Assembly: GCF_018687475.1 (NCBI RefSeq)
Contig: NZ_CP061292.1
Span: 248,001-312,000, forward strand
Length of the DNA: 64,000 nt
Origin: Polynucleobacter sp. MWH-UH24A
GTDB taxonomy: Bacteria; Pseudomonadota; Gammaproteobacteria; Burkholderiales; Burkholderiaceae
Direction: 5' to 3'
Shown here piece after piece: positions 1 through 64,000 of this stretch (position 1 is the stretch's first letter; the number at the start of each line of letters is the position of its first letter). The notes beneath the pieces were generated by a model. The model saw nothing but the letters and a program-made list of their open reading frames with translations, did no database searches and was not told the origin of the DNA. The position numbers and the translations under genes are program-made.

Positions 1-82
1 CTTCATTAAAGCGTGCTTGCACAATCGCAATCCTCAGATCTTGGCCATTTAAGTCAGCCTCAAAGACATCAATATCATTCAT
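1..82 (-). CDS. ribH: 6,7-dimethyl-8-ribityllumazine synthase, N-terminal fragment (cut by window edge)
   Basis: Only the first 27 codons are inside the window. The reverse strand reads from an ATG at 82: [14 protein letters not shown], then [13 protein letters not shown]. The [10 protein letters not shown] stretch is the conserved first beta strand of lumazine synthase, which condenses the DHBP product of RibB with 5-amino-6-ribitylaminouracil in the penultimate riboflavin step. The gene starts 10 bases after the stop of the RibBA-like gene on the same strand, so the two are almost certainly co-transcribed. The identification rests on a short but characteristic N-terminus and on the riboflavin context. 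Confidence 0.8.
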
Positions 83-92
83 GCTATGTTCC

Positions 93-1271
93 TCAGGATG
101 GGATTGGTGTGTAGGGAATGTGATCAATAATCTCTAATTGGTAGCCAGATAAACTCGGCACTCTAGATGAGTTAGCGAGTAGGCGCATTTTGCGCACACC
201 CAAATCTTTGAGTATTTGTGCCCCAATTCCGTAGCTGCGAAAATCGGTTTTACGCTCTGTACCGGGATGAACTGAGGGGGTTGAGGGCTTGAGATCGGAG
301 TGCTGGTCCAATTGGGTCAGCTTCTCAAACTGCGAAAGCCATTTGTGCTCATTGGGGGCTGCAACTCCTGCAGCATTTAGTAAAACAGCGACGCCGCAGG
401 GTGCATTAGCGATTACTTGCAGAGCTTTGCTCAAAGGCCAGGAGTGCGTCGATTGATCGATGTCCAAAATATCCAAAACAGTGACCGGTTCATGAACCCG
501 AACAATCGCTTCTTCGGCCGATTGTGGGTTTCCTTGAATAAGTGCAAGGTGTAAACAGTTACTCGGTGTATCACGATATACCACGCCCGTAAAGCGACCC
601 CAAGGACTTGCAAACTCGCGCACACCCTCACGCAGCACAATGCTCTCGGTTTGGCTGCGATACTGAATCAGGTCCGCAATGGTCCCAATTTTTAATTGAT
701 GGGCTTTGGCAAATTCAATCAGATCTGGTAAGCGCGCCATGCTGCCATCGTCTTTCATGATTTCACAAATCACGGCTGTGGATGAGCAGCCAGCAAGACT
801 TGCTAAATCACAGCCAGCTTCGGTATGGCCAGAGCGTATCAATACACCCCCAGGTTGAGCCATTAATGGAAAGACGTGGCCTGGTTGCACTAAATCAGCT
901 GGTTTGGCAGTTGGGGCGACTGCAGCTTGAATGGTGCGCGCGCGATCTGCTGCGGAGATGCCAGTGGTCACGCCACTAGCGGCCTCAATCGATACCGTAA
1001 AGTTTGTGCCCAAAGCAGTACCATTCTCTCGAACCATGAGTGGCAAATTGAGCTGTTGGCAACGCTCCTTGGTGAGCGTGAGGCAAATGAGACCCCGACC
1101 ATGTTTAGCCATGAAGTTAATTGCTTCCGCGCTAACGTGATCAGCCGCAAGAACTAAATCACCTTCATTCTCGCGATCCTCTTCATCAACCAAGATGATC
1201 ATCTTACCGGCCCGAAGGTCGGCCACGATCTCATGAACGGGGCTGATGGCTGGTAAGGATACGTTTGGCAT
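93..1271 (-). CDS. ribB: RibBA-like protein: DHBP synthase with a degenerate GTP cyclohydrolase II domain
   Basis: A 392-residue protein. Residues 1-205 form a complete 3,4-dihydroxy-2-butanone 4-phosphate synthase domain, with the acidic motif [11 protein letters not shown] at 29-39 and [11 protein letters not shown] at 146-156. Residues 209-392 have the fold signature of GTP cyclohydrolase II (VRVHEPV near 257; [12 protein letters not shown] near 342). However, the three zinc-binding cysteines that normally follow VRVHSE are absent, and so is the catalytic QEGRGIG motif. The protein is therefore predicted to make DHBP but not to open the GTP ring, like the RibBX class. Another RibA should exist elsewhere. 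The gene lies upstream of ribH on the same strand. No FMN riboswitch was found in the leader. Confidence 0.9.
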
Positions 1272-1417
1272 GGTAGAGGAATTTGCAAATAGAGCGTCAT
1301 TTTAAGCCCTCTTGCTGCTTTGTAGGGCTTTACGACAGGATTTTCCGAGGGGGCCGATGGTTAAGCCATGAGGACTTTGGAACAATTTTGGGGATCAGCC
1401 ACTTCTGGAGTAAACCC

Positions 1418-1660
1418 ATGAACCATGACCATCGATCTGAATCCGGAATCGTATTACTTGAACTGCTAATTGCGATGACCTTGATTGTGGGTAGTATCAC
1501 GGTCGCGCACGCGATTTATTCAAAACTCGTTATGAAGGCCGTACAACTGGAGCAGTCCCATGCGGTGTGGGTTCAGCAAAAGAATCAGCATGAAATGACG
1601 TTTTACTTAAATCGCTTAAAAAGCCAGCAGTCTCAGAATTCAGCGCAATCAAAACGATGA
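1418..1660 (+). CDS. Type IV prepilin-like minor pilin, PilV-like
   Basis: An 80-residue protein starting at the ATG at 1418, chosen because GGAG lies 7 bases upstream; the reading frame extends further up but without a comparable site. A short leader ending in SG precedes IVLLELLIAMTLIVG. This is the class III prepilin signature: cleavage after Gly, Glu at mature position 5, then a hydrophobic helix. The rest is short and polar, too small for a full pilin head. It is first in a four-gene run whose members overlap by 4 to 8 bases, the usual arrangement of minor pilins that prime pilus assembly. PilV is the best guess from position and size. It could equally be a type II secretion pseudopilin. 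Confidence 0.6.
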   Translation: MNHDHRSESGIVLLELLIAMTLIVGSITVAHAIYSKLVMKAVQLEQSHAVWVQQKNQHEMTFYLNRLKSQQSQNSAQSKR

Positions 1661-2307
1661 GTCTATTGGCATGTTTGACCGCGCTTACACTCAGTACGAT
1701 TTTGCTTTTACCACCCGCTTGGTTAGTTCATCGAGTCCTGATTCACCAGTCGCAGATCGAGACTCGATTTTTACAGCAACAGAATCTGGATCGTTCGCTC
1801 GAGTTAATGAGTCGAGCGATTCAGGGCGCTGGGTATCAAGCAACGACATCGCAGTATCAAGCAACCGTCGAATCAATCAAAATCCAAAAAGGATCTTCTT
1901 CTCGCAGTGGTGATGCAATTGTGCTTACCCAAGATATTCCAGATCAATTGGGATATGACTGCATGGGTAATTCCTTAACGCGTGAGCGAACCATCAAACA
2001 GCAAGCTTATCAGCGGTTTTATCTGGAACCTAATCGGCATGATTCTCGGACTCAAAAACTAATGTGTCAAAGCGTTGATCGTCAGGGTCGATTGCATCAG
2101 GGAGAAATTCTAAATAATGTTCTGTCTTTACAAATCGATTGGGTGCGAGTGAACTCGCTTACCCATCAACCTGAGATTTCTCGTACCTCAACCGGCTTAA
2201 TTACTATTACCCTAAGGGTGCAACCTCAAATCGGACAAAATGATCCTGCTCGGGTTATCGAGCAGACGCGCTACATCAGTCAGCGTCACGGAATGTATAA
2301 CCCATGA
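1657..2307 (+). CDS. PilW-like pilin-related protein lacking a prepilin leader
   Basis: A 216-residue protein whose ATG overlaps the previous stop by 4 bases. It starts directly with a hydrophobic helix (MSLLACLTALTLSTILLLPP). MSRAIQGAGY at about residue 51 resembles the LTRDIRMAGY-type segment of PilW proteins. The later part is a polar, strand-rich domain with several cysteines. The Gly at -1 and Glu at +5 of a prepilin are missing, so translation seems to begin where a mature pilin would. Either it is inserted without prepilin-peptidase processing or the gene is degenerating. The family assignment comes from operon order plus weak motif resemblance. Confidence 0.5.
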   Translation: MSLLACLTALTLSTILLLPPAWLVHRVLIHQSQIETRFLQQQNLDRSLELMSRAIQGAGYQATTSQYQATVESIKIQKGSSSRSGDAIVLTQDIPDQLGYDCMGNSLTRERTIKQQAYQRFYLEPNRHDSRTQKLMCQSVDRQGRLHQGEILNNVLSLQIDWVRVNSLTHQPEISRTSTGLITITLRVQPQIGQNDPARVIEQTRYISQRHGMYNP

Positions 2308-2720
2308 TTTTGCTCTGGGTGATGAGCTTATTACTCTATCTGGCTTGGACGGTTGCCCAGTTGGAGTCGGTGCTCGCGCTTGAGATTCAATCGCAAGCAA
2401 TCCAGGTTCGATCTCAATCCGAGTTTGAGAAGGCAGAAGCGCTCCTAGCCCATTGCGAGGATCGGCTTAAAACATTATTGATCCATGGGGCAGATTCTGT
2501 AGAGATGGACTTCAATTTTTTAGACCTTGAAGGGTGCCGACCAAAGTTGATCAGTAACTTTGGCAACTCTGCAACACCTAATTTGAATAATCCTCATATG
2601 ATAAACATACGCTGGATTGAGATGGAAGTGGGACAGGGTATTCGTCTTCGCAGCGTGTTTCGTTATCAAATTACGGGCCAACAACTTAGTCGTACCAATT
2701 GGCAAATACTCTATGAGTAA
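2304..2720 (+). CDS. PilX/GspK-like pilin-related protein
   Basis: A 138-residue protein overlapping its upstream neighbour by 4 bases. It opens with one hydrophobic helix (MILLWVMSLLLYLAWTVAQL) followed by a polar helix and the segment FEKAEALLAHCEDRL, which resembles the F.EAE.AL..AE..L pattern of PilX and GspK minor pilins. As in the preceding gene, there is no prepilin leader and no Glu at mature position 5; GspK-type proteins naturally lack that Glu. The body is small, with a few cysteines. The call depends on position between PilW-like and FimT-like genes and on this helix pattern. Confidence 0.45.
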   Translation: MILLWVMSLLLYLAWTVAQLESVLALEIQSQAIQVRSQSEFEKAEALLAHCEDRLKTLLIHGADSVEMDFNFLDLEGCRPKLISNFGNSATPNLNNPHMINIRWIEMEVGQGIRLRSVFRYQITGQQLSRTNWQILYE

Positions 2721-3294
2721 GAGGCACATCCATTATTTATTTGACTCAAGAGAGGGCGGGGAACAGGGGTATTCCTTATTGGAGTTGATGGTAGTCATCG
2801 CGCTTATCAGTTTGATCTTGATGGTTGGAGTACCCCAAATACAGGCCCAGTTTTATGAGCGAGAGCTCGAGCATGCGGCGCGCCAATTCATTTATCACGC
2901 TCAGTTTGCTAGGCAGCGTGCGCTTTATGGGGGTCACGACATGCTTTTGAAACCAATAGTAGCTAATGATGATGAAGCAAATTGGAAATTAGGGTGGCAG
3001 GTTGAGGGTATTGGTGCAAACGACTCGATAGCGATTGTTGCCCAGTATTTTCTGCCTTCCAATATTACGATTCAGTCCAAAGGGTTTGTCGATCCACATT
3101 CTGGGCAAAGCCAGATTCGCTTTAATCCTGCAGGTGCAGCTAAATCAAAACATGGTGGCTTTGTTGCCAATCGTTTGATCTTTGCCCATACTAAAAATAC
3201 AGATTTGCAGCGGCATGTGATCTTGGCGGCAAGCGGTCGCTGGCGCATCTGTAATCCGAATTCGTCCTTTCATCGTAAGGAACTTAATTGTTAG
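2713..3294 (+). CDS. FimT/GspH-like prepilin-type protein
   Basis: A 193-residue protein. The start at 2713 overlaps the preceding stop by 8 bases and leaves a 20-residue charged leader. The cleavage region is EQG followed by YSLLELMVVIALISLILMVG, with Gly at -1 and Glu at +5, a textbook prepilin peptidase site. About 20 residues later HAARQFIYHAQFARQRA fits the helix of FimT and GspH proteins. The C-terminal half is beta-rich and ends in a glycine/asparagine and cysteine segment, as in GspH pseudopilins. It closes the four-gene minor pilin run. The next gene, ribD, begins 48 bases downstream and is functionally unrelated. Confidence 0.75.
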   Translation: MSKRHIHYLFDSREGGEQGYSLLELMVVIALISLILMVGVPQIQAQFYERELEHAARQFIYHAQFARQRALYGGHDMLLKPIVANDDEANWKLGWQVEGIGANDSIAIVAQYFLPSNITIQSKGFVDPHSGQSQIRFNPAGAAKSKHGGFVANRLIFAHTKNTDLQRHVILAASGRWRICNPNSSFHRKELNC

Positions 3295-3342
3295 CAGATT
3301 ACCGCTCTATTAGTCATTCCATAAATCAGGTTTAATAGCGCT

Positions 3343-4464
3343 ATGACCCAATTTAGTTCATTTGATCGACAGATGATGGCCTTGGCGCTTGAGGAGGCCA
3401 ACAAGGCGCTGTATCTCTCCAATCCCAATCCACGGGTGGGTTGCGTGATCACCAAGGGTGAACAAATTGTGGGCCAAGGGTTTACTCAGCAAGTTGGGTC
3501 CCAACACGCCGAGATTGAAGCAATTGCTAATGCACGACGCTTGGGAACAAGTGACGCTGATCTTGCTGCCAGCACGTTTTATGTCACGCTTGAACCTTGT
3601 TCGCATACTGGTCGGACACCGCCGTGTTGTGATGTGCTCACCCAGCTTTCACCAAAGCGAGTTGTGATTGCCATGCAAGATCCCAATCCCAAGGTCTCTG
3701 GGCGGGGTATCGCAAGCTTAGAAAAGCATGGAATTGAGGTGGACCTTGGTCTAATGGCGCATGAAGCGGCTTTACTGAATCCTGGATTTATCAAACGCAT
3801 GACCCTGGGTCTTCCATATGTACGCATGAAGATTGCATCGAGTCTAGATGGTCGTACCGCACTGCCCAATGGAAAGAGTCAATGGATTACAGGGCCGGCA
3901 GCACGTGCAGATGGCCATCATTGGCGAGCCCAAGCATGCGCCATTCTCTCGGGGGTGGGTACGGTGAAGGAGGATGATCCAGCGCTCAGCGTTCGTGAGG
4001 TCAGCACTTCGCGCCAGCCACTGCGAGTGATTGTGGATTCACAACTGGAGATTTCATTAGGAGCCAAGGTGCTGAGTGATGCGAATGCCATCATCATTTG
4101 CGCTAATCCAGAGCCAAACCACTTAAAGAGAATTCAAAAAGAATTAGCAGCGCGTGGCATTGAGGTAGTTCAAATTCCAAATACGAAAGGTAAGGTGGAC
4201 TTATCTAAACTGTTTGCTTATTTGGCTACTGAGCGTGAGATGAATGAGGTACATGTTGAGTCAGGGTATAAATTAAATGGCTCACTGATTCGCGAAGGCT
4301 GTGTCGATGAGCTCCTTATCTACCAAGCGCCTTGCTTTTTGGGCGAGGGCTTAGGAATGGTCAATATTGGGCCGCTTCAAGAACTGTCACAAAGGGATTC
4401 TTGGCGAATTATTGAGCACACTTTAATTGGTGATGATATCCGAATTCGGGCATTACGACGTTAA
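3343..4464 (+). CDS. ribD: Bifunctional riboflavin biosynthesis deaminase/reductase RibD
   Basis: A 373-residue cytosolic enzyme for the second and third steps of riboflavin synthesis: deamination of the pyrimidine, then reduction of its ribosyl side chain. The deaminase domain (1-145) shows the zinc motif HAE at 55-57 and PCSHTGRTPPCC at 85-96 with the two ligand cysteines. The reductase domain (about 150-373) starts with the conserved RMKIASSLDGRTA and ends with a glycine-rich NADPH-binding fold. Length is normal for the family. It is followed 36 bases later by riboflavin synthase, probably in one transcript. Confidence 0.97.
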   Translation: MTQFSSFDRQMMALALEEANKALYLSNPNPRVGCVITKGEQIVGQGFTQQVGSQHAEIEAIANARRLGTSDADLAASTFYVTLEPCSHTGRTPPCCDVLTQLSPKRVVIAMQDPNPKVSGRGIASLEKHGIEVDLGLMAHEAALLNPGFIKRMTLGLPYVRMKIASSLDGRTALPNGKSQWITGPAARADGHHWRAQACAILSGVGTVKEDDPALSVREVSTSRQPLRVIVDSQLEISLGAKVLSDANAIIICANPEPNHLKRIQKELAARGIEVVQIPNTKGKVDLSKLFAYLATEREMNEVHVESGYKLNGSLIREGCVDELLIYQAPCFLGEGLGMVNIGPLQELSQRDSWRIIEHTLIGDDIRIRALRR

Positions 4465-4500
4465 GTGATTAAGCATCACATAGGCTGATATAGTTCATTC

Positions 4501-5115
4501 ATGTTTACTGGAATCATTACTGCGATTGGTGAGATTACACATCTCACTCCAAAAGGGGATGGCCTCCATTTAACTGTCACAACCCCTGCCAACTATCTTG
4601 ATGATGTAGCGATTGGTGATAGCATTGCGCTCAACGGTGCCTGTATGACGGTTACGACTATGCAAACCAATGCCTTTGAAGTGGATGTTTCACAGGAATC
4701 GGTCTCGAAAACAACCGGATTAAACCAGCTTGGGTCTGTGAATTTAGAAAAGGCTCTACGATTTAACGATCGTTTGGGCGGCCACTTGGTCAGTGGCCAT
4801 GTGGATGGGATTGGCACGGTTCAATCATTTGCTCCTGTTCAAGGTGATGCATATGGCTCATGGAAGCTAGTAATCAATGTACCGCAATCATTGGCGCCTT
4901 ATCTGGCCTACAAAGGGTCAATTGTGGTGAACGGCGTATCGCTCACGGTCAATCAAGCAGGATCGAAAGATCAATCCGAATGCCCTATTGAAATCAACAT
5001 CATTCCCCATACCTTGGATCACACCACACTAGGCAAACTCAAGGCAGGCGATCACGTGAACTTGGAAGTAGATCTAATCGCGCGCTATGTGGCGCGTATG
5101 CTCAGCAAAGAATAA
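4501..5115 (+). CDS. ribE: Riboflavin synthase alpha subunit
   Basis: A 204-residue protein that converts two lumazine molecules to riboflavin and a recycled pyrimidine. The diagnostic N-terminus MFTGIITAIGEI is present. The protein consists of two tandem lumazine-binding barrels, about 1-97 and 98-200. The first contains NGACMTVT, LGGHLVSGHVDG follows at about 97-108, and the second contains NGVSLTVN. Both are the repeated family motifs. The C-terminal trimerisation helix is complete. It lies downstream of ribD. The 3' end overlaps by 31 bases the tail of an oppositely oriented HTH gene. The symbol ribC is used for the same enzyme in some species. Confidence 0.97.
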   Translation: MFTGIITAIGEITHLTPKGDGLHLTVTTPANYLDDVAIGDSIALNGACMTVTTMQTNAFEVDVSQESVSKTTGLNQLGSVNLEKALRFNDRLGGHLVSGHVDGIGTVQSFAPVQGDAYGSWKLVINVPQSLAPYLAYKGSIVVNGVSLTVNQAGSKDQSECPIEINIIPHTLDHTTLGKLKAGDHVNLEVDLIARYVARMLSKE

Positions 5116-5363
5116 GCCTTAATCACTGTTTTTTGCTTTAATCGCCGCAAATCAGCTGAAGAAAATAGCTGACTTCGACCTACATTTTGTGTCGACTTCA
5201 ATTTTCCAGCTTGAACATATCTTCTAAAGGTTGGCATTGATACTTCGAGGTATTGTGCAGCCTCATCAGCAGAAAAAAGAGAATTCTTTAGGTGATCAAA
5301 GATCTGAGAGTGAGAAAACGATTTGGTTGAACTAGTTATGCTTGGCATGAGTTGATGATCCAT
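5085..5363 (-). CDS. Small helix-turn-helix protein, excisionase/MerR-like
   Basis: A 92-residue protein read from an ATG at 5363, chosen because it lies just after the queC stop and has a weak AGAAAG upstream. Residues about 28-75 form one winged helix-turn-helix: SADEAAQYLEVSMPTFRRYV followed by a GKLKS turn, then GRSQLFSSADLRRL. This is the pattern of excisionase-type HTH proteins, which bind DNA as small regulators or recombination directionality factors. No integrase lies beside it, so a regulatory role is more likely. It starts 4 bases after queC on the same strand, and its 3' end runs antisense into ribE. The function is unknown. Confidence 0.6.
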   Translation of the reverse strand: MDHQLMPSITSSTKSFSHSQIFDHLKNSLFSADEAAQYLEVSMPTFRRYVQAGKLKSTQNVGRSQLFSSADLRRLKQKTVIKAYSLLSIRAT

Positions 5364-5367
5364 CTTT

Positions 5368-6114
5368 CTAAAGTTGGTATCGCGTTGGATCAGCGATCCC
5401 AGCTTCTTTAAATCCCGCTTTACGAAGTTGACAGGACTCACAAACGCCGCAGGCTTTCCCTTCCGCATTGGCTTGATAGCACGACACCGTTTGGCTGTAA
5501 TCAATCCCTAGAGATTGGCCTAGTTGAATAATCTGTGCCTTACTCATTGAAATGATCGGCGCATGAATTCGAAATCGGTGCTGCTCATCAGTAGACTCGA
5601 CCCCAACCTTCGTTGCTAAGTTCGCCATCATTTCAAAGGATTTCACATACTCTGGGCGGCAATCCGGATATCCAGAGTAATCCACTGCATTGGCGCCGTA
5701 GAACACATCAATACTGCCTAAAGACTCTGCCCAGGCTAAGGCCATCGAGAGCATGATGGTGTTGCGAGCAGGCACATACGTAATTGGAATTGCTGTTGTC
5801 TTCGGATCACCTTCGGTGGGTACGCGCAGTGTCTGGTCGGTGAGGGCTGATCCACCAAAGCGGGCGAGATCCAGGTGAATGACCTCATGCCGCTCAACAC
5901 CAAACGATTGAGCAATCTTTTTTGCAGCATCCAACTCTGAGGAATGTTTTTGGCCGTAATGAACCGAGAGGGCATAACAGCGATAGCCGAGTTGTTTGGC
6001 TAGCGCCAGAATGGTCGTGGAGTCTAAACCGCCGGAGAACAGAATGACCGCAGGGCTATTGGGAGTGCGGGCCTGTGATGGAGCAAAAGAATGCTTAAAA
6101 GCAGAAAAGTCCAA
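5368..6114 (-). CDS. queC: 7-cyano-7-deazaguanine synthase
   Basis: A 248-residue enzyme of queuosine (tRNA) biosynthesis that turns 7-carboxy-7-deazaguanine into preQ0 using ATP and ammonia. The PP-loop SGGLDST is at residues 27-33. The C-terminal zinc site is visible as [17 protein letters not shown], four cysteines. [15 protein letters not shown] is the conserved substrate-side segment. Length is typical apart from a 20-residue N-terminal extension. It lies 21 bases downstream of cpoB on the same strand, the usual neighbourhood at the end of the tol-pal cluster. Confidence 0.95.
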
Positions 6115-6135
6115 AATTAGAAATCCAGGATCTAC

Positions 6136-6855
6136 TTACTTGATATTGGCAACAATCGGCTTTGCTTCTTTGGCAGCCTCAGAGTCTGGATATTTGGAAA
6201 TCAGGTCACTCAGCACCTTTTTAGCTACTGCTTTCTTACCAGATTCTAGATTGGCATTACCAAGGGTTAACATCGCCGCCGGAACCCTTTGATGCCCCGG
6301 AAATCGACTAATCAGCGTTTGTAGTTGATTGATTGAACCGTTGTAATCCTTCAGTGCGTACTTGGTATTGCCGGACCAAAAGAGTGCAAGCGGTAAATAG
6401 GGGCTAGAAGGGTATTTCCGAATAAATGCAGTGAGATCAGAATCCGCTTTTTTGACCTGATTGTTCTGAAACGCATTAAGTGCTTCTTCATAAGCAGAAC
6501 GCTCACCGGCTTGCACCACCCCGGTCACGCCCTCCACTTCAATGGTTTGGGGCTCAAATCGAGTCAGTCGATTATCTAAATCTTGATAGTAAGTTTTTTG
6601 ATTCTTGGTCAGATCATCGGTTTGCTTTTGCAAACTTTCGATTTGTCCACGCAGTTGAGCGTTCTCCGAACGTAGCTTCTCGATTTGGTTTTGTAGATCC
6701 AAAATCGCACCTTGCGAGGCTTGCACCGATTTGCGCATTTCCAAAATTGCTTTGCGGGCTTCGTCATCAGAGAAAATAGCCCACGCATTACTGGAAAGTA
6801 ACGCACCTAGGGAAATCGTCAGTGCAATGCGTGTATAGCTAGAGATAGCAGTCAA
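6136..6855 (-). CDS. cpoB: Periplasmic Tol-Pal accessory protein CpoB (YbgF)
   Basis: A 239-residue periplasmic protein with a signal peptide of about 26 residues ending in NAWA. A trimerising coiled coil follows at about 33-90 (LDLQNQIEKLRSENAQL and similar heptads). Three TPR-like repeats lie at about 120-239 (YEEALNAFQNNQVKKAD; YPSSPYLPLALFWSGNTKY; FPGHQRVPAAMLTLGNANLE). CpoB coordinates outer-membrane constriction with peptidoglycan synthesis at division and interacts with TolA and PBP1B in E. coli. It starts 12 bases after pal, the last tol-pal gene before queC. Confidence 0.93.
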   Translation of the reverse strand: MTAISSYTRIALTISLGALLSSNAWAIFSDDEARKAILEMRKSVQASQGAILDLQNQIEKLRSENAQLRGQIESLQKQTDDLTKNQKTYYQDLDNRLTRFEPQTIEVEGVTGVVQAGERSAYEEALNAFQNNQVKKADSDLTAFIRKYPSSPYLPLALFWSGNTKYALKDYNGSINQLQTLISRFPGHQRVPAAMLTLGNANLESGKKAVAKKVLSDLISKYPDSEAAKEAKPIVANIK

Positions 6856-6867
6856 TCGATCACACTC

Positions 6868-7377
6868 TTATTTGGTGATGTAAATGATGTCAGCACGACG
6901 GTTTTCAGCCCATGCCGCTTCGGTATTACCCTCCGCTTTGGGCTTTTCTTTACCAAGACTCACTGCCTCCATTTGACTATCGGGTACCCCAAGTGCTGCA
7001 AGTGCTTTACGTACGGCATCGGAGCGACGTTGACCAAGGGCGAGGTTGTATTCTGCGGTACCGCGATCGTCGGTATTACCTTGGATCATGATCTTCTGCT
7101 GAGGATTTTGTTTTAAGAAGGCCGCCCCAGCTTGTAGCATATTTTGATACTGGGGTTTAATGGTGTACTCATCAAAATCAAAATAGATGCTGCGTTGAAA
7201 GAGTGGGCTCTTCGGATCATTCCAAGGCTGAGAGGCGATATTACTGCCTTTAGCCTCATCGGTTTTCATGGTGCTGAGGTCATCTAACTTAACACCCGAA
7301 GAGCAAGCGCTCAGCAAGCCAATACCTCCCAAAATACTGGTTAGTACGAAGCGACGTTGGGGTGATATGGTGTTCAT
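6868..7377 (-). CDS. pal: Peptidoglycan-associated lipoprotein Pal
   Basis: A 169-residue outer-membrane lipoprotein. The start at 7377 is preferred over an upstream in-frame ATG because GGGAG lies about 6 bases before it. The lipobox LLSAC places the acylated cysteine at residue 25. The OmpA-like peptidoglycan-binding domain spans about 55-169, with IYFDFDEYTI, then GNTDDRGTAEYNLALGQRR containing the Asp and Arg that bind diaminopimelate. Pal tethers the outer membrane to the cell wall and is the partner of TolB. It lies between tolB and cpoB on the same strand. Confidence 0.96.
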   Translation of the reverse strand: MNTISPQRRFVLTSILGGIGLLSACSSGVKLDDLSTMKTDEAKGSNIASQPWNDPKSPLFQRSIYFDFDEYTIKPQYQNMLQAGAAFLKQNPQQKIMIQGNTDDRGTAEYNLALGQRRSDAVRKALAALGVPDSQMEAVSLGKEKPKAEGNTEAAWAENRRADIIYITK

Positions 7378-7469
7378 GCGCTCTCCCTCGAAAATAGTAT
7401 AAATTTTATGAACCAATGAACTGCAAACTAATGAATATTATGCCTTGGATTGTGGATCACTTAAGTAGA

Positions 7470-8774
7470 TTAGCGATCCATGAATGGACCCCAAGACGGT
7501 TGACGCACATCCGATCCTGGAACGCTCAAAATTTGTTTGACATAGCCATCCACTGAAACAGCGGCTAATACTTTTTTGCCCCCCACTTGGGTTGAATACA
7601 AAATGTAACGACCATTGGCGGCAAAGCTAGGTGACTCATCAAAGCTGGTATCCGTCATCGGAGTGCTATCGCCAGTGGCGAGGTTCATCAAAAAGAGCTT
7701 AAAGCCACCACCTGCACCGCCGATATAGGCTAAGTACTTACCATCGGGTGAGATCCGTGGCGATGTCGCATACGGTTGTTTAAAAGTGATGCGTCTTGCT
7801 GGTTCCCCGCGTTCGCCATCAGCGCTCATGCGATAGATTTGAGGATTGCCGCCTCGATCACTCGTGAAATAAAGGAACTTACCGTCTGGTGAAAATTGTG
7901 GTTCGGTATCGATGGTATTGCCTTGCGTCAGACGGCGCAGATTGCTGCCATCGGCATTGACTCGATAAATTTGCGTATTGCCATCTTTGGAGAGAGAAAC
8001 TGCAAGGCTCTTACCATCGGGGGCCCAGGATGGCGCGCTGTTGTTACCACGTTCATTTGAGAGAACAATGCGACGTCCGGTGACTAGTTCATGTACATAA
8101 ACTACGGGTTTACGATCTTCAAACGACACATACGCAATTTTTTGACCATCGGGTGACCACGCTACCGAAATGATTGGCTCACTACTGTTAAGCGCATTAC
8201 GCATATTTTGGCCGTCGGCATCTGAGATCACTAAGCGGTAACGTTTGCCCTCTTTCATGACGTACGAGAGTCGTGTCGAGAATACGCCACGTTCTCCCAA
8301 GAGTTTGAAGATGATGTCATCTGAAATCTTGTGGGCCGCAAGGCGCAAGTTATCTTCGCTTGTAGACACAATCAAACCATTGAGACTCTCGCCCTTACGG
8401 ATGTCATACAAGCGGTAACGAACCTCATATTGACCTGGAGATTTTTGAGTTACTGAGCCAACAGCTAAGGCATCGGCTCCACGTGCCGCCCAAGTTTTAA
8501 AGTTAGGAATGACTTGATCGTCCTCAACGCCGTTACCAAGCTCGACATTTCGGAAGTAGCCACTGCGTGTGAGGTTTTGGCGGATCACATCGGAAATCTT
8601 GACCGGTAATTTATCTTCATCTTTAAACCGGGCTATCGCAATCGGATAGAGCGTTTGGCCAACGCCTTTGATCTCGATATTCATTTGAGCATTCACAGGG
8701 GGAACGAAGAGTCCCAGGAAAATAGTAAATGCCAGCAGGGTGGCAATACGAATGCGTTCAAATGTCATGGACAT
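7470..8774 (-). CDS. tolB: Tol-Pal system translocation protein TolB
   Basis: A 434-residue periplasmic protein with a signal peptide cleaved near VNAQ (about residue 29). An N-terminal alpha/beta domain (30-165) is followed by a six-bladed beta-propeller. The propeller repeats are easy to see as recurring SPDGKxLxY segments (VAWSPDGQKIAYVSF, APSWAPDGKSLAVSL, PQFSPDGKFLYFTSD, PRISPDGKYLAYIGG). The propeller binds Pal and the N-terminus reaches TolA. An in-frame ATG at 8768 is an alternative start; neither has a strong Shine-Dalgarno. It follows tolA by 29 bases. Confidence 0.97.
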   Translation of the reverse strand: MSMTFERIRIATLLAFTIFLGLFVPPVNAQMNIEIKGVGQTLYPIAIARFKDEDKLPVKISDVIRQNLTRSGYFRNVELGNGVEDDQVIPNFKTWAARGADALAVGSVTQKSPGQYEVRYRLYDIRKGESLNGLIVSTSEDNLRLAAHKISDDIIFKLLGERGVFSTRLSYVMKEGKRYRLVISDADGQNMRNALNSSEPIISVAWSPDGQKIAYVSFEDRKPVVYVHELVTGRRIVLSNERGNNSAPSWAPDGKSLAVSLSKDGNTQIYRVNADGSNLRRLTQGNTIDTEPQFSPDGKFLYFTSDRGGNPQIYRMSADGERGEPARRITFKQPYATSPRISPDGKYLAYIGGAGGGFKLFLMNLATGDSTPMTDTSFDESPSFAANGRYILYSTQVGGKKVLAAVSVDGYVKQILSVPGSDVRQPSWGPFMDR

Positions 8775-8783
8775 TATTCTAGC

Positions 8784-8798
8784 CGGTCACAATGACCG
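8784..8798. repeat. Short perfect inverted repeat between tolA and tolB
   Basis: CGGTCA, then CAA, then TGACCG: a 6-bp stem with a 3-base loop in the 29-base gap between the tolA stop and the tolB start. It could form a small hairpin that modulates coupling between the two genes, or be chance. There is no T-run to support termination. Confidence 0.4.
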
Positions 8799-8803
8799 AT
8801 CAA

Positions 8804-9580
8804 TTAATCCTTCGGTTTAAAGGTCAGTTTTATTTGACGCATAGGAATTTTGCCGTTTTCGTCACGCGGTAGGCTCTCGGCTCGATCAATCGCAATTAAG
8901 ACCGCGCGATCCCAGGCGGGATCCGTGCTTGCAGAGGTAACAGTTCGTTTCAAAATCATGCCATCTGGAGCGAGATCCACCAAAACGACTACAGCTGGAT
9001 TGCCAGTGGTGGATTCGGCATTGAACACAATGAGGGGCTTTATCTTTTTGCGTACGCGATCGGCGTAACCAGGGGGGGCGTTACCACCCGCTCCTACGCC
9101 ATCGCCTACTTTGCCGCCGCTGCCACCTTCGGCACCTGCTGCTGCTTTTAAGCGGGCCAATTGATCTAAACGCGCTTTCTCCGCTGCAGCCGCTGCTTTT
9201 TTAGCTGCCACATCTTCTTTGGGGTCAACCTTTTTCTCAGCCGGTTTTGTTTCTACTTTCTTCTCAGGCTTAGGCTCAGGTTTTTTCATTACCTCTTTGG
9301 GAGGCTCGGGCGGTGGTTTCGTTTTCTTGATGACGATTTCAGCGGCTTCTGGTTTCACCTCAACTTTAGGGATAGGGGTGATGCTTGGGGGCGGAACACT
9401 CGCATCCCAGAGCTCCACTTCAACGCCAGCTGGACTTGAGCTGGTTTTCCAATGAATCCCCAGAGTCAGCAGAGCAATTAGAAAAAGATGCGCACCTAGG
9501 GAGAGCACGAACGCTTTTGTAGTTCCCGGCTCGCGCTGCGCATGAAACTGCCGCGAGGTATGAAGAGTCGCGCTACTCAT
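8804..9580 (-). CDS. tolA: Tol-Pal inner-membrane linker TolA (TonB-type C-terminus)
   Basis: A 258-residue protein with one membrane anchor at about 24-43 and a Pro/Lys/Glu-rich periplasm-spanning region at about 60-110 (repeated KPEPKPEKK). A lysine/alanine helix follows (AAKKAAAAAEKARLDQLARL), then a glycine-rich hinge and a TonB-like C-terminal domain at about 170-258 (YADRVRKKIKPLIVF; RAVLIAIDRAESLP). The helical domain is shorter than in enteric TolA, as is common in betaproteobacteria. TolA carries proton-motive energy from TolQR to TolB-Pal. It starts 12 bases after the tolR stop. Confidence 0.92.
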   Translation of the reverse strand: MSSATLHTSRQFHAQREPGTTKAFVLSLGAHLFLIALLTLGIHWKTSSSPAGVEVELWDASVPPPSITPIPKVEVKPEAAEIVIKKTKPPPEPPKEVMKKPEPKPEKKVETKPAEKKVDPKEDVAAKKAAAAAEKARLDQLARLKAAAGAEGGSGGKVGDGVGAGGNAPPGYADRVRKKIKPLIVFNAESTTGNPAVVVLVDLAPDGMILKRTVTSASTDPAWDRAVLIAIDRAESLPRDENGKIPMRQIKLTFKPKD

Positions 9581-9592
9581 GCTTACTCATCA

Positions 9593-10015
9593 TTATTGAC
9601 TACGAACTGCCAATCCCACGCGCTTCACACCGTTTTCCTTCAAGCGGGACATTACATCCATCACCACTTCGTATTTGATGGATTTGTCGGCGGCTAGAAC
9701 GACTGGTTGCTCAGCGGACTTCTCGGCTTGTGAGCGAGCAAAGGCACCAAGCTCTAGTTTGGAAATCGTTTGTGCGGGTTCACCCTCTTTGCGAATCGTA
9801 ATGGCTTCATCAGCACCGATCGTAATAAAGACCGGGGGTAGGGCTTGCACTTTGGCGCCACCGACGGTAGGTAGATTGACAACACCGGGATTTACTAGGG
9901 GCGCGGTCACCATAAAGATGACCAACAATACTAACATCACATCGATGTAGGGAACGACATTGATATCCGCAATCGCTTTCCGACGGGATGAGCGAAAGGA
10001 TGAGCGACTAGCCAT
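9593..10015 (-). CDS. tolR: TolR, ExbD/TolR-family stator protein
   Basis: A 140-residue protein with a short cytoplasmic N-terminus, one transmembrane helix at about 18-40 that starts with the essential aspartate (INVVPYIDVMLVLLVIFMV), and a periplasmic domain (41-140). The Asp in the helix is the proton-carrying residue of the TolQR motor. It lies 5 bases downstream of tolQ and 12 bases upstream of tolA. A second ExbD-type gene exists at 15561-16025. This copy is assigned to Tol by its operon. Confidence 0.95.
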   Translation of the reverse strand: MASRSSFRSSRRKAIADINVVPYIDVMLVLLVIFMVTAPLVNPGVVNLPTVGGAKVQALPPVFITIGADEAITIRKEGEPAQTISKLELGAFARSQAEKSAEQPVVLAADKSIKYEVVMDVMSRLKENGVKRVGLAVRSQ

Positions 10016-10020
10016 AGCCT

Positions 10021-10695
10021 TTAGAGGCGAGCGCCTTGGCGTTGCAGAATATTGGTGAACTCTTCGACAAACGATTCAAAATGCATCGAGAGGCGATCAA
10101 TATCGGTCGAGTAGCGGTTATAGGCAACCACTGCTGGGATAGCTGCAAATAAACCAATTGCAGTTGCGACCAGGGCCTCTGCAATGCCAGGGGCAACAGA
10201 TGCAAGAGTGGCTTGTTGAACATTAGCCAAGCCTCGGAAGGCGTGCATGATGCCCCAAACCGTTCCGAGTAAACCAATGTAGGGGGAGACTGAACCAACT
10301 GAAGCTAAAAAGGGTAGATTCGCCTCCAAACGATCCATCTCGCGTTGATAGGCTGCTTTCATGGCGCGCCGTGCCGCATCGATTTCTTTTGCCTTTAAGA
10401 ACTCTTTCATTCCAGCTGCAAAGATTCTTTCAAGAACAGCAGCATTTCCGGCACTGTCGGCATTGGCCATTTTTCGTTGCGCAACCTCAAACAAGTTATA
10501 CAGATCACCGCCAGCCCAAAAATTTCGCTCAAAACGTTCAGTCTCTCGACGCACGCCACCCAGAATCGAGCCTTTACGAAAAATAATGGTCCAAGAGGCT
10601 ATCGACAGGCTCAAGAGCAATACCATCACGGCTTGGACCAGGATGCTGGCATTGAGAACTAGGGAGAGAATAGAAAGGTCTTGAGTAGGGTTCAT
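10021..10695 (-). CDS. tolQ: TolQ, MotA/TolQ/ExbB-family proton channel
   Basis: A 224-residue inner-membrane protein with three transmembrane helices (about 15-38, 128-155 and 170-195). Conserved segments are FASVGSVSPYIGLLGTVWGI and APGIAEALVATAIGLFAAIPAV. With TolR it forms the motor that energises TolA. It is the first gene of tolQRAB-pal-cpoB-queC. The thioesterase gene ybgC that often precedes tolQ is not here. The promoter must lie in the 104 bases shared with the divergent glyA. Confidence 0.96.
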   Translation of the reverse strand: MNPTQDLSILSLVLNASILVQAVMVLLLSLSIASWTIIFRKGSILGGVRRETERFERNFWAGGDLYNLFEVAQRKMANADSAGNAAVLERIFAAGMKEFLKAKEIDAARRAMKAAYQREMDRLEANLPFLASVGSVSPYIGLLGTVWGIMHAFRGLANVQQATLASVAPGIAEALVATAIGLFAAIPAVVAYNRYSTDIDRLSMHFESFVEEFTNILQRQGARL

Positions 10696-10751
10696 AAGGA
10701 CTTTGTATTATGGAGGGTAATTTTAGCCAATCCTTGCACGATTGCCGAAGT

Positions 10752-10781
10752 TTGACTGCCGTATTTTGTTATTGTTATGTG
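10752..10781 (+). promoter_or_regulatory. Possible sigma-70-type promoter of glyA
   Basis: TTGACT at 10752-10757 matches a -35 box well. An 18-base spacer leads to TATGTG at 10776-10781, which matches only the first half of a -10 box. It lies about 20 bases before the glyA ATG in the divergent tolQ-glyA gap. The placement is tentative. Confidence 0.3.
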
Positions 10782-10799
10782 ATTAATTAGGAATCCACC

Positions 10800-12047
10800 A
10801 TGTTTGATCGTCAACACACTTTAGCGCATATTGATCCCGAGTTATGGACTAGCATCCAAAACGAGAATCGCCGTCAGGAAGAGCACATTGAGCTCATTGC
10901 CTCTGAAAACTACACCTCACCCGCAGTGATGGCCGCTCAAGGCTCCCAGTTGACTAATAAATATGCCGAAGGCTACCCCGGTAAGCGCTATTACGGCGGT
11001 TGCGAGTTTGTTGATGTGGCCGAGCAATTGGCGATCGATCGGGTCAAGAAATTATTTGGAGCTGATGCGGCGAACGTACAGCCCCATTGCGGAGCATCAG
11101 CCAATCAAGCGGTTTTCTTGGCCTTTTTGAAGCCTGGCGATACATTTATGGGTATGAGCCTTGCCGAGGGCGGGCATCTCTCCCACGGTATGGCACTCAA
11201 TATGAGTGGCAAGTGGTTTAACGCCATCTCCTACGGCCTAGATCAAAACGAAGCGATCGATTACGAGCAAATGGAGCGTCTTGCCCGCGAAAAGAAACCA
11301 AAACTCATCATTGCTGGTGCATCCGCTTACTCATTGCAAATCGATTTTGAGCGCTTTGCAAAAGTTGCCAAAGAGATTGGTGCGATTTTTATGGTGGATA
11401 TGGCACATTACGCAGGTTTGATCGCTGCGGGCGTGTATTCTAATCCAGTGCCGTATGCCGATGTCGTGACCTCAACCACGCACAAGAGTCTACGCGGTCC
11501 ACGTGGCGGCATTATTCTGATGAAGGCTGAGCATGAGAAAGCGATTAACTCTGCGGTATTTCCCGGGATGCAAGGCGGCCCCTTGATGCATGTGATTGCG
11601 GCAAAGGCCGTTGCATTTAAAGAAGCGCTGGAGCCTGGCTTTAGGGATTATCAAAAGCAAGTGATTGCCAATGCGCAAGCCTTAGCAAATTCATTAATTG
11701 AGCGGGGTCTACGAATTGTCTCTGGTAAAACTGAGTCACACGTCATGCTCGTGGATCTGCGCGCTAAGAAAATCACAGGCAAAGAAGCTGAAGCGGCATT
11801 AGGCGCTGCGCACATTACCGTGAACAAAAATGCAATTCCGAATGATCCTGAAAAACCCATGGTGACAAGTGGTATTCGATTAGGTTCACCGGCAATGACC
11901 ACGCGAGGTTTTAGGGAGGCAGAAGCTAGGCAAGTGGGGCAACTCATTGCCGACGTGCTGGACCATCCAAACGATGCTAATCATTTGGCGAAGGTCCGAG
12001 AGCAGGTCAATGCCCTTACTAAACGCTTTCCTGTTTACGTAAATTAA
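10800..12047 (+). CDS. glyA: Serine hydroxymethyltransferase
   Basis: A 415-residue pyridoxal-phosphate enzyme that interconverts serine and glycine and supplies 5,10-methylene-tetrahydrofolate. It has the family N-terminus ([20 protein letters not shown]), the cofactor-binding lysine in [14 protein letters not shown] at about 225, and the C-terminal [14 protein letters not shown]. Length is exactly typical. The nrdR gene follows 5 bases later, a frequent pair in proteobacteria. It is divergent from tolQ. Confidence 0.98.
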
Positions 12048-12052
12048 CGTTT

Positions 12053-12499
12053 ATGCGCTGCCCGTTTTGCCACAGCGACGATACCCAGGTAATGGATACT
12101 CGGGTATCGGACGAGGGCGATTCGGTAAGACGTCGCAGGCGCTGCGCTTCCTGCGATAAGCGCTTTACAACTTACGAGCGGGCTGAGTTAAGTCTGCCTG
12201 CCATTGTGAAAAAAAATGGCAGTCGTGTTGAGTACAGTCATGAAAAGTTAGTCAGCTCAATTCGTTTAGCACTACGCAAACGCCCCGTTTCCTCCGATGC
12301 GGTCGATGATGCGATCGGACGCATCGAAGAAAAACTGATGGCGTCTGGCGAAAAGGAAATCCCCAGCGAGCGGGTTGGTGAACTGGTAATGCGTGAGCTC
12401 AAACGTTTAGATAAAGTCGCCTACATCCGCTTTGCATCGGTCTATCGCAGCTTTGCTGATCTCGAGTCGTTTGAGAGTGCTCTCAAAGAGCTGAAGTAG
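12053..12499 (+). CDS. nrdR: Transcriptional repressor NrdR
   Basis: A 148-residue regulator of ribonucleotide reductase genes. The N-terminal zinc ribbon (CPFCHSDD followed by [18 protein letters not shown]) has its four cysteines, and the ATP-cone domain spans about 49-139 ([19 protein letters not shown]). It binds NrdR boxes and responds to the ATP/dATP balance. It is nearly contiguous with glyA. Confidence 0.97.
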
Positions 12500-12509
12500 A
12501 TTTAATGCA

Positions 12510-12698
12510 ATGAGTTTTTTACAAATTCATAATGAGCAAAGTTATTGTGATGCTCTTGAGCGAGCTTCACAATTTTTTGATCATCCGCCACAGATGAATT
12601 CCAAAGAAGCGATGGAATTTGAAGTATTGCTCAGCGCAATTGAAAACTATGAGCTAAAGCATTACCGAATTGAGAAGCCCTTGGGAGAGTCAATCTAG
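12510..12698 (+). CDS. Short protein matching only the N-terminal half of HigA/COG5499-type antitoxins
   Basis: A 62-residue protein. Its pattern (NEQSYCDALERASQFFD; FEVLLSAIENYELKHYRIEK) closely matches the N-terminal domain of HigA-type antitoxin regulators, which reads roughly T.eDYe.AL..ie.Lfd..p......e...L..li..YE.kHypI. In those proteins a helix-turn-helix follows directly. Here the frame stops at the point where that domain should begin, and the next gene (adk, opposite strand) ends 8 bases on. It is either a truncated antitoxin remnant or a stand-alone half-protein. No toxin gene lies beside it. The resemblance is from memory of the family. Confidence 0.55.
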   Translation: MSFLQIHNEQSYCDALERASQFFDHPPQMNSKEAMEFEVLLSAIENYELKHYRIEKPLGESI

Positions 12699-12705
12699 AC
12701 TTCAG

Positions 12706-13389
<684 letters not shown>

Positions 13390-13412
13390 TCATTCCCTAT
13401 AGTCTAATTGAT

Positions 13413-13429
13413 TGCCCTGAGTTAGGGCA
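13413..13429. repeat. Small hairpin between kdsB and adk
   Basis: TGCCCT, GAGTT, AGGGCA: a perfect 6-bp stem with a 5-base loop in the gap between kdsB and adk. It has no flanking T-run in either direction, so it is at best a weak terminator or attenuating structure. Confidence 0.35.
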
Positions 13430-13462
13430 GATTTATTAGGAGATGTTTCTTAGCGAAATCCC

Positions 13463-14191
13463 TTAAAAGAAGGCGCGAACGCGCGCAAGATCTTCCGGGG
13501 TGTCTACACCAGCTGGGGGCAATACGGAGGCGAGGTGCACCGCAATGCGGTAGCCGTGCCATAGCGCACGCAACTGTTCTAGGGACTCGGCGACCTCTAA
13601 TGGCGAGCTTGCAAGTTGTGCGTATTTTTTTAGAAAACCAACGCGGTACGCATAAATGCCAATGTGTCGATAGTAAGTGGGTGACGATTGGGTGCGATCG
13701 TAGGGTACCGCTGCTCGAGAGAAGTACAACGCCTCATGGCGTTGATTGAGAACCACCTTGACCGCATTGGGATTGGTAATTTCCTCAGCACTCTGAATAG
13801 CTACGGCTGCTGTGCTCATCACGCATTCAGGGTGTGCTGCCAGGGTGTTGGCTACTTGATTAATAAGCTCCACCGGAATTAAGGGCTCATCGCCTTGCAC
13901 GTTCACAATGAGTGCCTCATCATCTAACCCTAAGCGAGAGGCAACTTCTGCAATCCGATCAGTGCCACTGGGGTGATCGGCGCGGGTCATGAGGACATTT
14001 AATCCTGCCGCTTGGCAGACCGATTCGATTTCAACAGCATCGGTAGCAACCAAAATGTGTTTTGCTTTGGATTGTGAAGCGCGCTCAGCAACTCGCACCA
14101 CCATTGGTTTGCCGCCCAGATCCGCGAGCGCTTTGCGTTCAAGTCGTGAGGAGGCTAAGCGCGCAGGGATTACAACAGTAAAGACGGTCAT
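13463..14191 (-). CDS. kdsB: 3-deoxy-manno-octulosonate cytidylyltransferase
   Basis: A 242-residue enzyme that activates Kdo with CTP for lipid A-core assembly. The N-terminal nucleotide-binding segment VIPARLASSRLERKAL is followed by GGKPMV, and the catalytic ATDAVEI and VQGDEPLIP motifs are all present. It starts 9 bases after the UPF0434 gene and belongs to the exbB-exbD-lpxK-UPF0434-kdsB-adk run, which links Kdo activation to lipid A kinase. Confidence 0.97.
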   Translation of the reverse strand: MTVFTVVIPARLASSRLERKALADLGGKPMVVRVAERASQSKAKHILVATDAVEIESVCQAAGLNVLMTRADHPSGTDRIAEVASRLGLDDEALIVNVQGDEPLIPVELINQVANTLAAHPECVMSTAAVAIQSAEEITNPNAVKVVLNQRHEALYFSRAAVPYDRTQSSPTYYRHIGIYAYRVGFLKKYAQLASSPLEVAESLEQLRALWHGYRIAVHLASVLPPAGVDTPEDLARVRAFF

Positions 14192-14200
14192 CGCGATAAA

Positions 14201-14392
14201 TTATTTATAGAGCGCACCAGCTTCTTCAGGACTCAGACTCCTTGCTTCATCAACCAGCATCACCGGAATGTCGTCGCGAATTGGGTAGGCAAGCTTATCG
14301 ACTTTGCAAATGAGTTCGTGCTTGTCTTCATCCAAATGGAGTGAGCTCTTGCAAATCGGGCAAACCACAATATCGAGTAAATTTCTATTCAT
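14201..14392 (-). CDS. UPF0434/Trm112-like small protein (YcaR family)
   Basis: A 63-residue protein from the ATG at 14392; a second in-frame ATG lies immediately upstream. The family pattern is complete: [14 protein letters not shown], then [20 protein letters not shown]. The CxxC pair plus a later cysteine suggest a small zinc-ribbon-like fold. Members of this family sit between lpxK and kdsB in many proteobacteria, and their precise role is not established. The same order is kept here. Confidence 0.9.
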
Positions 14393-14445
14393 CATCGGAG
14401 GGCCTCAATCATCACTATGTGCTCATCATAGCCCAAGATGTCAGA

Positions 14446-15561
14446 TTATTTGAGATAAGGATTGGGCCGCGTAATGACCTCTTGCACCCAATCACTAAAC
14501 TCTGATGGAAGATCTAGGCGCATGGGAATAACCCAGACGCGAGAATCCTCAATATCTGAGCATTTAACTGCGTCTTTTTCGGTGATCAGGATGAGATCCA
14601 CCGCAAGCGCCTGGAGATCGTTATCGCGAACTGACGCGTGATCGGGAAGTGCCAGAGTTTGATCAATATGAACACCAAGCTTGACGAGCGCATCAAAAAA
14701 CTTTTTTGGATTACCAATTGCTGCAAGTACCCCCACTTTTAATCCGACCAAGCGACTAAGCATTTGTGTAAAGGTGATGGGCTCATTGGGGCGATGCAAT
14801 GGATAGGCACTATCGATGATTGGGCTGAAATGCAGTTCGTGAGAGCTGGAAAAAGGCTCGCTTTTAGGAGGCAATTGGCTAATGGTGATGGTCGCATCGC
14901 GTTCGCGCTTAGCACTCTCGCGTAATGGACCTGCGGGCAAGAGTCTGCCATTACCGTCCCCACGCTCATCCTCAACAACTAATTCCAAATCACGCCCGCC
15001 CTCACGCGCAGGCCAACGCACTAAAGCGGCGTGCTGTAAGCCATCGTCACTGATGATGACATTGACCTCGGAATGGGCTTGCAGGAGCGCATCTATGCAG
15101 GCCTTACGTTTGCTATAGACCCAAATGGGTACAGAATCATGAATGCATTGCGACATGAGTACTGGTTCATCGCCAACTTCGTTGGGATTGCCGTTCCGAT
15201 TAACGGCTGTAGGTTGCGCAAGTAATGATCGAGCATTGGGTTGATAGCCACGACTAATCACTCCAGGTTTAAAGCCTCGTTCGACCAATTCATTGGCAAG
15301 CGCAATCACGAGCGGCGTTTTCCCCGTACCCCCCACCCGAATATTACCGACAATGATGATGGGAACGGGTGCGGCGCGATAGATCCCAAGGGTGTGCAAT
15401 AGACTAGAGTCCACGATCAACTGCTTGATCCAAACCATGAGGCCAAAGATCCATGCGAACGGAAGCAAAACAACGCTGACAAATCGATCGACAATCGCTC
15501 GAATGGGCGATTGAGAAAATGAAGATTTTTCCCAAAAGCGCGGTGAGGTCTTAAACAACAT
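14446..15561 (-). CDS. lpxK: Tetraacyldisaccharide 4'-kinase
   Basis: A 371-residue membrane-associated kinase that adds the 4'-phosphate of lipid A. An N-terminal hydrophobic segment at about 28-46 anchors it. The Walker A motif GNIRVGGTGKTPL lies at about 72-84, and SRGYQPNA and ISDDGLQH follow, both family hallmarks. The start overlaps the stop of exbD by one base (TAATG type), so the two are translationally coupled. Confidence 0.95.
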   Translation of the reverse strand: MLFKTSPRFWEKSSFSQSPIRAIVDRFVSVVLLPFAWIFGLMVWIKQLIVDSSLLHTLGIYRAAPVPIIIVGNIRVGGTGKTPLVIALANELVERGFKPGVISRGYQPNARSLLAQPTAVNRNGNPNEVGDEPVLMSQCIHDSVPIWVYSKRKACIDALLQAHSEVNVIISDDGLQHAALVRWPAREGGRDLELVVEDERGDGNGRLLPAGPLRESAKRERDATITISQLPPKSEPFSSSHELHFSPIIDSAYPLHRPNEPITFTQMLSRLVGLKVGVLAAIGNPKKFFDALVKLGVHIDQTLALPDHASVRDNDLQALAVDLILITEKDAVKCSDIEDSRVWVIPMRLDLPSEFSDWVQEVITRPNPYLK

Positions 15562-16025
15562 TATTTTTTTGCTTGACTACTAAAAGCGATATTGGGTAGA
15601 CCTGCATCACGCGCCAGTTCCAATACGGTCATGACCGCTTGATGCGGAGCGCGGGCATCGGCATCGATGCTAATGCGTAGGTTTTGCTCAGGAACAGTGT
15701 TCATTTGTTTCAAAGCACTTCCCAGCTGAGAGCGATTCATGATCTTGCCATTTAGGGCAAAGCGACCATCGCTACTGACGGCAATATTGATCTCACGCGC
15801 TGAATCGACAGTCTCGACACCAGAGGCCGTTGGGAGGGTAATCGCAATTTCTTGAAATTTGGTGAACGTAGTAGAAATCATCAAAAAAATTAGAATGACT
15901 AAGAGGACGTCAATGAAGGCAATTAGATTAATTTCTGGTTCGGCATAAGAGAAGGAGCGGGATGAGCGACCCAAATGTATGCCAAAGCGAGAGGAGCTTT
16001 TTTGCGAAGTGTCTAGCCAACTCAT
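15561..16025 (-). CDS. exbD: ExbD/TolR-family biopolymer transport protein
   Basis: A 154-residue protein with a 30-residue cytoplasmic start, one transmembrane helix at about 33-52 beginning with the conserved acidic residue (NLIAFIDVLLVILIFLMIST), and a periplasmic domain. It pairs with the ExbB-like gene that overlaps it by 4 bases. In Burkholderiales this pair sits upstream of lpxK and probably powers TonB-dependent uptake, since the Tol copy is at 9593-10695. A TonB partner was not seen in the window. Confidence 0.93.
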   Translation of the reverse strand: MSWLDTSQKSSSRFGIHLGRSSRSFSYAEPEINLIAFIDVLLVILIFLMISTTFTKFQEIAITLPTASGVETVDSAREINIAVSSDGRFALNGKIMNRSQLGSALKQMNTVPEQNLRISIDADARAPHQAVMTVLELARDAGLPNIAFSSQAKK

Positions 16026-16693
16026 GAAGATGACGAAGCCGATTGTGGATACAACTTCTTAAACAACTGCCGGGTGCATTCCTCACACTCACGCTGGCGT
16101 TGGTCCGCTACTGCTCGCAAGATCCGCCAACCAGCCAAAGCTGGAATTGCAATTAAAAGACCAAATGCGGTGTTGTAGAGCGCAATCGAGATGCCGTGTG
16201 CTAATTGCTGAGGATTAGTCGCCCCAACGCTGGCAGCATTCACTGCACTACCAATCGTGCCGCCTTGACTGCCAAAGATCTCGATCATGCCCACCACAGT
16301 CCCAAAGAGACCCAGCAGTGGGGCAACGGTGGCAATCGTGGCGAGCGCCCCTAAATAGCGATCTAATTTCATCCAGAGGTTTTGCGCAAGGATCTGAAGC
16401 TCTTCAATCGCAACCTCGGCTGAGTGCCCCAGGGCATGCTCACGTAAGACACCCGCTAATAGGCCGCCAATCGGGGAGGAGCCAGAGAGCTGATTGAGAA
16501 AATTGGGGTCATTCGCTAAGGTTGGGGTGGCGGCAAACGCCTCTTCAATCGACCTTTTACGAACAATATGGGTTTTGCGCAAATACCAGCTGCGTTCGAG
16601 CAAGATAGCTAAGCCGAGAATGGATATGGCAAGGAGCGGCCAGATGGGCCAGCCGGCTGCGATTAAGATGGAATACATGAACGGTATTTTCAT
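16022..16693 (-). CDS. exbB: ExbB/TolQ-family proton channel
   Basis: A 223-residue inner-membrane protein with three transmembrane helices (about 10-30, 115-140 and 163-186). Conserved segments are LATIATVAPLLGLFGTVVGM and ALYNTAFGLLIAIPAL. It forms the proton-conducting ring around ExbD. The ATG at 16693 has no good ribosome site, and the ATG at residue 6 is an alternative. It is the first gene of the exbB-exbD-lpxK-UPF0434-kdsB-adk run. Confidence 0.93.
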   Translation of the reverse strand: MKIPFMYSILIAAGWPIWPLLAISILGLAILLERSWYLRKTHIVRKRSIEEAFAATPTLANDPNFLNQLSGSSPIGGLLAGVLREHALGHSAEVAIEELQILAQNLWMKLDRYLGALATIATVAPLLGLFGTVVGMIEIFGSQGGTIGSAVNAASVGATNPQQLAHGISIALYNTAFGLLIAIPALAGWRILRAVADQRQRECEECTRQLFKKLYPQSASSSS

Positions 16694-17045
16694 GCAAATT
16701 CAGAAAAGCCCCCAAAAACGGGTGACCCTATTTCATCCGGTAAGTCAGTTGCATCCAACTACGGGCTTTGATGCCGGCTTGTGGATAACTCTGTGTAAAA
16801 CTTTATGCATATACCTCCCTAAGTCCTTGATGGGTGGTGTAAGTCCTTGATTTATGCATGGATATTTATTTATTCAAGTGATAAAAATATGGTTTTAAAT
16901 CAAATGTTTATGAATTTGTTGTTGGATGAAAGCCACATCCATAAAGAGCAAGTATTCACTAACTTTTTTACTTTTTCCGCCAGTCAAGCCTTGTGGATAT
17001 GTTGCGACCCGCAAGCCCATATAGTTACAGCAAAGTGACCATTTG
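16694..17045. other. Intergenic region between divergent exbB and xseA, with DnaA-box-like sites
   Basis: About 350 bases with no convincing gene. It holds TGTGGATAA at 16780-16788 (reverse complement of the consensus DnaA box TTATCCACA), TGTGTAAAA at 16792-16800 (fits TTWTNCACA on the other strand), and a one-mismatch copy TGTGGATAT at 16992-17000. TAAGTCCTTGAT is repeated directly at 16820-16831 and 16840-16851, a 20-base period, and TTTATGCAT occurs at 16802-16810 and 16851-16859. The stretch from about 16850 to 16930 is strongly AT-rich. It must also contain the promoters of both flanking genes. Confidence 0.55.
16820..16851. repeat. Tandem direct repeat TAAGTCCTTGAT, 20-base period
   Basis: The 12-mer TAAGTCCTTGAT occurs at 16820-16831 and again at 16840-16851 with 8 bases between copies. 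The pair is flanked on both sides by TTTATGCAT. About two helical turns separate equivalent positions, which suits two protein contacts on one DNA face. It could be an operator or a part of the DnaA-box-like region. Confidence 0.55.
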
Positions 17046-18245
17046 ATGACCGAAAAATCAAGGCCGATCCTGAGTGTTGGCGATCTAAACCGCGCCATTG
17101 CTGAATCTTTGACCGAACAATTTGAATTTGTGATGGTTAGCGGGGAGGTGTCGAACTTCAAAGCCTATGACAGCGGGCATTGGTATTTCTCGCTCAAAGA
17201 CGAAGAAGGTCAGATTCGCTGTGTGATGTTTCGGGGAAAAAATCTTCAAGTTGGATTTATGCCCCAATCTGGGGATCAAGTGGAGGTCAGTGCCTCGGTC
17301 AGCATGTATGTGCCCCGCGGTGATGTGCAACTGACCATCCATGCTTTGCGTAAAGCTGGCCTTGGTGGTCTTTATGAAGCTTTTCTAAAACTCAAGGATA
17401 AATTAGCGAGAGCCGGTTTATTTGATGAGGAGCGTAAACGCGCAATTCCATCTCATCCAAAGGCAATTGCAATTGTGACCTCAACGCAAGCCGCAGCCTT
17501 GAAAGATGTGCTGACCACCTTAGCGCGTCGGGCCCCGCATATTCCGATCTTTATCTACCCAACTTTAGTGCAGGGTACGGATGCGCCTGCTGGGATCATG
17601 AAAGCCATTCAGAAGGCCAATGATGATGGCTTGACCGAGGTGATTCTTCTCGTGCGGGGCGGTGGCAGCATTGAGGACCTATGGGGTTTTAATGACGAGC
17701 AGCTGGCACAAACCATTGCTAACTCGGACATACCAATCATTAGTGGCGTGGGGCACGAAACAGATTTCACGATTGCTGATTTTGTGGCAGATCTGCGAGC
17801 CCCCACGCCAACCGGCGCCGCCGAACTGGCCACCCCAAAACGAGAGCAACTCTTACAGGAACTAAAGAGCTATCAAGACACGATTACTCAGCGTCTGGAG
17901 CAACGCCTTGAGCGCGAGGCTCAAACACTTGATCAAATTAGTCTGAGACTGAAGCACGCGCTGCCAAACCCAGAGCGCATGCGCGAGCAAATTGAGCAAT
18001 GTCAGCAACGTCTGTCACAAGGTGTACGCGTTTATCTAGAGAGCCTGAAACGCAATCAAGCACATTGGCTTACTCAGCTTGAAACCCTCAATCCGCAACG
18101 CACGCTCGAGCGGGGTTATGCAGTCATTTTGGATCAGAATCAAAAGGCTGCCCGGCAACCCAGCGATATTCGAGAGGATGAGGATTACATTATTAAGCTG
18201 GCAAGCGGTGAGGTAGCAACTAGATTCGATAAACCAAGTAAGTAA
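17046..18245 (+). CDS. xseA: Exodeoxyribonuclease VII large subunit
   Basis: A 399-residue nuclease subunit from the ATG at 17046; a TTG directly before it is also in frame. The N-terminal OB-fold (1-100) contains VSGEVSNFKAYDSGHWYFSL. The catalytic domain carries IAIVTSTQAAALKDVLTTL, VRGGGSIEDLWGFND and ISGVGHETDFTIADFVAD. A coiled-coil C-terminus follows, ending in LERGYAVI. It degrades single-stranded DNA together with XseB, which is not in this window. Confidence 0.97.
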   Translation: MTEKSRPILSVGDLNRAIAESLTEQFEFVMVSGEVSNFKAYDSGHWYFSLKDEEGQIRCVMFRGKNLQVGFMPQSGDQVEVSASVSMYVPRGDVQLTIHALRKAGLGGLYEAFLKLKDKLARAGLFDEERKRAIPSHPKAIAIVTSTQAAALKDVLTTLARRAPHIPIFIYPTLVQGTDAPAGIMKAIQKANDDGLTEVILLVRGGGSIEDLWGFNDEQLAQTIANSDIPIISGVGHETDFTIADFVADLRAPTPTGAAELATPKREQLLQELKSYQDTITQRLEQRLEREAQTLDQISLRLKHALPNPERMREQIEQCQQRLSQGVRVYLESLKRNQAHWLTQLETLNPQRTLERGYAVILDQNQKAARQPSDIREDEDYIIKLASGEVATRFDKPSK

Positions 18246-18265
18246 TCATTTTTAAGAATAAAAAA

Positions 18266-18524
18266 ATGAAAAGAAAATTGCTCCTGTTACACCTGGCGAA
18301 ATGTTGAAAGAGGATTTTTTAAAGCCATTAGGGCTCACAATGCATCGTCTTGCTGAGGATGTTGGGGTATCTCCTCAAGAATGCATGACATTATTGCGGG
18401 TAAGAGCCCTATTACAGAGGACGAGGACTTAAAGCTTTGCCAGTATTTTGGTTTAAGCGTTGGTTGGTGGCTTCGTGGTCAAGATAGCTATGACGCCAAG
18501 AATCCCTATAAATCAATAGTTTAA
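18266..18524 (+). pseudogene. HigA-type antitoxin pseudogene with two 1-base frameshifts
   Basis: Allowing two single-base gaps, the region encodes a complete HigA/VapI-type antitoxin of about 86 residues: MKRK, then IAPVTPGEMLKEDFLKPLG, LTMHRLAEDVGVSPQ, RMHDIIAGKSPITEDEDL, CQYFGLSVGWWLRGQDSYD. The first frame change lies in the A-rich start (18266-18277), the second at about 18379. Each is repaired by restoring one base, and both fall at or beside A-runs, as expected for slippage. The helix-turn-helix core is recognisable. No HigB toxin gene remains upstream; xseA ends 21 bases before. An internal ATG at 18301 gives only a short truncated product. Confidence 0.75.
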
Positions 18525-18551
18525 GTATTTATAAACATTGACTAGCTATCT

Positions 18552-18606
18552 CACATTAAAGAAAACTTTAATTTGAAAATTCCATATTAAAGTTTTCTTT
18601 AATGTG
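18552..18606. repeat. Nested 21-bp perfect inverted repeat
   Basis: The arms 18552-18572 and 18586-18606 are perfect reverse complements of 21 bases separated by a 13-base loop. Each arm is itself palindromic: ATTAAAG-AAAA-CTTTAAT in the left arm and ATTAAAG-TTTT-CTTTAAT in the right, giving four ATTAAAG/CTTTAAT half-sites. It lies between the convergent antitoxin pseudogene and murB. The stem is AT-only except at a few positions, unlike a GC-rich intrinsic terminator. A dimer-of-dimers operator, a cruciform or a bidirectional terminator are all possible. Confidence 0.85.
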
Positions 18607-18640
18607 ACGAACCAATAAAAGTCATAAGCATTTTTTATGA

Positions 18641-19684
18641 TTAAAGACTAGCGCTGCCGTTAATAATGATTGGTTCAATAACTAATTCAACGCCAAAGGT
18701 CTCTTTTACCTTTCTCTGAATTTGTTCGGCAAGCTTTAACAGTTCACTGGCATTACCACCACCGCGATGCGTAAGCACCAGGGCCTGTTTGTCGTGAACG
18801 CCCACATTACCCATTTGCACCCCTTTGAAGCCACACTGGTCGATAAGCCATCCAGCGGCAAGCTTGCTATGCGTAGCCGATTCTGGATAGCTCACTATCT
18901 GTGGAAATTGCCGCTTAAGGGATTGCAATTGCTGATTGGAAATCACAGGATTTTGAAAAAAACTACCCACATTACCAATCACCTTAGGATCCGGTAACTT
19001 TTGAGTGCGGATGGCGCACACTGCATCAAAAATTGCAGAAGCGGTGATCGCATCAATTGAGCGATTGGCAAAGTGGTTGGCAAGATCGGCGTATGAGATG
19101 CGCGGTTGCCATACCTTGGGCAGATCAAATATCACTGCTGTGATCACAAAGCGATTCGGCTCATCTTTAAACACGCTGTGCCGATAGGTAAAGCGACAAT
19201 CTTTATTCGATAGACTGACCCACTGATTGGTTTGGCAATCGAAGGCCTCCACCGTATCGATGTACTCTTTCACCTCAACTCCATAGGCGCCAATATTTTG
19301 GATGGGAGCCGCTCCAACCGTGCCTGGAATCAAGGCGAGGTTCTCTAGACCACGGCAGTTCTGATCCAGAGTCCAGCGAACGAAGTCATGCCAGTTGACC
19401 CCGGCCCCTACCCGCAACCTTGTCTTCGCAGCTTGATTCTCAAGAACCTCAATGAAATCGATGTCCATGAGGAGGGTGAGTCCTGGTAATTGGGCGGGTA
19501 GCACAACGTTGCTACCTCCCCCAAGAGTCCGATAGGGCAACCCCGCATTTTTGGCCCAGCGAATCGCTGGGGGGATTTGCTCAGCTTGGGTAATCGGCAA
19601 AGCCCACTCGGCCACCACCTCAAAGCCTAGGGTATTGCGCTCTCGTAATGGGTAATTGGCTAGTGGCTTGCAATCCGAGTTCAT
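18641..19684 (-). CDS. murB: UDP-N-acetylenolpyruvoylglucosamine reductase
   Basis: A 347-residue FAD enzyme, the second committed step of peptidoglycan precursor synthesis. It is of the long (E. coli) type. The FAD-binding RTLGGGSNVVLP, the central GTVGAAPIQNIGAYGVEV, and the active-site segment GNVGSFFQNPV with its catalytic serine are all present. The C-terminus ends in ELVIEPIII. It is divergent from yajQ across a 91-base gap that should contain both promoters. Confidence 0.97.
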   Translation of the reverse strand: MNSDCKPLANYPLRERNTLGFEVVAEWALPITQAEQIPPAIRWAKNAGLPYRTLGGGSNVVLPAQLPGLTLLMDIDFIEVLENQAAKTRLRVGAGVNWHDFVRWTLDQNCRGLENLALIPGTVGAAPIQNIGAYGVEVKEYIDTVEAFDCQTNQWVSLSNKDCRFTYRHSVFKDEPNRFVITAVIFDLPKVWQPRISYADLANHFANRSIDAITASAIFDAVCAIRTQKLPDPKVIGNVGSFFQNPVISNQQLQSLKRQFPQIVSYPESATHSKLAAGWLIDQCGFKGVQMGNVGVHDKQALVLTHRGGGNASELLKLAEQIQRKVKETFGVELVIEPIIINGSASL

Positions 19685-19775
19685 GCCACAATCTTATTCG
19701 GGTTTTGCATGAAGAACGAAATTGGTCTAAAAATAGCAAAACCGTCATGATTACAACATTCGTTTGGAGAGGTAA

Positions 19776-20261
19776 ATGCCGTCATTTGATACTGTGTGCG
19801 AACCCAATGTCGTGGAGCTCAAAAATGCTGTCGAGCAAGCCAATAAAGAAATTACAAACCGCTTTGACTTTAAAGGTTCAGACGCGCGCGTCGAGCAAAA
19901 AGATAACGAACTCATTTTGTTTGCCGATGATGACTTTAAATTGGGTCAAGTGCGAGACGTACTCTTTAGCAAAATGGCTAAACGCAATGTGGATGTTCGA
20001 TTTTTAAAAGACGATAAGACCGAGACGATGTCAGGCGATAAGCGTAAGCAAACCATGAAACTTTTAAAAGGCATCGAGCAAGAGCTTGCTAAAAAGATCG
20101 TACGCATTATCAAAGACAGCAAAATTAAAGTGCAAGCGAGTATTCAGGGGGATGCGGTGCGCGTGACAGGGGCCAAGCGTGATGATTTGCAGACTGCGAT
20201 GGCGTTACTGCGAAAAGAAGCGAGCGAAGCTCCTTTGGCGTTTAACAATTTTCGCGACTAA
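19776..20261 (+). CDS. yajQ: YajQ-family nucleotide-binding protein (UPF0234)
   Basis: A 161-residue protein with two ferredoxin-like halves. The family signature is intact: [11 protein letters not shown], then [16 protein letters not shown] and [28 protein letters not shown] places a ribosome site just before the start. YajQ homologues bind cyclic di-GMP in Xanthomonas and Pseudomonas and influence virulence gene expression; its role here is not known. xerD follows after 3 bases. Confidence 0.96.
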
Positions 20262-20264
20262 TTT

Positions 20265-21173
20265 GTGGTCTTGGCATCTCAAAACGCGATTGATCAGTTT
20301 TGCGATGCCTGTTGGCTCGAAGATGGCCTCTCAAAAAATACGCTAAGTGCCTATCGGCGCGATCTCATTTTATTTGCTACCTGGTTGGGTGAGCAAAAAA
20401 ATGCCAGCGATCTTTATCGGGTCCAGGAGGCAGATCTCACGGCCTACATGGCAGCAAAGCGAAGCGATAAAGCCACCACAGCCAATCGGCGCCTCACGGT
20501 CTTTAAGCGCTTTTATCGCCATGCATTGCGCCTTGGCTATGTTAAAGAAGATCCGTGTGCGAAGTTGCGCGCCGCGAAGCAAGCGCAGCGCTTTCCAAAG
20601 GTCTTGAGTGAGGACCAGGTCATTGCGCTACTCAATGCCCCCAATATTGACGAGCCATTGGGGTTGCGTGATCGCACCATGTTCGAGCTGATGTACGCCA
20701 GTGGCTTACGCGTCTCAGAAATTGTGTCACTCAAAACCGTATCGTTGGGACTCAATGAAGGGGTCGTGCGCGTGGTCAACGGTAAAGGTGGTAAAGAGCG
20801 TATCGTTCCTTTTGGTGGTGAAGCGGGACAGTGGTTGCGTCAATATCTACATGAAGCCCGACCCATCCTCTTAGAGGGAAAAAATTGCCAAGAGGTTTTT
20901 GTGGGGCGCCGCACAGGCGCTGGATTAACCCGTCAAGCATTTTGGTTCATCATCAAACACTATGCGAGTCTGGCTGGCATTCAAGTGGCGCTCTCACCCC
21001 ATACTCTGCGCCATGCGTTTGCTACCCATCTCTTAAACCATGGTGCGGATTTACGGGTTGTACAACTCTTGTTGGGGCATGCCGATATTTCGACCACTCA
21101 AATTTATACCCATGTGGCGCGCGAGCGCTTAAAGAAATTACATGAAATTCATCATCCAAGGGGGTGTAGTTAA
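20265..21173 (+). CDS. xerD: Tyrosine site-specific recombinase XerD
   Basis: A 302-residue recombinase. The N-terminal SAM-like domain (about 8-95) includes GLSKNTLSAYRRDL. The catalytic domain carries the conserved residues: Arg in ASGLRVSEIVSL, Lys in VNGKGGKERIVPFG, His and Arg in PHTLRHAFATHLL, His in LLGHADISTTQIYTH with the Tyr nucleophile. With XerC it resolves chromosome dimers at dif. The start is GTG at 20265, 3 bases after yajQ; a TTG at 20271 is also possible. An AT-rich minus-strand operon begins directly downstream. Confidence 0.93.
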   Translation: MVLASQNAIDQFCDACWLEDGLSKNTLSAYRRDLILFATWLGEQKNASDLYRVQEADLTAYMAAKRSDKATTANRRLTVFKRFYRHALRLGYVKEDPCAKLRAAKQAQRFPKVLSEDQVIALLNAPNIDEPLGLRDRTMFELMYASGLRVSEIVSLKTVSLGLNEGVVRVVNGKGGKERIVPFGGEAGQWLRQYLHEARPILLEGKNCQEVFVGRRTGAGLTRQAFWFIIKHYASLAGIQVALSPHTLRHAFATHLLNHGADLRVVQLLLGHADISTTQIYTHVARERLKKLHEIHHPRGCS

Positions 21174-21205
21174 ATCAAATTTCAAAAAGGCGAATTAGAC
21201 ACAAT

Positions 21206-22219
21206 TTACGAATACTGCTGACGAAATTTCTCAGCATCCCAATTCAAAAGATTATTAACCTCTTGCATGCTCAAGGGGTTTAACTCAGAATCAGGGTGTA
21301 TACGCTGAAGTAAATCAAGATAGCAGCGGAGTTGAATTTTTTGAGTCAAACTAAAGGATGATTTATAAAAAACACCTTTGTCTTTAACAAAAATAAGCTG
21401 GGGGGATAGCTTAAGCTTAGTAAAGGCCTTAAATTCTTCGATATTATGAAAAAAAAATGCTTTTGGACCAAGGAAAACTGCGTGATCTGGAAATAAAACC
21501 CAATCATCCTTAAGTCGCTTAAACCACTCAGGATTGATAGCCAACATATTAATTTCATAGTCTTCAGGAGGAAAATATTCATCAAAAAAAGAAGAAATGT
21601 GAGACCGATTTGTAGAAAAATTTATCTTATGCGAAACTGATTGACAAGCTAAGCGAAGAGAAGAAATTAGATCGTTCATATCCATGATTGATGAAGCACC
21701 CAATACCACCCCATGGTTTTGCAAAAAAATACAACGGATATTTTTTTCGTGAATTACAGATGAAATAGTACTCGATAATTCTCCGCCTGGTTGTCGATAT
21801 GGAATCATAATAATTTCTTCACTCATTAATTCTCTAACTCTATTGAATGCTTCATGCGGTTCTCGTAGAACTAAAAAGGAAAGTGCTTCAATAGGGTGGA
21901 TATGAACCACAATAGGGTGAGGCAATAATGCATGAAGAACAGTTTCTATTGATGGTCGAAGCGGTGAATCAATCTTTAATTTTGGGCTAACGAAAAATTT
22001 TTTTTCTAAAATAGATTTCTTTAGATCATAAAGATCAACCGGAACAAAGATCGATTTATTTTTAGCATGTGCTAACCATGTTCCCGATGCTTTAATCCAA
22101 AGCTTATCACCATCTTTCCAAGATACATTTCCTCCGGCACCTTGAACAAGCAAAGGGTTGTTACCAATGGAAACACAAAAAGAAGAAATTTGTTCATGAT
22201 TAATTGGAGGCATATTCAT
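21206..22219 (-). CDS. Class II aldolase/adducin-family protein
   Basis: A 337-residue protein whose first ~220 residues form a class II aldolase domain: QGAGGNVSWKDGDKLWIKASG at about 26-46, Glu92 in SIETVLHAL, zinc histidines H106 and H108 in VVHIHPIEA, and a further QNHGVV at 167-172. Known members cleave or isomerise phosphorylated sugars such as fuculose or rhamnulose phosphate. The N-terminal pattern is closest to the aldolase half of rhamnulose-phosphate aldolase/dehydrogenase proteins. The last ~110 residues match nothing I recognise. It is the last gene of the eight-gene operon and overlaps the HAD gene by 20 bases. The substrate is unknown. Confidence 0.75.
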   Translation of the reverse strand: MNMPPINHEQISSFCVSIGNNPLLVQGAGGNVSWKDGDKLWIKASGTWLAHAKNKSIFVPVDLYDLKKSILEKKFFVSPKLKIDSPLRPSIETVLHALLPHPIVVHIHPIEALSFLVLREPHEAFNRVRELMSEEIIMIPYRQPGGELSSTISSVIHEKNIRCIFLQNHGVVLGASSIMDMNDLISSLRLACQSVSHKINFSTNRSHISSFFDEYFPPEDYEINMLAINPEWFKRLKDDWVLFPDHAVFLGPKAFFFHNIEEFKAFTKLKLSPQLIFVKDKGVFYKSSFSLTQKIQLRCYLDLLQRIHPDSELNPLSMQEVNNLLNWDAEKFRQQYS

Positions 22220-22955
22220 TTAGTGCTTTAAGTAGCCGGCTTAACTCGATAAAACTATTAAAGTGTGCATCAGGTAATGATTCATTGGAACCAATCTCAA
22301 CACCCGAATGAATTTTTTGTAACGTAATGGCACCAATAGCATTTTTGGCACCTAAAATATCATTAATTGAATTATCTCCAATCATCCATATACAATCTCC
22401 ACTAGGATTAATTTTTTTGAGAGCCAATTCAAATATCATTGGATGAGGTTTGTCTAGGCCAACTTCCTCACTTGTTACAATTGCTGTAAAATAACGGTCT
22501 AAGCCGAAATAAAGAAGTTTACGAAACTGAATTTGAGCAGTTAGATCTGTAACAATGGCAGATGGAATTCGCAATATCCTTAAATCATCCAAAAATTCTT
22601 TTACTCCAGGAAATAATTGAGCATTATTTAAAAAGGTTCTCCAATAAGTTTGTTCTAAATCAAGACATAATAAAGGTTGCGAACCTAATCCCATTAATTC
22701 CAACATACGCTGAAAATAAAGTAACCTACTATGTGATGCAGCCGTTTTTTTTAAAGATAATTTAATTTCATTTTTAGCTTGTTTAAAAGTGAAATCAATA
22801 GCAGATTCCTTTACCGAATAATCCTTAAACAATTTTTGTTTGATTGCTTTATAAGCAGATTGATGGGCATGATCATATGCATATAATGTATCATCGAGAT
22901 CGAGTAGAACTGCATCAGGAGCTACAGTAAAGGCTGATGGAAAATTTATTTTCAT
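22200..22955 (-). CDS. HAD-superfamily hydrolase
   Basis: A 251-residue phosphatase-like protein. Motif I is DLDDTLYAYD with the nucleophile Asp19 and acid/base Asp21. Motif II is IVTDLTAQ, motif III is the lysine in VGLDKPHP, and motif IV is IGDNSINDILGAKNAIG. A helical cap sits between motifs I and II. Such enzymes remove phosphate from small sugars or nucleotides. Its start overlaps the upstream stop by one base and its end overlaps the aldolase, so all three are translationally coupled. A role in dephosphorylating a pathway intermediate is inference. Confidence 0.85.
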   Translation of the reverse strand: MKINFPSAFTVAPDAVLLDLDDTLYAYDHAHQSAYKAIKQKLFKDYSVKESAIDFTFKQAKNEIKLSLKKTAASHSRLLYFQRMLELMGLGSQPLLCLDLEQTYWRTFLNNAQLFPGVKEFLDDLRILRIPSAIVTDLTAQIQFRKLLYFGLDRYFTAIVTSEEVGLDKPHPMIFELALKKINPSGDCIWMIGDNSINDILGAKNAIGAITLQKIHSGVEIGSNESLPDAHFNSFIELSRLLKALNEYASN

Positions 22956-25009
22956 CAGATGAACCTCTTAGTTAGAGCCTGCTGCATGAAAGAAATTGTA
23001 GTAATTTGCATTAATCCGAGAACTCCACCATACCATTTTGGCTCAAAATCAAAGAAATCAAAAATGTTTGGACATAAAATTTTTGCAGCCATTGCTATAT
23101 CGTCAGCTTGACAGTCACCATCAATAATAAGAATTACTTCAGAATTTATAGGATTAAGTTCTATTTCTACATGAAGCCCACAAATAGCAACTAAAATTCG
23201 TTTTAATGAAAGTTCATTGAGTCCCTGACGTGAGCGAATAATTAACTTTAAATGAAGTAAATTTGGATCAACTTGTTCATCTAACTCAGATATTTTTGCA
23301 GGTTGAACAGAGAATATAAGATCTGCAAAATGAGCTTGAGGGTGAATAAAACGTGATGAATCGACTCTTCGCTCTTCAAGCTTTTTCATAACATGATCTG
23401 CAGAATAACCTCGTTCTTTAATATCACGCAAAACTTTTAGGTAGCAACGTAATTCTTCATTAATATCTAAATAAATAGAAAGGTCATAACACGAGCGTAG
23501 TAGTGGAAGATATAAAGCATGCAAACCACTGGAGATAATCAAATCTTTACTAGGCAAATTAATTGGCTCACCACTTAAACCTGTTGAATGATCATAATGT
23601 CGGATACGAATAGTTTTTCCATCTATTAGAGAAACCAGATCATTAGTAAAACTTTCCAGATCATTAGCCGAGGGGTTAATGTGGGTCAGCATATTCCACA
23701 TTGGTTGCTTGCGATCCCACAAGTGATAATCATCACCAGAAAGATGGGTAGTCGAGTGCTTACCAAATAAATCAGTAATAATATTTGCGAAAGTATCTTT
23801 ACCAGACCCAGAATCACCAGCTATTCCAATCACAAACGGTTTTCGGCTTAGACGAAAAAAATCATTACGTACAATATTATTTTTCCAAATACGAATGATT
23901 AAAATAATACTTATTGAAACTAGTGCAGTGTAAGCAAAAGAACTTAAATGATTGTATGTCCCAAGACTAATATTAAAATTATTACTCGCTAATAGATGGT
24001 GAATTAATCCAACGTCATAGCTTGATAGAAAGAAACTAATACAAATAATATATAAAATTATAAAAATATTACTAATACTCATTGCAAAGCGATCATTACT
24101 TAGTTGATAACTAATTAATAAGGGAACTACCCAAACAAACCATCCCGGTGATGCAGGTATTAGAAGGACAAAAACTAAAAAAACTATTCCCAAAAAATTA
24201 TAGAATAGTTCAAAATTCACACGTTTAATTTGCCATGCTAAGTAAAGCAACAATAAATATAGCAGTGGAAAAAGGTAAAGCTCATTATCCTTAAGAACTG
24301 GAATACTAAGCTGGTAAATCTTTGTAACTTCAGGATTTGTAAGCACCATTTGGATGCCGGCGATAGAAAAGAGAAAGGGTAGCAGGATGCTTATAAAAGC
24401 TAAAATAAATCCAAATAAAAACTGAGAAAATTTTTGAAAAATTGAACGATTATGTAAGAAGTAAATTAAAAAAAAAGGTAATGTGAGGAACATACTTAAT
24501 TTTGCGGAAATTGCTGCAACTAAAAAAACACCACTAAATATAAATTGATTAATCTTAATCAGATATATAGACAAAATTAAAAAACAGATTGGAATTAAAT
24601 CGTTATAACCGAGAACATATATCGCAATTAAGATAATTGGCGAGAGCCAGTAAATGGCTATCAGCTTATTTCTTTTATTTGAAAATAATTTATCTAGGGT
24701 TAATAATAAAATTAAGTCTGCAAAAATAATAGCTGCACCATACCCATATGAAATTGGAATGAATATAAATTTAGCAAGAATGATCCAGGGCAAAAAAAAG
24801 AGCCACATGGCATAGCCGTAAGGAAATGCTCGATAATCACCTAAACTATTAAGCCAGCTTGCCCAGGGATCTATGGATAGATTCTCGATACTAAATTCAA
24901 AAAAAGGGATGTACCAATCATTAATAGGAGCTGCTGGTATGAAAATAAGAAGCGCAATACGGGTCGCTAGGCCAAACAAAAACAGTGGATTTAAAAGCCA
25001 AATTTTCAT
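22955..25009 (-). CDS. Fusion of a polytopic membrane (GT-C-like) domain and a uridine-kinase-like domain
   Basis: A 684-residue protein. Residues 1-378 hold about ten hydrophobic helices with short charged loops. ASPGWFVWVVPLL near 286-298 resembles the substrate-loop pattern of lipid-linked GT-C glycosyltransferases. Residues 390-600 are a P-loop kinase of the uridine kinase/phosphoribulokinase family: GIAGDSGSGKDT at 395-406, the LSGDDYH segment, HYDHSTG, and an LEERRVDSS-type lid. The last ~80 residues are a small domain I cannot place. I know of no characterised protein with this architecture. It overlaps both neighbours by 1-4 bases. The codon use is strikingly AT-rich. Confidence 0.7.
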   Translation of the reverse strand: MKIWLLNPLFLFGLATRIALLIFIPAAPINDWYIPFFEFSIENLSIDPWASWLNSLGDYRAFPYGYAMWLFFLPWIILAKFIFIPISYGYGAAIIFADLILLLTLDKLFSNKRNKLIAIYWLSPIILIAIYVLGYNDLIPICFLILSIYLIKINQFIFSGVFLVAAISAKLSMFLTLPFFLIYFLHNRSIFQKFSQFLFGFILAFISILLPFLFSIAGIQMVLTNPEVTKIYQLSIPVLKDNELYLFPLLYLLLLYLAWQIKRVNFELFYNFLGIVFLVFVLLIPASPGWFVWVVPLLISYQLSNDRFAMSISNIFIILYIICISFFLSSYDVGLIHHLLASNNFNISLGTYNHLSSFAYTALVSISIILIIRIWKNNIVRNDFFRLSRKPFVIGIAGDSGSGKDTFANIITDLFGKHSTTHLSGDDYHLWDRKQPMWNMLTHINPSANDLESFTNDLVSLIDGKTIRIRHYDHSTGLSGEPINLPSKDLIISSGLHALYLPLLRSCYDLSIYLDINEELRCYLKVLRDIKERGYSADHVMKKLEERRVDSSRFIHPQAHFADLIFSVQPAKISELDEQVDPNLLHLKLIIRSRQGLNELSLKRILVAICGLHVEIELNPINSEVILIIDGDCQADDIAMAAKILCPNIFDFFDFEPKWYGGVLGLMQITTISFMQQALTKRFI

Positions 25010-25611
25010 ATTCCAAAACCTTCAGATTCCCAGCGTTCTGGCTCTTTTGTGCATATAGCGGCTGGTGTAATTCTTTCTTGACGAAGCTCTGAAGCTAGCT
25101 TTGGAATTGCGACATTAGAAATAAAACCTTGTAATTCAGGGGAAACGATACAAAGACGAAAACCAGCAGATTCTAATTGTTCCGCCATAAATCTAGAAAG
25201 TGGAAAATAAGTAAAGTAGTCAACCCATATCCAGTCAATTTGATGTGAAAGAGATAGTGCTGTCTCAATTGATTCAAATTCGGAGACACGCAAGGCGCAA
25301 CGACGTTCGCCTAATTTAGCAAATTTAATTAAAAAAGGAAATGATTGATCTAAAAAAAAGAAATCATTAATTTTGAATTTTCGCATCAGGCAAAGTAGGG
25401 CCTCTTCGAGACCTTCTTCTTTTACATTCAGTATTAGGGTTTGATGCTCGAAATGTTTTAACCAATCCTCCAATTTTTCCCCAGATTTAAGAGGGTCATG
25501 TTGTAAAATTAATTCATTATTGAATGTGCGGATATCAACTTCAACCCCATATTTTTTTGGGGTATTGATGAGTAACTCAATACTATTTCGTCGATGAGCA
25601 ATTATTTTCAT
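25006..25611 (-). CDS. Glycerophosphodiester phosphodiesterase-like TIM-barrel protein
   Basis: A 201-residue protein. The start IIAHRRN carries the His-Arg of the GDPD active site, and GVEVDIRTFNNELILQHDP carries the Glu, Asp and second His expected of that family. The remainder keeps the barrel strand pattern (LILNVKEEG, WIWVDYF, RLCIVSPEL) but is shorter than classical GDPD enzymes (about 240-260). It may hydrolyse a glycerophospho- or related diester bond. No signal peptide is seen, so it is cytoplasmic. It overlaps both neighbours by 4 bases. The specific substrate cannot be told. Confidence 0.65.
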   Translation of the reverse strand: MKIIAHRRNSIELLINTPKKYGVEVDIRTFNNELILQHDPLKSGEKLEDWLKHFEHQTLILNVKEEGLEEALLCLMRKFKINDFFFLDQSFPFLIKFAKLGERRCALRVSEFESIETALSLSHQIDWIWVDYFTYFPLSRFMAEQLESAGFRLCIVSPELQGFISNVAIPKLASELRQERITPAAICTKEPERWESEGFGI

Positions 25612-26306
25612 TGATTAAGAGAACGTCTTAATTTAAAGCTAAATTGAATGGTACGTTTAATAAATTTCCATTTGCCCTGCCAATTAATATTCCAGTGAGA
25701 ATTACCATGGATACGCTTACCAAACTCTACAGGAATGCGATGAATCGTTAGATTTGACTCTTTCGCCTTAAAGTAGACGTAAAGATCCAGTGAGAAATCG
25801 TGAGGTGGCTGAACCCATTTTTCATAAAATGAGCGTGGGAATAAATTGGGTTGAGCATTGATATCCCAAAAAAACCTTCTTAGTAAAAGTATTTCAAAAA
25901 TACTCATGCCAACTGTAAAAAAATTATCTGTAAAGGGTCGATGTTTTCTTTGGCCTTTAACATAAATTAAATTGCCATATCGTTCAAACAAAGGTAACGC
26001 CTTTAAAAGATCTTTCGGGTCTGTTTGTAAATCAGCATGTGTCCATCCGAGCAACTCACCGCGTGCTTCACGAAGCCCCATCAAAATACCGTAACCATAT
26101 CCAAGATTGATCGGAACTCGTATGCTCTTGCACCATCGATACTGGGACATAAGTTTTTCTAAGACTGTTGCACTGTCATCAGTAGAGCCGTTGTCAACTA
26201 AAATAATTTCAATATCACCACGCTCGCCCAAGATTTGGCAACGATCGAGCAATAGAGGTAGATTGGTCCCCTCGTTGTAACAAGGAATAATCAAAGAAAG
26301 TTTCAT
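25608..26306 (-). CDS. Glycosyltransferase family 2, polyprenyl-phosphate sugar synthase type
   Basis: A 232-residue protein from the ATG at 26306; a GTG two codons upstream is also in frame. The GT2 start LSLIIPCYNEGTNLPLLL, VDNGSTDDS, and the DLQTDP metal-binding region (GWTHADLQTDP) are clear. It lacks the C-terminal membrane helices of GtrB, ending in a basic amphipathic stretch (KWKFIKRTIQFSFKLRRSLNQ). Next to a GtrA gene this is the expected enzyme charging undecaprenyl phosphate with a sugar. It starts 9 bases after gtrA. Confidence 0.8.
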   Translation of the reverse strand: MKLSLIIPCYNEGTNLPLLLDRCQILGERGDIEIILVDNGSTDDSATVLEKLMSQYRWCKSIRVPINLGYGYGILMGLREARGELLGWTHADLQTDPKDLLKALPLFERYGNLIYVKGQRKHRPFTDNFFTVGMSIFEILLLRRFFWDINAQPNLFPRSFYEKWVQPPHDFSLDLYVYFKAKESNLTIHRIPVEFGKRIHGNSHWNINWQGKWKFIKRTIQFSFKLRRSLNQ

Positions 26307-26315
26307 ATACACATT

Positions 26316-26702
26316 CTAAAGGTGTTTAAAAACATACCATTTCATACCAACATAATTACTAATTGCTGAAAACAGTGTAGCAAGCATAAAGGCAAAAAAA
26401 ATTGAGCCTACCTCAAATTTAAAAAGAATAAGCAGAGCATCATTACTCAGTACATTAATTACCAAACCAATTGCATAAACTAGTACGAAGCGAAAGCTGC
26501 TTCCGGTTCGCATTTTTGGGTTTTGGAAGGTCCAGAACCGATTGGCAAAATATGCAAATAAAGTTCCGAAGATAAATCCTATTGCCTTTGAGGAGCTAGT
26601 TCCTAAAAAAGTGAGCAAGAGCATGGATTGGTAGATAGCAAAATCTATACCTGTCGCCAAAAGGCCAACAAGTAAGAAAGTTAGCACTTCTCGAATGGGC
26701 AT
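26316..26702 (-). CDS. GtrA-like membrane protein
   Basis: A 128-residue protein with four transmembrane helices. The family pattern is visible: FLLVGLLATGIDFAIYQSML in helix 1, SKAIGFIFGTLFAYFANRFWTF in helix 2, then two more. GtrA proteins are thought to flip undecaprenyl-phosphate-linked sugars across the inner membrane. It overlaps the preceding nucleotidyltransferase stop by one base and is followed by its expected GT2 partner. Confidence 0.9.
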   Translation of the reverse strand: MPIREVLTFLLVGLLATGIDFAIYQSMLLLTFLGTSSSKAIGFIFGTLFAYFANRFWTFQNPKMRTGSSFRFVLVYAIGLVINVLSNDALLILFKFEVGSIFFAFMLATLFSAISNYVGMKWYVFKHL

Positions 26703-28369
26703 TACTGGAGCGGTATAGCAGGTAAGATTGCTTGATAGTGGGATGTAAGTTCGGCTACTTTATGACTTGGAATGTGTGCATCGAGTTTGAGCTCATATGG
26801 GTGTAGAGCCCATTTGCTGAAGCAGGATTGCCAATACTCAAAGGTCCTAAGTTCATTGGGCGTACCCCAAGAAATATATGCATCTATCTCAAAAACAACG
26901 CAACGTAGACCCATAGCAATGGCATCATTTATACAGGAGTCTAAGTAAAATTCGCCATTAATAAGTCCATTACGTTCAATAAGATGAGTTATTGCTCTCT
27001 GAGCATCACCTGCACGTTTAAAGGTAAATGTCCCGATCACAATGGGATCGCTACGGGGGTTGGCGAGAGGTTGTTTTACAGAAATTTTCTGGATCAGGCC
27101 CATATCATCTACATCAATCCAACCAAACATGTGCGGATGTCGAACAGCGTTCGGATGGCCGCGAACTCCCCAGACAATCACATCGATCATTGGATCGTTT
27201 AACATGGAAAGATATTTTTCTGCATTAAAGAGAACGCCGTTATCACAGGCACTAAACAGTATTGGCGAGTGTGCATTAATACGCTTTGCATCACACAGCG
27301 CCTTCAGGCCGATTTCAGCGGTACAAGCTTGTCCTTGAGTAATATTATCAACCATTGGAATGAGTGCGTTCGGGTATTTCCTTAGTAACTCCTCGCAAAC
27401 TGATTCAACACCAGGCATATCAGATCGTAAAATAAAACAGCGTTCTTGAGTATTTGGCAGGTCGTTGATAGCCTGAATAGCCATCGACTGACCGGAGACT
27501 GAGATTAGAGGTTTGGTATGGGCATAGCCCTCATCTGAAAATCGTTTTCCAAGGCCGGCTATCGGAATTATCGTAGCACCACCAACCTCATTTTTTTTAA
27601 ATGGAGATATTAAACGCCTAAAAACATAAGACCAATGTTGATACTCAACTAAGTCCTCAGGTGTGCCCCATTGCATGAAGTGCTGAATAGGATAAACCGC
27701 TACATGTTTTCCTTGGCCAATAAGAAGATTGTAAGAAAGACTTACATAAAATTCACCACCAATACTTAAATCATTAGCAATCACATTTTTAAAAGCGTCA
27801 TGCATAAGCTGTGCGCTTGAAAAGTAATAAGTTCCAGTTGAAGCATATTCATCCATTCGATTTAAGGTGAATGGTTTTTTTTCTTGAATGGCGCTAACCC
27901 AACCTGCATTTTCTTTAAGGTATGCATAATTGGTAGTTCCAAGGCAATGAGGATGAAAACCTTTATAGGCAGGAATAGCACCGTCACATTGAGAGGTAAT
28001 TACAAAATTTTTAAAATGCGCCCAATCCCAATAACAACTAAAGTCACAATAATTCACAATTACAGGTTCATTATGGTTAAGTTGATCAATCACCTGCATG
28101 ACGGCATATATTGGGCCTAATTTATGAGGTGCTATGCCGATAATTTTCCCGGTTGGGCAGAGCGATAAGAGAGTATCACGCATTTGAAAATTAGAGTTGT
28201 CAAGATGATCCTGATTGCAAATAAAAAGGAAATTTGTCTCACCCGGAAAAAGATCGACAACATAAGAAATAACAGGACGACCATCAACATTAATAAGTGG
28301 CTTCGGAACTAAATAGCCTGATTGCCGAAAACGCTCACCAAATCCCGACATAGGAATTACAATTTGCAT
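26702..28369 (-). CDS. Tandem (two-domain) sugar nucleotidyltransferase-like protein
   Basis: A 555-residue protein made of two consecutive nucleotidyltransferase domains. Domain 1 (1-245) starts IVIPMSGFGERFRQSGYLVPKP. Domain 2 (about 258-530) starts TIIPIAGLGKRFSDEGYAHTKP. Both carry the G-x-G-x-R-F...KP nucleotide-binding loop, and both end with a similar INGEFY/IGGEFYVSL and ISWGTP/MQWGTPEDL segment, so they arose by duplication. Such domains form NDP-sugars or NDP-polyols from NTP and a sugar phosphate. Whether both sites are active is unknown. The gene begins 2 bases after the upstream gene. Confidence 0.8.
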   Translation of the reverse strand: MQIVIPMSGFGERFRQSGYLVPKPLINVDGRPVISYVVDLFPGETNFLFICNQDHLDNSNFQMRDTLLSLCPTGKIIGIAPHKLGPIYAVMQVIDQLNHNEPVIVNYCDFSCYWDWAHFKNFVITSQCDGAIPAYKGFHPHCLGTTNYAYLKENAGWVSAIQEKKPFTLNRMDEYASTGTYYFSSAQLMHDAFKNVIANDLSIGGEFYVSLSYNLLIGQGKHVAVYPIQHFMQWGTPEDLVEYQHWSYVFRRLISPFKKNEVGGATIIPIAGLGKRFSDEGYAHTKPLISVSGQSMAIQAINDLPNTQERCFILRSDMPGVESVCEELLRKYPNALIPMVDNITQGQACTAEIGLKALCDAKRINAHSPILFSACDNGVLFNAEKYLSMLNDPMIDVIVWGVRGHPNAVRHPHMFGWIDVDDMGLIQKISVKQPLANPRSDPIVIGTFTFKRAGDAQRAITHLIERNGLINGEFYLDSCINDAIAMGLRCVVFEIDAYISWGTPNELRTFEYWQSCFSKWALHPYELKLDAHIPSHKVAELTSHYQAILPAIPLQ

Positions 28370-28371
28370 GA

Positions 28372-30183
28372 TTATTTTAACTCCATAGTTGGTAATTGAA
28401 TCTCAAAGGTCTGTAAAAATAACGAATTTGAACCATTTTTCGTGCGATTGCTCAAGTCAATTTCTATAGTAGATCTTTGAATTAGTATGTCAGAAATTTT
28501 TTTTACCTGAATAGTTTTATTTTGGATATTTTCATGTGGAAAACAACTAATTAAAACTTTTTGGAAATAATCAGTCAAAGAAATGGGTCCACCATCATAA
28601 AAATTTTTTACTAATGGCGCACCCTGATTATTTAAAAGAACTCTTTTACTATACCAAAAAATTATGAATTTTTTTGGGAGATTGTTACTGGATAAATAAG
28701 GATAATCCTTGCAAATTGGATTAGGTCTATAACGAAAAATTGTTATATTTGATAGCTCAGTTAAAAAAAAAGGTTCTACATCAAATTCATCTACAAGAAT
28801 TTCAGTAGCTCCACTATTTTGAAAAAGAAGTGGAATATTGAAAACTTGAATTAAATCTTTGCGCTTTTCTTCGAAAGATGAAAACATGAGGATCGAGAAG
28901 CAAGCATAAATCAGGGTTGTTGGGATCAAAAAGATATAAAATATGAGATTATTAATTTTAGCTTTAATAAAAATTAAACCATATCCTATTAATATCAAAA
29001 TTATTGGTAGAAAGAATAAAAAATGTCTTGTGGGAGAATAAGAAAGTTTTCCTAAAAAAATCAATGTAAAGTAAAGTAAAATATAAAAGAATATAGTGTA
29101 GAAATATATTTTATAGTCATACTGATTACGTTTCTGATACAAATAAAAAAAACCTAAAAGACAAACTAATAAGAGGCTCGCTCCAAAAAAATTTGCTGCT
29201 TGCATTGACTCAAATTCAATAGCACTTAAAATAGAGTAAAAATTATAACTAGATTCATAAAATACAAGTTTAAAGAAAGTACTAATTCTATTAAAAAAAT
29301 CTGTTGATGTGATGATGAATTCGGCGTTGGGCCCGGCGTTCCAATTAATTCCGGAGTTGTAGCGAATAATAATTATCGCACCCGTTAACCCCAAGCTGAT
29401 GATAAAAAAGGCCCATAGAAAAAAATATTTTTTTATTCTCTCATTAAAATTTTGCCTGTTTAAATGAATTAAGGCTGTTGCAAGCAAACCAGCAGATACA
29501 AGGAATATTGCTTGATATTGCATAGTTACAGATAAAGCAAGAATTAATCCGTTATAAAAAAGCTGTTTTTTTGAAAAGGAGAAAAAATTTTGAGTTCGCA
29601 CAATACCGTAAATAGCACAAACATTTGAAAGAATACCAATAGCATAAGAATGCATTTGTGATGCCATAATTCGTTGTTCGAGGGAGAATGCAGCAATTAG
29701 AATCAAGATAAAGGGAATTAACTTTTCATCCTTTAAGCCGGGCAATTTCTTTTGGATAAATACGAGGAAAAGTATAATTCCTAATATGTGGAAGATAAAA
29801 GAAGGAAGTCTGCCCTGTAATTTTGTTTCAATGTAGCTATATGAATTTTCTGGTTTTAAAAACGCCTGTGTAAACCAAAACTGAAATGGTGCATATGTAA
29901 AATTTCTCGGAATTACTGTATAAATGTAGGCATAATAATAAAGCTTGCAAAAACGTTCTCTATTTTCACCCGTTATTTTATAGATGACTATACCAGCAGG
30001 CTTGGACATATTGCTAGAACAAGCCCTATTAAAAAAATCTTCTTTGGTAAATCTATATGCTACTGATATGTCATCAATGTGAGTAAAGTGATTTTGAATA
30101 AGCCTATAAGTCTGGCTCAAAGAAATGAAGATGAAAATACTAAAAAAAACTTTTGTCACTAGATATAGATTTTTTTGAAACAT
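28372..30183 (-). CDS. Polytopic membrane protein, probable GT-C-type glycosyltransferase
   Basis: A 603-residue protein with about eleven transmembrane helices in residues 10-440 and a soluble C-terminal domain of about 150 residues. The first extracytoplasmic loop holds HIDDISVAYRF, an acidic pair placed where GT-C enzymes keep their catalytic aspartate. GRLPSFIFHILGI follows, as in GT39/ArnT-type proteins. It probably transfers a sugar from a polyprenyl-phosphate carrier on the periplasmic side. It is the first gene of the operon. The promoter lies in the 104-base AT-rich gap shared with plsY. The family assignment is by pattern only. Confidence 0.6.
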   Translation of the reverse strand: MFQKNLYLVTKVFFSIFIFISLSQTYRLIQNHFTHIDDISVAYRFTKEDFFNRACSSNMSKPAGIVIYKITGENRERFCKLYYYAYIYTVIPRNFTYAPFQFWFTQAFLKPENSYSYIETKLQGRLPSFIFHILGIILFLVFIQKKLPGLKDEKLIPFILILIAAFSLEQRIMASQMHSYAIGILSNVCAIYGIVRTQNFFSFSKKQLFYNGLILALSVTMQYQAIFLVSAGLLATALIHLNRQNFNERIKKYFFLWAFFIISLGLTGAIIIIRYNSGINWNAGPNAEFIITSTDFFNRISTFFKLVFYESSYNFYSILSAIEFESMQAANFFGASLLLVCLLGFFYLYQKRNQYDYKIYFYTIFFYILLYFTLIFLGKLSYSPTRHFLFFLPIILILIGYGLIFIKAKINNLIFYIFLIPTTLIYACFSILMFSSFEEKRKDLIQVFNIPLLFQNSGATEILVDEFDVEPFFLTELSNITIFRYRPNPICKDYPYLSSNNLPKKFIIFWYSKRVLLNNQGAPLVKNFYDGGPISLTDYFQKVLISCFPHENIQNKTIQVKKISDILIQRSTIEIDLSNRTKNGSNSLFLQTFEIQLPTMELK

Positions 30184-30287
30184 AAATTGATCACCATTTA
30201 AACCAAAGTTGAAATTTAATCTTCAGTTGATAAATTTTTAATAATTATTTTTCTAATTTCACTTAAATAATTTGCTGGTATTGACTC

Positions 30288-30908
30288 ATGGAACCAATAA
30301 TAATAATAGTTTTTTTATTGATTGTAATTGCCTATTTTTTAGGTTCAATCTCTTTTGCTGTAATAGTAAGTAAGATGATGGGTTTGCCGGACCCCTATAC
30401 CCATGGTTCTAAAAATCCAGGGGCGACCAATGTCTTGCGCACTGGCAATAAAGTGGCCGCTGCGCTCACCTTGATTGGCGATGCTGCCAAAGGGTGGTTG
30501 GCAGTGACCCTTGCACGCGAAGTCTTGGGGGGGCCCAGCCAGGAAAGCGTCAACATTCTCTTGGGGCTGGTAGCGATCGCTGTCTTTATCGGACATCTCT
30601 ATCCGATCTTTCATCGCTTTAAAGGGGGTAAGGGTGTGGCCACAGCCGCAGGGATCTTATTTGCGATTAATTGGGTCTTGGGCTTGGCCACCTTAGGAAC
30701 CTGGCTCATTGTGGCAGTCTTTATGCGCTATTCGTCTTTAGCCGCCTTATGTGCCGCAGTCTTTGCACCGATTTATTTCACCTTTCTCTTTGGCGCACAG
30801 CCCATGGGGTTAGCCATTGTCGCGATGAGTGCACTTCTCATTTATCGGCATCGCAGTAATATCCGAAATCTTCTTAATGGCACGGAAACGCGCCTGAGTA
30901 AAAAGTAG
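30288..30908 (+). CDS. plsY: Glycerol-3-phosphate acyltransferase PlsY
   Basis: A 206-residue inner-membrane enzyme that acylates glycerol 3-phosphate from acyl-phosphate, the first step of phospholipid synthesis. The three family motifs are seen: GSISFAV with [16 protein letters not shown], the lysine-rich [12 protein letters not shown], and the late [10 protein letters not shown]. It has about five membrane helices. The first ~25 codons are very AT-rich with three consecutive ATA codons, like the neighbouring operon, while the rest looks native. A composition boundary therefore seems to fall inside the gene. Confidence 0.96.
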
Positions 30909-30940
30909 TGAATTAAACATAACGGAGCAGGTAATCAATT

Positions 30941-31330
30941 ATGACCATCGCCATCGTTTGTGTCATCCTTACCGGTTTTTTACCCATCATTGCAGCGGGC
31001 ATTGCCAAATTTGGTCCCACCGAGAATGCTGTAAGCGATCCCTATGACAACAATCAGCCGCGCGCGTGGCTTGCCAAACAAACGGGATTGCGCGCGCGTG
31101 CGAACTCGGCGCAAGCCAATACCTTTGAATCCTTACCTTTTTTCTATGTGGCGATTGCAATCACAATTATCTTGCAAGCGCCTCAAGCACGCATCGATGT
31201 GTTGGCGATTGCTTACCTTTTAGCCCGCGTAGCCTATATTGTTTGCTATGTGATGGATTGGGCGAACCTCCGTACCTTCGTGTGGTTCATTGGATTTGCG
31301 TGTACAGTAGCCTTATTCTTTCAAATTTAG
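30941..31330 (+). CDS. MAPEG-family membrane protein
   Basis: A 129-residue protein with four transmembrane helices. The MAPEG pattern is present: RAWLAKQTGLRARANSAQANTFESLPFFY, in which the RA.nAh.N..E..p.F consensus is recognisable, then a helix pair ending in RTFVWFIGFACTV. Eukaryotic members are glutathione- and eicosanoid-related membrane enzymes. Bacterial functions are mostly undefined. It follows plsY by 32 bases on the same strand. Confidence 0.85.
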   Translation: MTIAIVCVILTGFLPIIAAGIAKFGPTENAVSDPYDNNQPRAWLAKQTGLRARANSAQANTFESLPFFYVAIAITIILQAPQARIDVLAIAYLLARVAYIVCYVMDWANLRTFVWFIGFACTVALFFQI

Positions 31331-31369
31331 GTCAGTGCCTAATAATTCAAGTCACTTCTCAAATTATTC

Positions 31370-32113
31370 ATGCCGCGCACCACAAAACTAACGCCATCCA
31401 AAGTAAATACCAAAACGACCGCCTGCAAGAGCGAAGAGGGCGTGCCACTCTCGCAAGTGATTCGTAAACGAATTCAAGCAAAGAAAGCACGCTTTCATGC
31501 GAACGACAATATTTCGCAGTTCATTGAACCCGGTGAGATTGATGGCTTAATTGATGAAGTGGCGGGGAAGTTGCAAGGGGTGCTTGAGAGTCTCGTGATT
31601 GATACGCAGAGTGATCACAATACGCGCGGTACTGCCTATCGTGTGGCTAAGATGTATGTCAATGAAGTATTTACAGGACGCTATACCCCACAGCCAAATC
31701 TCACCAAGTTTCCGAACATTACTCGTCTCAATGAGCTCATGATCATTGGACCGATTGCAGTCAAGAGCGCATGCTCGCATCATCTGTGTCCGATCATGGG
31801 GCGCGTGTGGATTGGAGTCTTGCCCGATAAGCAAACGGCGCTGATTGGTTTATCCAAGTACGCCCGCATTACCGAGTGGGTGATGTGCCGGCCACAGATT
31901 CAGGAGGAGGCGGTGGTGGAGCTCGCTAATATCTTGGAAGAGAAAATGAAGCCCACGGGACTCGCGCTCGTCATGGAAGCCGATCACTTTTGTATGCAAT
32001 GGCGTGGTGTGAAGGATCTCAATTCCAAGATGGTCAATAGCGTGATGCGTGGCTCATTTTTAAAAGACGCCAATTTGCGGCGCGAGTTCTTGGCGCTCAT
32101 GGACAAGCAGTAG
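31370..32113 (+). CDS. folE: GTP cyclohydrolase I
   Basis: A 247-residue enzyme that opens GTP to dihydroneopterin triphosphate at the head of folate synthesis. Zinc ligands are visible: C135 and H138 in SACSHHLCPIMG, and C208 in ADHFCMQWRG. GLSKYARITEW and RPQIQEEAV are the conserved catalytic helices. The first ~45 residues are a basic extension absent from most homologues. The motif CSHHLCPIMGRVWIG differs from the usual CEHHLLPFxG form, marking a divergent subgroup, but all ligands are kept. Confidence 0.93.
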   Translation: MPRTTKLTPSKVNTKTTACKSEEGVPLSQVIRKRIQAKKARFHANDNISQFIEPGEIDGLIDEVAGKLQGVLESLVIDTQSDHNTRGTAYRVAKMYVNEVFTGRYTPQPNLTKFPNITRLNELMIIGPIAVKSACSHHLCPIMGRVWIGVLPDKQTALIGLSKYARITEWVMCRPQIQEEAVVELANILEEKMKPTGLALVMEADHFCMQWRGVKDLNSKMVNSVMRGSFLKDANLRREFLALMDKQ

Positions 32114-32136
32114 GGCAAGTAATAGCAACCACCCCG

Positions 32137-32159
32137 AATGATTTGAGAATCATTCTCAA
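32137..32159. promoter_or_regulatory. Candidate Fur box upstream of the HiPIP gene
   Basis: TTGAGAAT-C-ATTCTCAA is a perfect 8-1-8 palindrome at 32143-32159, and GAATGATT/AATCATTC forms an overlapping inverted pair at 32137-32155. The core TGAGAATCATTCTCA is the usual form of Fur sites in beta- and gammaproteobacteria. It lies about 100 bases before the HiPIP start and 24 bases after folE, so it should regulate the HiPIP gene by iron. Confidence 0.75.
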
Positions 32160-32259
32160 CTAAAAAATCAATTAAATCAGTAGCTTATAAAACACTACGA
32201 AGAGTATTGATTTATGTTTTAAGATCCGACTTGCAGTTTTTTTTCAACACGGAGAATCC

Positions 32260-32568
32260 ATGAAAAACACACGTCGTCAATTTTTGATCATGTCTGCTGC
32301 CGGTGCAGCTACATTGTCACTCAATAATTTGGCTCAAGCTCAAGCCATGGTTGCTGAGACTGATCCCCAAGCGCAAGCCTTGGGTTACAAAGCAGATACT
32401 ACTAAAGTAGATACTAAGAAGTATCCTAAGCATGCGAACACCCAACGTTGCGACAATTGCGCTCTGTACCAAGCCAAAGCTGGTGCTGCTGCAGGTGGTT
32501 GCAGCCTTTTTGCTGGTAAGCAAGTGGCTGCGGCGGGCTGGTGTTCCGCTTGGGCAAAGAAGGGCTAA
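32260..32568 (+). CDS. High-potential iron-sulfur protein (HiPIP), Tat-exported
   Basis: A 102-residue periplasmic electron carrier. The twin-arginine signal TRRQFLIMSAAGAATLS is followed by an Ala-rich cleavage region near residue 28. Four cysteines (64, 67, 81, 95) in CDNCALY, GGCSLF and GWCSAW hold the 4Fe-4S cubane. Export after cofactor insertion explains the Tat signal. AGGAG-type sequence (CGGAGAATCC) precedes the ATG. A Fur-like palindrome lies upstream and a strong bidirectional hairpin downstream, so it is monocistronic. Confidence 0.93.
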   Translation: MKNTRRQFLIMSAAGAATLSLNNLAQAQAMVAETDPQAQALGYKADTTKVDTKKYPKHANTQRCDNCALYQAKAGAAAGGCSLFAGKQVAAAGWCSAWAKKG

Positions 32569-32618
32569 TCGCCTAACTTACCAAGAGCTTCAACATCTTC
32601 GCGATATTGAAGCAAATA

Positions 32619-32646
32619 AAAATGGCGCTCAATTGAGCGCCATTTT
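32619..32646. terminator. Bidirectional intrinsic terminator between HiPIP and rubrerythrin genes
   Basis: AAAATGGCGCTC, AATT, GAGCGCCATTTT: a perfect GC-rich hairpin with an A-run before and a T-run (TTTTCTTTTC) after. It serves both the plus-strand HiPIP gene and the convergent rubrerythrin gene. Confidence 0.9.
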
Positions 32647-32677
32647 CTTTTCCTAAGAAACTACCAATTAGGAATAA

Positions 32678-33115
32678 TTAGGAATTTGCCAAGTGTGCTT
32701 CGAGCGTCTTGGTGAACTTGTTGGCGTGGCTACGCTCAGCCTTCGCTAAAGTCTCAAACCAATCAGCGATCTCGTCAAAGCCTTCTTCGCGAGCAGTTTT
32801 GGCCATACCTGGATACATATCGGTGTACTCATGGGTCTCACCAGCAATCGCTGCCTGGAGAGCTTCGGCAACGGTCTTGGCAGGCATACCAGTTCCTGGC
32901 TCGCCAGCGCCACCATTGATCAAATACTCCATATGACCGTGAGCGTGACCGGTCTCACCTTCGGCGGTGGAGCGGAAAACCGCTGCCACATCGTTTGCAC
33001 CAGCAATGTCAGCCTGGTTCGCGAAGTACAAATAACGACGGTTGGCTTGGGACTCACCCGCAAATGCTTCCTTTAACGACTGTTCAGTCTTAGTACCTTT
33101 TACCGACTTAGCCAT
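32678..33115 (-). CDS. Rubrerythrin (diiron domain only)
   Basis: A 145-residue ferritin-like four-helix protein. The two ExxH motifs are E54-H57 ([10 protein letters not shown]) and E127-H130 (KAERSHANK). Further ligands E21 ([14 protein letters not shown]) and E93 ([11 protein letters not shown]) complete the diiron site. The C-terminal rubredoxin domain of classical rubrerythrin is missing, as in short variants. Rubrerythrins reduce hydrogen peroxide. A good AGGAGA ribosome site precedes the start. It is convergent with the HiPIP gene. Confidence 0.93.
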
Positions 33116-33369
33116 ATAAATCTCCTTTAGAATGAATGGGTTATAAATTGAGAGGCAGTGATGGGAAAGGTTTTCCCAGCACTAATCCACGTTTTAATTA
33201 TCAGAAATTTTGGTGACCGTTTCATCGTATTTTTGTATAGATCCAATAGGAAAAAACTAGTGATTTCCTTTATGGATAGTTAAATTTAATTAACTAATAG
33301 GATAGGCACTTTGCCGCCTTATCATTCGGGTTTGGAGATTGAGTTCCTGTGCTCGATAACAACATCGCA

Positions 33370-34170
33370 CTAAATTTTTTCAAAGATTGCAAAACCATTC
33401 CTAACTTTTGGATTGTGCGTGATTAAACGATAGCGAAGGTCTTTTTCCAAGATTCGCATAGCTTTAAAACACTTAAACGTTTCCGTATCGTCAAGAGCAA
33501 TAACCTTTGCGCCAATCACAAACGATAGTTCACGTTCGCCAGTAAACTCAGAGCCGTCAATTAAAACCATATCAAATTGATTGATATTTTGACTAGTTTG
33601 AATGTATTGGATACCGTTGATGCAAGCAAAATTACTTTGTAAATAATGAAGATCTTGGCGATACCAGCCAAGGATGGTATCCACGGGGTAATGATTTAAA
33701 TTAGTTTTGTGGGTTTTATAAAAATCAATAATTTCACTCTCAGCAGGAAATTCCTCGGGACTAATTGAGCTTAGATTAAAGGGTTTCACAAAATGATCAT
33801 TAGAGTAAGTCAATCGCAGCTGCTCAAATCGAGGCTTGCTAATTTCCATACAAAATAACGAGCACAAGTCTTTGTCTTGTCTTGTGCGGATCGCACTAAC
33901 AAATGCCTCGGTGCTTCCTTGACCGCTAGAAGAGCCAATTTCTAGGAAGGTTTTTAAAGTTGGGCTGGCAGCGTATTTTTTTAACTCATCTTAAAAGGGA
34001 TCATCTTTAATCTCGGGGCCAATAACATCGTTTAGAGTTTTAGATGATTTTTTTGCTTGAATAGCTTTTTTATAAATTTCATGATGAGGTTATCCCGTAC
34101 TTGGTAAACAAATTTTACCAATGGACCGCCACTCTTCATCAGATTTGGCATTAAAAACTATTTGGAATGA
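33370..34170 (-). pseudogene. Broken class I SAM-dependent methyltransferase-like gene with two in-frame stops
   Basis: One reading frame runs from about 34170 to the stop at 33370, interrupted by TAA at 34090-34092 and TAA at 33991-33993. Conceptual segments are NAKSDEEWRSIGKICLPSTG, stop, PHHEIYKKAIQ, DVIGPEIKDDPF, stop, DELKKYAASPTLKTFLEIGS, SSGQGSTEAF. FLEIGSSSGQGS is a class I methyltransferase SAM-binding loop, and FDMVLIDGSEF with ALDDTETFKC fits the later strands. The uninterrupted downstream part (33370-33867) has no plausible start of its own and lacks the SAM loop. The true 5' end, near 34190, is also disturbed. This is a dead gene, probably from polysaccharide or small-molecule modification. 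Confidence 0.75.
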
Positions 34171-34454
34171 AATAAATACGAATCACTTCATCATTGCCTA
34201 CTCATAAGAGCTGAGTAGGGCCATGAGGTATCCTCAATTTTGCCTTTTACCCCTCATCTGGATTGATTTTAAGAATAAATCTGCAAGTGGATAATTGGTT
34301 GATTACGGGAGACATTGATTAGCTCAATAAATAGTCTGAAGTAATACAATGACTTGGGAGATAATTACATATCAACTTGCACCTGGTATTTTGTTTGGGT
34401 TGGGACTCAAGATGAAATTATTGATTAAGAAGAGCGCTATAGAAAATTAGAAAT
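34171..34454. other. Intergenic region before pyrR
   Basis: About 280 bases with the scrambled 5' end of the broken methyltransferase gene on the left and the pyrR leader on the right. A 33-codon plus-strand frame (34349-34450) ends 4 bases before pyrR but resembles nothing I know. No terminator-antiterminator pair of the Bacillus PyrR type was seen. Confidence 0.5.
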
Positions 34455-34967
34455 ATGGATGCCGAGCGGCTATATCAAGCGTTGCAAAATCATCTCCGAA
34501 AGGATTTGTTGGCAAACCCAAAGATCCAAATTGCGGGGCTGGCTATTGGTGGCGCGTGGATCGCCAAGCGTTTAGCGCATGACTTAGGGCTTTCTGACTT
34601 CGGGGTGATAAATGTTGCCTTTCATCGAGATGATTACGCTGAAAAAGGGTTGGCAGCGATTCGATCGGCTGACACTATGGCAACGCATCTACCCTTTGAG
34701 GTGACTGGCGCTCAAATCGTGCTCATCGATGACGTGCTCTTTACTGGAAGAACCGTGCGCGCAGCGCTCAACGAACTCTTTGATTTTGGAAGGCCCGCAG
34801 CAGTTGAACTCATGGTGCTCGCTGATCGGGGTCGGCGGGAGTTACCGATCGCTGCTGATTTTGTCGGTGAGCATATCCAATTACCAGACACTCAAATCCT
34901 GGCTTTGGAAAAAGTAACCAAGGGCAAGCACGAACTCTTTCGCTTCGTTCTCGAGGAGCGGGCATGA
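34455..34967 (+). CDS. pyrR: PyrR: pyrimidine operon regulator / uracil phosphoribosyltransferase
   Basis: A 170-residue phosphoribosyltransferase-fold protein. The PRPP-binding loop [17 protein letters not shown] is clear, and [15 protein letters not shown] and [15 protein letters not shown] fit PyrR. In Gram-positive bacteria PyrR binds pyr mRNA; in betaproteobacteria it mainly salvages uracil and its regulatory role is less certain. Its stop overlaps the pyrB start by 4 bases, so the two are coupled. Confidence 0.93.
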
Positions 34968-35914
34968 CCATGCAAACGAATTCTGCCGGAGAGCTCACCC
35001 ATTTACTTACGCTCGAAGGTATGCCCAAAGAGCAGATCATCCATATTTTGGATACTGCTCAACAGTTTGTAAGCATCACCGACCCTGCACGCGAAGTTAA
35101 AAAAGTTCCACTCCTGAGGGGTAAGAGTGTGTTTAACCTCTTTTTTGAGAACTCCACCCGCACTCGCACTACTTTTGAGATTGCTGCCAAGCGTCTCTCA
35201 GCGGATGTGATTAATCTCGATATCTCGACCTCATCAACCGCCAAGGGCGAGAGCCTCATGGATACGATCGATAATCTAATTGCGATGCAGGCCGATATTT
35301 TTGTGGTGCGCCATAGTGTCTCGCGCGCTCCGATTGAGATTGCGAATCACGTACCACCTTATGTGCATGTGATTAATGCCGGCGATGGAAGCCATCAGCA
35401 TCCCACGCAGGGCTTACTCGATATGTATACCATGCGCCACTTTAAGAAGGACTTCACCAAACTCAAGGTGGCGATTGTGGGGGATATTGTGCACAGCCGC
35501 GTCGCGAAATCGAATATTCATGCGCTAACTGCTTTGGGTTGCACTGACATCCGCGCGATTGGTCCCGAGAGTTTGCTCCCCAATGATTTGAATTTATTGG
35601 GTGTGAAAGTATTTCACAGCATGGAGGAGGGCCTGCGCGGCGTCGATGTGGTGATGACCCTACGCATTCAAAAAGAGCGGATGGAAGCCGGTAAGGTTCC
35701 AGAGGGCGCTGCATTTTTTGCTCAGTTTGGACTCACCTCCGCGCGCTTGGCGCTGGCCAAGCCTGATGCGATTGTGATGCACCCCGGCCCCATGAATCGG
35801 GGTGTTGAAATTGATTCGGCGGTAGCCGATGGCGCTCAATCGGTGATTTTGAAGCAAGTCACCTTTGGGATTGCGGTTCGCATGGCTGTAATGTCGATTG
35901 TGGCGGGTAATTAA
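34964..35914 (+). CDS. pyrB: Aspartate carbamoyltransferase catalytic subunit
   Basis: A 316-residue enzyme for the committed step of pyrimidine synthesis. The carbamoyl-phosphate loop [12 protein letters not shown] and the [16 protein letters not shown] segment are intact, and [11 protein letters not shown] is the aspartate-side motif. Length is typical. The dihydroorotase gene pyrC that commonly follows is absent; a glycosyltransferase gene begins 16 bases after the stop instead. Confidence 0.98.
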
Positions 35915-35929
35915 ATTCAAACGCGGACA

Positions 35930-37273
35930 GTGTTGGCTCCATTACCTCGAATCACCACAAAGAATCGGTGGTTGATTTTGTCCCATGCCTTCAATATGGA
36001 TGGTCGTGCGGCAAGCCTTACGATCACCGATAAGATCCCTTATTTTTTAGAGGCTGGGGTGCAACCGATTGTGCTGAGCGCCATCACCGGCATGAAAGAC
36101 AACCGCTTTCCTCATTATCAATTCTTAGCCTGGGGGCCGTCGGCCTTTCGCTTTGATTTTCGGCATTGGATTGCGAACCAATACGGGCGGGGGTGGTTTT
36201 ATAAATTCACAACTCGTACCGTCTCGGTTCTCTTAGCCCCCTTTATTGCGATTGAAAAAATTATCTTGGGCTATTCCAGCCAATGGTCGTGGGCAATCCC
36301 TGCGTTTTTACGTGGCTATTGGCTCATTAAATCAGGCAAGGTCGATGTGATCTATTCCATTGGTAGCGCGTGGTCAGCACATCTAGCAGGGGTTTGGTTA
36401 AAGCGAACCACGGGCTTACCACTGATTTCTGAGGTGCACGATCCAATGGTGATTCGGAAAAATCCTGATGATCTGGGACTTGAAAAGCCGAAAAATCGCG
36501 ATGCCCGTTTTCGGCACTATTTAGAAAAACAGTTGTGTAAATACTCCGATTATGTATGGTGGTTTACGGACGGGGCTTTGCATTACGCAAAGGCGCGTAA
36601 TCCGAATTTAAACACGCCTGGCAATGCGCAAGGATTTGTGGTGATGCCGGGCGCTAATCCTCCTATTGAGGATGGAAGGCAGCCTCACCGCTATGGCAAA
36701 TATTTGAATTTATGCCACTTCGGTTCGTTGGCGAATGATCGTTCCCTCTCCATGATTTTGCGAGCAGCACACACCTTAATTGGCAAATATCCTGAAGCGC
36801 GAGAGTTTATCCGTATCCATGCTTTTGGCGCACCCTTGGATGCCTTGACCTTAGAGGCGATTAAGCGGTATGACTATCCCGATCTTCTGATCGCGCATGG
36901 AAGGCTCGAATACAACCCGACAACAGGTCAATCGGGTCGTGAGCAAGTTGCGCAAAAGATGCAAGAGGCTGATGTTCTGATTTTATTGGTTGGTAATGAC
37001 GAGTGGTGCGCGGAGTATATTCCCTCAAAGTTTTACGATTATTTGTGGGCAGGCCGACCCATTTGGGGGATTACACATCGCAATCCTCAGCTCGACCAAA
37101 TGTTGCAAGAGCGGGGCTCCTATCTAAGCGCTGATGGAGACGAGAGCGGGATTGCAAAGACACTCGAGCGGATTTGGTTGGATTGGAACCACAAACAACT
37201 TATTAACCCTGTTTACAATCCAATTGGAGTTGATCAAGCAGTAAGGACCATTTTTCATCACCTTCACATTTAA
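35930..37273 (+). CDS. Glycosyltransferase, GT-B fold (GT4-like)
   Basis: A 447-residue protein. An N-terminal Rossmann-like half contains SHAFNMDGRAASLTITDKI and VDVIYSIGSAWSAHLAG. The C-terminal half has LCHFGSLANDRSLSMIL, DVLILLVGNDEW and EYIPSKFYDYLWAGRPIWG, the E-x-K-x-x-D/E-type donor-binding region of GT4 enzymes. The start is GTG at 35930 or TTG at 35933; no ATG is nearby. It is the first gene of the surface-polysaccharide locus and sits just after pyrB. Its sugar is unknown. Confidence 0.75.
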   Translation: MLAPLPRITTKNRWLILSHAFNMDGRAASLTITDKIPYFLEAGVQPIVLSAITGMKDNRFPHYQFLAWGPSAFRFDFRHWIANQYGRGWFYKFTTRTVSVLLAPFIAIEKIILGYSSQWSWAIPAFLRGYWLIKSGKVDVIYSIGSAWSAHLAGVWLKRTTGLPLISEVHDPMVIRKNPDDLGLEKPKNRDARFRHYLEKQLCKYSDYVWWFTDGALHYAKARNPNLNTPGNAQGFVVMPGANPPIEDGRQPHRYGKYLNLCHFGSLANDRSLSMILRAAHTLIGKYPEAREFIRIHAFGAPLDALTLEAIKRYDYPDLLIAHGRLEYNPTTGQSGREQVAQKMQEADVLILLVGNDEWCAEYIPSKFYDYLWAGRPIWGITHRNPQLDQMLQERGSYLSADGDESGIAKTLERIWLDWNHKQLINPVYNPIGVDQAVRTIFHHLHI

Positions 37274-37285
37274 GCGGACGCTCTT

Positions 37286-38185
37286 TTGAAAGACATTGTT
37301 CTTTACTGCAAGTCGTATTCGAAGGACTTTTTGCGTCTGCGAAATTTGTTGGCTTCCATCGACCGCCACAACCAAGAGCGCCTTGATTTTTATATATCTA
37401 CCCCCGAGAGTGAGCGCCTTGAACTGGAGCGGTTCCTTGGTAGCCACGGTTACCAATGGGTCTCCGATGAATCAATCTCGCGTGCAAATCCGAGGGCGCC
37501 CATGGGGATTGAAAAGACCAAACCTGGTGGGCTCGCGCAACAAGTCATTAAATCTGAATTTTGGCGCTTAGGTCTTGCGAGTAATTATGTTTGCTTGGAT
37601 TCCGATTGCATTTTTATACGTGATTTTAAAAAAAGTGACTTTATTGCAAGCGATGGCTATCCCTATACAGTGATTTATCAAAACAAGGAATACCATCAGC
37701 TCGCGATTAATCGGAACTACGCAAAAGCACCCCGTAATTTACAAGTGGACGCGGAAAATGTTAAAGCGATTTTTGGTCGCCGTGGCCCTAATTACTACTG
37801 CCTCTGCCCACCCTTCATTTGGTCAGCGGCCGTATGGCAATCACTCGATACAGAATTTCTTGAGCCTCGCGGCCAAACGCTATGGGATTTATGCACGCGT
37901 GAGCATCCAGAAACCTTTATTTATAACGAGGCCTTATTGAACTTTCGGGCCATTCCCTTATATCCGATTGAGCAATTGTTTCGGGTGTACTACTACGATT
38001 GGCATTACTTCCTATTGCGGCGTTTGGGTGAGTCAATTCCCAAGCTCAAGGAAAATTATCAAGGCGTCATTTACCAATCTAGTTGGGACTTAAGTCTAGA
38101 CCTTGGTCCTAGTAAAAAATCCGTTTTCTCGCGCGCCTTAAAAAAAATTAAGCGCTTGGGGCGTTACCTGCAAAGTTATATCTAA
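37286..38185 (+). CDS. Glycosyltransferase-like protein (DUF6492-type, GT-A-like)
   Basis: A 299-residue protein with TTG at 37286 as apparent start. IVLYCKSYSKDFLRLRNLLASI at the N-terminus and YVCLDSDCIFIRDF in the middle (DSD, a DxD-type metal motif) suggest a GT-A fold. FIWSAAVWQSL and TFIYNEALLNF follow. It resembles proteins annotated as DUF6492, found in polysaccharide clusters. It is 12 bases after the GT4-like gene and overlaps the next gene by one base. The sugar and linkage cannot be predicted. Confidence 0.6.
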   Translation: MKDIVLYCKSYSKDFLRLRNLLASIDRHNQERLDFYISTPESERLELERFLGSHGYQWVSDESISRANPRAPMGIEKTKPGGLAQQVIKSEFWRLGLASNYVCLDSDCIFIRDFKKSDFIASDGYPYTVIYQNKEYHQLAINRNYAKAPRNLQVDAENVKAIFGRRGPNYYCLCPPFIWSAAVWQSLDTEFLEPRGQTLWDLCTREHPETFIYNEALLNFRAIPLYPIEQLFRVYYYDWHYFLLRRLGESIPKLKENYQGVIYQSSWDLSLDLGPSKKSVFSRALKKIKRLGRYLQSYI

Positions 38186-39096
38186 TGAGTACCCAAGCGT
38201 TGGTCAGCGTCATTATGCCGGCCTTTAATTCGGAGAAATACATCGCCCAGGCGATCGAAAGCATCTTAGCGCAAACCTATACCAATTTTGAGCTACTTAT
38301 TTTTGATGATGGCTCCTCCGATCAAACTCGCGCAGTGATTCATCGGTATGTCGATCCCCGAATTATTAAAGTGCTTTCAGACCAAAATCGTGGAGTGGTC
38401 TTCGCCCGAAACAAGATGATTGATATGGCTAAGGGCCAATACATTGCCCTCATGGATGCCGATGACATAGCTGATCCGATGCGTTTTGAAAAACAGGTAC
38501 TCACTTTAGAGGCCCAGGCATGCGATGTATGCGGCAGTGCGCAGTGGGTACTGGATGACGCCACTAAGGAAATTAAAAAATCCAAGGACAAGTTTAGTGA
38601 CTCTGATTTACGTTCTTTGCTGGCTGTGTATTGCACCTTATGCAATTCAGCAGTAATGGCACGTGCAGAACTATTTAAGCGCTATCGGTATGACACTACG
38701 ATTTTGACATCGGAAGATTATTACTTGTGGGTTCAAATTGCTGCGGCGGGCTATCGTTTTCTCAACTTACCAGAGCGCCTGGTGACTTACCGGCAATATC
38801 CGGCACAAACCAGCTCGGTTCATTTAGAGAAATTTAAGCTCTCCAGTATTGAAGTGCAAAAGCGCTATTTGACGCTACTCGGAATTGATGTCCACCTTCG
38901 TCCTAATCCACTTCCGTGGCGAGAACGCATGTATCCGGCAATTCAATTACTAAAAGCTCTGAAGGTATCTTTTCCAAAAATGTCGTTCAAGGCTTACTAT
39001 GAAATTTACGCACGGTTTCAGTATCGGCGCTCAGGAATTTGGACGCCGCTCACACGCCTAGAGCGGATCCTGGTTTGCTGGTGGGTGATGCGCTAA
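38185..39096 (+). CDS. Glycosyltransferase family 2
   Basis: A 303-residue GT-A protein. VSVIMPAFNSEKYIAQAIES, FDDGSSDQT and the metal-binding ALMDADDIADPMRF are all present, followed by MARAELFKRY and TSEDYYLWVQIAAAG, the usual acceptor-side region. The start overlaps the preceding stop by one base. Its last 39 bases overlap the end of a convergent fucosyltransferase-like gene. A role in repeat-unit assembly is expected; the sugar is unknown. Confidence 0.9.
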   Translation: MSTQALVSVIMPAFNSEKYIAQAIESILAQTYTNFELLIFDDGSSDQTRAVIHRYVDPRIIKVLSDQNRGVVFARNKMIDMAKGQYIALMDADDIADPMRFEKQVLTLEAQACDVCGSAQWVLDDATKEIKKSKDKFSDSDLRSLLAVYCTLCNSAVMARAELFKRYRYDTTILTSEDYYLWVQIAAAGYRFLNLPERLVTYRQYPAQTSSVHLEKFKLSSIEVQKRYLTLLGIDVHLRPNPLPWRERMYPAIQLLKALKVSFPKMSFKAYYEIYARFQYRRSGIWTPLTRLERILVCWWVMR

Positions 39097-40104
39097 AAAT
39101 TGAGTGATGGCTCTTTTACTCGGTACGTCGAGGATGTCAGGCACTTCACAGAGATGATCAGCGCCTCGGTACGAGTGCCACATAGATGGAACTAGCTTAA
39201 TGGAATGACTAAGCATTCCTGCTAAATGGGTCATTCCACTTTTGGAGCCAATGAAGTAATCGGCCTGTAAAAGGTGATGAAAGGTTTCTAAAAAAGGCGT
39301 GTCGATATGCTCAACTACCTGATGACCGCTGTCCTTGTAGTAATGCATCCAAGAGAAAGGCTCCCCGGTTTCGGAGTGAAATACCCCATTTTTTCCCTCA
39401 CTAAAAATATGGATCGTTAGGGGTTGATGGACCTGGGCCATGATGAGATCGAGAATCTCAAGATACCACCGATCAGGAAGCATTCGTGACGCTAAATCCG
39501 CGTATTGCCGACCCGGTAGCAGGTCACCTCGGCGAATATGCACCGCAATATGTAAAGATCCTGGTGGATAGAGAAGAGCAATTGGATCGGTTTGACGGGC
39601 TTTGTCATAGGCGCTGCGTAACCAGGTTCGAGTACTGGCATATTCATAATCACCAGTGGGATTTTTTTTTAACCGAAAGACGGTATTGGGTTCTGGGTGG
39701 GATTGAATGAAGGTATCGATTACTCGATAGACCTCATCATCAATTTGCTCATGCGTTGGAATCGGTATTTGAAATTGAGGCAAGGTAATGACCCTCAGTT
39801 CACCTTGGCGAATGCGCCGCTCTACCGCATTCCGTCTAGGAAGTATCTGGGCCAAATTGAGCATGCGGTTTAAGTCATCACCAAGATTATGGGTTTCATA
39901 GACTTGCGCACCCCGTAGTTTGCGTAAGCCCTGCTTGAGGCGCCAGCGCCAATTGGCGCGCGACGATTTGCGCAGCTGTGCCGGAGCGTATGCTAACTGC
40001 AATTGATTGCGAAGTGCAATTTTGAGCCCACGATTAATGAAGCCCATCGAGTGACCGATTCCGGCATCGGGATTGTCGTAATCAATGATAAAGCGCTGAC
40101 TCAT
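39058..40104 (-). CDS. Fucosyltransferase-like protein with HxRRGD motif (GT11/GT23-like)
   Basis: A 348-residue protein. The decisive segment is LHIAVHIRRGDLLPGRQY at about residues 187-204. HxRRGD is the GDP-fucose-binding motif shared by alpha-1,2- and alpha-1,6-fucosyltransferases and O-fucosyltransferases. LTIHIFSEGKN and LQADYFIGSKSGMTHLAGML fit the later motifs (D.fi.s.S.fs..a). The locus makes GDP-fucose with manC, gmd and fcl, so the donor is available. It overlaps the upstream GT10 gene by 4 bases. Confidence 0.7.
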   Translation of the reverse strand: MSQRFIIDYDNPDAGIGHSMGFINRGLKIALRNQLQLAYAPAQLRKSSRANWRWRLKQGLRKLRGAQVYETHNLGDDLNRMLNLAQILPRRNAVERRIRQGELRVITLPQFQIPIPTHEQIDDEVYRVIDTFIQSHPEPNTVFRLKKNPTGDYEYASTRTWLRSAYDKARQTDPIALLYPPGSLHIAVHIRRGDLLPGRQYADLASRMLPDRWYLEILDLIMAQVHQPLTIHIFSEGKNGVFHSETGEPFSWMHYYKDSGHQVVEHIDTPFLETFHHLLQADYFIGSKSGMTHLAGMLSHSIKLVPSMWHSYRGADHLCEVPDILDVPSKRAITQFLAHHPPANQDPL

Positions 40105-41117
40105 TGGTTCAAATCAGCCAAAATCCGATTGCGGATGATTGATACATACCGTGTGGTGTCAAATGCCATAGCGGCCGAGCTTTTCAAATAAGTCATTATG
40201 TTTTGTTGGAAGCGGGCATAGGTTTTTGCATCGATCGACTTTAGGTAGCGATGTACATCAGCAGTCGTATCAAACTGCCGACGATCAATAAAGCAATGAC
40301 TTGGAATATGCTCGTTAATGGTGTGGGACCCCCAATAGACCGGAACGCAGCCGCTAAAAAAGCAATCAAATATTTTTTCGGTAATGTAATCGGGTAAATC
40401 CGCCACATTTTCATAACAGTAGGCAAACTTAGCTTTACGGTACACCACGGACTTATCTTCAATCGCTCCGGCGTAGCTCGGAAACGGTCGATACCCAAAA
40501 AGTTGGGTTCGTAGACGCTCAATCCGCCGCTTAATCTTTGCGGAAAAATGAAATGCAGGACTGGGTTTACCCCAACCCAGGCCATAGAGGGAAAAATCGC
40601 TTGGCGCGTGATTTTCATACCAGCGAATCACCGAAATGCGCTCGCGATATAAGTCGGTTGCGAGTCCGGGGGGAAAGGCTTTATTGGCATTAATGAGGCA
40701 GCTAAATATTGGCCGTTCCTCAAAAGGCGCAAATGCCTCATAGCGAATCTGATTGGGGATGAAGAGCTGCACTGCATTGGGTAAGTGCAATAAATTTCGA
40801 TTCCAAGTGAAGAACGCGTCAAATTGCTTGAGGTATTGTTCATCGCAATTGAGGGGGCAAATACTGGGGTTTTCAGTGGCAATCAGGTATTTGGGACCGG
40901 GTAAATCACAAATCATCTGACCATCATGAAGAAGATTAAAAGCAATGGGGCGACCTAAATTGACATCAGGGTTATTGAGCTCAACGCCTACCGCCATGAA
41001 TTCAGAACGTAAGAGCCGATTGGTGTAGGTCGGGTTATAGGTATGATGTTTATCAATCACCGCAAATGAGGCATTCTTAACCCGGTCCGGGTGATAATAG
41101 TTAGCAAATCGCATCAT
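40101..41117 (-). CDS. Alpha-1,3-fucosyltransferase family (GT10)
   Basis: A 338-residue protein. The GT10 core is plain: FAYCYENVADLPDYITEKI, then FFSGCVPVYWGSHTINEHIP, corresponding to the FENS...DYVTEK...L..G.VPVYWG signature that binds GDP-fucose. An upstream VYRKAKFAYCYEN and a YGLGWGKP segment also fit. Bacterial members make Lewis-type fucosylated antigens. Together with the HxRRGD gene that overlaps it, the pair probably adds two fucose residues or one fucose in two contexts. Confidence 0.85.
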   Translation of the reverse strand: MMRFANYYHPDRVKNASFAVIDKHHTYNPTYTNRLLRSEFMAVGVELNNPDVNLGRPIAFNLLHDGQMICDLPGPKYLIATENPSICPLNCDEQYLKQFDAFFTWNRNLLHLPNAVQLFIPNQIRYEAFAPFEERPIFSCLINANKAFPPGLATDLYRERISVIRWYENHAPSDFSLYGLGWGKPSPAFHFSAKIKRRIERLRTQLFGYRPFPSYAGAIEDKSVVYRKAKFAYCYENVADLPDYITEKIFDCFFSGCVPVYWGSHTINEHIPSHCFIDRRQFDTTADVHRYLKSIDAKTYARFQQNIMTYLKSSAAMAFDTTRYVSIIRNRILADLNQ

Positions 41118-41131
41118 TTATCCCACTATAT

Positions 41132-42049
41132 ATGACCTCACACCGCGAACTTAACCCACATCGGCCGATTTCAGAATCGTCAGTCTTATTGGCTGGCCCC
41201 GTTCGTAATGTTGCGGGGGTAATTGAGCGCGAAGTGCAAACCCTAATGGCAAGCCTCATACATTTTAAAAGCATTGATTGCTTGGTAGTTGAAAGTGACT
41301 CCAACGATGATACGGTAAAAAAATTAGCCGAACTGACTAAGACCATTCCTCAGTTTTCGTATGTCAGTATGGGGCAATTAAGTCAACACTACCCCAGGCG
41401 CACTGATCGGATTGCCTTGTGTCGCAATGTGATTATTGATGCCGTCGCGCAAAACCCAGCTTATGCCCATATTGACTATATCGCCATGGCCGATATGGAT
41501 GGCATGAATAGCCTTATCACCCCCGAGAAAATTACCCAATGCTGGAAAGTAAGCGAGCCATGGGATGTTATTACGGCTAATCAATTAGGGCCCTATTACG
41601 ACACTTGGGCGCTAAAACATCCAGATTGGAATCCAACCGATTGCTGGCAACAAAGAACAGCATTAGAAAATATTATTGGGTATGAGGCCGCAGAAAATTT
41701 AGCGATTACCGCCAAACAAGTGGCGCTTGATCCCAGTGCGGGTTTAATTGAGGTGGACTCAGCATTTGGCGGATTTGCCATCTACCGCAGGGAGGCATTT
41801 TTAGCGGGGCGCTATGTCGGTTCAGTTAGCGAGGGTAGATTGGATGAGATCTGTGAACACATTTCCTATCATGCGGAGTTGCGCCAAAAGGGATATCGAA
41901 TTTACATCAACTGCGCATTGATTAATTGTGAGCACCAAGTCGTTTCCAAGAGAGCTGAAATGATCTTGAAATGGATCCAAGCTTTGGGACTATTGGTTTT
42001 TGGAAAAAAGCGGCTCAATAAATACCTGGATTTAATAAAGGCTCGTTAA
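41132..42049 (+). CDS. Glycosyltransferase-like protein (CAP59/CMT1-like GT-A fold)
   Basis: A 305-residue protein. VLLAGPVRNVAGVIEREVQT and VVESDSNDDTVKKL suggest a GT-A start, YIAMADMDGMN holds the DxD-type motif, and VDSAFGGFAIYRREAFLAG resembles the second half of fungal capsule mannosyltransferases (CAP59/CMT1 family). GDP-mannose is made in this locus, so mannose is a reasonable donor, but that is inference. The gene is divergent from the GT10 gene across only 14 bases, so promoters must lie within the coding regions. Confidence 0.55.
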   Translation: MTSHRELNPHRPISESSVLLAGPVRNVAGVIEREVQTLMASLIHFKSIDCLVVESDSNDDTVKKLAELTKTIPQFSYVSMGQLSQHYPRRTDRIALCRNVIIDAVAQNPAYAHIDYIAMADMDGMNSLITPEKITQCWKVSEPWDVITANQLGPYYDTWALKHPDWNPTDCWQQRTALENIIGYEAAENLAITAKQVALDPSAGLIEVDSAFGGFAIYRREAFLAGRYVGSVSEGRLDEICEHISYHAELRQKGYRIYINCALINCEHQVVSKRAEMILKWIQALGLLVFGKKRLNKYLDLIKAR

Positions 42050-42088
42050 CCCTAGTATTATTGATATTGACGGTAATAGAGGTAGACC

Positions 42089-43147
42089 ATGATTTTTGTA
42101 ACGGGTGGCGCGGGTTTTATTGGCGGCAACTTTGTGCTCGATTGGCTCAAAGACCCCGCTGCCGAAGGAATCATTAATCTCGATAAATTAACCTATGCGG
42201 GTAACTTAGCGACGCTTGACTCCCTAAAGAACGATTCCCGCCATCGGTTTGTGCAAGGCGATATTGGCGATCGTGCGTTGGTCCTGCAGCTTTTAAAAGA
42301 GCATCAACCCCGAGCGATTGTGAACTTTGCCGCCGAGAGCCATGTCGATCGTTCGATCCATGGCCCAGCTGATTTTATCAATACAAACATTGTTGGCACC
42401 TTCCATTTGCTCGAATGCGCGCGTCACTTTTGGAATGATCTATCCGAAGACCGAAAAAAGAGTTTTCGCTTTCACCATGTCTCCACCGATGAAGTCTATG
42501 GCTCGCTATTACCAACCGCCCCGGCATTTACGGAAACCCATCCCTATGAACCCAATAGTCCCTATTCCGCTTCCAAAGCCGCATCGGATCATTTAGTAAG
42601 AGCCTGGTTTCACACCTATGGCTTACCGGTGGTGACCACCAATTGCTCGAATAACTATGGGCCATACCATTTCCCCGAAAAGCTCATTCCCCTCGTTATT
42701 TTGAATGCCATCAATGGTAAGCCGCTACCCATTTACGGCGATGGCCAGCAAGTGCGCGATTGGCTCTTTGTCGGTGATCATTGCTCAGCGATTCGCGCGG
42801 TGCTCGCTCACGGTGCGCTTGGAGAAACGTACAACATTGGTGGTTGGAATGAGAAAACCAATCTAAGTGTCGTGCAAACCATCTGCCAGATTTTGGATGA
42901 GTTAAGACCGAGAGCGGATGGACAGTCTTATGCCCAGCAAATTACTTTTGTGAAAGATCGCCCTGGCCACGATCGGCGCTATGCGATGGATGCAAGCAAA
43001 ATTGAGCGCGAGCTCGGTTGGCGACCCGCTGAAACCTTTGATACCGGCATTCGCAAAACGGTCCAGTGGTATCTCGAGAATCTATCCTGGGTGGAGGGTG
43101 TGGTGAGCGGCGCCTATCGCGATTGGTTGCAAAAGCAATACAGCTAA
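42089..43147 (+). CDS. rfbB: dTDP-glucose 4,6-dehydratase
   Basis: A 352-residue short-chain dehydrogenase-type enzyme. The NAD-binding [13 protein letters not shown] opens the protein, TDEVYGSL and [15 protein letters not shown] give the catalytic Thr-Asp-Glu and Tyr-Lys, and [15 protein letters not shown] completes the signature. It is the second step of dTDP-L-rhamnose synthesis. It opens the rfbBDAC operon; rfbD follows 23 bases later. Confidence 0.98.
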
Positions 43148-43170
43148 AACATATCCATCCCTATATTCAA

Positions 43171-44139
43171 ATGAACATTTTGGTTTTTGGTAAAGATGGC
43201 CAATTGGGTAAAGCATTTCAAAGCGTCTTGGCCGCTCATAAGCTCAGCGAGTTGCATCGCATTCACTTCGTAGGGCGCGCGCAGTGCGACCTTAGCAATG
43301 CCGATGCTATAACCAATCTTTTACGAGAAACGAAACCAAACCTCATCATTAATGCGGCGGCGTATACAGCAGTAGATCAAGCTGAGCAAGAAATCGATTT
43401 AGCCTATGCAATCAATGCCAATGCCCCCGCCGTTATGGCGCAATACGCAGTGAAGGAGGGCGCAACCTTATTACACTACTCGACCGATTACGTCTTTGAT
43501 GGGACCAAAGCCACCCCTTACCTCGAGACCGATGCCCGTAATCCGTTAGGAATCTATGGCAAAAGCAAAGCAGCCGGTGAGGAAGCGATTGAAACGATAT
43601 TTAGAAGTCAGCCAGACCCCCAAGCACAATTTGCAATTTTGCGAACCAGCTGGGTCTATGGCGATGGGCCTAACTTTATTCGTACGATCTTGCGGCTCGC
43701 TAAAGAGCGCGATGCCATCAAAGTCATTGCCAATCAATATGGCGTGCCCACCAGTGCACTCTGGTTAGCGAGCATTAGCCTAGCCATCGTGCTTAATGAG
43801 AACCATCAACTGCGATCCTTTCCCTCAGGGTTTTACCACGCCATCCCTCAAGGAGAAACAACCTGGTACGAATTGGCCTGTTTTGCAGTACAGGTTGCCT
43901 CAGATGCGGGTGCGGATCTAAAACTGTATCCTAATCAGATCACTGCCATTCCTGCTTCGGAGTATCCCTTACCGGCACCGCGACCGATGAACTCACGTTT
44001 GGGACGACCCGCATTGGATACGCTTATGAATCAGATCTCTAAAGGCACTGATGTGACAAAATGGCAGCAATGGCAACAATCATGGCAAGAGCAAGTCGCA
44101 GACTATGTTCAAGATTTAGTTCTTCATAAAAATATTTAA
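43171..44139 (+). CDS. rfbD: dTDP-4-dehydrorhamnose reductase
   Basis: A 322-residue enzyme from the ATG at 43171 (an upstream in-frame ATG would overlap rfbB and lacks support). The NADPH motif MNILVFGKDGQLGKAF starts the protein. STDYVFDGTK and the catalytic YGKSKAAGEEAI follow, then RTSWVYGDGPNFIRTIL. It completes dTDP-L-rhamnose. It is somewhat longer than the enteric enzyme, with an extended C-terminal tail. Confidence 0.96.
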   Translation: MNILVFGKDGQLGKAFQSVLAAHKLSELHRIHFVGRAQCDLSNADAITNLLRETKPNLIINAAAYTAVDQAEQEIDLAYAINANAPAVMAQYAVKEGATLLHYSTDYVFDGTKATPYLETDARNPLGIYGKSKAAGEEAIETIFRSQPDPQAQFAILRTSWVYGDGPNFIRTILRLAKERDAIKVIANQYGVPTSALWLASISLAIVLNENHQLRSFPSGFYHAIPQGETTWYELACFAVQVASDAGADLKLYPNQITAIPASEYPLPAPRPMNSRLGRPALDTLMNQISKGTDVTKWQQWQQSWQEQVADYVQDLVLHKNI

Positions 44140-44162
44140 GAGCTTCCTAAAGGTATTTTTCG

Positions 44163-45107
44163 ATGACAGTAAATTTAGCGAATTCAAACAAGCGCAAGGG
44201 TATTATCTTGGCGGGTGGCTCGGGCACGCGTTTATATCCTGTCACGCAAGCGGTCTCCAAGCAACTCATGCCGGTGTATGACAAGCCGATGGTCTATTAC
44301 CCGCTAACAACCCTGATGCTCGCTGGTATTCGTGACATTTTGTTGATTTCTACCCCGCACGATACTCCACGTTTTACCGAGTTACTGGGTGACGGTTCGC
44401 AATGGGGTTTGAATATCGCCTACTGTGTGCAGCAATCGCCCGATGGTCTTGCGCAAGCTTTTATTTTGGGCAAGTCCTTCATAAACCATCATCCCTGCAC
44501 ATTGGTATTGGGTGACAATATTTTTTATGGCCATGAGCTCGTAGATCAGCTCCAGCGTGCGAATGCCCAAATCGACGGCGCAACCGTATTTGCCTATCAC
44601 GTGAATGATCCCGAGCGCTATGGTGTCGTCGAGTTTGATCAAGACTACAAAGCCATCTCGATTGAAGAAAAACCAACAAAGCCCCGAAGTAGTTATGCGG
44701 TAACCGGTCTTTATTTTTACGATCATCAGGTCTGCGACATTGCTGCTTCGATTAAACCCAGTGCCAGGGGCGAGCTTGAGATTACGGATGTGAACCGTGC
44801 TTATCTCATTAACAATGCATTGAGTGTTGAGATCATGGGGCGCGGCTATGCCTGGCTCGATACGGGCACGCACGATTCGCTCCTCGATGCCGCAGGTTTT
44901 ATTGCTACTTTGCAAAAACGTCAAGGTCTCATGGTGGCTTGTCCCGAAGAAATTGCCTACCGACATGGTTGGATTAGCCAAGAAGCTGTGGAGAAGGTTG
45001 CCAATCAACTCAGTAAAAGCAGTTACGGTCAGTATCTATCCAAAATGCTTCATGAATTAAATACCAGTGCACAACCGATTGGTTTATCTACCAAGGCAAA
45101 GTCATGA
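44163..45107 (+). CDS. rfbA: Glucose-1-phosphate thymidylyltransferase
   Basis: A 314-residue enzyme that makes dTDP-glucose, the first step of the rhamnose pathway. [20 protein letters not shown] with [16 protein letters not shown] is the nucleotide-binding start, and [12 protein letters not shown] and GLYFYDH complete the family pattern. The stop overlaps the rfbC start by 4 bases. Confidence 0.98.
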
Positions 45108-45676
45108 CTATTGATACTAATCCGAAATTACAAGTCAAGCCTACCGCCATTCCTGAGGTGTTGATGGTGGAGCCTAAGGTCTTTGGGGATCAGCGCGGTT
45201 GGTTTACCGAATCCTTTAATACCAAGGATTTTGCAAACGCAACTGGACTGCAGATTGAGTTTGTGCAAGATAATCATTCCTTCTCACAGCAGTGGATACT
45301 GCGGGGGTTGCATTACCAACTCGAACACACGCAAGGTAAACTCGTGCGAGTGATAGCGGGTTCGGTCTTTGATGTAGTTGTGGACTTACGCAAAGACTCA
45401 TCGACTTTTGGCCACTGGGTGGGCGAGATACTGAGCGCTGAAAACCATCGCCAACTGTGGATCCCCCCCGGCTTTGCGCATGGCTTTTTGGTCTTATCCG
45501 ATACCGCAGAGTTTTTATACAAAACCACCGATTACTACGATCCAAAGAGCGAAGTCTGTTTATCATGGTGCGATCCCACCATCGCGATCCAATGGCCCAT
45601 TCCAGCTGGCGTAGAAGTGTCGCTCAACGCCAAGGATGCGGCAGGCCTATCCTGGAAGCAAGCCCCTAAGTTTTAG
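45104..45676 (+). CDS. rfbC: dTDP-4-dehydrorhamnose 3,5-epimerase
   Basis: A 190-residue cupin-fold epimerase. [18 protein letters not shown] carries the catalytic histidine, [18 protein letters not shown] and [19 protein letters not shown] are conserved. It acts between RfbB and RfbD in dTDP-L-rhamnose synthesis. The first ATG gives an N-terminal extension of about 12 residues over the usual start. Confidence 0.98.
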
Positions 45677-45724
45677 TGGTATCCATCAAGTCGCTCTGAA
45701 AGTCGAAGGGAATGAGCGCGGCCC

Positions 45725-46891
45725 ATGACTAAACCATACGATAATCGAGCCATGGCTAGTTTATCGCAGACGCAAGGCTTACAGCACACTTCTGTAGATC
45801 AGACTGATCAGGCAGGGTTGATCACTCAAGAGGGGGGTGCCCCCAAAATCTTGATCGTTAAGCTTTCATCCTTAGGCGATGTGCTCCATACCCTGCCCAT
45901 CGTTTGGGATTTGCGCAAACGCTTGCCCCATGCGCAAATCGATTGGATTATCGAAGAGGCCTACGTCCCATTACTCAAACCCTTAGAAACCACCAACACA
46001 TTTAGAGGGATTGATCGGATTATTCCGCTCGCGTTTCGGCGTTGGCGTAAAAGCCTTTGGAGTCGAAGTACTTGGCATGAGTTTCGGACCATGCGCCAAA
46101 TACTGCAAGCCACCACCTACGATGTGATTCTTGAAACGCAAGGCTTAATCAAATCCGCCTTGGTGTGCACACTTGCAAAAAAATCCGCTCATGCGGTAGT
46201 TGCGGGTCTGGGGAATGCCACCGAGTACTCAGGCTATGAGCCGTTGGCACGCTTTTTTTATACCCAAGCAGTGCAGGTTCCTAAACAGTGCCACGCGGTT
46301 GATCGCGCGCGTTGGGTGATGTGCTCGGCGATGGATTGGCCACTCATTAAACGCGAGAATGAACCACCGCAGTTTTATCCCCCTGAATTTGTAAAGCATC
46401 TTCCAATCCTACCCCTCGAGGATCTTTCCAGCGCGACTAATGACCCCACCGCGCCGTATGTGCTGTGTTTTCATTCCACAGCGCGCGCCGCCAAGCGCTG
46501 GGCTAATGAATCGTGGATTGATTTGGGAAAATCATTGGCTAAAGAGGGCTACCGATTGGTACTGCCTTGGGGGAGTACGAGCGAAAGGCAGGTTAGTGAA
46601 TTCATCGCAAGTCACATTCCGGGAGCAATCGTTCCCAGGGCCATCTCAATTGAAGAGGCCTATTCGTTGGTTGCCCATGCGGCACTCATCGTGGGGGTAG
46701 ACACCGGTTTAACCCATGTGGCCGCCGTTTTGGGTAAACCCACGGTTGAGATTTATTGCGACTCCCCTAGGTGGAAAACCGAGGGCTATTGGTCCAATCA
46801 AATCGCCAATCACGGTGATGTAGGGCATCCGCCTGAAGTGGCTGAGGTGCTTGCGGCTTGTCAGCGATTAATGATGCAATCATCAATTTGA
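45725..46891 (+). CDS. waaC: Lipopolysaccharide heptosyltransferase I (GT9)
   Basis: A 388-residue GT-B enzyme that adds the first heptose to Kdo of the inner core. The canonical start PKILIVKLSSLGDVLHTLP is preceded by an unusual 39-residue polar extension; a later start at 45752 (MASLSQ) shortens it. The C-terminal half has HSTARAAKRWANESW and VGVDTGLTHVAAVLGKPTVEIY, the ADP-heptose-binding region. It sits directly after rfbC although it belongs to core rather than O-antigen assembly. Confidence 0.88.
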   Translation: MTKPYDNRAMASLSQTQGLQHTSVDQTDQAGLITQEGGAPKILIVKLSSLGDVLHTLPIVWDLRKRLPHAQIDWIIEEAYVPLLKPLETTNTFRGIDRIIPLAFRRWRKSLWSRSTWHEFRTMRQILQATTYDVILETQGLIKSALVCTLAKKSAHAVVAGLGNATEYSGYEPLARFFYTQAVQVPKQCHAVDRARWVMCSAMDWPLIKRENEPPQFYPPEFVKHLPILPLEDLSSATNDPTAPYVLCFHSTARAAKRWANESWIDLGKSLAKEGYRLVLPWGSTSERQVSEFIASHIPGAIVPRAISIEEAYSLVAHAALIVGVDTGLTHVAAVLGKPTVEIYCDSPRWKTEGYWSNQIANHGDVGHPPEVAEVLAACQRLMMQSSI

Positions 46892-46932
46892 TCAATCGGA
46901 ATAAAATGAGAGTCTACTGTCTACTAAGCGTA

Positions 46933-47898
46933 CTAAGCGAGCTTTTGCGCTTGCGCAGCGCACATGCGCTCAATCACCCCGTCAACATCGGTGGGTTTTT
47001 TCCACTTCAGTTGTTTAATGGCCCGCTCGGGGTTACCCACACTGTATTGAATTTCATTGGGTCGGAAAAACGCAGGATTAATTTCTACATGCTCTTGCCA
47101 ATCCAAATCAAAATACTCAAAGGCTTTGGCGACAAAATAGGTGAGGGACTCCATGCGGCCCGTGGCGATCACAAAATCATCAGGTTTATCTTGCTGCATC
47201 ATGAGCCACATGGCTTCCACATACTCTGAAGCCCAGCCCCAATCGCGGCAAATATCTAAATTACCCAGTTCAATCTTTTGCATCAGCCCAGCTTTGATCT
47301 GACTAGCGCCCACCACAATTTTTTGCGTGACAAAACGCTCCGGACGCAAGGGCGATTCGTGGTTAAACAAGATGCCCGTGCAGGCATAGAGACCATAGGA
47401 TTCACGGTAGCTGTTAATAAGCCACTTGGCGGTTGATTTCGCAACTGCATACGGACTGCGTGGTGCAAAGGGTGTAGCCTCATTGGCAGGGGTGGTACCG
47501 GTATCTCCAAAACACTCACTAGAACCAGCATTGTAAAAACGGACGGTCTTACCAAGTACTCGGATTACCTCCAAAATATTCAAGGTGCCAATCGCAATAC
47601 TTTCAATGGCTTCAACCGGTTGTTCAAAGGAAAGGCCAACAGAGGTTTGACCGGCGAGGTTGTAAATCTCATCAGGATCGCAGCTTTGAATCGCGTTAAA
47701 GACGCTACGAAAGTCATTAATTGAGACAGATATTAGCTTTACGTGTTCGCGAATACCAAGGGCATTTAAGTTGGCAAATGAGGATGCCATGACATCTCGC
47801 GACGATCCAGTAACTGCATAGCCTTTGCTAAGAAGGTGCTGTGCTAGGTAAGCACCATCTTGTCCGGTAATGCCAATAATGAGGGCATTTTTAGTCAT
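46933..47898 (-). CDS. GDP-mannose 4,6-dehydratase-like epimerase/dehydratase
   Basis: A 321-residue short-chain dehydrogenase. IIGITGQDGAYLAQHLL is the GMD-type NADP motif, YNLAGQTSVGLSFEQPVE and SSECFGDTG with [16 protein letters not shown] supply the catalytic residues, and FNHESPLRPERFVTQKI is close to the GMD signature [17 protein letters not shown]. It is about 55 residues shorter than the true gmd at 49536-50669. It may be a second dehydratase feeding another GDP-deoxysugar such as D-rhamnose. It lies on the opposite strand from its neighbours and diverges from manC. Confidence 0.75.
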   Translation of the reverse strand: MTKNALIIGITGQDGAYLAQHLLSKGYAVTGSSRDVMASSFANLNALGIREHVKLISVSINDFRSVFNAIQSCDPDEIYNLAGQTSVGLSFEQPVEAIESIAIGTLNILEVIRVLGKTVRFYNAGSSECFGDTGTTPANEATPFAPRSPYAVAKSTAKWLINSYRESYGLYACTGILFNHESPLRPERFVTQKIVVGASQIKAGLMQKIELGNLDICRDWGWASEYVEAMWLMMQQDKPDDFVIATGRMESLTYFVAKAFEYFDLDWQEHVEINPAFFRPNEIQYSVGNPERAIKQLKWKKPTDVDGVIERMCAAQAQKLA

Positions 47899-48026
47899 AA
47901 AGTCGGCGATGAATGGGATATTTACTATTAGGAATAGTTTAAGCGGTAAATGTTGTTCCGAACTAATTCCAAATTTTGTTTTGATTAGTCCTTTAAAATA
48001 GGGTTGTTTTCTAAATATAGCTTTGT

Positions 48027-49502
48027 GTGAATACTTCTACCATAACCCCCTCAACCATACCAGTCATTTTATGTGGCGGTTCCGGGACGCGTCTTTGGCC
48101 TTTATCGCGCGCAGGCTTTCCAAAGCAATTTTTAATTCTCTCTGGCGACGATCGTCAGGAAAGTCTTTTTCAGCAGGCTATTATTAGGGCTTGCGCAGCG
48201 ATCGGATCTGGCGCTGATTCGGGTAGGGCATTCATTGTGACCAATGAAGAACATCGTTTTTTAGCATTGGATCAGCTGCGCGAGTTAAAGAATGCCCAGG
48301 CAACCCTGCTACTTGAGCCATCGGGGCGCAACACTGCACCAGCACTTACCTTGGCAGCCTTATGTGCAATAGAGAATCACGATGATGCCGTTTTGCTCGT
48401 GACGCCCGCTGATCAAACAATTGCTAATCAATCCGCATTTGAAAAAGCCATACAGTCGGCACTGCAAATTGCCCAATCAGGGGCGATTGCGATTTTGGGA
48501 ATAAAGCCAACGGCCCCAGAGACCGGTTATGGGTATATTCAAGCGCAGCCAGCAGATAATGGCGCGATGTTGGTCAAGCGTTTTGTCGAAAAGCCCGATT
48601 TAGCGACTGCCACCCAATATTTAAAGGAGGGTGGCTACTATTGGAATGGCGGCATGTTTGTCCTCAAGGCGAGTGTCTGGCTTGCTGCATTAAAAGAGTT
48701 TCGCCCTGATATTTTGGAGGCTACCATCAAAGCATGGCAAGCTAAAACGAGCGATGTCAGTGGTGATGCTCTTTTTATCCGACCCGATAAAGAACTTTTT
48801 AATTCGATTCCGAGCGAATCAATTGATTATGCGGTGATTGAGAAATGCCCTGGTAGCACTTTTACCATTCAAATGGTTCCATTGGATGCCGGTTGGAATG
48901 ATTTAGGCGCATGGGATGCAGTCTGGCAGGTCAGTAGTCAAGATGAGCAAGGTAATGTCACGCGAGGGGATGTTGTCTTGGAGCAAACCACCAATTCTCT
49001 TGTTTACTCAAGTAATCGTTTGATTGGCGCAGTGGGCGTCAATAACCTTGTTGTTGTAGAGACCGCCGATGCGGTATTGGTTGCTGATCGAGCCAATAGT
49101 CAAGAAGTCAAGGCCATTATCAAACGACTAGAGCAAGAGAGTCGCGAAGAGAAGAATTTGCATCGTAAAGTCAATCGGCCCTGGGGTTGGTATGACAGCG
49201 TCGATGAGGGTGAGCGCTTTAAGGTCAAACGCATTCAAGTGAAACCCGGCGCGAGCCTCTCCCTACAAATGCACCATCACCGCGCTGAGCACTGGATTGT
49301 GGTGAAGGGAACCGCAGAAATCACCAATGGCGATCAAGTGATGATCTTGCGCGAGAATCAAAGCACGTACATCCCCCAAGGGCAGACCCATCGATTAGCC
49401 AACCCTGGGACTGAACCCCTGGAAATTATTGAGGTGCAATCAGGCTCTTATTTAGGAGAAGATGATATTGTGCGGTTTGAAGATACGTATGGGCGAAAAT
49501 AG
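48027..49502 (+). CDS. manC: Mannose-1-phosphate guanylyltransferase / mannose-6-phosphate isomerase
   Basis: A 491-residue type II bifunctional enzyme starting with GTG at 48027. The guanylyltransferase domain has LCGGSGTRLWPLSR with FPKQFL, VTPADQTI and FVEKPDLATA. The C-terminal cupin domain (about 375-485) has RPWGWYDSVDEGERFKVKRI, PGASLSLQMHHHRAEHW and PQGQTHRLANPG, the isomerase signature. It yields GDP-mannose for gmd and any mannosyltransferase. gmd follows 33 bases later. Confidence 0.97.
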   Translation: MNTSTITPSTIPVILCGGSGTRLWPLSRAGFPKQFLILSGDDRQESLFQQAIIRACAAIGSGADSGRAFIVTNEEHRFLALDQLRELKNAQATLLLEPSGRNTAPALTLAALCAIENHDDAVLLVTPADQTIANQSAFEKAIQSALQIAQSGAIAILGIKPTAPETGYGYIQAQPADNGAMLVKRFVEKPDLATATQYLKEGGYYWNGGMFVLKASVWLAALKEFRPDILEATIKAWQAKTSDVSGDALFIRPDKELFNSIPSESIDYAVIEKCPGSTFTIQMVPLDAGWNDLGAWDAVWQVSSQDEQGNVTRGDVVLEQTTNSLVYSSNRLIGAVGVNNLVVVETADAVLVADRANSQEVKAIIKRLEQESREEKNLHRKVNRPWGWYDSVDEGERFKVKRIQVKPGASLSLQMHHHRAEHWIVVKGTAEITNGDQVMILRENQSTYIPQGQTHRLANPGTEPLEIIEVQSGSYLGEDDIVRFEDTYGRK

Positions 49503-49535
49503 AGTTTAAGATTAATCATAACCAATCACAAATCC

Positions 49536-50669
49536 ATGAGCACCAATCAACCTAAAGTAGCTTTAATTACTGGTATTACTGGCCAAGACGGCTCCTACCT
49601 GGCTGAATTTTTATTGGAAAAGGGCTATGTGGTGCATGGCATTAAACGCCGCGCCTCACTCTTTAATACCGAGCGTATTGATCACCTCTACGAAGACCCG
49701 CACGTGAATCATCGCCATTTGATCTTGCACTATGGGGATTTGACGGACACCAGCAACTTGGTGCGCATCATTCAGGAGTGCCAACCCGATGAAATCTACA
49801 ACCTAGGGGCGCAAAGCCATGTGGCTGTCTCCTTTGAGTCGCCGGAGTATACGGCGGACGTGGATGCGATTGGAGCACTGCGGATGTTGGAGGCCATTCG
49901 CATCTTAGGATTGGAAAAGAAAACCCGCTTTTACCAAGCCTCGACTTCAGAGCTCTATGGCTTAGTGCAAGAGATCCCCCAAAAAGAAACGACCCCGTTC
50001 TATCCGAGAAGCCCCTACGCAGTTGCTAAGCTCTATGCCTATTGGATTACGGTGAACTACCGAGAAGCCTATGGCATGTATGCGTGCAATGGCATTCTCT
50101 TTAACCATGAATCCAAGCGCCGCGGTGAAACCTTTGTGACACGCAAGGTCACGCGCGGTTTGGCCAACATTGCTCAGGGTCTGGAGCAGTGCCTCTACAT
50201 GGGCAATATTGATGCGTTACGCGATTGGGGTCACGCCATGGATTATGTGCGTATGCAGTGGTTGATGCTCCAACAAGACAAGCCAGAAGATTTTGTGATT
50301 GCCACGGGGGTGCAATATACCGTGCGTGAGTTCATTCAAAAGAGTGCCAATGAGCTAGGAATCACTCTGAAATTTGAAGGCAAAGCTGAAAGCGAGAAGG
50401 CCATTGTAGCGAAGATTGAAGGGAACAAGGCGCCTGCTTTAAAGGTGGGCGATGTAATCGTACAAATTGATCCGCATTACTACCGCCCCACCGAAGTCGA
50501 GACCCTCTTGGGGGATCCCTCTAAAGCCAAAGAAAAGCTGGGTTGGGTGCCTGAGATTACGCTTGATCAAATGATCGAAGAGATGGTCGCCCACGATCTG
50601 GAAAAAGCAAAGCAACATGCATTACTAAAACAACACGGCTATGACGTTGCGGTTGGTAAAGAAAAGTAA
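49536..50669 (+). CDS. gmd: GDP-mannose 4,6-dehydratase
   Basis: A 377-residue enzyme producing GDP-4-keto-6-deoxymannose. [47 protein letters not shown] and [16 protein letters not shown] are all in place. One difference: the usual NHESPRRGE reads NHESKRRGE here. The C-terminal insertion before [11 protein letters not shown] is typical of proteobacterial GMD. It is followed by fcl 39 bases later, forming manC-gmd-fcl. Confidence 0.98.
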
Positions 50670-50708
50670 TCACTTGTAAAACTAATCAAACCTTATAGAG
50701 AGGCTTGC

Positions 50709-51680
50709 TTGTCTAACGATCGTGATCCAAAAATTTATATTGCAGGCCATCGGGGCATGGTGGGGTCTGCGATTGTGCGGGAGTTGGCGCGCAAAGGCTA
50801 TACCAATTTGGTGTATCGCACTCATCAGGAACTCGACCTCACCAATCAAGCAGCCGTCCAACACTTTTTTGAATCTGAAAAGCCTGATCAGGTGTACTTG
50901 GCGGCAGCAATAGTTGGGGGAATTCATGCGAACAATACCTATCCTGCAGAGTTTATTTACGACAATTTGATGGTGCAAAATAATGTCATCCATCAAGCCT
51001 TTCGAAGTGGCGTCAAAAAACTCCTATTCTTAGGTTCCAGTTGCATTTATCCAAAGTTAGCGTCTCAACCGATGGCGGAGGACGCACTCTTGACCGGAAA
51101 ATTAGAGCCTACCAATGAGCCCTATGCGATTGCCAAGATTGCCGGTATCAAAATGTGCGAAAGCTATAACCGGCAATATGGCGAGAGTCATGGGGTGGAC
51201 TATCGTTCCGTAATGCCCACCAATCTGTATGGACCAGGTGATAACTACCACCCCGAAAATAGCCATGTGATTCCGGCGCTGGTGCGACGTTTTCATGAGG
51301 CTAAACGTCACAATCAATCCAAGGTAGTCATTTGGGGAACCGGGACTCCTAGGCGCGAATTTTTATACGTGGATGACATGGCAAAAGCCTGCGTATTTGT
51401 AATGAATTTACCGAAAGTGCAGTACGATCAAGTGACTAGTCCAATGCAGCAGCATCTTAACGTTGGTTTTGGTAGTGATGTCACGATTGCAGAGTTAGCC
51501 CACTTGATCGCCAAGGTAACTGGATATGCTGGCGAGATTGAGTTTGATTCCACAAAGCCAGATGGTGCTCCACGAAAACTAATGAATTCATCAACACTTC
51601 AGAAGCTGGGTTGGCAACCCCATGTCGATTTAGAGTCTGGGCTATCAATGACCTATCAGGAATTTGTGCAACTCAGCTGA
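50709..51680 (+). CDS. fcl: GDP-L-fucose synthase
   Basis: A 323-residue epimerase/reductase from a TTG start at 50709. [17 protein letters not shown] is the NADPH motif, [14 protein letters not shown] and the catalytic [15 protein letters not shown] follow, and [20 protein letters not shown] is the family block. It converts the GMD product to GDP-L-fucose, the donor for the two fucosyltransferase-type genes at 39058-41117. Confidence 0.97.
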
Positions 51681-52690
51681 TTACAAGTCGCCACCTTCGT
51701 TGATCAATTTCCTCCAGTAATGCATCGTTAGTTTGTCGTAATTAAACATTTTGTTTTTAAGATTCAATTTAGCTTGTGCTAAAAATTCTGGGATTAGTTG
51801 ATCCCAAGATTCAACTTCAATCACGTGCAAGTCTTGAAAAAGCTCGCTGATATGAGATTTCTTAACTATGGGAATGCAGCCAAGAATTAGAGCTTCCCAG
51901 GTATGAAAGGAATCAATCTCTGCTCCATGGGGAATTAAGACAAATTGATAACCCGATTGCTCTTCCCAGGTTTTGGCTGAAGGTAAGGGCTTGGGTTGAA
52001 CATAGCAAAGCGATCAATTGATCATGTCATAGCAGGATTGCCGATTGGTTCGATCAAGTAAGAAATACCCGTTGCAAAAGACGAGGGGCAGTCGATCCTC
52101 GCACTTTTGCGCTTGCTTTACAAAGGTTTGGATTTGCAATTCTTGGAGTGTGGGCAGAATAAAGCCGCCACCCCATTGCAAGGGATCAAGCCACAAGTTA
52201 TATAAATTGATTCCGATGGGAATAGCACTTAACTTGGGCGAATCGTGACCCTTATTTTGGGCTTACCACCGCACCCGATGTGGATGGTCAAGAATTAAAT
52301 CCAAATCACTACCAAGGGTTGCTCTACTAATTGTCGTATCGTTATCGCCGCTCACTAAAATGAATGGCCGTTGAATCTGCGGAAGAACTACTTGTGAGAA
52401 GTAAATACGCCATTTGGATTGAATATAATTGGCAGCAAATTAACCAGATGGTTTGCTATTGGAGTTGATTCGATTAGCGATGCGATCTACATAAGTTGTG
52501 TCCATCTGAGCAATAATTGGATCGTGGGGTGAAGATCACAGGCAAACAGAATTGACCAACTATTAACAATTTGGGCGTTCAGTATCCCAAAGTCAAATAC
52601 ATCTTGCAGTAGGATTTTGCTAGTCGTTTTGCGACGGTCAAAACGCTCGAGGAAAATTCCGAGCCAGCGGTAAATGAAACGACCGAACAT
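51681..52690 (-). pseudogene. Broken glycosyltransferase gene (exostosin/GT47-like), one frameshift and three stops
   Basis: Read on the minus strand from an ATG at 52690 (MFGRFIYRWLGIFLERFD), the frame changes once at about 52506-52540. It then continues in one frame to the TAA at 51681, interrupted by TAA at 52440-52442, TAA at 52263-52265 and TGA at 52014-52016. Pieces such as RPFILVSGDNDTTISRATLG, NKGHDSPKLSAIPIGINLYN, LIPHGAEIDSFHTWEALILG and CIPIVKKSHISELFQDL show a glycosyltransferase of about 335 residues. The HGAEIDSFHTWEALILGCIPIV block is exostosin-like. It lies between fcl and the wzy-like gene and is clearly dead. Confidence 0.8.
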
Positions 52691-52777
52691 AGGTAAATAA
52701 AGGTAATTTAATGGTAACTTATGCTAGTGTTTAAAAAGATAGCAACTCTATTGCGGATATTTAACTTAGGATAAATT

Positions 52778-54193
52778 TTGAATCAGCCGACAGACAAATT
52801 ACAGAGCCCTTCGATAGATAATCTAAGGTGGGTTCTGATCATCTTAAGTTCAATCCTATTGGGAATTTGGGCAGTTAAAGAGACGATTGCCCTTCGTAAT
52901 ATTCTTTTAGTTGTTGGGACGCTTTTATCGCTTTATTACATCGCCCTTGAATTTCGCTATGAAAAACTAAAGGAAGATTTATCTCTTTGGAAGCTTCTAC
53001 CACTGATCCTAATTGCCTGCAGTTTTCTTTGGGTCATTGTTCATTATTTCTTTTTTTCAGTTGATCCAATTGCGCAACTTGATGAGCTAAAAAGCACTTG
53101 GTTAAGAGCACTCTTGGCATTCATTGTGGGCCTGGGAGCTGGGCTAGCTTTACGCAATTACCCAAACCGCCTCAATCTGCTCTGGTTGGGTATATTGCTT
53201 GCCTTCTGCGTTCTGTATTACCAATATATTCCAAGAGCGCTAGCGCAAAACCAATTACTAGTTCCAGACTACGATCACTATTTATTCCATTTAAAGTTTA
53301 ATGCCGTTCTAGCGGGCATGATATTCGTTGCAGGTATTGATGGTGCCCTTTTGGATCATTTTCGTGCAATCCATTATCAATGGAGTCATTTGAAGCTTTG
53401 GTATTTTCTTTATTGGTTGGTTGGTACCAGTATGGCGTTGTGGGCATTTGTATTTATTGTAAATGCTCGAAATGGCATTGGCTTATCAATAATTTTGTAC
53501 AGCTTTTGGTTCATTTGTGTATTGATTTTCTTCATTCAAAGTCAGATGAGACGGCCTAATGTAAAAAGTCTTTTAGCGCTTTTATTTGCCGCTATCATTT
53601 TATGTCTTGTCGTGTATTTTGCGTTTTTGCAAACAAATATTAATAGTGGTTGGAATACTATTCTCAAGGATGCAAAAATTGCAGTTCAAATTGAACGATA
53701 CCCACATTGGCAAAATCCTGCCATGGGCCTTCCCCAAGGAGAGGATGGGCACATTCCAGCAGATGCTAATTATGGGAGAATAGCTTGGGCTGTAGCCGGT
53801 TTGAGTAAAATTTTTGAAAATTGGTACGGTGTTGGTACGCTGGCCTACCCCTTGGGAAAACACCCTAACCCCCCCGTAAATATGCCGCTTGGTGAAAATG
53901 ACCCTGGAATCGCCACCCATAGCGGTTGGATAGAATTAGGTTTAGCATTTGGTTTTCCAATTTTAGCCTTAATTTTTTCAGTATTGTTGCTGAGCTTCAT
54001 AGAGGCTACTCGCAATGCCTATCCAGCGAGAATGACAGTGCTGGGTTTGGTAGTCTTGATTTTTTCTCTATATACCGTTGGCGAGGTAGCAATCCAACAT
54101 GGTATCGAAATTTTGTATTACCTTTTGGCCTTCATTTCTGGCTTAATTTTTGTAAAACCAACGCAAGCTCCCATTAATAACTTACAGCCATAG
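52778..54193 (+). CDS. O-antigen polymerase/ligase-family membrane protein (Wzy/WaaL)
   Basis: A 471-residue protein with a TTG start at 52778 and about eleven transmembrane helices. The large periplasmic loop (about 290-385) ends in GIATHSGWIELGLAFGFPIL, matching the H-x-x-x-x-x-x-x-x-G motif of the Wzy_C/O-antigen ligase family. The loop also contains PQGEDGHIPADANYGRIAWAV. It either polymerises the repeat unit or ligates it to the core. The Wzz-like gene directly after it favours polymerase, but sequence alone cannot separate the two. Confidence 0.8.
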   Translation: MNQPTDKLQSPSIDNLRWVLIILSSILLGIWAVKETIALRNILLVVGTLLSLYYIALEFRYEKLKEDLSLWKLLPLILIACSFLWVIVHYFFFSVDPIAQLDELKSTWLRALLAFIVGLGAGLALRNYPNRLNLLWLGILLAFCVLYYQYIPRALAQNQLLVPDYDHYLFHLKFNAVLAGMIFVAGIDGALLDHFRAIHYQWSHLKLWYFLYWLVGTSMALWAFVFIVNARNGIGLSIILYSFWFICVLIFFIQSQMRRPNVKSLLALLFAAIILCLVVYFAFLQTNINSGWNTILKDAKIAVQIERYPHWQNPAMGLPQGEDGHIPADANYGRIAWAVAGLSKIFENWYGVGTLAYPLGKHPNPPVNMPLGENDPGIATHSGWIELGLAFGFPILALIFSVLLLSFIEATRNAYPARMTVLGLVVLIFSLYTVGEVAIQHGIEILYYLLAFISGLIFVKPTQAPINNLQP

Positions 54194-54242
54194 ATACCAT
54201 TTATAATCTTCTAATATTTTCCATTAAAGCAAAAGGATGTGG

Positions 54243-55415
54243 GTGAACAATCATTTCAACGCAAACGCACCGAGTCAAGTTGAAACTGAGATTTCACTCG
54301 TTGATATTTTTAAATTTATTCAAGAGACTTGGAAACTACTTCTTGGAGCTGGAATTGTAGGAGCGTTTCTGGGTCTGGGCGGCTCCTTAGCCTTTCCTAA
54401 ATACACTGCGGGAATAATCTTGCAAAACAATGGTAGTTTCGACATTCGTTCCTGGCGCTCCATGGAAAACCTTTTTCCCATTTTAGCGGCTGAGATGCTT
54501 AATAGGAAGGTAGTGCCTGAAAATCAAGTCGCTATCTTCAAAAGAATCAGTAGTCCCACTTGGTTTAAACAAAACGTTCGCGTTAACTATTTATTAAGTA
54601 AAACTGATGGCAAGGAATTGCCGGTCTCAAGTAAAAATCTCGAAAGCGTTTCGGATACGATCCAATCTTTTGTCATTACTTCAACCGCTTCATCCGAGGC
54701 AAAAGCGCTCAACGAAGCTAGTGAAGTGACTCGGTTTATTAGCAATGGTGCGACCTACATCGCCATTAAGGATCTATTATTAGGTTTCGAGAGAAAGTCC
54801 GTTCTAGATCAAGCTTCTGTTCAGGCACAGATCTCGGCTACCGAGATCGAGATCGCCTACTTGAGCGAGCGTGCCAAGAACCTGGAGTTATTGCAAAAGA
54901 GCTATCCCAACTCCACCAGCGTCATCCAGCAACTGGTCGACCCCAAGGACTCAGGTGCGAAGTATCTGCCGCTGACCACCCAAATTATTGCGATCAAAAG
55001 CGACATCATCGCAAAAAATCAGGCCCTTAAGCATCTAAATGACGAGCTCAGTGAAATCAAAATCTATCAGGCCTTCTTAGATGAGATATCACCGCAATTA
55101 ACCAACCGCTTCGACGGCATCGCTATGCTCAAGATCCTCATGGCTAGCGAAGAAAACCTGCGTGCTAAGTCTGCGCCTGAGGACATCAAGGCGTTCAAAG
55201 TCCTTGATGGTATCCAACTCCAATTAAAAATCATCAAGGTGAAATTTGGCAATAGCCTGTATGTTAATAATTCCTCATCTGTTAATAAGTCCGGTAATAC
55301 TTTGAAGAACATTGTTGGGGGATCTTTCATTACTGGCTTTTTGATGCTTGCGTTTCTATTGGGCAATAGAGCCTTAAGAGCGCTGGAAAATCTGCTACCA
55401 ACGGCTAAAGTTTAA
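54243..55415 (+). CDS. Wzz-like chain-length determinant protein
   Basis: About 390 residues. GTG at 54243 is preferred over the ATG at 54237 because the AAAAGGA ribosome site overlaps that ATG and sits 5 bases before the GTG. A membrane helix near residues 30-52 (LLLGAGIVGAFLGLGG) is followed by FPKYTAGIILQN, as in Wzz. A long coiled periplasmic region with IEIAYLSERAKNLELL and a second helix near 355-375 (GGSFITGFLMLAFLLG) complete the two-helix topology. It sets the modal length of the polysaccharide. It follows the Wzy-like gene by 49 bases. Confidence 0.75.
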   Translation: MNNHFNANAPSQVETEISLVDIFKFIQETWKLLLGAGIVGAFLGLGGSLAFPKYTAGIILQNNGSFDIRSWRSMENLFPILAAEMLNRKVVPENQVAIFKRISSPTWFKQNVRVNYLLSKTDGKELPVSSKNLESVSDTIQSFVITSTASSEAKALNEASEVTRFISNGATYIAIKDLLLGFERKSVLDQASVQAQISATEIEIAYLSERAKNLELLQKSYPNSTSVIQQLVDPKDSGAKYLPLTTQIIAIKSDIIAKNQALKHLNDELSEIKIYQAFLDEISPQLTNRFDGIAMLKILMASEENLRAKSAPEDIKAFKVLDGIQLQLKIIKVKFGNSLYVNNSSSVNKSGNTLKNIVGGSFITGFLMLAFLLGNRALRALENLLPTAKV

Positions 55416-55650
55416 GGCTTTTCCCCATTTTAAAATTAATAATGAGTGGTAAATTGAGTCGTGATTCTTTAATAATGGCGACTTGATTTGATGGTACGAC
55501 AGGGTGTAACATACATTCCGCCCCAGGTCTTCATGCTTACGTGTGGCCTACAAGGGTACAAACTGCAAAAGAGGCTGTCCACTCAATGAACAAATTATAG
55601 TTTCTGATATTATTTAATTAATTGGATTAAGCCTTGAGCGAGAAAAGTCT
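55416..55650. other. Non-coding stretch after the Wzz-like gene
   Basis: About 235 bases with no convincing gene, terminator or repeat. Short open frames here look like remnants but I cannot assign them. It forms the leader of the diverged regulator that follows. Confidence 0.4.
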
Positions 55651-56205
55651 ATGCCCACCGCCGACGGCAATCACTATATTCATCTTCAACCCCTGAGCCT
55701 GATTGGGGCTTGTCCCATCATGATCCAGCACCAACTAGCCAATGCTTTAAGCATGAGTCCGGGAAAGATTAATTGCAGCCTTAAAATCGGAAAGGAAAAG
55801 GGCCTCGTAAAGTGGGATAGCTTTATCCAAAACGTCAACAAGCAGGCGTGCCCGCTTATCCCGACCCCCTCCCAAGGTGCAGTCTACAAACTTAACACCT
55901 TCTTCTTGCAGTGTAAAGAGACCAAATACATTTCAACGGTACTAATTATGGCGAGTGTCTTGGTTTTGATACATATTCGCCTGGGCAGATTATCGCCTAG
56001 GCGAAGAGCGAAGAGAACATCCCATTCGAAGGAATGGTCTCAATCCCTTGAGCGGTCGGTTTGTCGTCAGCGACCCAAAGGCAGGGGAAGAGCGCTGCGA
56101 AGAAATTTGAATTTCCAGGGGTGCGGTGTTACCACATCGGGGATTGAGTATCGGCAAACTCATTACCGCTCTTTATCGATATCAGAAATTAATGGTTTCA
56201 ATTAA
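55651..56205 (+). pseudogene. Diverged EPS-associated MarR-family regulator with a run-on C-terminus (probably decaying)
   Basis: The first ~95 residues follow the pattern of the short EPS-associated MarR-type regulators: IQHQLANALSMSPGKINCSL, then EKGLVKWDSFIQNVNKQ, TPSQGAVYKLNTFFLQCKE. In good copies this reads roughly SQRELA..LG.SLGK.NYCLKAL..KGLVK..NFK.N.NK..Y.YLLTP.G...K..LT..FLKRK. Many consensus positions are altered. After about residue 95 the frame runs on for ~90 residues of arginine-rich, non-conserved sequence to 56205, as if the normal stop had been lost by frameshift. Such regulators sit in exopolysaccharide loci. A functional but divergent regulator is possible. Confidence 0.5.
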
Positions 56206-56735
56206 TGTTAATAAAGAAACCAAAGTATTTTATTTTAGATGTCGATGGCGTAATGACCACTGGCCATTTTCTTTATACCTCCAAGGGTAAGGTAATGAAG
56301 ATTTTTGGCCCAGATGATAACGATGGCCTCTCTTTATTAAAAAATGATCTTGAAATTTGCTTTGTTACTGGAGATAAAAAAGGATTTTCAATCTCTCACA
56401 AGCGAATTGTTGATGATATGAAATTCCCATTAGAAATTGTGAGTACGATTCGCCGAATTGATTGGATCAAAGAGCGTTATGCTCTTGAGGACGTGATTTA
56501 TATGGGAGATGGCATCTTCGATCACTATGTTATGCGTGAGGTCGGGTACGCAATCTCACCAGCCAATGGAGATAAATTAGCAAAGGAGCACGCTGATTTC
56601 GTAACAGAAAGGTCTGGTGGCGACAGGGCCGTTGCAGAGGCTTGCCTCCATATTATGGAGAAATTTTTTACTCCATATAATCCCCAAGTCCTACCCGATT
56701 CTCAAAATAAAGTCTCTGGGGAGTGGACCGTATGA
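56205..56735 (+). CDS. KdsC-like HAD phosphatase
   Basis: A 176-residue protein of the Kdo-8-phosphate phosphatase subfamily (C0-type HAD without a cap). Motif I is FILDVDGVMTTG with Asp12 and Asp14, motif II is FVTGDKKG, and motif IV is YMGDGIFDHYVMREVGYAIS. The conserved C-terminal SGGDRAVAEAC is also present. Its ATG overlaps the preceding stop by one base. Because it is followed by an aldolase-family gene and a nucleotidyltransferase, it probably dephosphorylates a ketose or ulosonic acid intermediate rather than Kdo itself. Confidence 0.85.
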   Translation: MLIKKPKYFILDVDGVMTTGHFLYTSKGKVMKIFGPDDNDGLSLLKNDLEICFVTGDKKGFSISHKRIVDDMKFPLEIVSTIRRIDWIKERYALEDVIYMGDGIFDHYVMREVGYAISPANGDKLAKEHADFVTERSGGDRAVAEACLHIMEKFFTPYNPQVLPDSQNKVSGEWTV

Positions 56736-57898
56736 TTCAACAAAGACTAAAAACGTTTTTAAATAAAAATAAATGTACCTTATTGGGCGTGGGTCCAATG
56801 AGCCTGAATTGTGTAGACGCAGCAGTAGAACTTGCCAATGAGTATGAGGCGCCACTATTGCTAATTGCTAGTCGTCGTCAGATTGATTCTGAAGAGTTTG
56901 ATGGTGGTTATGTCAATAATTGGACTACTCAAGAGTTTGCAAGATATGTTATTGACAACGACCAAAAAGGAAAAATCTTACTGGCACGTGATCATGGTGG
57001 CCCATGGCAGAGCACTAAAGAAGTAGACGAGAATTTAAGTCTACGCAGAGCAATGGATTCAGCAAAATTGTCTTATCTTAGAGACTTAGAGGCAGGCTTC
57101 CAAGTCCTTCACATTGACCCTAGCGTTGATATTCACTGCAAACCAAATGTAGATGAAATTTTGGACCGGGTGTTTGATTTATACGATTATTGCTGGACTC
57201 ATGCCCAGCGCTTGGGTCGTGAAGTGATTTTTGAAGTGGGAACCGAAGAGCAAAGTGGCAGAACTAATACACAAGAAGAGCTTAACTATACGCTTAGTGA
57301 GATAATTAAATTTTGCAAAAAAAATAATATTCCTCAGCCGTCATTTGTAGTCATCCAAACGGGCACAAGGGTAATGGAAACACGTAATGTGGGTTCATTT
57401 GATACGCCATTGAGGGTTATTAATGAGCTGCCTGCTGAGATTCAGGTTCCTAAGATGATTGAAATTTGCAATCATTATGGAATAATGATGAAAGAGCACA
57501 ACACTGACTACTTGTCAGATGAAGCCTTGCAATGGCATCCTAGACTGGGCATTCATGCTGCTAATGTCGCTCCTGAATTTGGTGTGGCCGAAACCTTAGC
57601 TTTGCTAGATATTTTAGAAAGAAACAGTTTGCAGAGTTTAGCAGATGACTTCTTAAAGCTTTCTTATGATTCCAAGAAGTGGGAAAAGTGGATGTTAGAT
57701 GAAACCACAGCAAGCGACCGAGATAGATCTATTATTTCTGGGCACTATGTATTTTCTATGCAAGAATGCGATGAAATCAAAGCAATAGCAAGAAAAGATT
57801 TAGTAAAAAAACAGATCGATCTTGATTTCTATTTAAAAAATCAAGTCAAGAGAAGTATTTTCCGATATATGAAAAATTTCAGAATAGCGGGAGGTTAA
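56732..57898 (+). CDS. GatZ/KbaZ-like tagatose-bisphosphate aldolase family protein
   Basis: A 388-residue protein from an ATG that overlaps the preceding stop (ATGA). The family pattern of GatZ/KbaZ is clear: ANEYEAPLLLIASRRQID, GGYVNNWTTQEFARYV, ILLARDHGGPWQ, VIFEVGTEEQSG and MKEHNTDYLS. GatZ/KbaZ are described as accessory subunits that stabilise class II tagatose-bisphosphate aldolases, yet no GatY/KbaY partner is near. In this context it may act on its own in an unusual sugar pathway. The GTG at 56723 is a less likely start. Confidence 0.8.
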   Translation: MIQQRLKTFLNKNKCTLLGVGPMSLNCVDAAVELANEYEAPLLLIASRRQIDSEEFDGGYVNNWTTQEFARYVIDNDQKGKILLARDHGGPWQSTKEVDENLSLRRAMDSAKLSYLRDLEAGFQVLHIDPSVDIHCKPNVDEILDRVFDLYDYCWTHAQRLGREVIFEVGTEEQSGRTNTQEELNYTLSEIIKFCKKNNIPQPSFVVIQTGTRVMETRNVGSFDTPLRVINELPAEIQVPKMIEICNHYGIMMKEHNTDYLSDEALQWHPRLGIHAANVAPEFGVAETLALLDILERNSLQSLADDFLKLSYDSKKWEKWMLDETTASDRDRSIISGHYVFSMQECDEIKAIARKDLVKKQIDLDFYLKNQVKRSIFRYMKNFRIAGG

Positions 57899-57899
57899 A

Positions 57900-58724
57900 T
57901 TGGCACGCGTTGCGACAATTATCTTAAATAGAAATCTACCGGAGGTAACAGAGCGATTATGTGAGCATCTCAAAAAGTTTGATAATGATATGACTGATAT
58001 TTTTATCGTTGAGGCGGGCTCTGATGCATCTAAGTTAAGTAAGAACTGTACTTGGCACGCTAGTTGGAATGATGCTATCAAGTATGGGCTACGCTATGGT
58101 CGAGGCATGAATTTCGGTTTGAGTCAACTTTGGAAAGAAAATAGATTTAAGATTTACGATGCATTTTTTTTGCTTACCAATGATACTGAACTTGGACAAA
58201 TGCCAACGATAGCCCCGCTGATGAATATCATGGACGAGCATCCTAAACTAGGAATTCTATCACCCTGTTCTGAGCTCTGGGGTGAGAAATTGTTATTAGA
58301 AAAGGAGTCAACCAAATATTTTTGGTTTATCCATAATAACTCCCTTTTGTTACGTAGGGAATTTATAGAATCGGTATGTAATATTAATAAACCAGACTTT
58401 ATGAATTTTTTATTTGACGGTGAAAATTTCAGAGGGTATTTGAGTGAATCCGAATTAATTGCCAAAGCCTACGCAAATGATTGGGCTGCTGCCATCACTT
58501 CAGCAGTCTGGGCGGGCGAGAATGAGTCATATTTAATCAACCAGGCAGATCTTATCAAGACCGAAGATTATCAAGAAAATCTCCGACTGTATGTTTCTGA
58601 GGGTAAACAATGGCTTCGTAACAAATATGGATTTAACAGTCGCTGGTCTATGCAGCAATATGTCAAATTTTTTTACGATAAGTTTTTTGAGTTTCATCCC
58701 GAATATGGCGCTTACAAAATTTAA
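57900..58724 (+). CDS. Glycosyltransferase-like protein (GT2-like)
   Basis: A 274-residue protein with TTG at 57900 as start, one base after the upstream stop. VATIILNRNLPEVTERLCEHL and VEAGSDASKL resemble a GT2 donor domain, FLLTNDTELGQMP replaces the DxD region, and FIHNNSLLLRREFIESV and FRGYLSESELIAKAYAND match the acceptor half of rhamnosyl-type GT2 enzymes. The N-terminal motifs are weak, so the fold call is moderate. It could transfer the sugar made by the surrounding genes. Confidence 0.6.
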   Translation: MARVATIILNRNLPEVTERLCEHLKKFDNDMTDIFIVEAGSDASKLSKNCTWHASWNDAIKYGLRYGRGMNFGLSQLWKENRFKIYDAFFLLTNDTELGQMPTIAPLMNIMDEHPKLGILSPCSELWGEKLLLEKESTKYFWFIHNNSLLLRREFIESVCNINKPDFMNFLFDGENFRGYLSESELIAKAYANDWAAAITSAVWAGENESYLINQADLIKTEDYQENLRLYVSEGKQWLRNKYGFNSRWSMQQYVKFFYDKFFEFHPEYGAYKI

Positions 58725-58749
58725 TACTTAAATTATTCAAGAATTGAAA

Positions 58750-59094
58750 ATGCAGATTATCGAAAAGCCCTGGGGGCGAGAAGAAGTTGTTGAGATTAAT
58801 GATAAATACATGGTCAAGAAATTAACTATGTGGGCTGGTCATCGCTGTAGTTTGCAATATCATAATCGCAAAAAAGAAACGATCTACGTACTCTCAGGAG
58901 TTTTGAAGATTATTCAAGGGCAAACACAAGATGCGCTGATTGAAAAGCTTTACTATGCAGGTGACACTATTACCATTCCGCCCGGACTGATTCATCGCAT
59001 GGAAGGTATAGAGGATAGTGTGTATTTAGAGGCATCAACTCCCGAGATGGATGATGTTATTAGATTGGTGGATGATTACCAACGGGCTCAGTAA
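58750..59094 (+). CDS. Cupin protein similar to the C-terminal domain of type II mannose-6-phosphate isomerase
   Basis: A 114-residue single-cupin protein from the ATG at 58750 (a TTG two codons upstream is also open). EKPWGREEVVEI, GHRCSLQYHNRKKETIYVLSG and IPPGLIHRMEG give the metal-binding cupin of the ManC C-terminal domain. It likely isomerises or binds a sugar phosphate. It overlaps the next gene by one base, which pairs it with a nucleotidyltransferase just as in ManC, but as two proteins. Confidence 0.85.
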   Translation: MQIIEKPWGREEVVEINDKYMVKKLTMWAGHRCSLQYHNRKKETIYVLSGVLKIIQGQTQDALIEKLYYAGDTITIPPGLIHRMEGIEDSVYLEASTPEMDDVIRLVDDYQRAQ

Positions 59095-60665
59095 TGAGTT
59101 ACAAGGTATGCATCCCCACTGCAGGAACTGGCTCAAGATTGGGAGAGCTAACTCGTTACCTTAACAAATCCTTAGTAGGTATAGCTAATCGCCCTATAAT
59201 TTGCCATTTATTAGAGCAGTTTCCCGCTGATGCAAAATTTGTTATTGCACTAGGCTATAAAGGAAACCTTGTGCAAGAATTTTTGGAACTTGCATATCCA
59301 GATCGCCATTTTGATTATGCACATGTTGTTCCCTTTGAGGGAGAAGGTTCAGGCTTGGGATTAAGTTTGCTTGCATGTAAGCAGCATCTTCAGGAACCCT
59401 TTGTTTTTATTTCTTGCGATACTTTGGTAGATGAGTTTATTCCTCCGCCAGATAAGAATTGGATGGGCTATGCCGAGGTGCAAGATCTTGATCACTACAG
59501 AACTTTAGAAGTTGCATATGATCGGGTTATTGAGATCTGCGAGAAAGGGGCGGGTAAGTTTACGGGCTACAAACCTTATATTGGACTAGCGGGGATCGCT
59601 AATCATGAGGCATTTTGGATGGCAATGGAGTCTGGCGGCCCTAAAGCAATTCAGGCTGGAGAGGCACATGGTTTGCGTGCATTATTGTCAAACGGTATTG
59701 AGGCTAAATCTTTTACATGGCATGACACTGGAAATGTTGATGCCTTAATCAGAGCCAGAGAGTTTTATTGTGATCCAGATGAGCCAAATATTCTAGAGAA
59801 GGCGAATGAAGCCATTTGGTTTGTAGGTAACCATGCGATTAAATTTTCCAACGATAAGGAATTTATATCTAATAGAGTAGAGCGTGCAAAAGAGTTGGAA
59901 GGATTTGTACCTAGCATCACTGGAAGTGGTGTGAATATGTATCGCTATGTCAAGGCAGAGGGCAGAATATTTTCTGATGTAGTTAATTTGCCTTTATTTA
60001 AAAGTTTGCTAGATCATTCCGCGCAGTTTTGGAGGCTGGAAGCTCTCAATGCAAAAGATAAGCTTTCTTTTAAAGAGAAATGCTTATGGTTTTATCGGGA
60101 TAAAACTTATGAACGCGTAAAATTATTCTACAAGAATTTCTCTAGGGAGGATGGTGCAGAGAAAATTAACGGTCTGAGCATGCCTTTGCTAAAAGATTTA
60201 TTGGATTCCATAGATTGGGATTGGTTGGCAGATGGTTTGGCGGGAAGATTTCATGGTGATTTTCACTTTGAAAATATACTTTTGACATCATCAGATCGAA
60301 AATTTATTTTTTTAGATTGGCGTCAGGATTTTGGTGGAGATATATCGACTGGCGATATTTATTATGATTTCGCCAAGCTTTTGCATGGATTAATAGTTAA
60401 TCATGAATTGATTGTAGGTAATTACTATAGTATTAATTGGAATGATGATGTAATTAACTATGACTTTAATCGCAAACAAATCCTAGTTGATTGCGAAAAA
60501 TATTTTGAAATATGGATTAAAGATCGCGGATATGATCAGAAAAAAGTTTTAACTCTTACGGCTCTAATATATTTAAATATAGCTGCCTTGCATCATTACC
60601 CCTATGGGCTTTTGTTATATGCGCTTGGAAAATCGATATTAAAAAAGCAATTGGAATCAAAATGA
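59094..60665 (+). CDS. Nucleotidyltransferase-kinase fusion
   Basis: A 523-residue two-domain protein. Residues 1-235 form a nucleotidyltransferase: CIPTAGTGSRLGELTRYLNK, with CDTLVDEF and FTWHDTGNVDAL. Residues about 236-523 form a choline-kinase/aminoglycoside-phosphotransferase-type kinase: HGDFHFEN at 387-394 is the catalytic loop and FLDWRQDFGG at 406-415 holds the metal-binding Asp. Together they would phosphorylate a sugar and attach a nucleotide. I do not recognise the exact substrate. It lies between a cupin (1-base overlap) and a methyltransferase (4-base overlap), so it is tightly coupled. Confidence 0.8.
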   Translation: MSYKVCIPTAGTGSRLGELTRYLNKSLVGIANRPIICHLLEQFPADAKFVIALGYKGNLVQEFLELAYPDRHFDYAHVVPFEGEGSGLGLSLLACKQHLQEPFVFISCDTLVDEFIPPPDKNWMGYAEVQDLDHYRTLEVAYDRVIEICEKGAGKFTGYKPYIGLAGIANHEAFWMAMESGGPKAIQAGEAHGLRALLSNGIEAKSFTWHDTGNVDALIRAREFYCDPDEPNILEKANEAIWFVGNHAIKFSNDKEFISNRVERAKELEGFVPSITGSGVNMYRYVKAEGRIFSDVVNLPLFKSLLDHSAQFWRLEALNAKDKLSFKEKCLWFYRDKTYERVKLFYKNFSREDGAEKINGLSMPLLKDLLDSIDWDWLADGLAGRFHGDFHFENILLTSSDRKFIFLDWRQDFGGDISTGDIYYDFAKLLHGLIVNHELIVGNYYSINWNDDVINYDFNRKQILVDCEKYFEIWIKDRGYDQKKVLTLTALIYLNIAALHHYPYGLLLYALGKSILKKQLESK

Positions 60666-61804
60666 ATCTAATTAATAGAGATTTTGACCCTATCACTATG
60701 CAGCACGATTTGGAATTGTTGCACTCTTTTCCAAATTTTCCGGTGTTTATGGGGTGCTCTTCCAAAGATGAATCTTCTGATTTAATGGCGGATATGAATT
60801 GGTTCATATCAAAAAGCTCCGGATTGATTCAATTGAATCCCTTAATCCCAGCTAATGTACTTTATAAGAATCAACATGGTTCAGGATGCGTTGGTGCAAT
60901 TTGGCTCCAACATCATCAAGCCTTTGCTGAGTTCGTGGAAAAATTCTCCCCTAACAACATTCTTGAGATCGGGGGTGGACATGGAATTTTGAGTAGAGAA
61001 TTTAAAAAGATTCCTCATGCAAGTTGGGTAATTCTTGAGCCGAATCCCGATCCTGCGGAAGGTGTGGATGCTCGATATATCAAAGGCTTTTTTGACGAAA
61101 ATTTTTCGTTAGAAGACCCAGTTGATGCTATAGTTCATTCTCATGTTTTTGAGCATATCTACTATCCAGATCAATTTATTAAAAATTTAGGTAAATTCCT
61201 TACCACTGGTAAGCGATTGATATTTAGCATTCCTAATATGAAAGTTATGCTCAATAGAAAATATAATAATTGTCTAAATTTTGAGCATACAATTTTTCTT
61301 ACTGAACCTTATGTAGAGTATTTACTAGGTAAGTATGGCTTTGAATTAGTTGAAAAAAAATATTTTTTAGATGATCATAGTATTTTTTACTCCTATCAAA
61401 AAATTGACTCATTTATTTTGAAGGCTTTACCACCCAATTTGTATCAAATTAATAAAGAAATATTCCTAAATTACATAACCCACTATAAGAATTTGGTAGA
61501 TACTATAAATTCAAAGTTAGATTTAGTAGGTAAGCGGAAAGAAATTTTTATTTTTGGCGCACATATTTTTACGCAGTATTTAATTGAGTTTGGTTTAAAT
61601 GTTTCTAAAATTACCGGAATTCTAGATAACGATAAGAATAAGCAAGGTAAAAGGCTTTACGGTACTAAATTGATGGTTTTTTCGCCTGAGGTGCTCAAGA
61701 ATTTTGATCTTCCATTTGTAATTCTAAAGGCTGGTGCATACAGCTCAGAAATTAAAGATCAGATTCTTAAGCAGATTAATCACAATACATTGTTTCTTGA
61801 GTAG
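60662..61804 (+). CDS. SAM-dependent methyltransferase with C-methyltransferase-like C-terminal domain
   Basis: A 380-residue protein. The SAM-binding loop NILEIGGGHGILSREF is at about 99-114, VHSHVFEHIYYPDQFI follows, and residues 290-380 form a Rossmann-like domain (IFIFGAHIFTQYLIEF, then ITGILDNDKNKQGKRLYG). This two-part layout is that of deoxysugar C-methyltransferases, although the N-terminal zinc cysteines of that group are missing. rfbF follows 6 bases later, so it could methylate a CDP-linked keto-sugar. The substrate is not proven. Confidence 0.7.
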   Translation: MNLINRDFDPITMQHDLELLHSFPNFPVFMGCSSKDESSDLMADMNWFISKSSGLIQLNPLIPANVLYKNQHGSGCVGAIWLQHHQAFAEFVEKFSPNNILEIGGGHGILSREFKKIPHASWVILEPNPDPAEGVDARYIKGFFDENFSLEDPVDAIVHSHVFEHIYYPDQFIKNLGKFLTTGKRLIFSIPNMKVMLNRKYNNCLNFEHTIFLTEPYVEYLLGKYGFELVEKKYFLDDHSIFYSYQKIDSFILKALPPNLYQINKEIFLNYITHYKNLVDTINSKLDLVGKRKEIFIFGAHIFTQYLIEFGLNVSKITGILDNDKNKQGKRLYGTKLMVFSPEVLKNFDLPFVILKAGAYSSEIKDQILKQINHNTLFLE

Positions 61805-61810
61805 GATACT

Positions 61811-62584
61811 ATGAAAGCAGTTATTCTTGCCGGTGGGCTTGGTACGCGAATATCTGAAGAGAGTGTAATGCGTCCAAAACCCATGATTGAGGTTGGTGGA
61901 AAACCCATTCTCTGGCACATCATGAAAATTTATTCCCATCATGGAATCAATGATTTTATTATTTGCTGTGGGTATAAAGGGTATATGATTAAAGAGTACT
62001 TTGCTAACTATTTCTTGCATACCTCAGACATCACTTTTGATATGCAGAAAAATAGTATGGAGGTTCATGAACAATTTGCAGAACCCTGGAAAGTAACACT
62101 CGTAGATACTGGTGAGGAAACAAAGACTGGTGGCCGACTAAAGCGAGTTGGCCAATACATCAAGGATGAAGAGGCCTTTTGCTTTACATATGGCGATGGT
62201 ATTTCAGATATTAATATTAAAAATTTAGTTACGTTTCACCAGCAGCAAAGTGCCCAGGCAACATTGACGGCCGTGTATCCCCCAGGGCGTTTTGGCGCAT
62301 TGGATATTAATGATCATAAAGTGACCTCATTCAAAGAAAAGCCGAAAGGTGATGGTGGAATGATTAATGGTGGTTTTTTTGTGTTGTCTCCTTCAGTTTT
62401 ATCTCTGTTGAAAGATGACTCTACCGTATGGGAGCAAGAGCCATTAGAGACATTAGCTAGAACTAATGAGATGGCAGCTTATGCTCACTTAGGTTTTTGG
62501 CACCCGATGGATACCCTTCGGGATAAAAATTATCTTGAAGAGCTTTGGTCCTCCGGCTTAGCACCTTGGAAAGTTTGGCCGTGA
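61811..62584 (+). CDS. rfbF: Glucose-1-phosphate cytidylyltransferase
   Basis: A 257-residue enzyme making CDP-glucose. [18 protein letters not shown] with [18 protein letters not shown] is the signature start; [25 protein letters not shown] and [17 protein letters not shown] are family-specific. It begins the CDP-deoxyhexose pathway. Its stop overlaps the rfbG GTG start (GTGA). Confidence 0.97.
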
Positions 62585-63663
62585 AATTTTCTTCTGTCAC
62601 CCCAACTTTTTGGGCGGATAAAAAGGTCTTCTTGACAGGTCATACAGGTTTTAAAGGTGGGTGGTTATCTTTGTGGTTGACTTCTATGGGAGCAAAAGTG
62701 GTTGGCTTTGCTTTAGAGCCAAATACTCAGCCTAATTTATTTGAAGTGTTGAAAGTATCTAGTCTAATTGAGAAATCTCATATTGGTGATGTTCAAGATT
62801 TTGAGTATTTGAACCAATCAATGTTCTCGGCTCAACCAGATGTGTTAATTCATATGGCTGCTCAACCATTGGTAAGATATTCATATTCAAATCCAGTTGA
62901 GACCTATGCAACTAATGTTATGGGGACAGTGCATGTATTAGAGGCGTCCCGTCAAATTAGCAGCTTAAAGGCAACCGTTATTGTAACTACTGATAAGTGT
63001 TACGAAAATAAAGAGTGGGAGTGGGGATACCGTGAAAATGATCCTATGGGTGGTTACGACCCCTACAGTAATAGTAAGGGTTGCGCAGAATTAGTAACCG
63101 CAGCTTATCGCCAATCATTTTTTTCTCAGGATAAATGGATAAAACATCAAAATGCTGTTGCGTCTGCTCGAGCTGGTAATGTAATTGGTGGGGGAGATTG
63201 GTCTAAAGACAGATTAATTCCAGATGCTATCAAAGCTTTCGAGGCACGACAAACACTAAAAATTCGCAACCCGCTAGCGACCAGACCTTGGCAACATGTT
63301 TTGGAGCCTCTATCTGGATATTTGATTTTAGCTCAGGCGCTTTATGAGCGAGGAATGATCTATGCATCTCCTTGGAATTTTGGACCGCAAGATGAAGATG
63401 TCCGATCGGTTCAAGAGGTAATTAATTTATTGATTAAACAATGGGGATGTGCTAGTTGGGAAAAAGAAGGTGAGGAACAGCCTCATGAAGCAAATTTTCT
63501 TAAGTTGGATTGCTCTAAAGCTAGGCAACATTTGGCTTGGGTACCTAAATGGAATTTAGAAACAGCAATTAAAAAAAGTGTAGATTGGCAAAGAGCTTTT
63601 CAAGAAAAGAAAGATATGCAAGAAATTAGTCTTTCTCAAATTAAGCAGTATATGAATAACTAG
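62581..63663 (+). CDS. rfbG: CDP-glucose 4,6-dehydratase
   Basis: A 360-residue short-chain dehydrogenase from a GTG at 62581 that overlaps the rfbF stop. [17 protein letters not shown] is the distinctive RfbG start, [17 protein letters not shown] with [15 protein letters not shown] contains the catalytic Tyr and Lys, and [19 protein letters not shown] follows. It forms CDP-4-keto-6-deoxyglucose, the substrate of RfbH. An upstream start would lie inside rfbF. Confidence 0.97.
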
Positions 63664-63678
63664 GAGTTTGTAATTGAT

Positions 63679-64000
63679 ATGAATGTGCAAACAATTGATG
63701 AGAAAAAGAGGCAACAGGAAAAAATACGTCAGCAAATTGCAGTATTAGTTGATGAATATGCTGCAATTGAGTTTGCGCAAAGATCATTTGTTCCCGGGAA
63801 AACTGTTGTGCCGCCATCTGGCAAAGTAATTGGGGCTCAAGAGTTGAAAAATATGATTGATGCCTCTTTAGATGGTTGGCTTACAGCAGGTCGTTTTAAT
63901 GACTTATTTGAAAAAAAATTAGCTGAATTTATTGGCGTTAAACATGTTATTACGGTTAATTCAGGCTCTTCTGCAAATTTAGTCGCATTTTCAACATTGA
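63679..64000 (+). CDS. rfbH: CDP-4-dehydro-6-deoxyglucose 3-dehydratase, N-terminal part (cut by window edge)
   Basis: The first 107 codons of a PLP/PMP-type enzyme of the DegT/RfbH family. Segments include FVPGKTVVPPSGKVIGAQEL, DASLDGWLTAGRFNDLFEKK and HVITVNSGSSANLVAFSTL, all of which are RfbH hallmarks. AGGAG lies about 11 bases before the ATG. RfbH removes the C3 hydroxyl to give the 3,6-dideoxy series. The gene continues past the right edge. Confidence 0.93.
   Translation, partial: MNVQTIDEKKRQQEKIRQQIAVLVDEYAAIEFAQRSFVPGKTVVPPSGKVIGAQELKNMIDASLDGWLTAGRFNDLFEKKLAEFIGVKHVITVNSGSSANLVAFSTL

Follow-up and report, generated by a model that had tools for sequence, protein, structure and literature searches.

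We asked what is made by a compact, AT-rich gene block that lies between xerD and plsY in Polynucleobacter sp. MWH-UH24A, and where its product might go. The whole stretch of DNA analyzed, hereafter the window, comprises 64,000 nucleotides. Reading its ORFs placed eight of them (A to H) on the minus strand at 21206-30183, neighboring ORFs either overlapping by 1, 4 or 20 bases or lying 2-3 bases apart, with xerD (20265-21173) and plsY (30288-30908) on the plus strand at either side. The GC content is 0.345 in the block compared with 0.482 at 1-21000 and 0.471 at 30288-52000, and the GC3 of the block genes is 0.19-0.34 compared with 0.51 for both xerD and plsY. The coordinates, GC and GC3 agree with an initial annotation that described eight tightly packed, AT-rich genes on one strand between these two. 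Among 23 same-genus genomes, the window's own excluded, the xerD-plsY spacing (taken between alignment ends and thus slightly above the true gap) is 41-139 bases in 19 and 0.8-1.4 kb in three; in one, xerD falls outside the 1.5 kb examined. Because the short spacing prevails in these relatives, we interpret the block as an insertion between xerD and plsY, at a junction where other DNA may also have been inserted.

The initial annotation also proposed a glycosylation trio equipped with its own sugar-making enzymes. Its family labels, including those of a HAD phosphatase and a GDPD-like protein, were borne out by Pfam, NCBIfam and Foldseek, with the exception of a "uridine-kinase-like" domain, which by sequence and fold is of the phosphoribulokinase type and is fused to a GT-C protein. 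This fusion, C (22955..25009), comprises a GT-C membrane domain (approximately residues 1-385), the kind of transferase expected in Gtr-type periplasmic glycosylation, and the kinase domain (approximately residues 388-684). E (25608..26312) is a GT2 protein of the polyprenyl-phosphate sugar synthase type (PF00535, 85.8 bits); its profile matches include DPMS 5mlz (67 bits), ArnC 9hwj (64 bits) and sll0501. F (26316..26702) is a GtrA/DPMS transmembrane protein and a proposed flippase (PF04138, 62.2 bits). H (28372..30183) is a polytopic protein of 603 aa with approximately nine hydrophobic segments, for which neither a Pfam nor a PDB sequence match was found. Since the only match to H over more than 60% of its length among the loci compared was the window's own DNA, H is, on sequence grounds, outside the conserved core of the module, and we regard it as a candidate for a variable acceptor-specific transferase. 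A polytopic neighbor of at least 400 aa is present at 49 of 79 loci according to a hydropathy rule that takes in some likely ordinary upstream transporters. The proposed GtrA/GT2/GT-C trio is supported, as are the sugar-making enzymes beside it and the strong co-occurrence elsewhere.

The loci came from a scan of GTDB genomes with two peptide patterns of G, of which the best 80 of 151 were taken; as they were picked by G alone, all co-occurrence figures are conditional on it. A gene was scored as present if it matched at any position of a locus; by this measure, A, B, C, D and G occur jointly in 55 of 56 loci of at least 21 kb, which argues that their association is not due to chance. The initial annotation had named homologs that never co-occur as one outcome that would overturn it, and the opposite was found. 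By the blastp cut, E is present in 51 and F in 35 of these 56 loci, and tblastn recovers F at some of the loci missed. The commonest gene order in the listed loci is G-F-E-D-C-B-A. At the loci of at least 21 kb, the five-gene set spans Proteobacteria and Acidobacteria, and shorter loci extend the range to Nitrospira and Prochlorococcus; hosts among the best 80 of 151 also include Yersinia, Erwinia, Pseudomonas, Massilia, Nitrosomonas, Lysobacter and Roseomonas. Two of the loci, L022 and L095, apparently come from one genome, and L042 and L043 share another. Complete seven-gene copies lie on an E. coli plasmid, flanked by IS26 copies, and on Hirschia and Azospirillum plasmids. Of 398 Pseudomonadota sampled, 5 have C, and of 150 relatives, 3 have it at full length; both counts include the window's own genome. 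Overall, the seven genes A to G form a conserved module that is rare, patchy and transferable.

We tentatively propose, with a confidence that stops just short of even, that this is a mobile seroconversion-type module, which would make its own donor sugar from Ru5P and, in the periplasm, attach this sugar to a glycan of the cell surface. In the first step, the kinase domain of C would convert Ru5P to RuBP. The kinase part reaches 194.5 bits against PRK07429 and stays below the NCBIfam PRK cut-off of 236, so we call it PRK-type and not PRK proper. In the PRK of M. hungatei (MhPRK), Arg59, Arg62, Tyr98 and His100 form the Ru5P-phosphate site, whereas His55, Lys151 and Arg154 also bind Ru5P or ATP; except for Arg62, which is not general in PRKs, these residues are described as highly conserved (PMC5241800). 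R433, Y472, H474, H429, K525 and R528 of C in the window match the other six (Arg59, Tyr98, His100, His55, Lys151 and Arg154) with identical spacing, and a proline stands at the Arg62 position. The domain combines a P-loop kinase fold with Ru5P-phosphate-binding residues. Of 71 complete kinase parts, 63 retain all ten residues checked, or 67 if K525R is accepted.

The known settings of phosphoribulokinase are CO2 fixation, including that of photosynthesis, and archaeal RuBisCO pathways. The distribution of RuBisCO provides a natural test of the first step. This test covered 71 genomes in which the kinase part is complete and RuBisCO was searched for; the kinase is degenerate, with binding residues of this kind lost, in four of the seven with true RuBisCO (two Nitrosomonas, Nitrosospira and Prochlorococcus) and in none of the 64 without it (Fisher p 3.6e-5, uncorrected for phylogeny); as three of the four cases are Nitrosomonadaceae, they amount to approximately two independent events. 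K525R, found at four loci, was scored as intact, and RuBisCO-family matches of approximately 40-225 bits (L018, L058, L066, L067, L088 and L093) were not scored as true RuBisCO. L023, L045 and L085, with an incomplete kinase part, and L039, in which no C was found, were left out of the test; L123, a contig of the RuBisCO-bearing L045 genome whose kinase carries K525T with the other residues intact, was not counted. The kinase part is more conserved than the membrane part in the 14 other rows compared; in three of the four degenerate rows, its conservation does not exceed the membrane-part level, and in the fourth, L034, the kinase part as a whole is still well conserved although the residues are lost. 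Each of the four genomes has a separate ORF of 301-318 aa that matches the kinase part and that we read as a putative Calvin-cycle PRK, and the checked catalytic positions of A and B are intact in all four. The simplest reading is that the Calvin-cycle PRK would make the fused kinase dispensable, both enzymes yielding RuBP. Because kinase decay is confined to RuBisCO genomes, the product of the kinase domain of C is probably RuBP. Against our proposal speak the intact kinase in the other three RuBisCO genomes, the small number of independent events and the proline at the Arg62 position.

In the second step, B (22200..22955) would take off the 5-phosphate and convert RuBP to Ru1P, as its family suggests. 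The nearest relative of this HAD phosphatase is the haloarchaeal RuBP 5-phosphatase (NF053830), which is the top model for the window protein at 161.7 bits, with the next model at 104.5, although the curated cut-off of 330 bits is not reached. NF053830 is matched by all 29 B members, with the ranking of models having been done for the window's B only. A (21206..22219) is a class II aldolase (PF00596, 64 bits in Pfam) with a C-terminal stretch of approximately 140 aa beyond the Pfam domain, and is a candidate ribulose-1-phosphate aldolase/epimerase. Its eight zinc and phosphate-pocket positions, whose roles we assume to be those in FucA, are intact in 74 of 75. Among the NCBIfam models, RhaD-type aldolase/SDR models match all 29 A members, MtnB and FucA_Meth 22 each, RU1PAldHalo eight and L-ribulose-5-P 4-epimerase five. 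RhaD (rhamnulose-1-P)-type models outscore the haloarchaeal Ru1P aldolase model, which counts against a Ru5P-derived donor, as do the scores of the C kinase and B below their curated cut-offs, that of B far below. In the third step, A would use aldol cleavage and re-addition, or C4 epimerization, to produce the last ketose 1-phosphate of the route, which could be that of a pentulose, e.g., L-xylulose 1-phosphate.

In haloarchaea, a HAD enzyme followed by a FucA-type aldolase converts RuBP to Ru1P and then to DHAP and glycolaldehyde (PMC9700705). Adjacent genes for a RuBP-phosphatase-type HAD and a FucA-type aldolase are common to this non-carboxylating pentose bisphosphate pathway and the module; as described for haloarchaea, ribose-1,5-bisphosphate isomerase supplies RuBP, which serves nucleoside breakdown (PMC9700705), whereas in the module RuBP would come from a PRK-type domain and serve glycan modification. 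Since the reaction order from RuBP on is that of the haloarchaeal pathway, the kinase, HAD and aldolase might do no more than break Ru5P down to DHAP and glycolaldehyde, which would give no sugar donor and so opposes our proposal; what goes to the surface might then be a small fragment, such as a phosphate derived from glycerol or glycolaldehyde, and not a pentulose. Small phosphodiesters would moreover suit the GDPD fold of D. We consider this unlikely, because the GT2, GtrA and GT-C members belong to sugar-transferring families and no reductase or dehydrogenase was recognized in the block with Pfam and NCBIfam, H having no family. The initial annotation had suggested an unusual sugar or polyol phosphate, and as no reductase was recognized, the polyol is not supported. 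Additionally, at 17 of the 56 loci of at least 21 kb, A starts no more than 1.6 kb upstream of G, and in two cyanophages an aldolase lies near the tandem nucleotidyltransferase, which suggests that A feeds G. Overall, A is found upstream of G at 19 of these 56 loci and downstream at 37.

The aldolase also raises the possibility that A builds a longer or branched sugar of at least six carbons from DHAP or another ketose phosphate, and that the kinase acts on that ketose and not on Ru5P. Class II aldolases can accept several aldehydes, as Hx-FucA did (PMC9700705), and the C-terminal extension of A would fit such a role. However, the kinase retains the Ru5P-phosphate-binding residues and decays only in RuBisCO genomes, and we find a longer sugar improbable.

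Returning to a pentulose made from Ru5P, a ketose 1-phosphate has no phosphate on its anomeric carbon, so the third and fourth steps would need a phosphate migration, which counts against our proposal. The fourth step would employ both domains of G together with D to give an anomerically activated nucleotide sugar. G (26702..28369) carries two nucleotidyltransferase domains in tandem (PF12804/PF00483), whose halves fall into separate clades with motif residues invariant in both. D (25006..25611) is a small GDPD-fold phosphodiesterase-like protein for which no Pfam family, the GDPD model included, scored above the cut-off; the AF2 model (pLDDT 95.5) is predicted to adopt a GDPD TIM-barrel fold, as GDPD entries occupy Foldseek ranks 1-18 (E 1.8e-8), and database records assign D orthologs to the PI-PLC/GDPD family. 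A shift of the phosphate from C1 to the anomeric C2 would account for two nucleotidyltransferase domains and a phosphodiesterase, a combination that no pathway known to us explains. We speculate on a specific route, which we hold to be doubtful, in which RuBP would be an intermediate committed to the synthesis of surface glycans. Ru5P would pass through RuBP and Ru1P to a ketopentose donor, e.g., L-xylulofuranosyl phosphoundecaprenol; one nucleotidyltransferase would form an NDP-1-ketose, the GDPD-fold protein would yield the 2-phosphate by way of a 1,2-cyclic phosphate, and C2 would be activated by the second nucleotidyltransferase. In the GDP-heptose route of HddA, GmhB and HddC, a kinase adds a phosphate, a HAD phosphatase removes the other and a nucleotidyltransferase activates the sugar. 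The module shares this logic, but uses another kinase family and adds an aldolase, a GDPD-fold protein and a second nucleotidyltransferase.

In the remaining steps, judged by family, E would load the sugar onto undecaprenyl phosphate, F would flip it, and the GT-C domain of C would transfer it to the glycan, possibly with the variable eighth protein, here H. Four Roseomonas or Pseudoroseomonas loci have no recognized E, and the top profile match of E is chondroitin synthase (73 bits); both observations weigh against our proposal. The three-component O-antigen glucosylation by GtrA-GtrB-Gtr* is described for Shigella and Salmonella (PMC11127046). In common with that system as described, the module has a GtrA-type proposed flippase, a GT2 polyprenyl-phosphate synthase and a GT-C transferase, and a variable polytopic neighbor and signs of mobility are also seen here; it differs in bringing its own sugar-making enzymes, a conserved GT-C fused to a kinase, and extra enzymes.

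The pentofuranose systems of Kelly et al. 2024 (PMC11127046) share a polyprenyl-linked donor, a flippase, a periplasmic GT-C and a HAD phosphatase with the module. As reported, they start from PRPP and use a polyprenyl phosphoribose synthase and a MATE flippase (PMC11127046); the module has instead a PRK-type kinase, a RuBP-phosphatase-like HAD, an aldolase, a tandem nucleotidyltransferase, a GDPD-fold protein, GtrA and GT2. Since PRPP-based systems add pentofuranoses through a polyprenyl donor, a flippase and a GT-C (PMC11127046), the module might by analogy make a donor of an aldopentofuranose (ribose, arabinose or xylose). This seems very unlikely, as neither a polyprenyl phosphoribose synthase or other phosphoribosyltransferase, nor a MATE flippase, nor an aldose-ketose isomerase was recognized among the eight proteins (H having no family), and the aldolase and two nucleotidyltransferase domains would be superfluous. 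The last steps are thus common to the Gtr and PRPP-based systems, the sugar-making half is unlike both, and the donor pathway is possibly new. The initial annotation knew of no described system with this gene set, and our text searches of the open-access literature found none, two papers with partial matches appearing unrelated.

If a pentulose donor made from Ru5P is correct, RuBP would enter cell-surface chemistry via the fusion of a PRK-type domain with a glycosyltransferase of the periplasmic type, and a mobile cassette would serve surface variation across several phyla. The gene set would then help to predict ketopentose side chains and would offer a route to activated pentuloses, e.g., the xylulose residues of some bacterial polysaccharides. 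Xylulose is reported from a few bacterial polysaccharides (PMC8707391). Y. enterocolitica O:10 has an L-xylulose side chain, and the cluster paper, in the sections consulted, assigns no xylulose-making genes (PMC11380512); we treat this connection as a lead and not as a test. C is present in one of 25 Yersinia species genomes, namely the genome of original detection.

Because xerD and plsY are spaced 0.8-1.4 kb apart in three Polynucleobacter genomes (loci L140, L144 and L150), the junction between them, where the module lies in the window, may be an insertion hot spot. A copy of the module was also found on a 33-kb Escherichia coli plasmid (L101:4986-17325), where it is flanked by two copies of IS26, one frameshifted and one intact. 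In Polynucleobacter necessarius PPGSP2, the gene for the GT-C/phosphoribulokinase-type (PRK) fusion is broken over two frames (L023:13669-15641), whereas the matches to its neighbours are uninterrupted.

We observed a distinct recurring cassette, of variable gene order, that encodes a nucleotidyltransferase (NTa), a GDPD-like protein, a HAD protein, a second nucleotidyltransferase (NTb) and a cupin. It lies in surface-polysaccharide regions of four Polynucleobacter genomes other than that of the window (L097:8905-11974, L098:3181-6249, L099:286-3344 and L100:8772-11822; HAD and cupin assigned by eye) and on a Pseudomonas alcaligenes plasmid (L108:5998-9154; HAD and cupin labels taken from the record). 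The cassette shares the paired nucleotidyltransferases, GDPD and HAD with the module but contains neither PRK nor aldolase. Relatives of the tandem nucleotidyltransferase (39-40% identity) are encoded by cyanophages S-SM2 and Bellamy, adjoined by a GT61 enzyme and an aldolase (L102:7001-10309 and L109:6001-9303, respectively). Within the window itself, approximately 20 kb away from the module, a polysaccharide cluster (49536-63663) contains gmd-like, fcl-like, rfbF-like and rfbG-like genes, together with genes for a Wzz-like protein, a KdsC-like HAD protein and a nucleotidyltransferase-kinase fusion, all named by reading the translations by eye.
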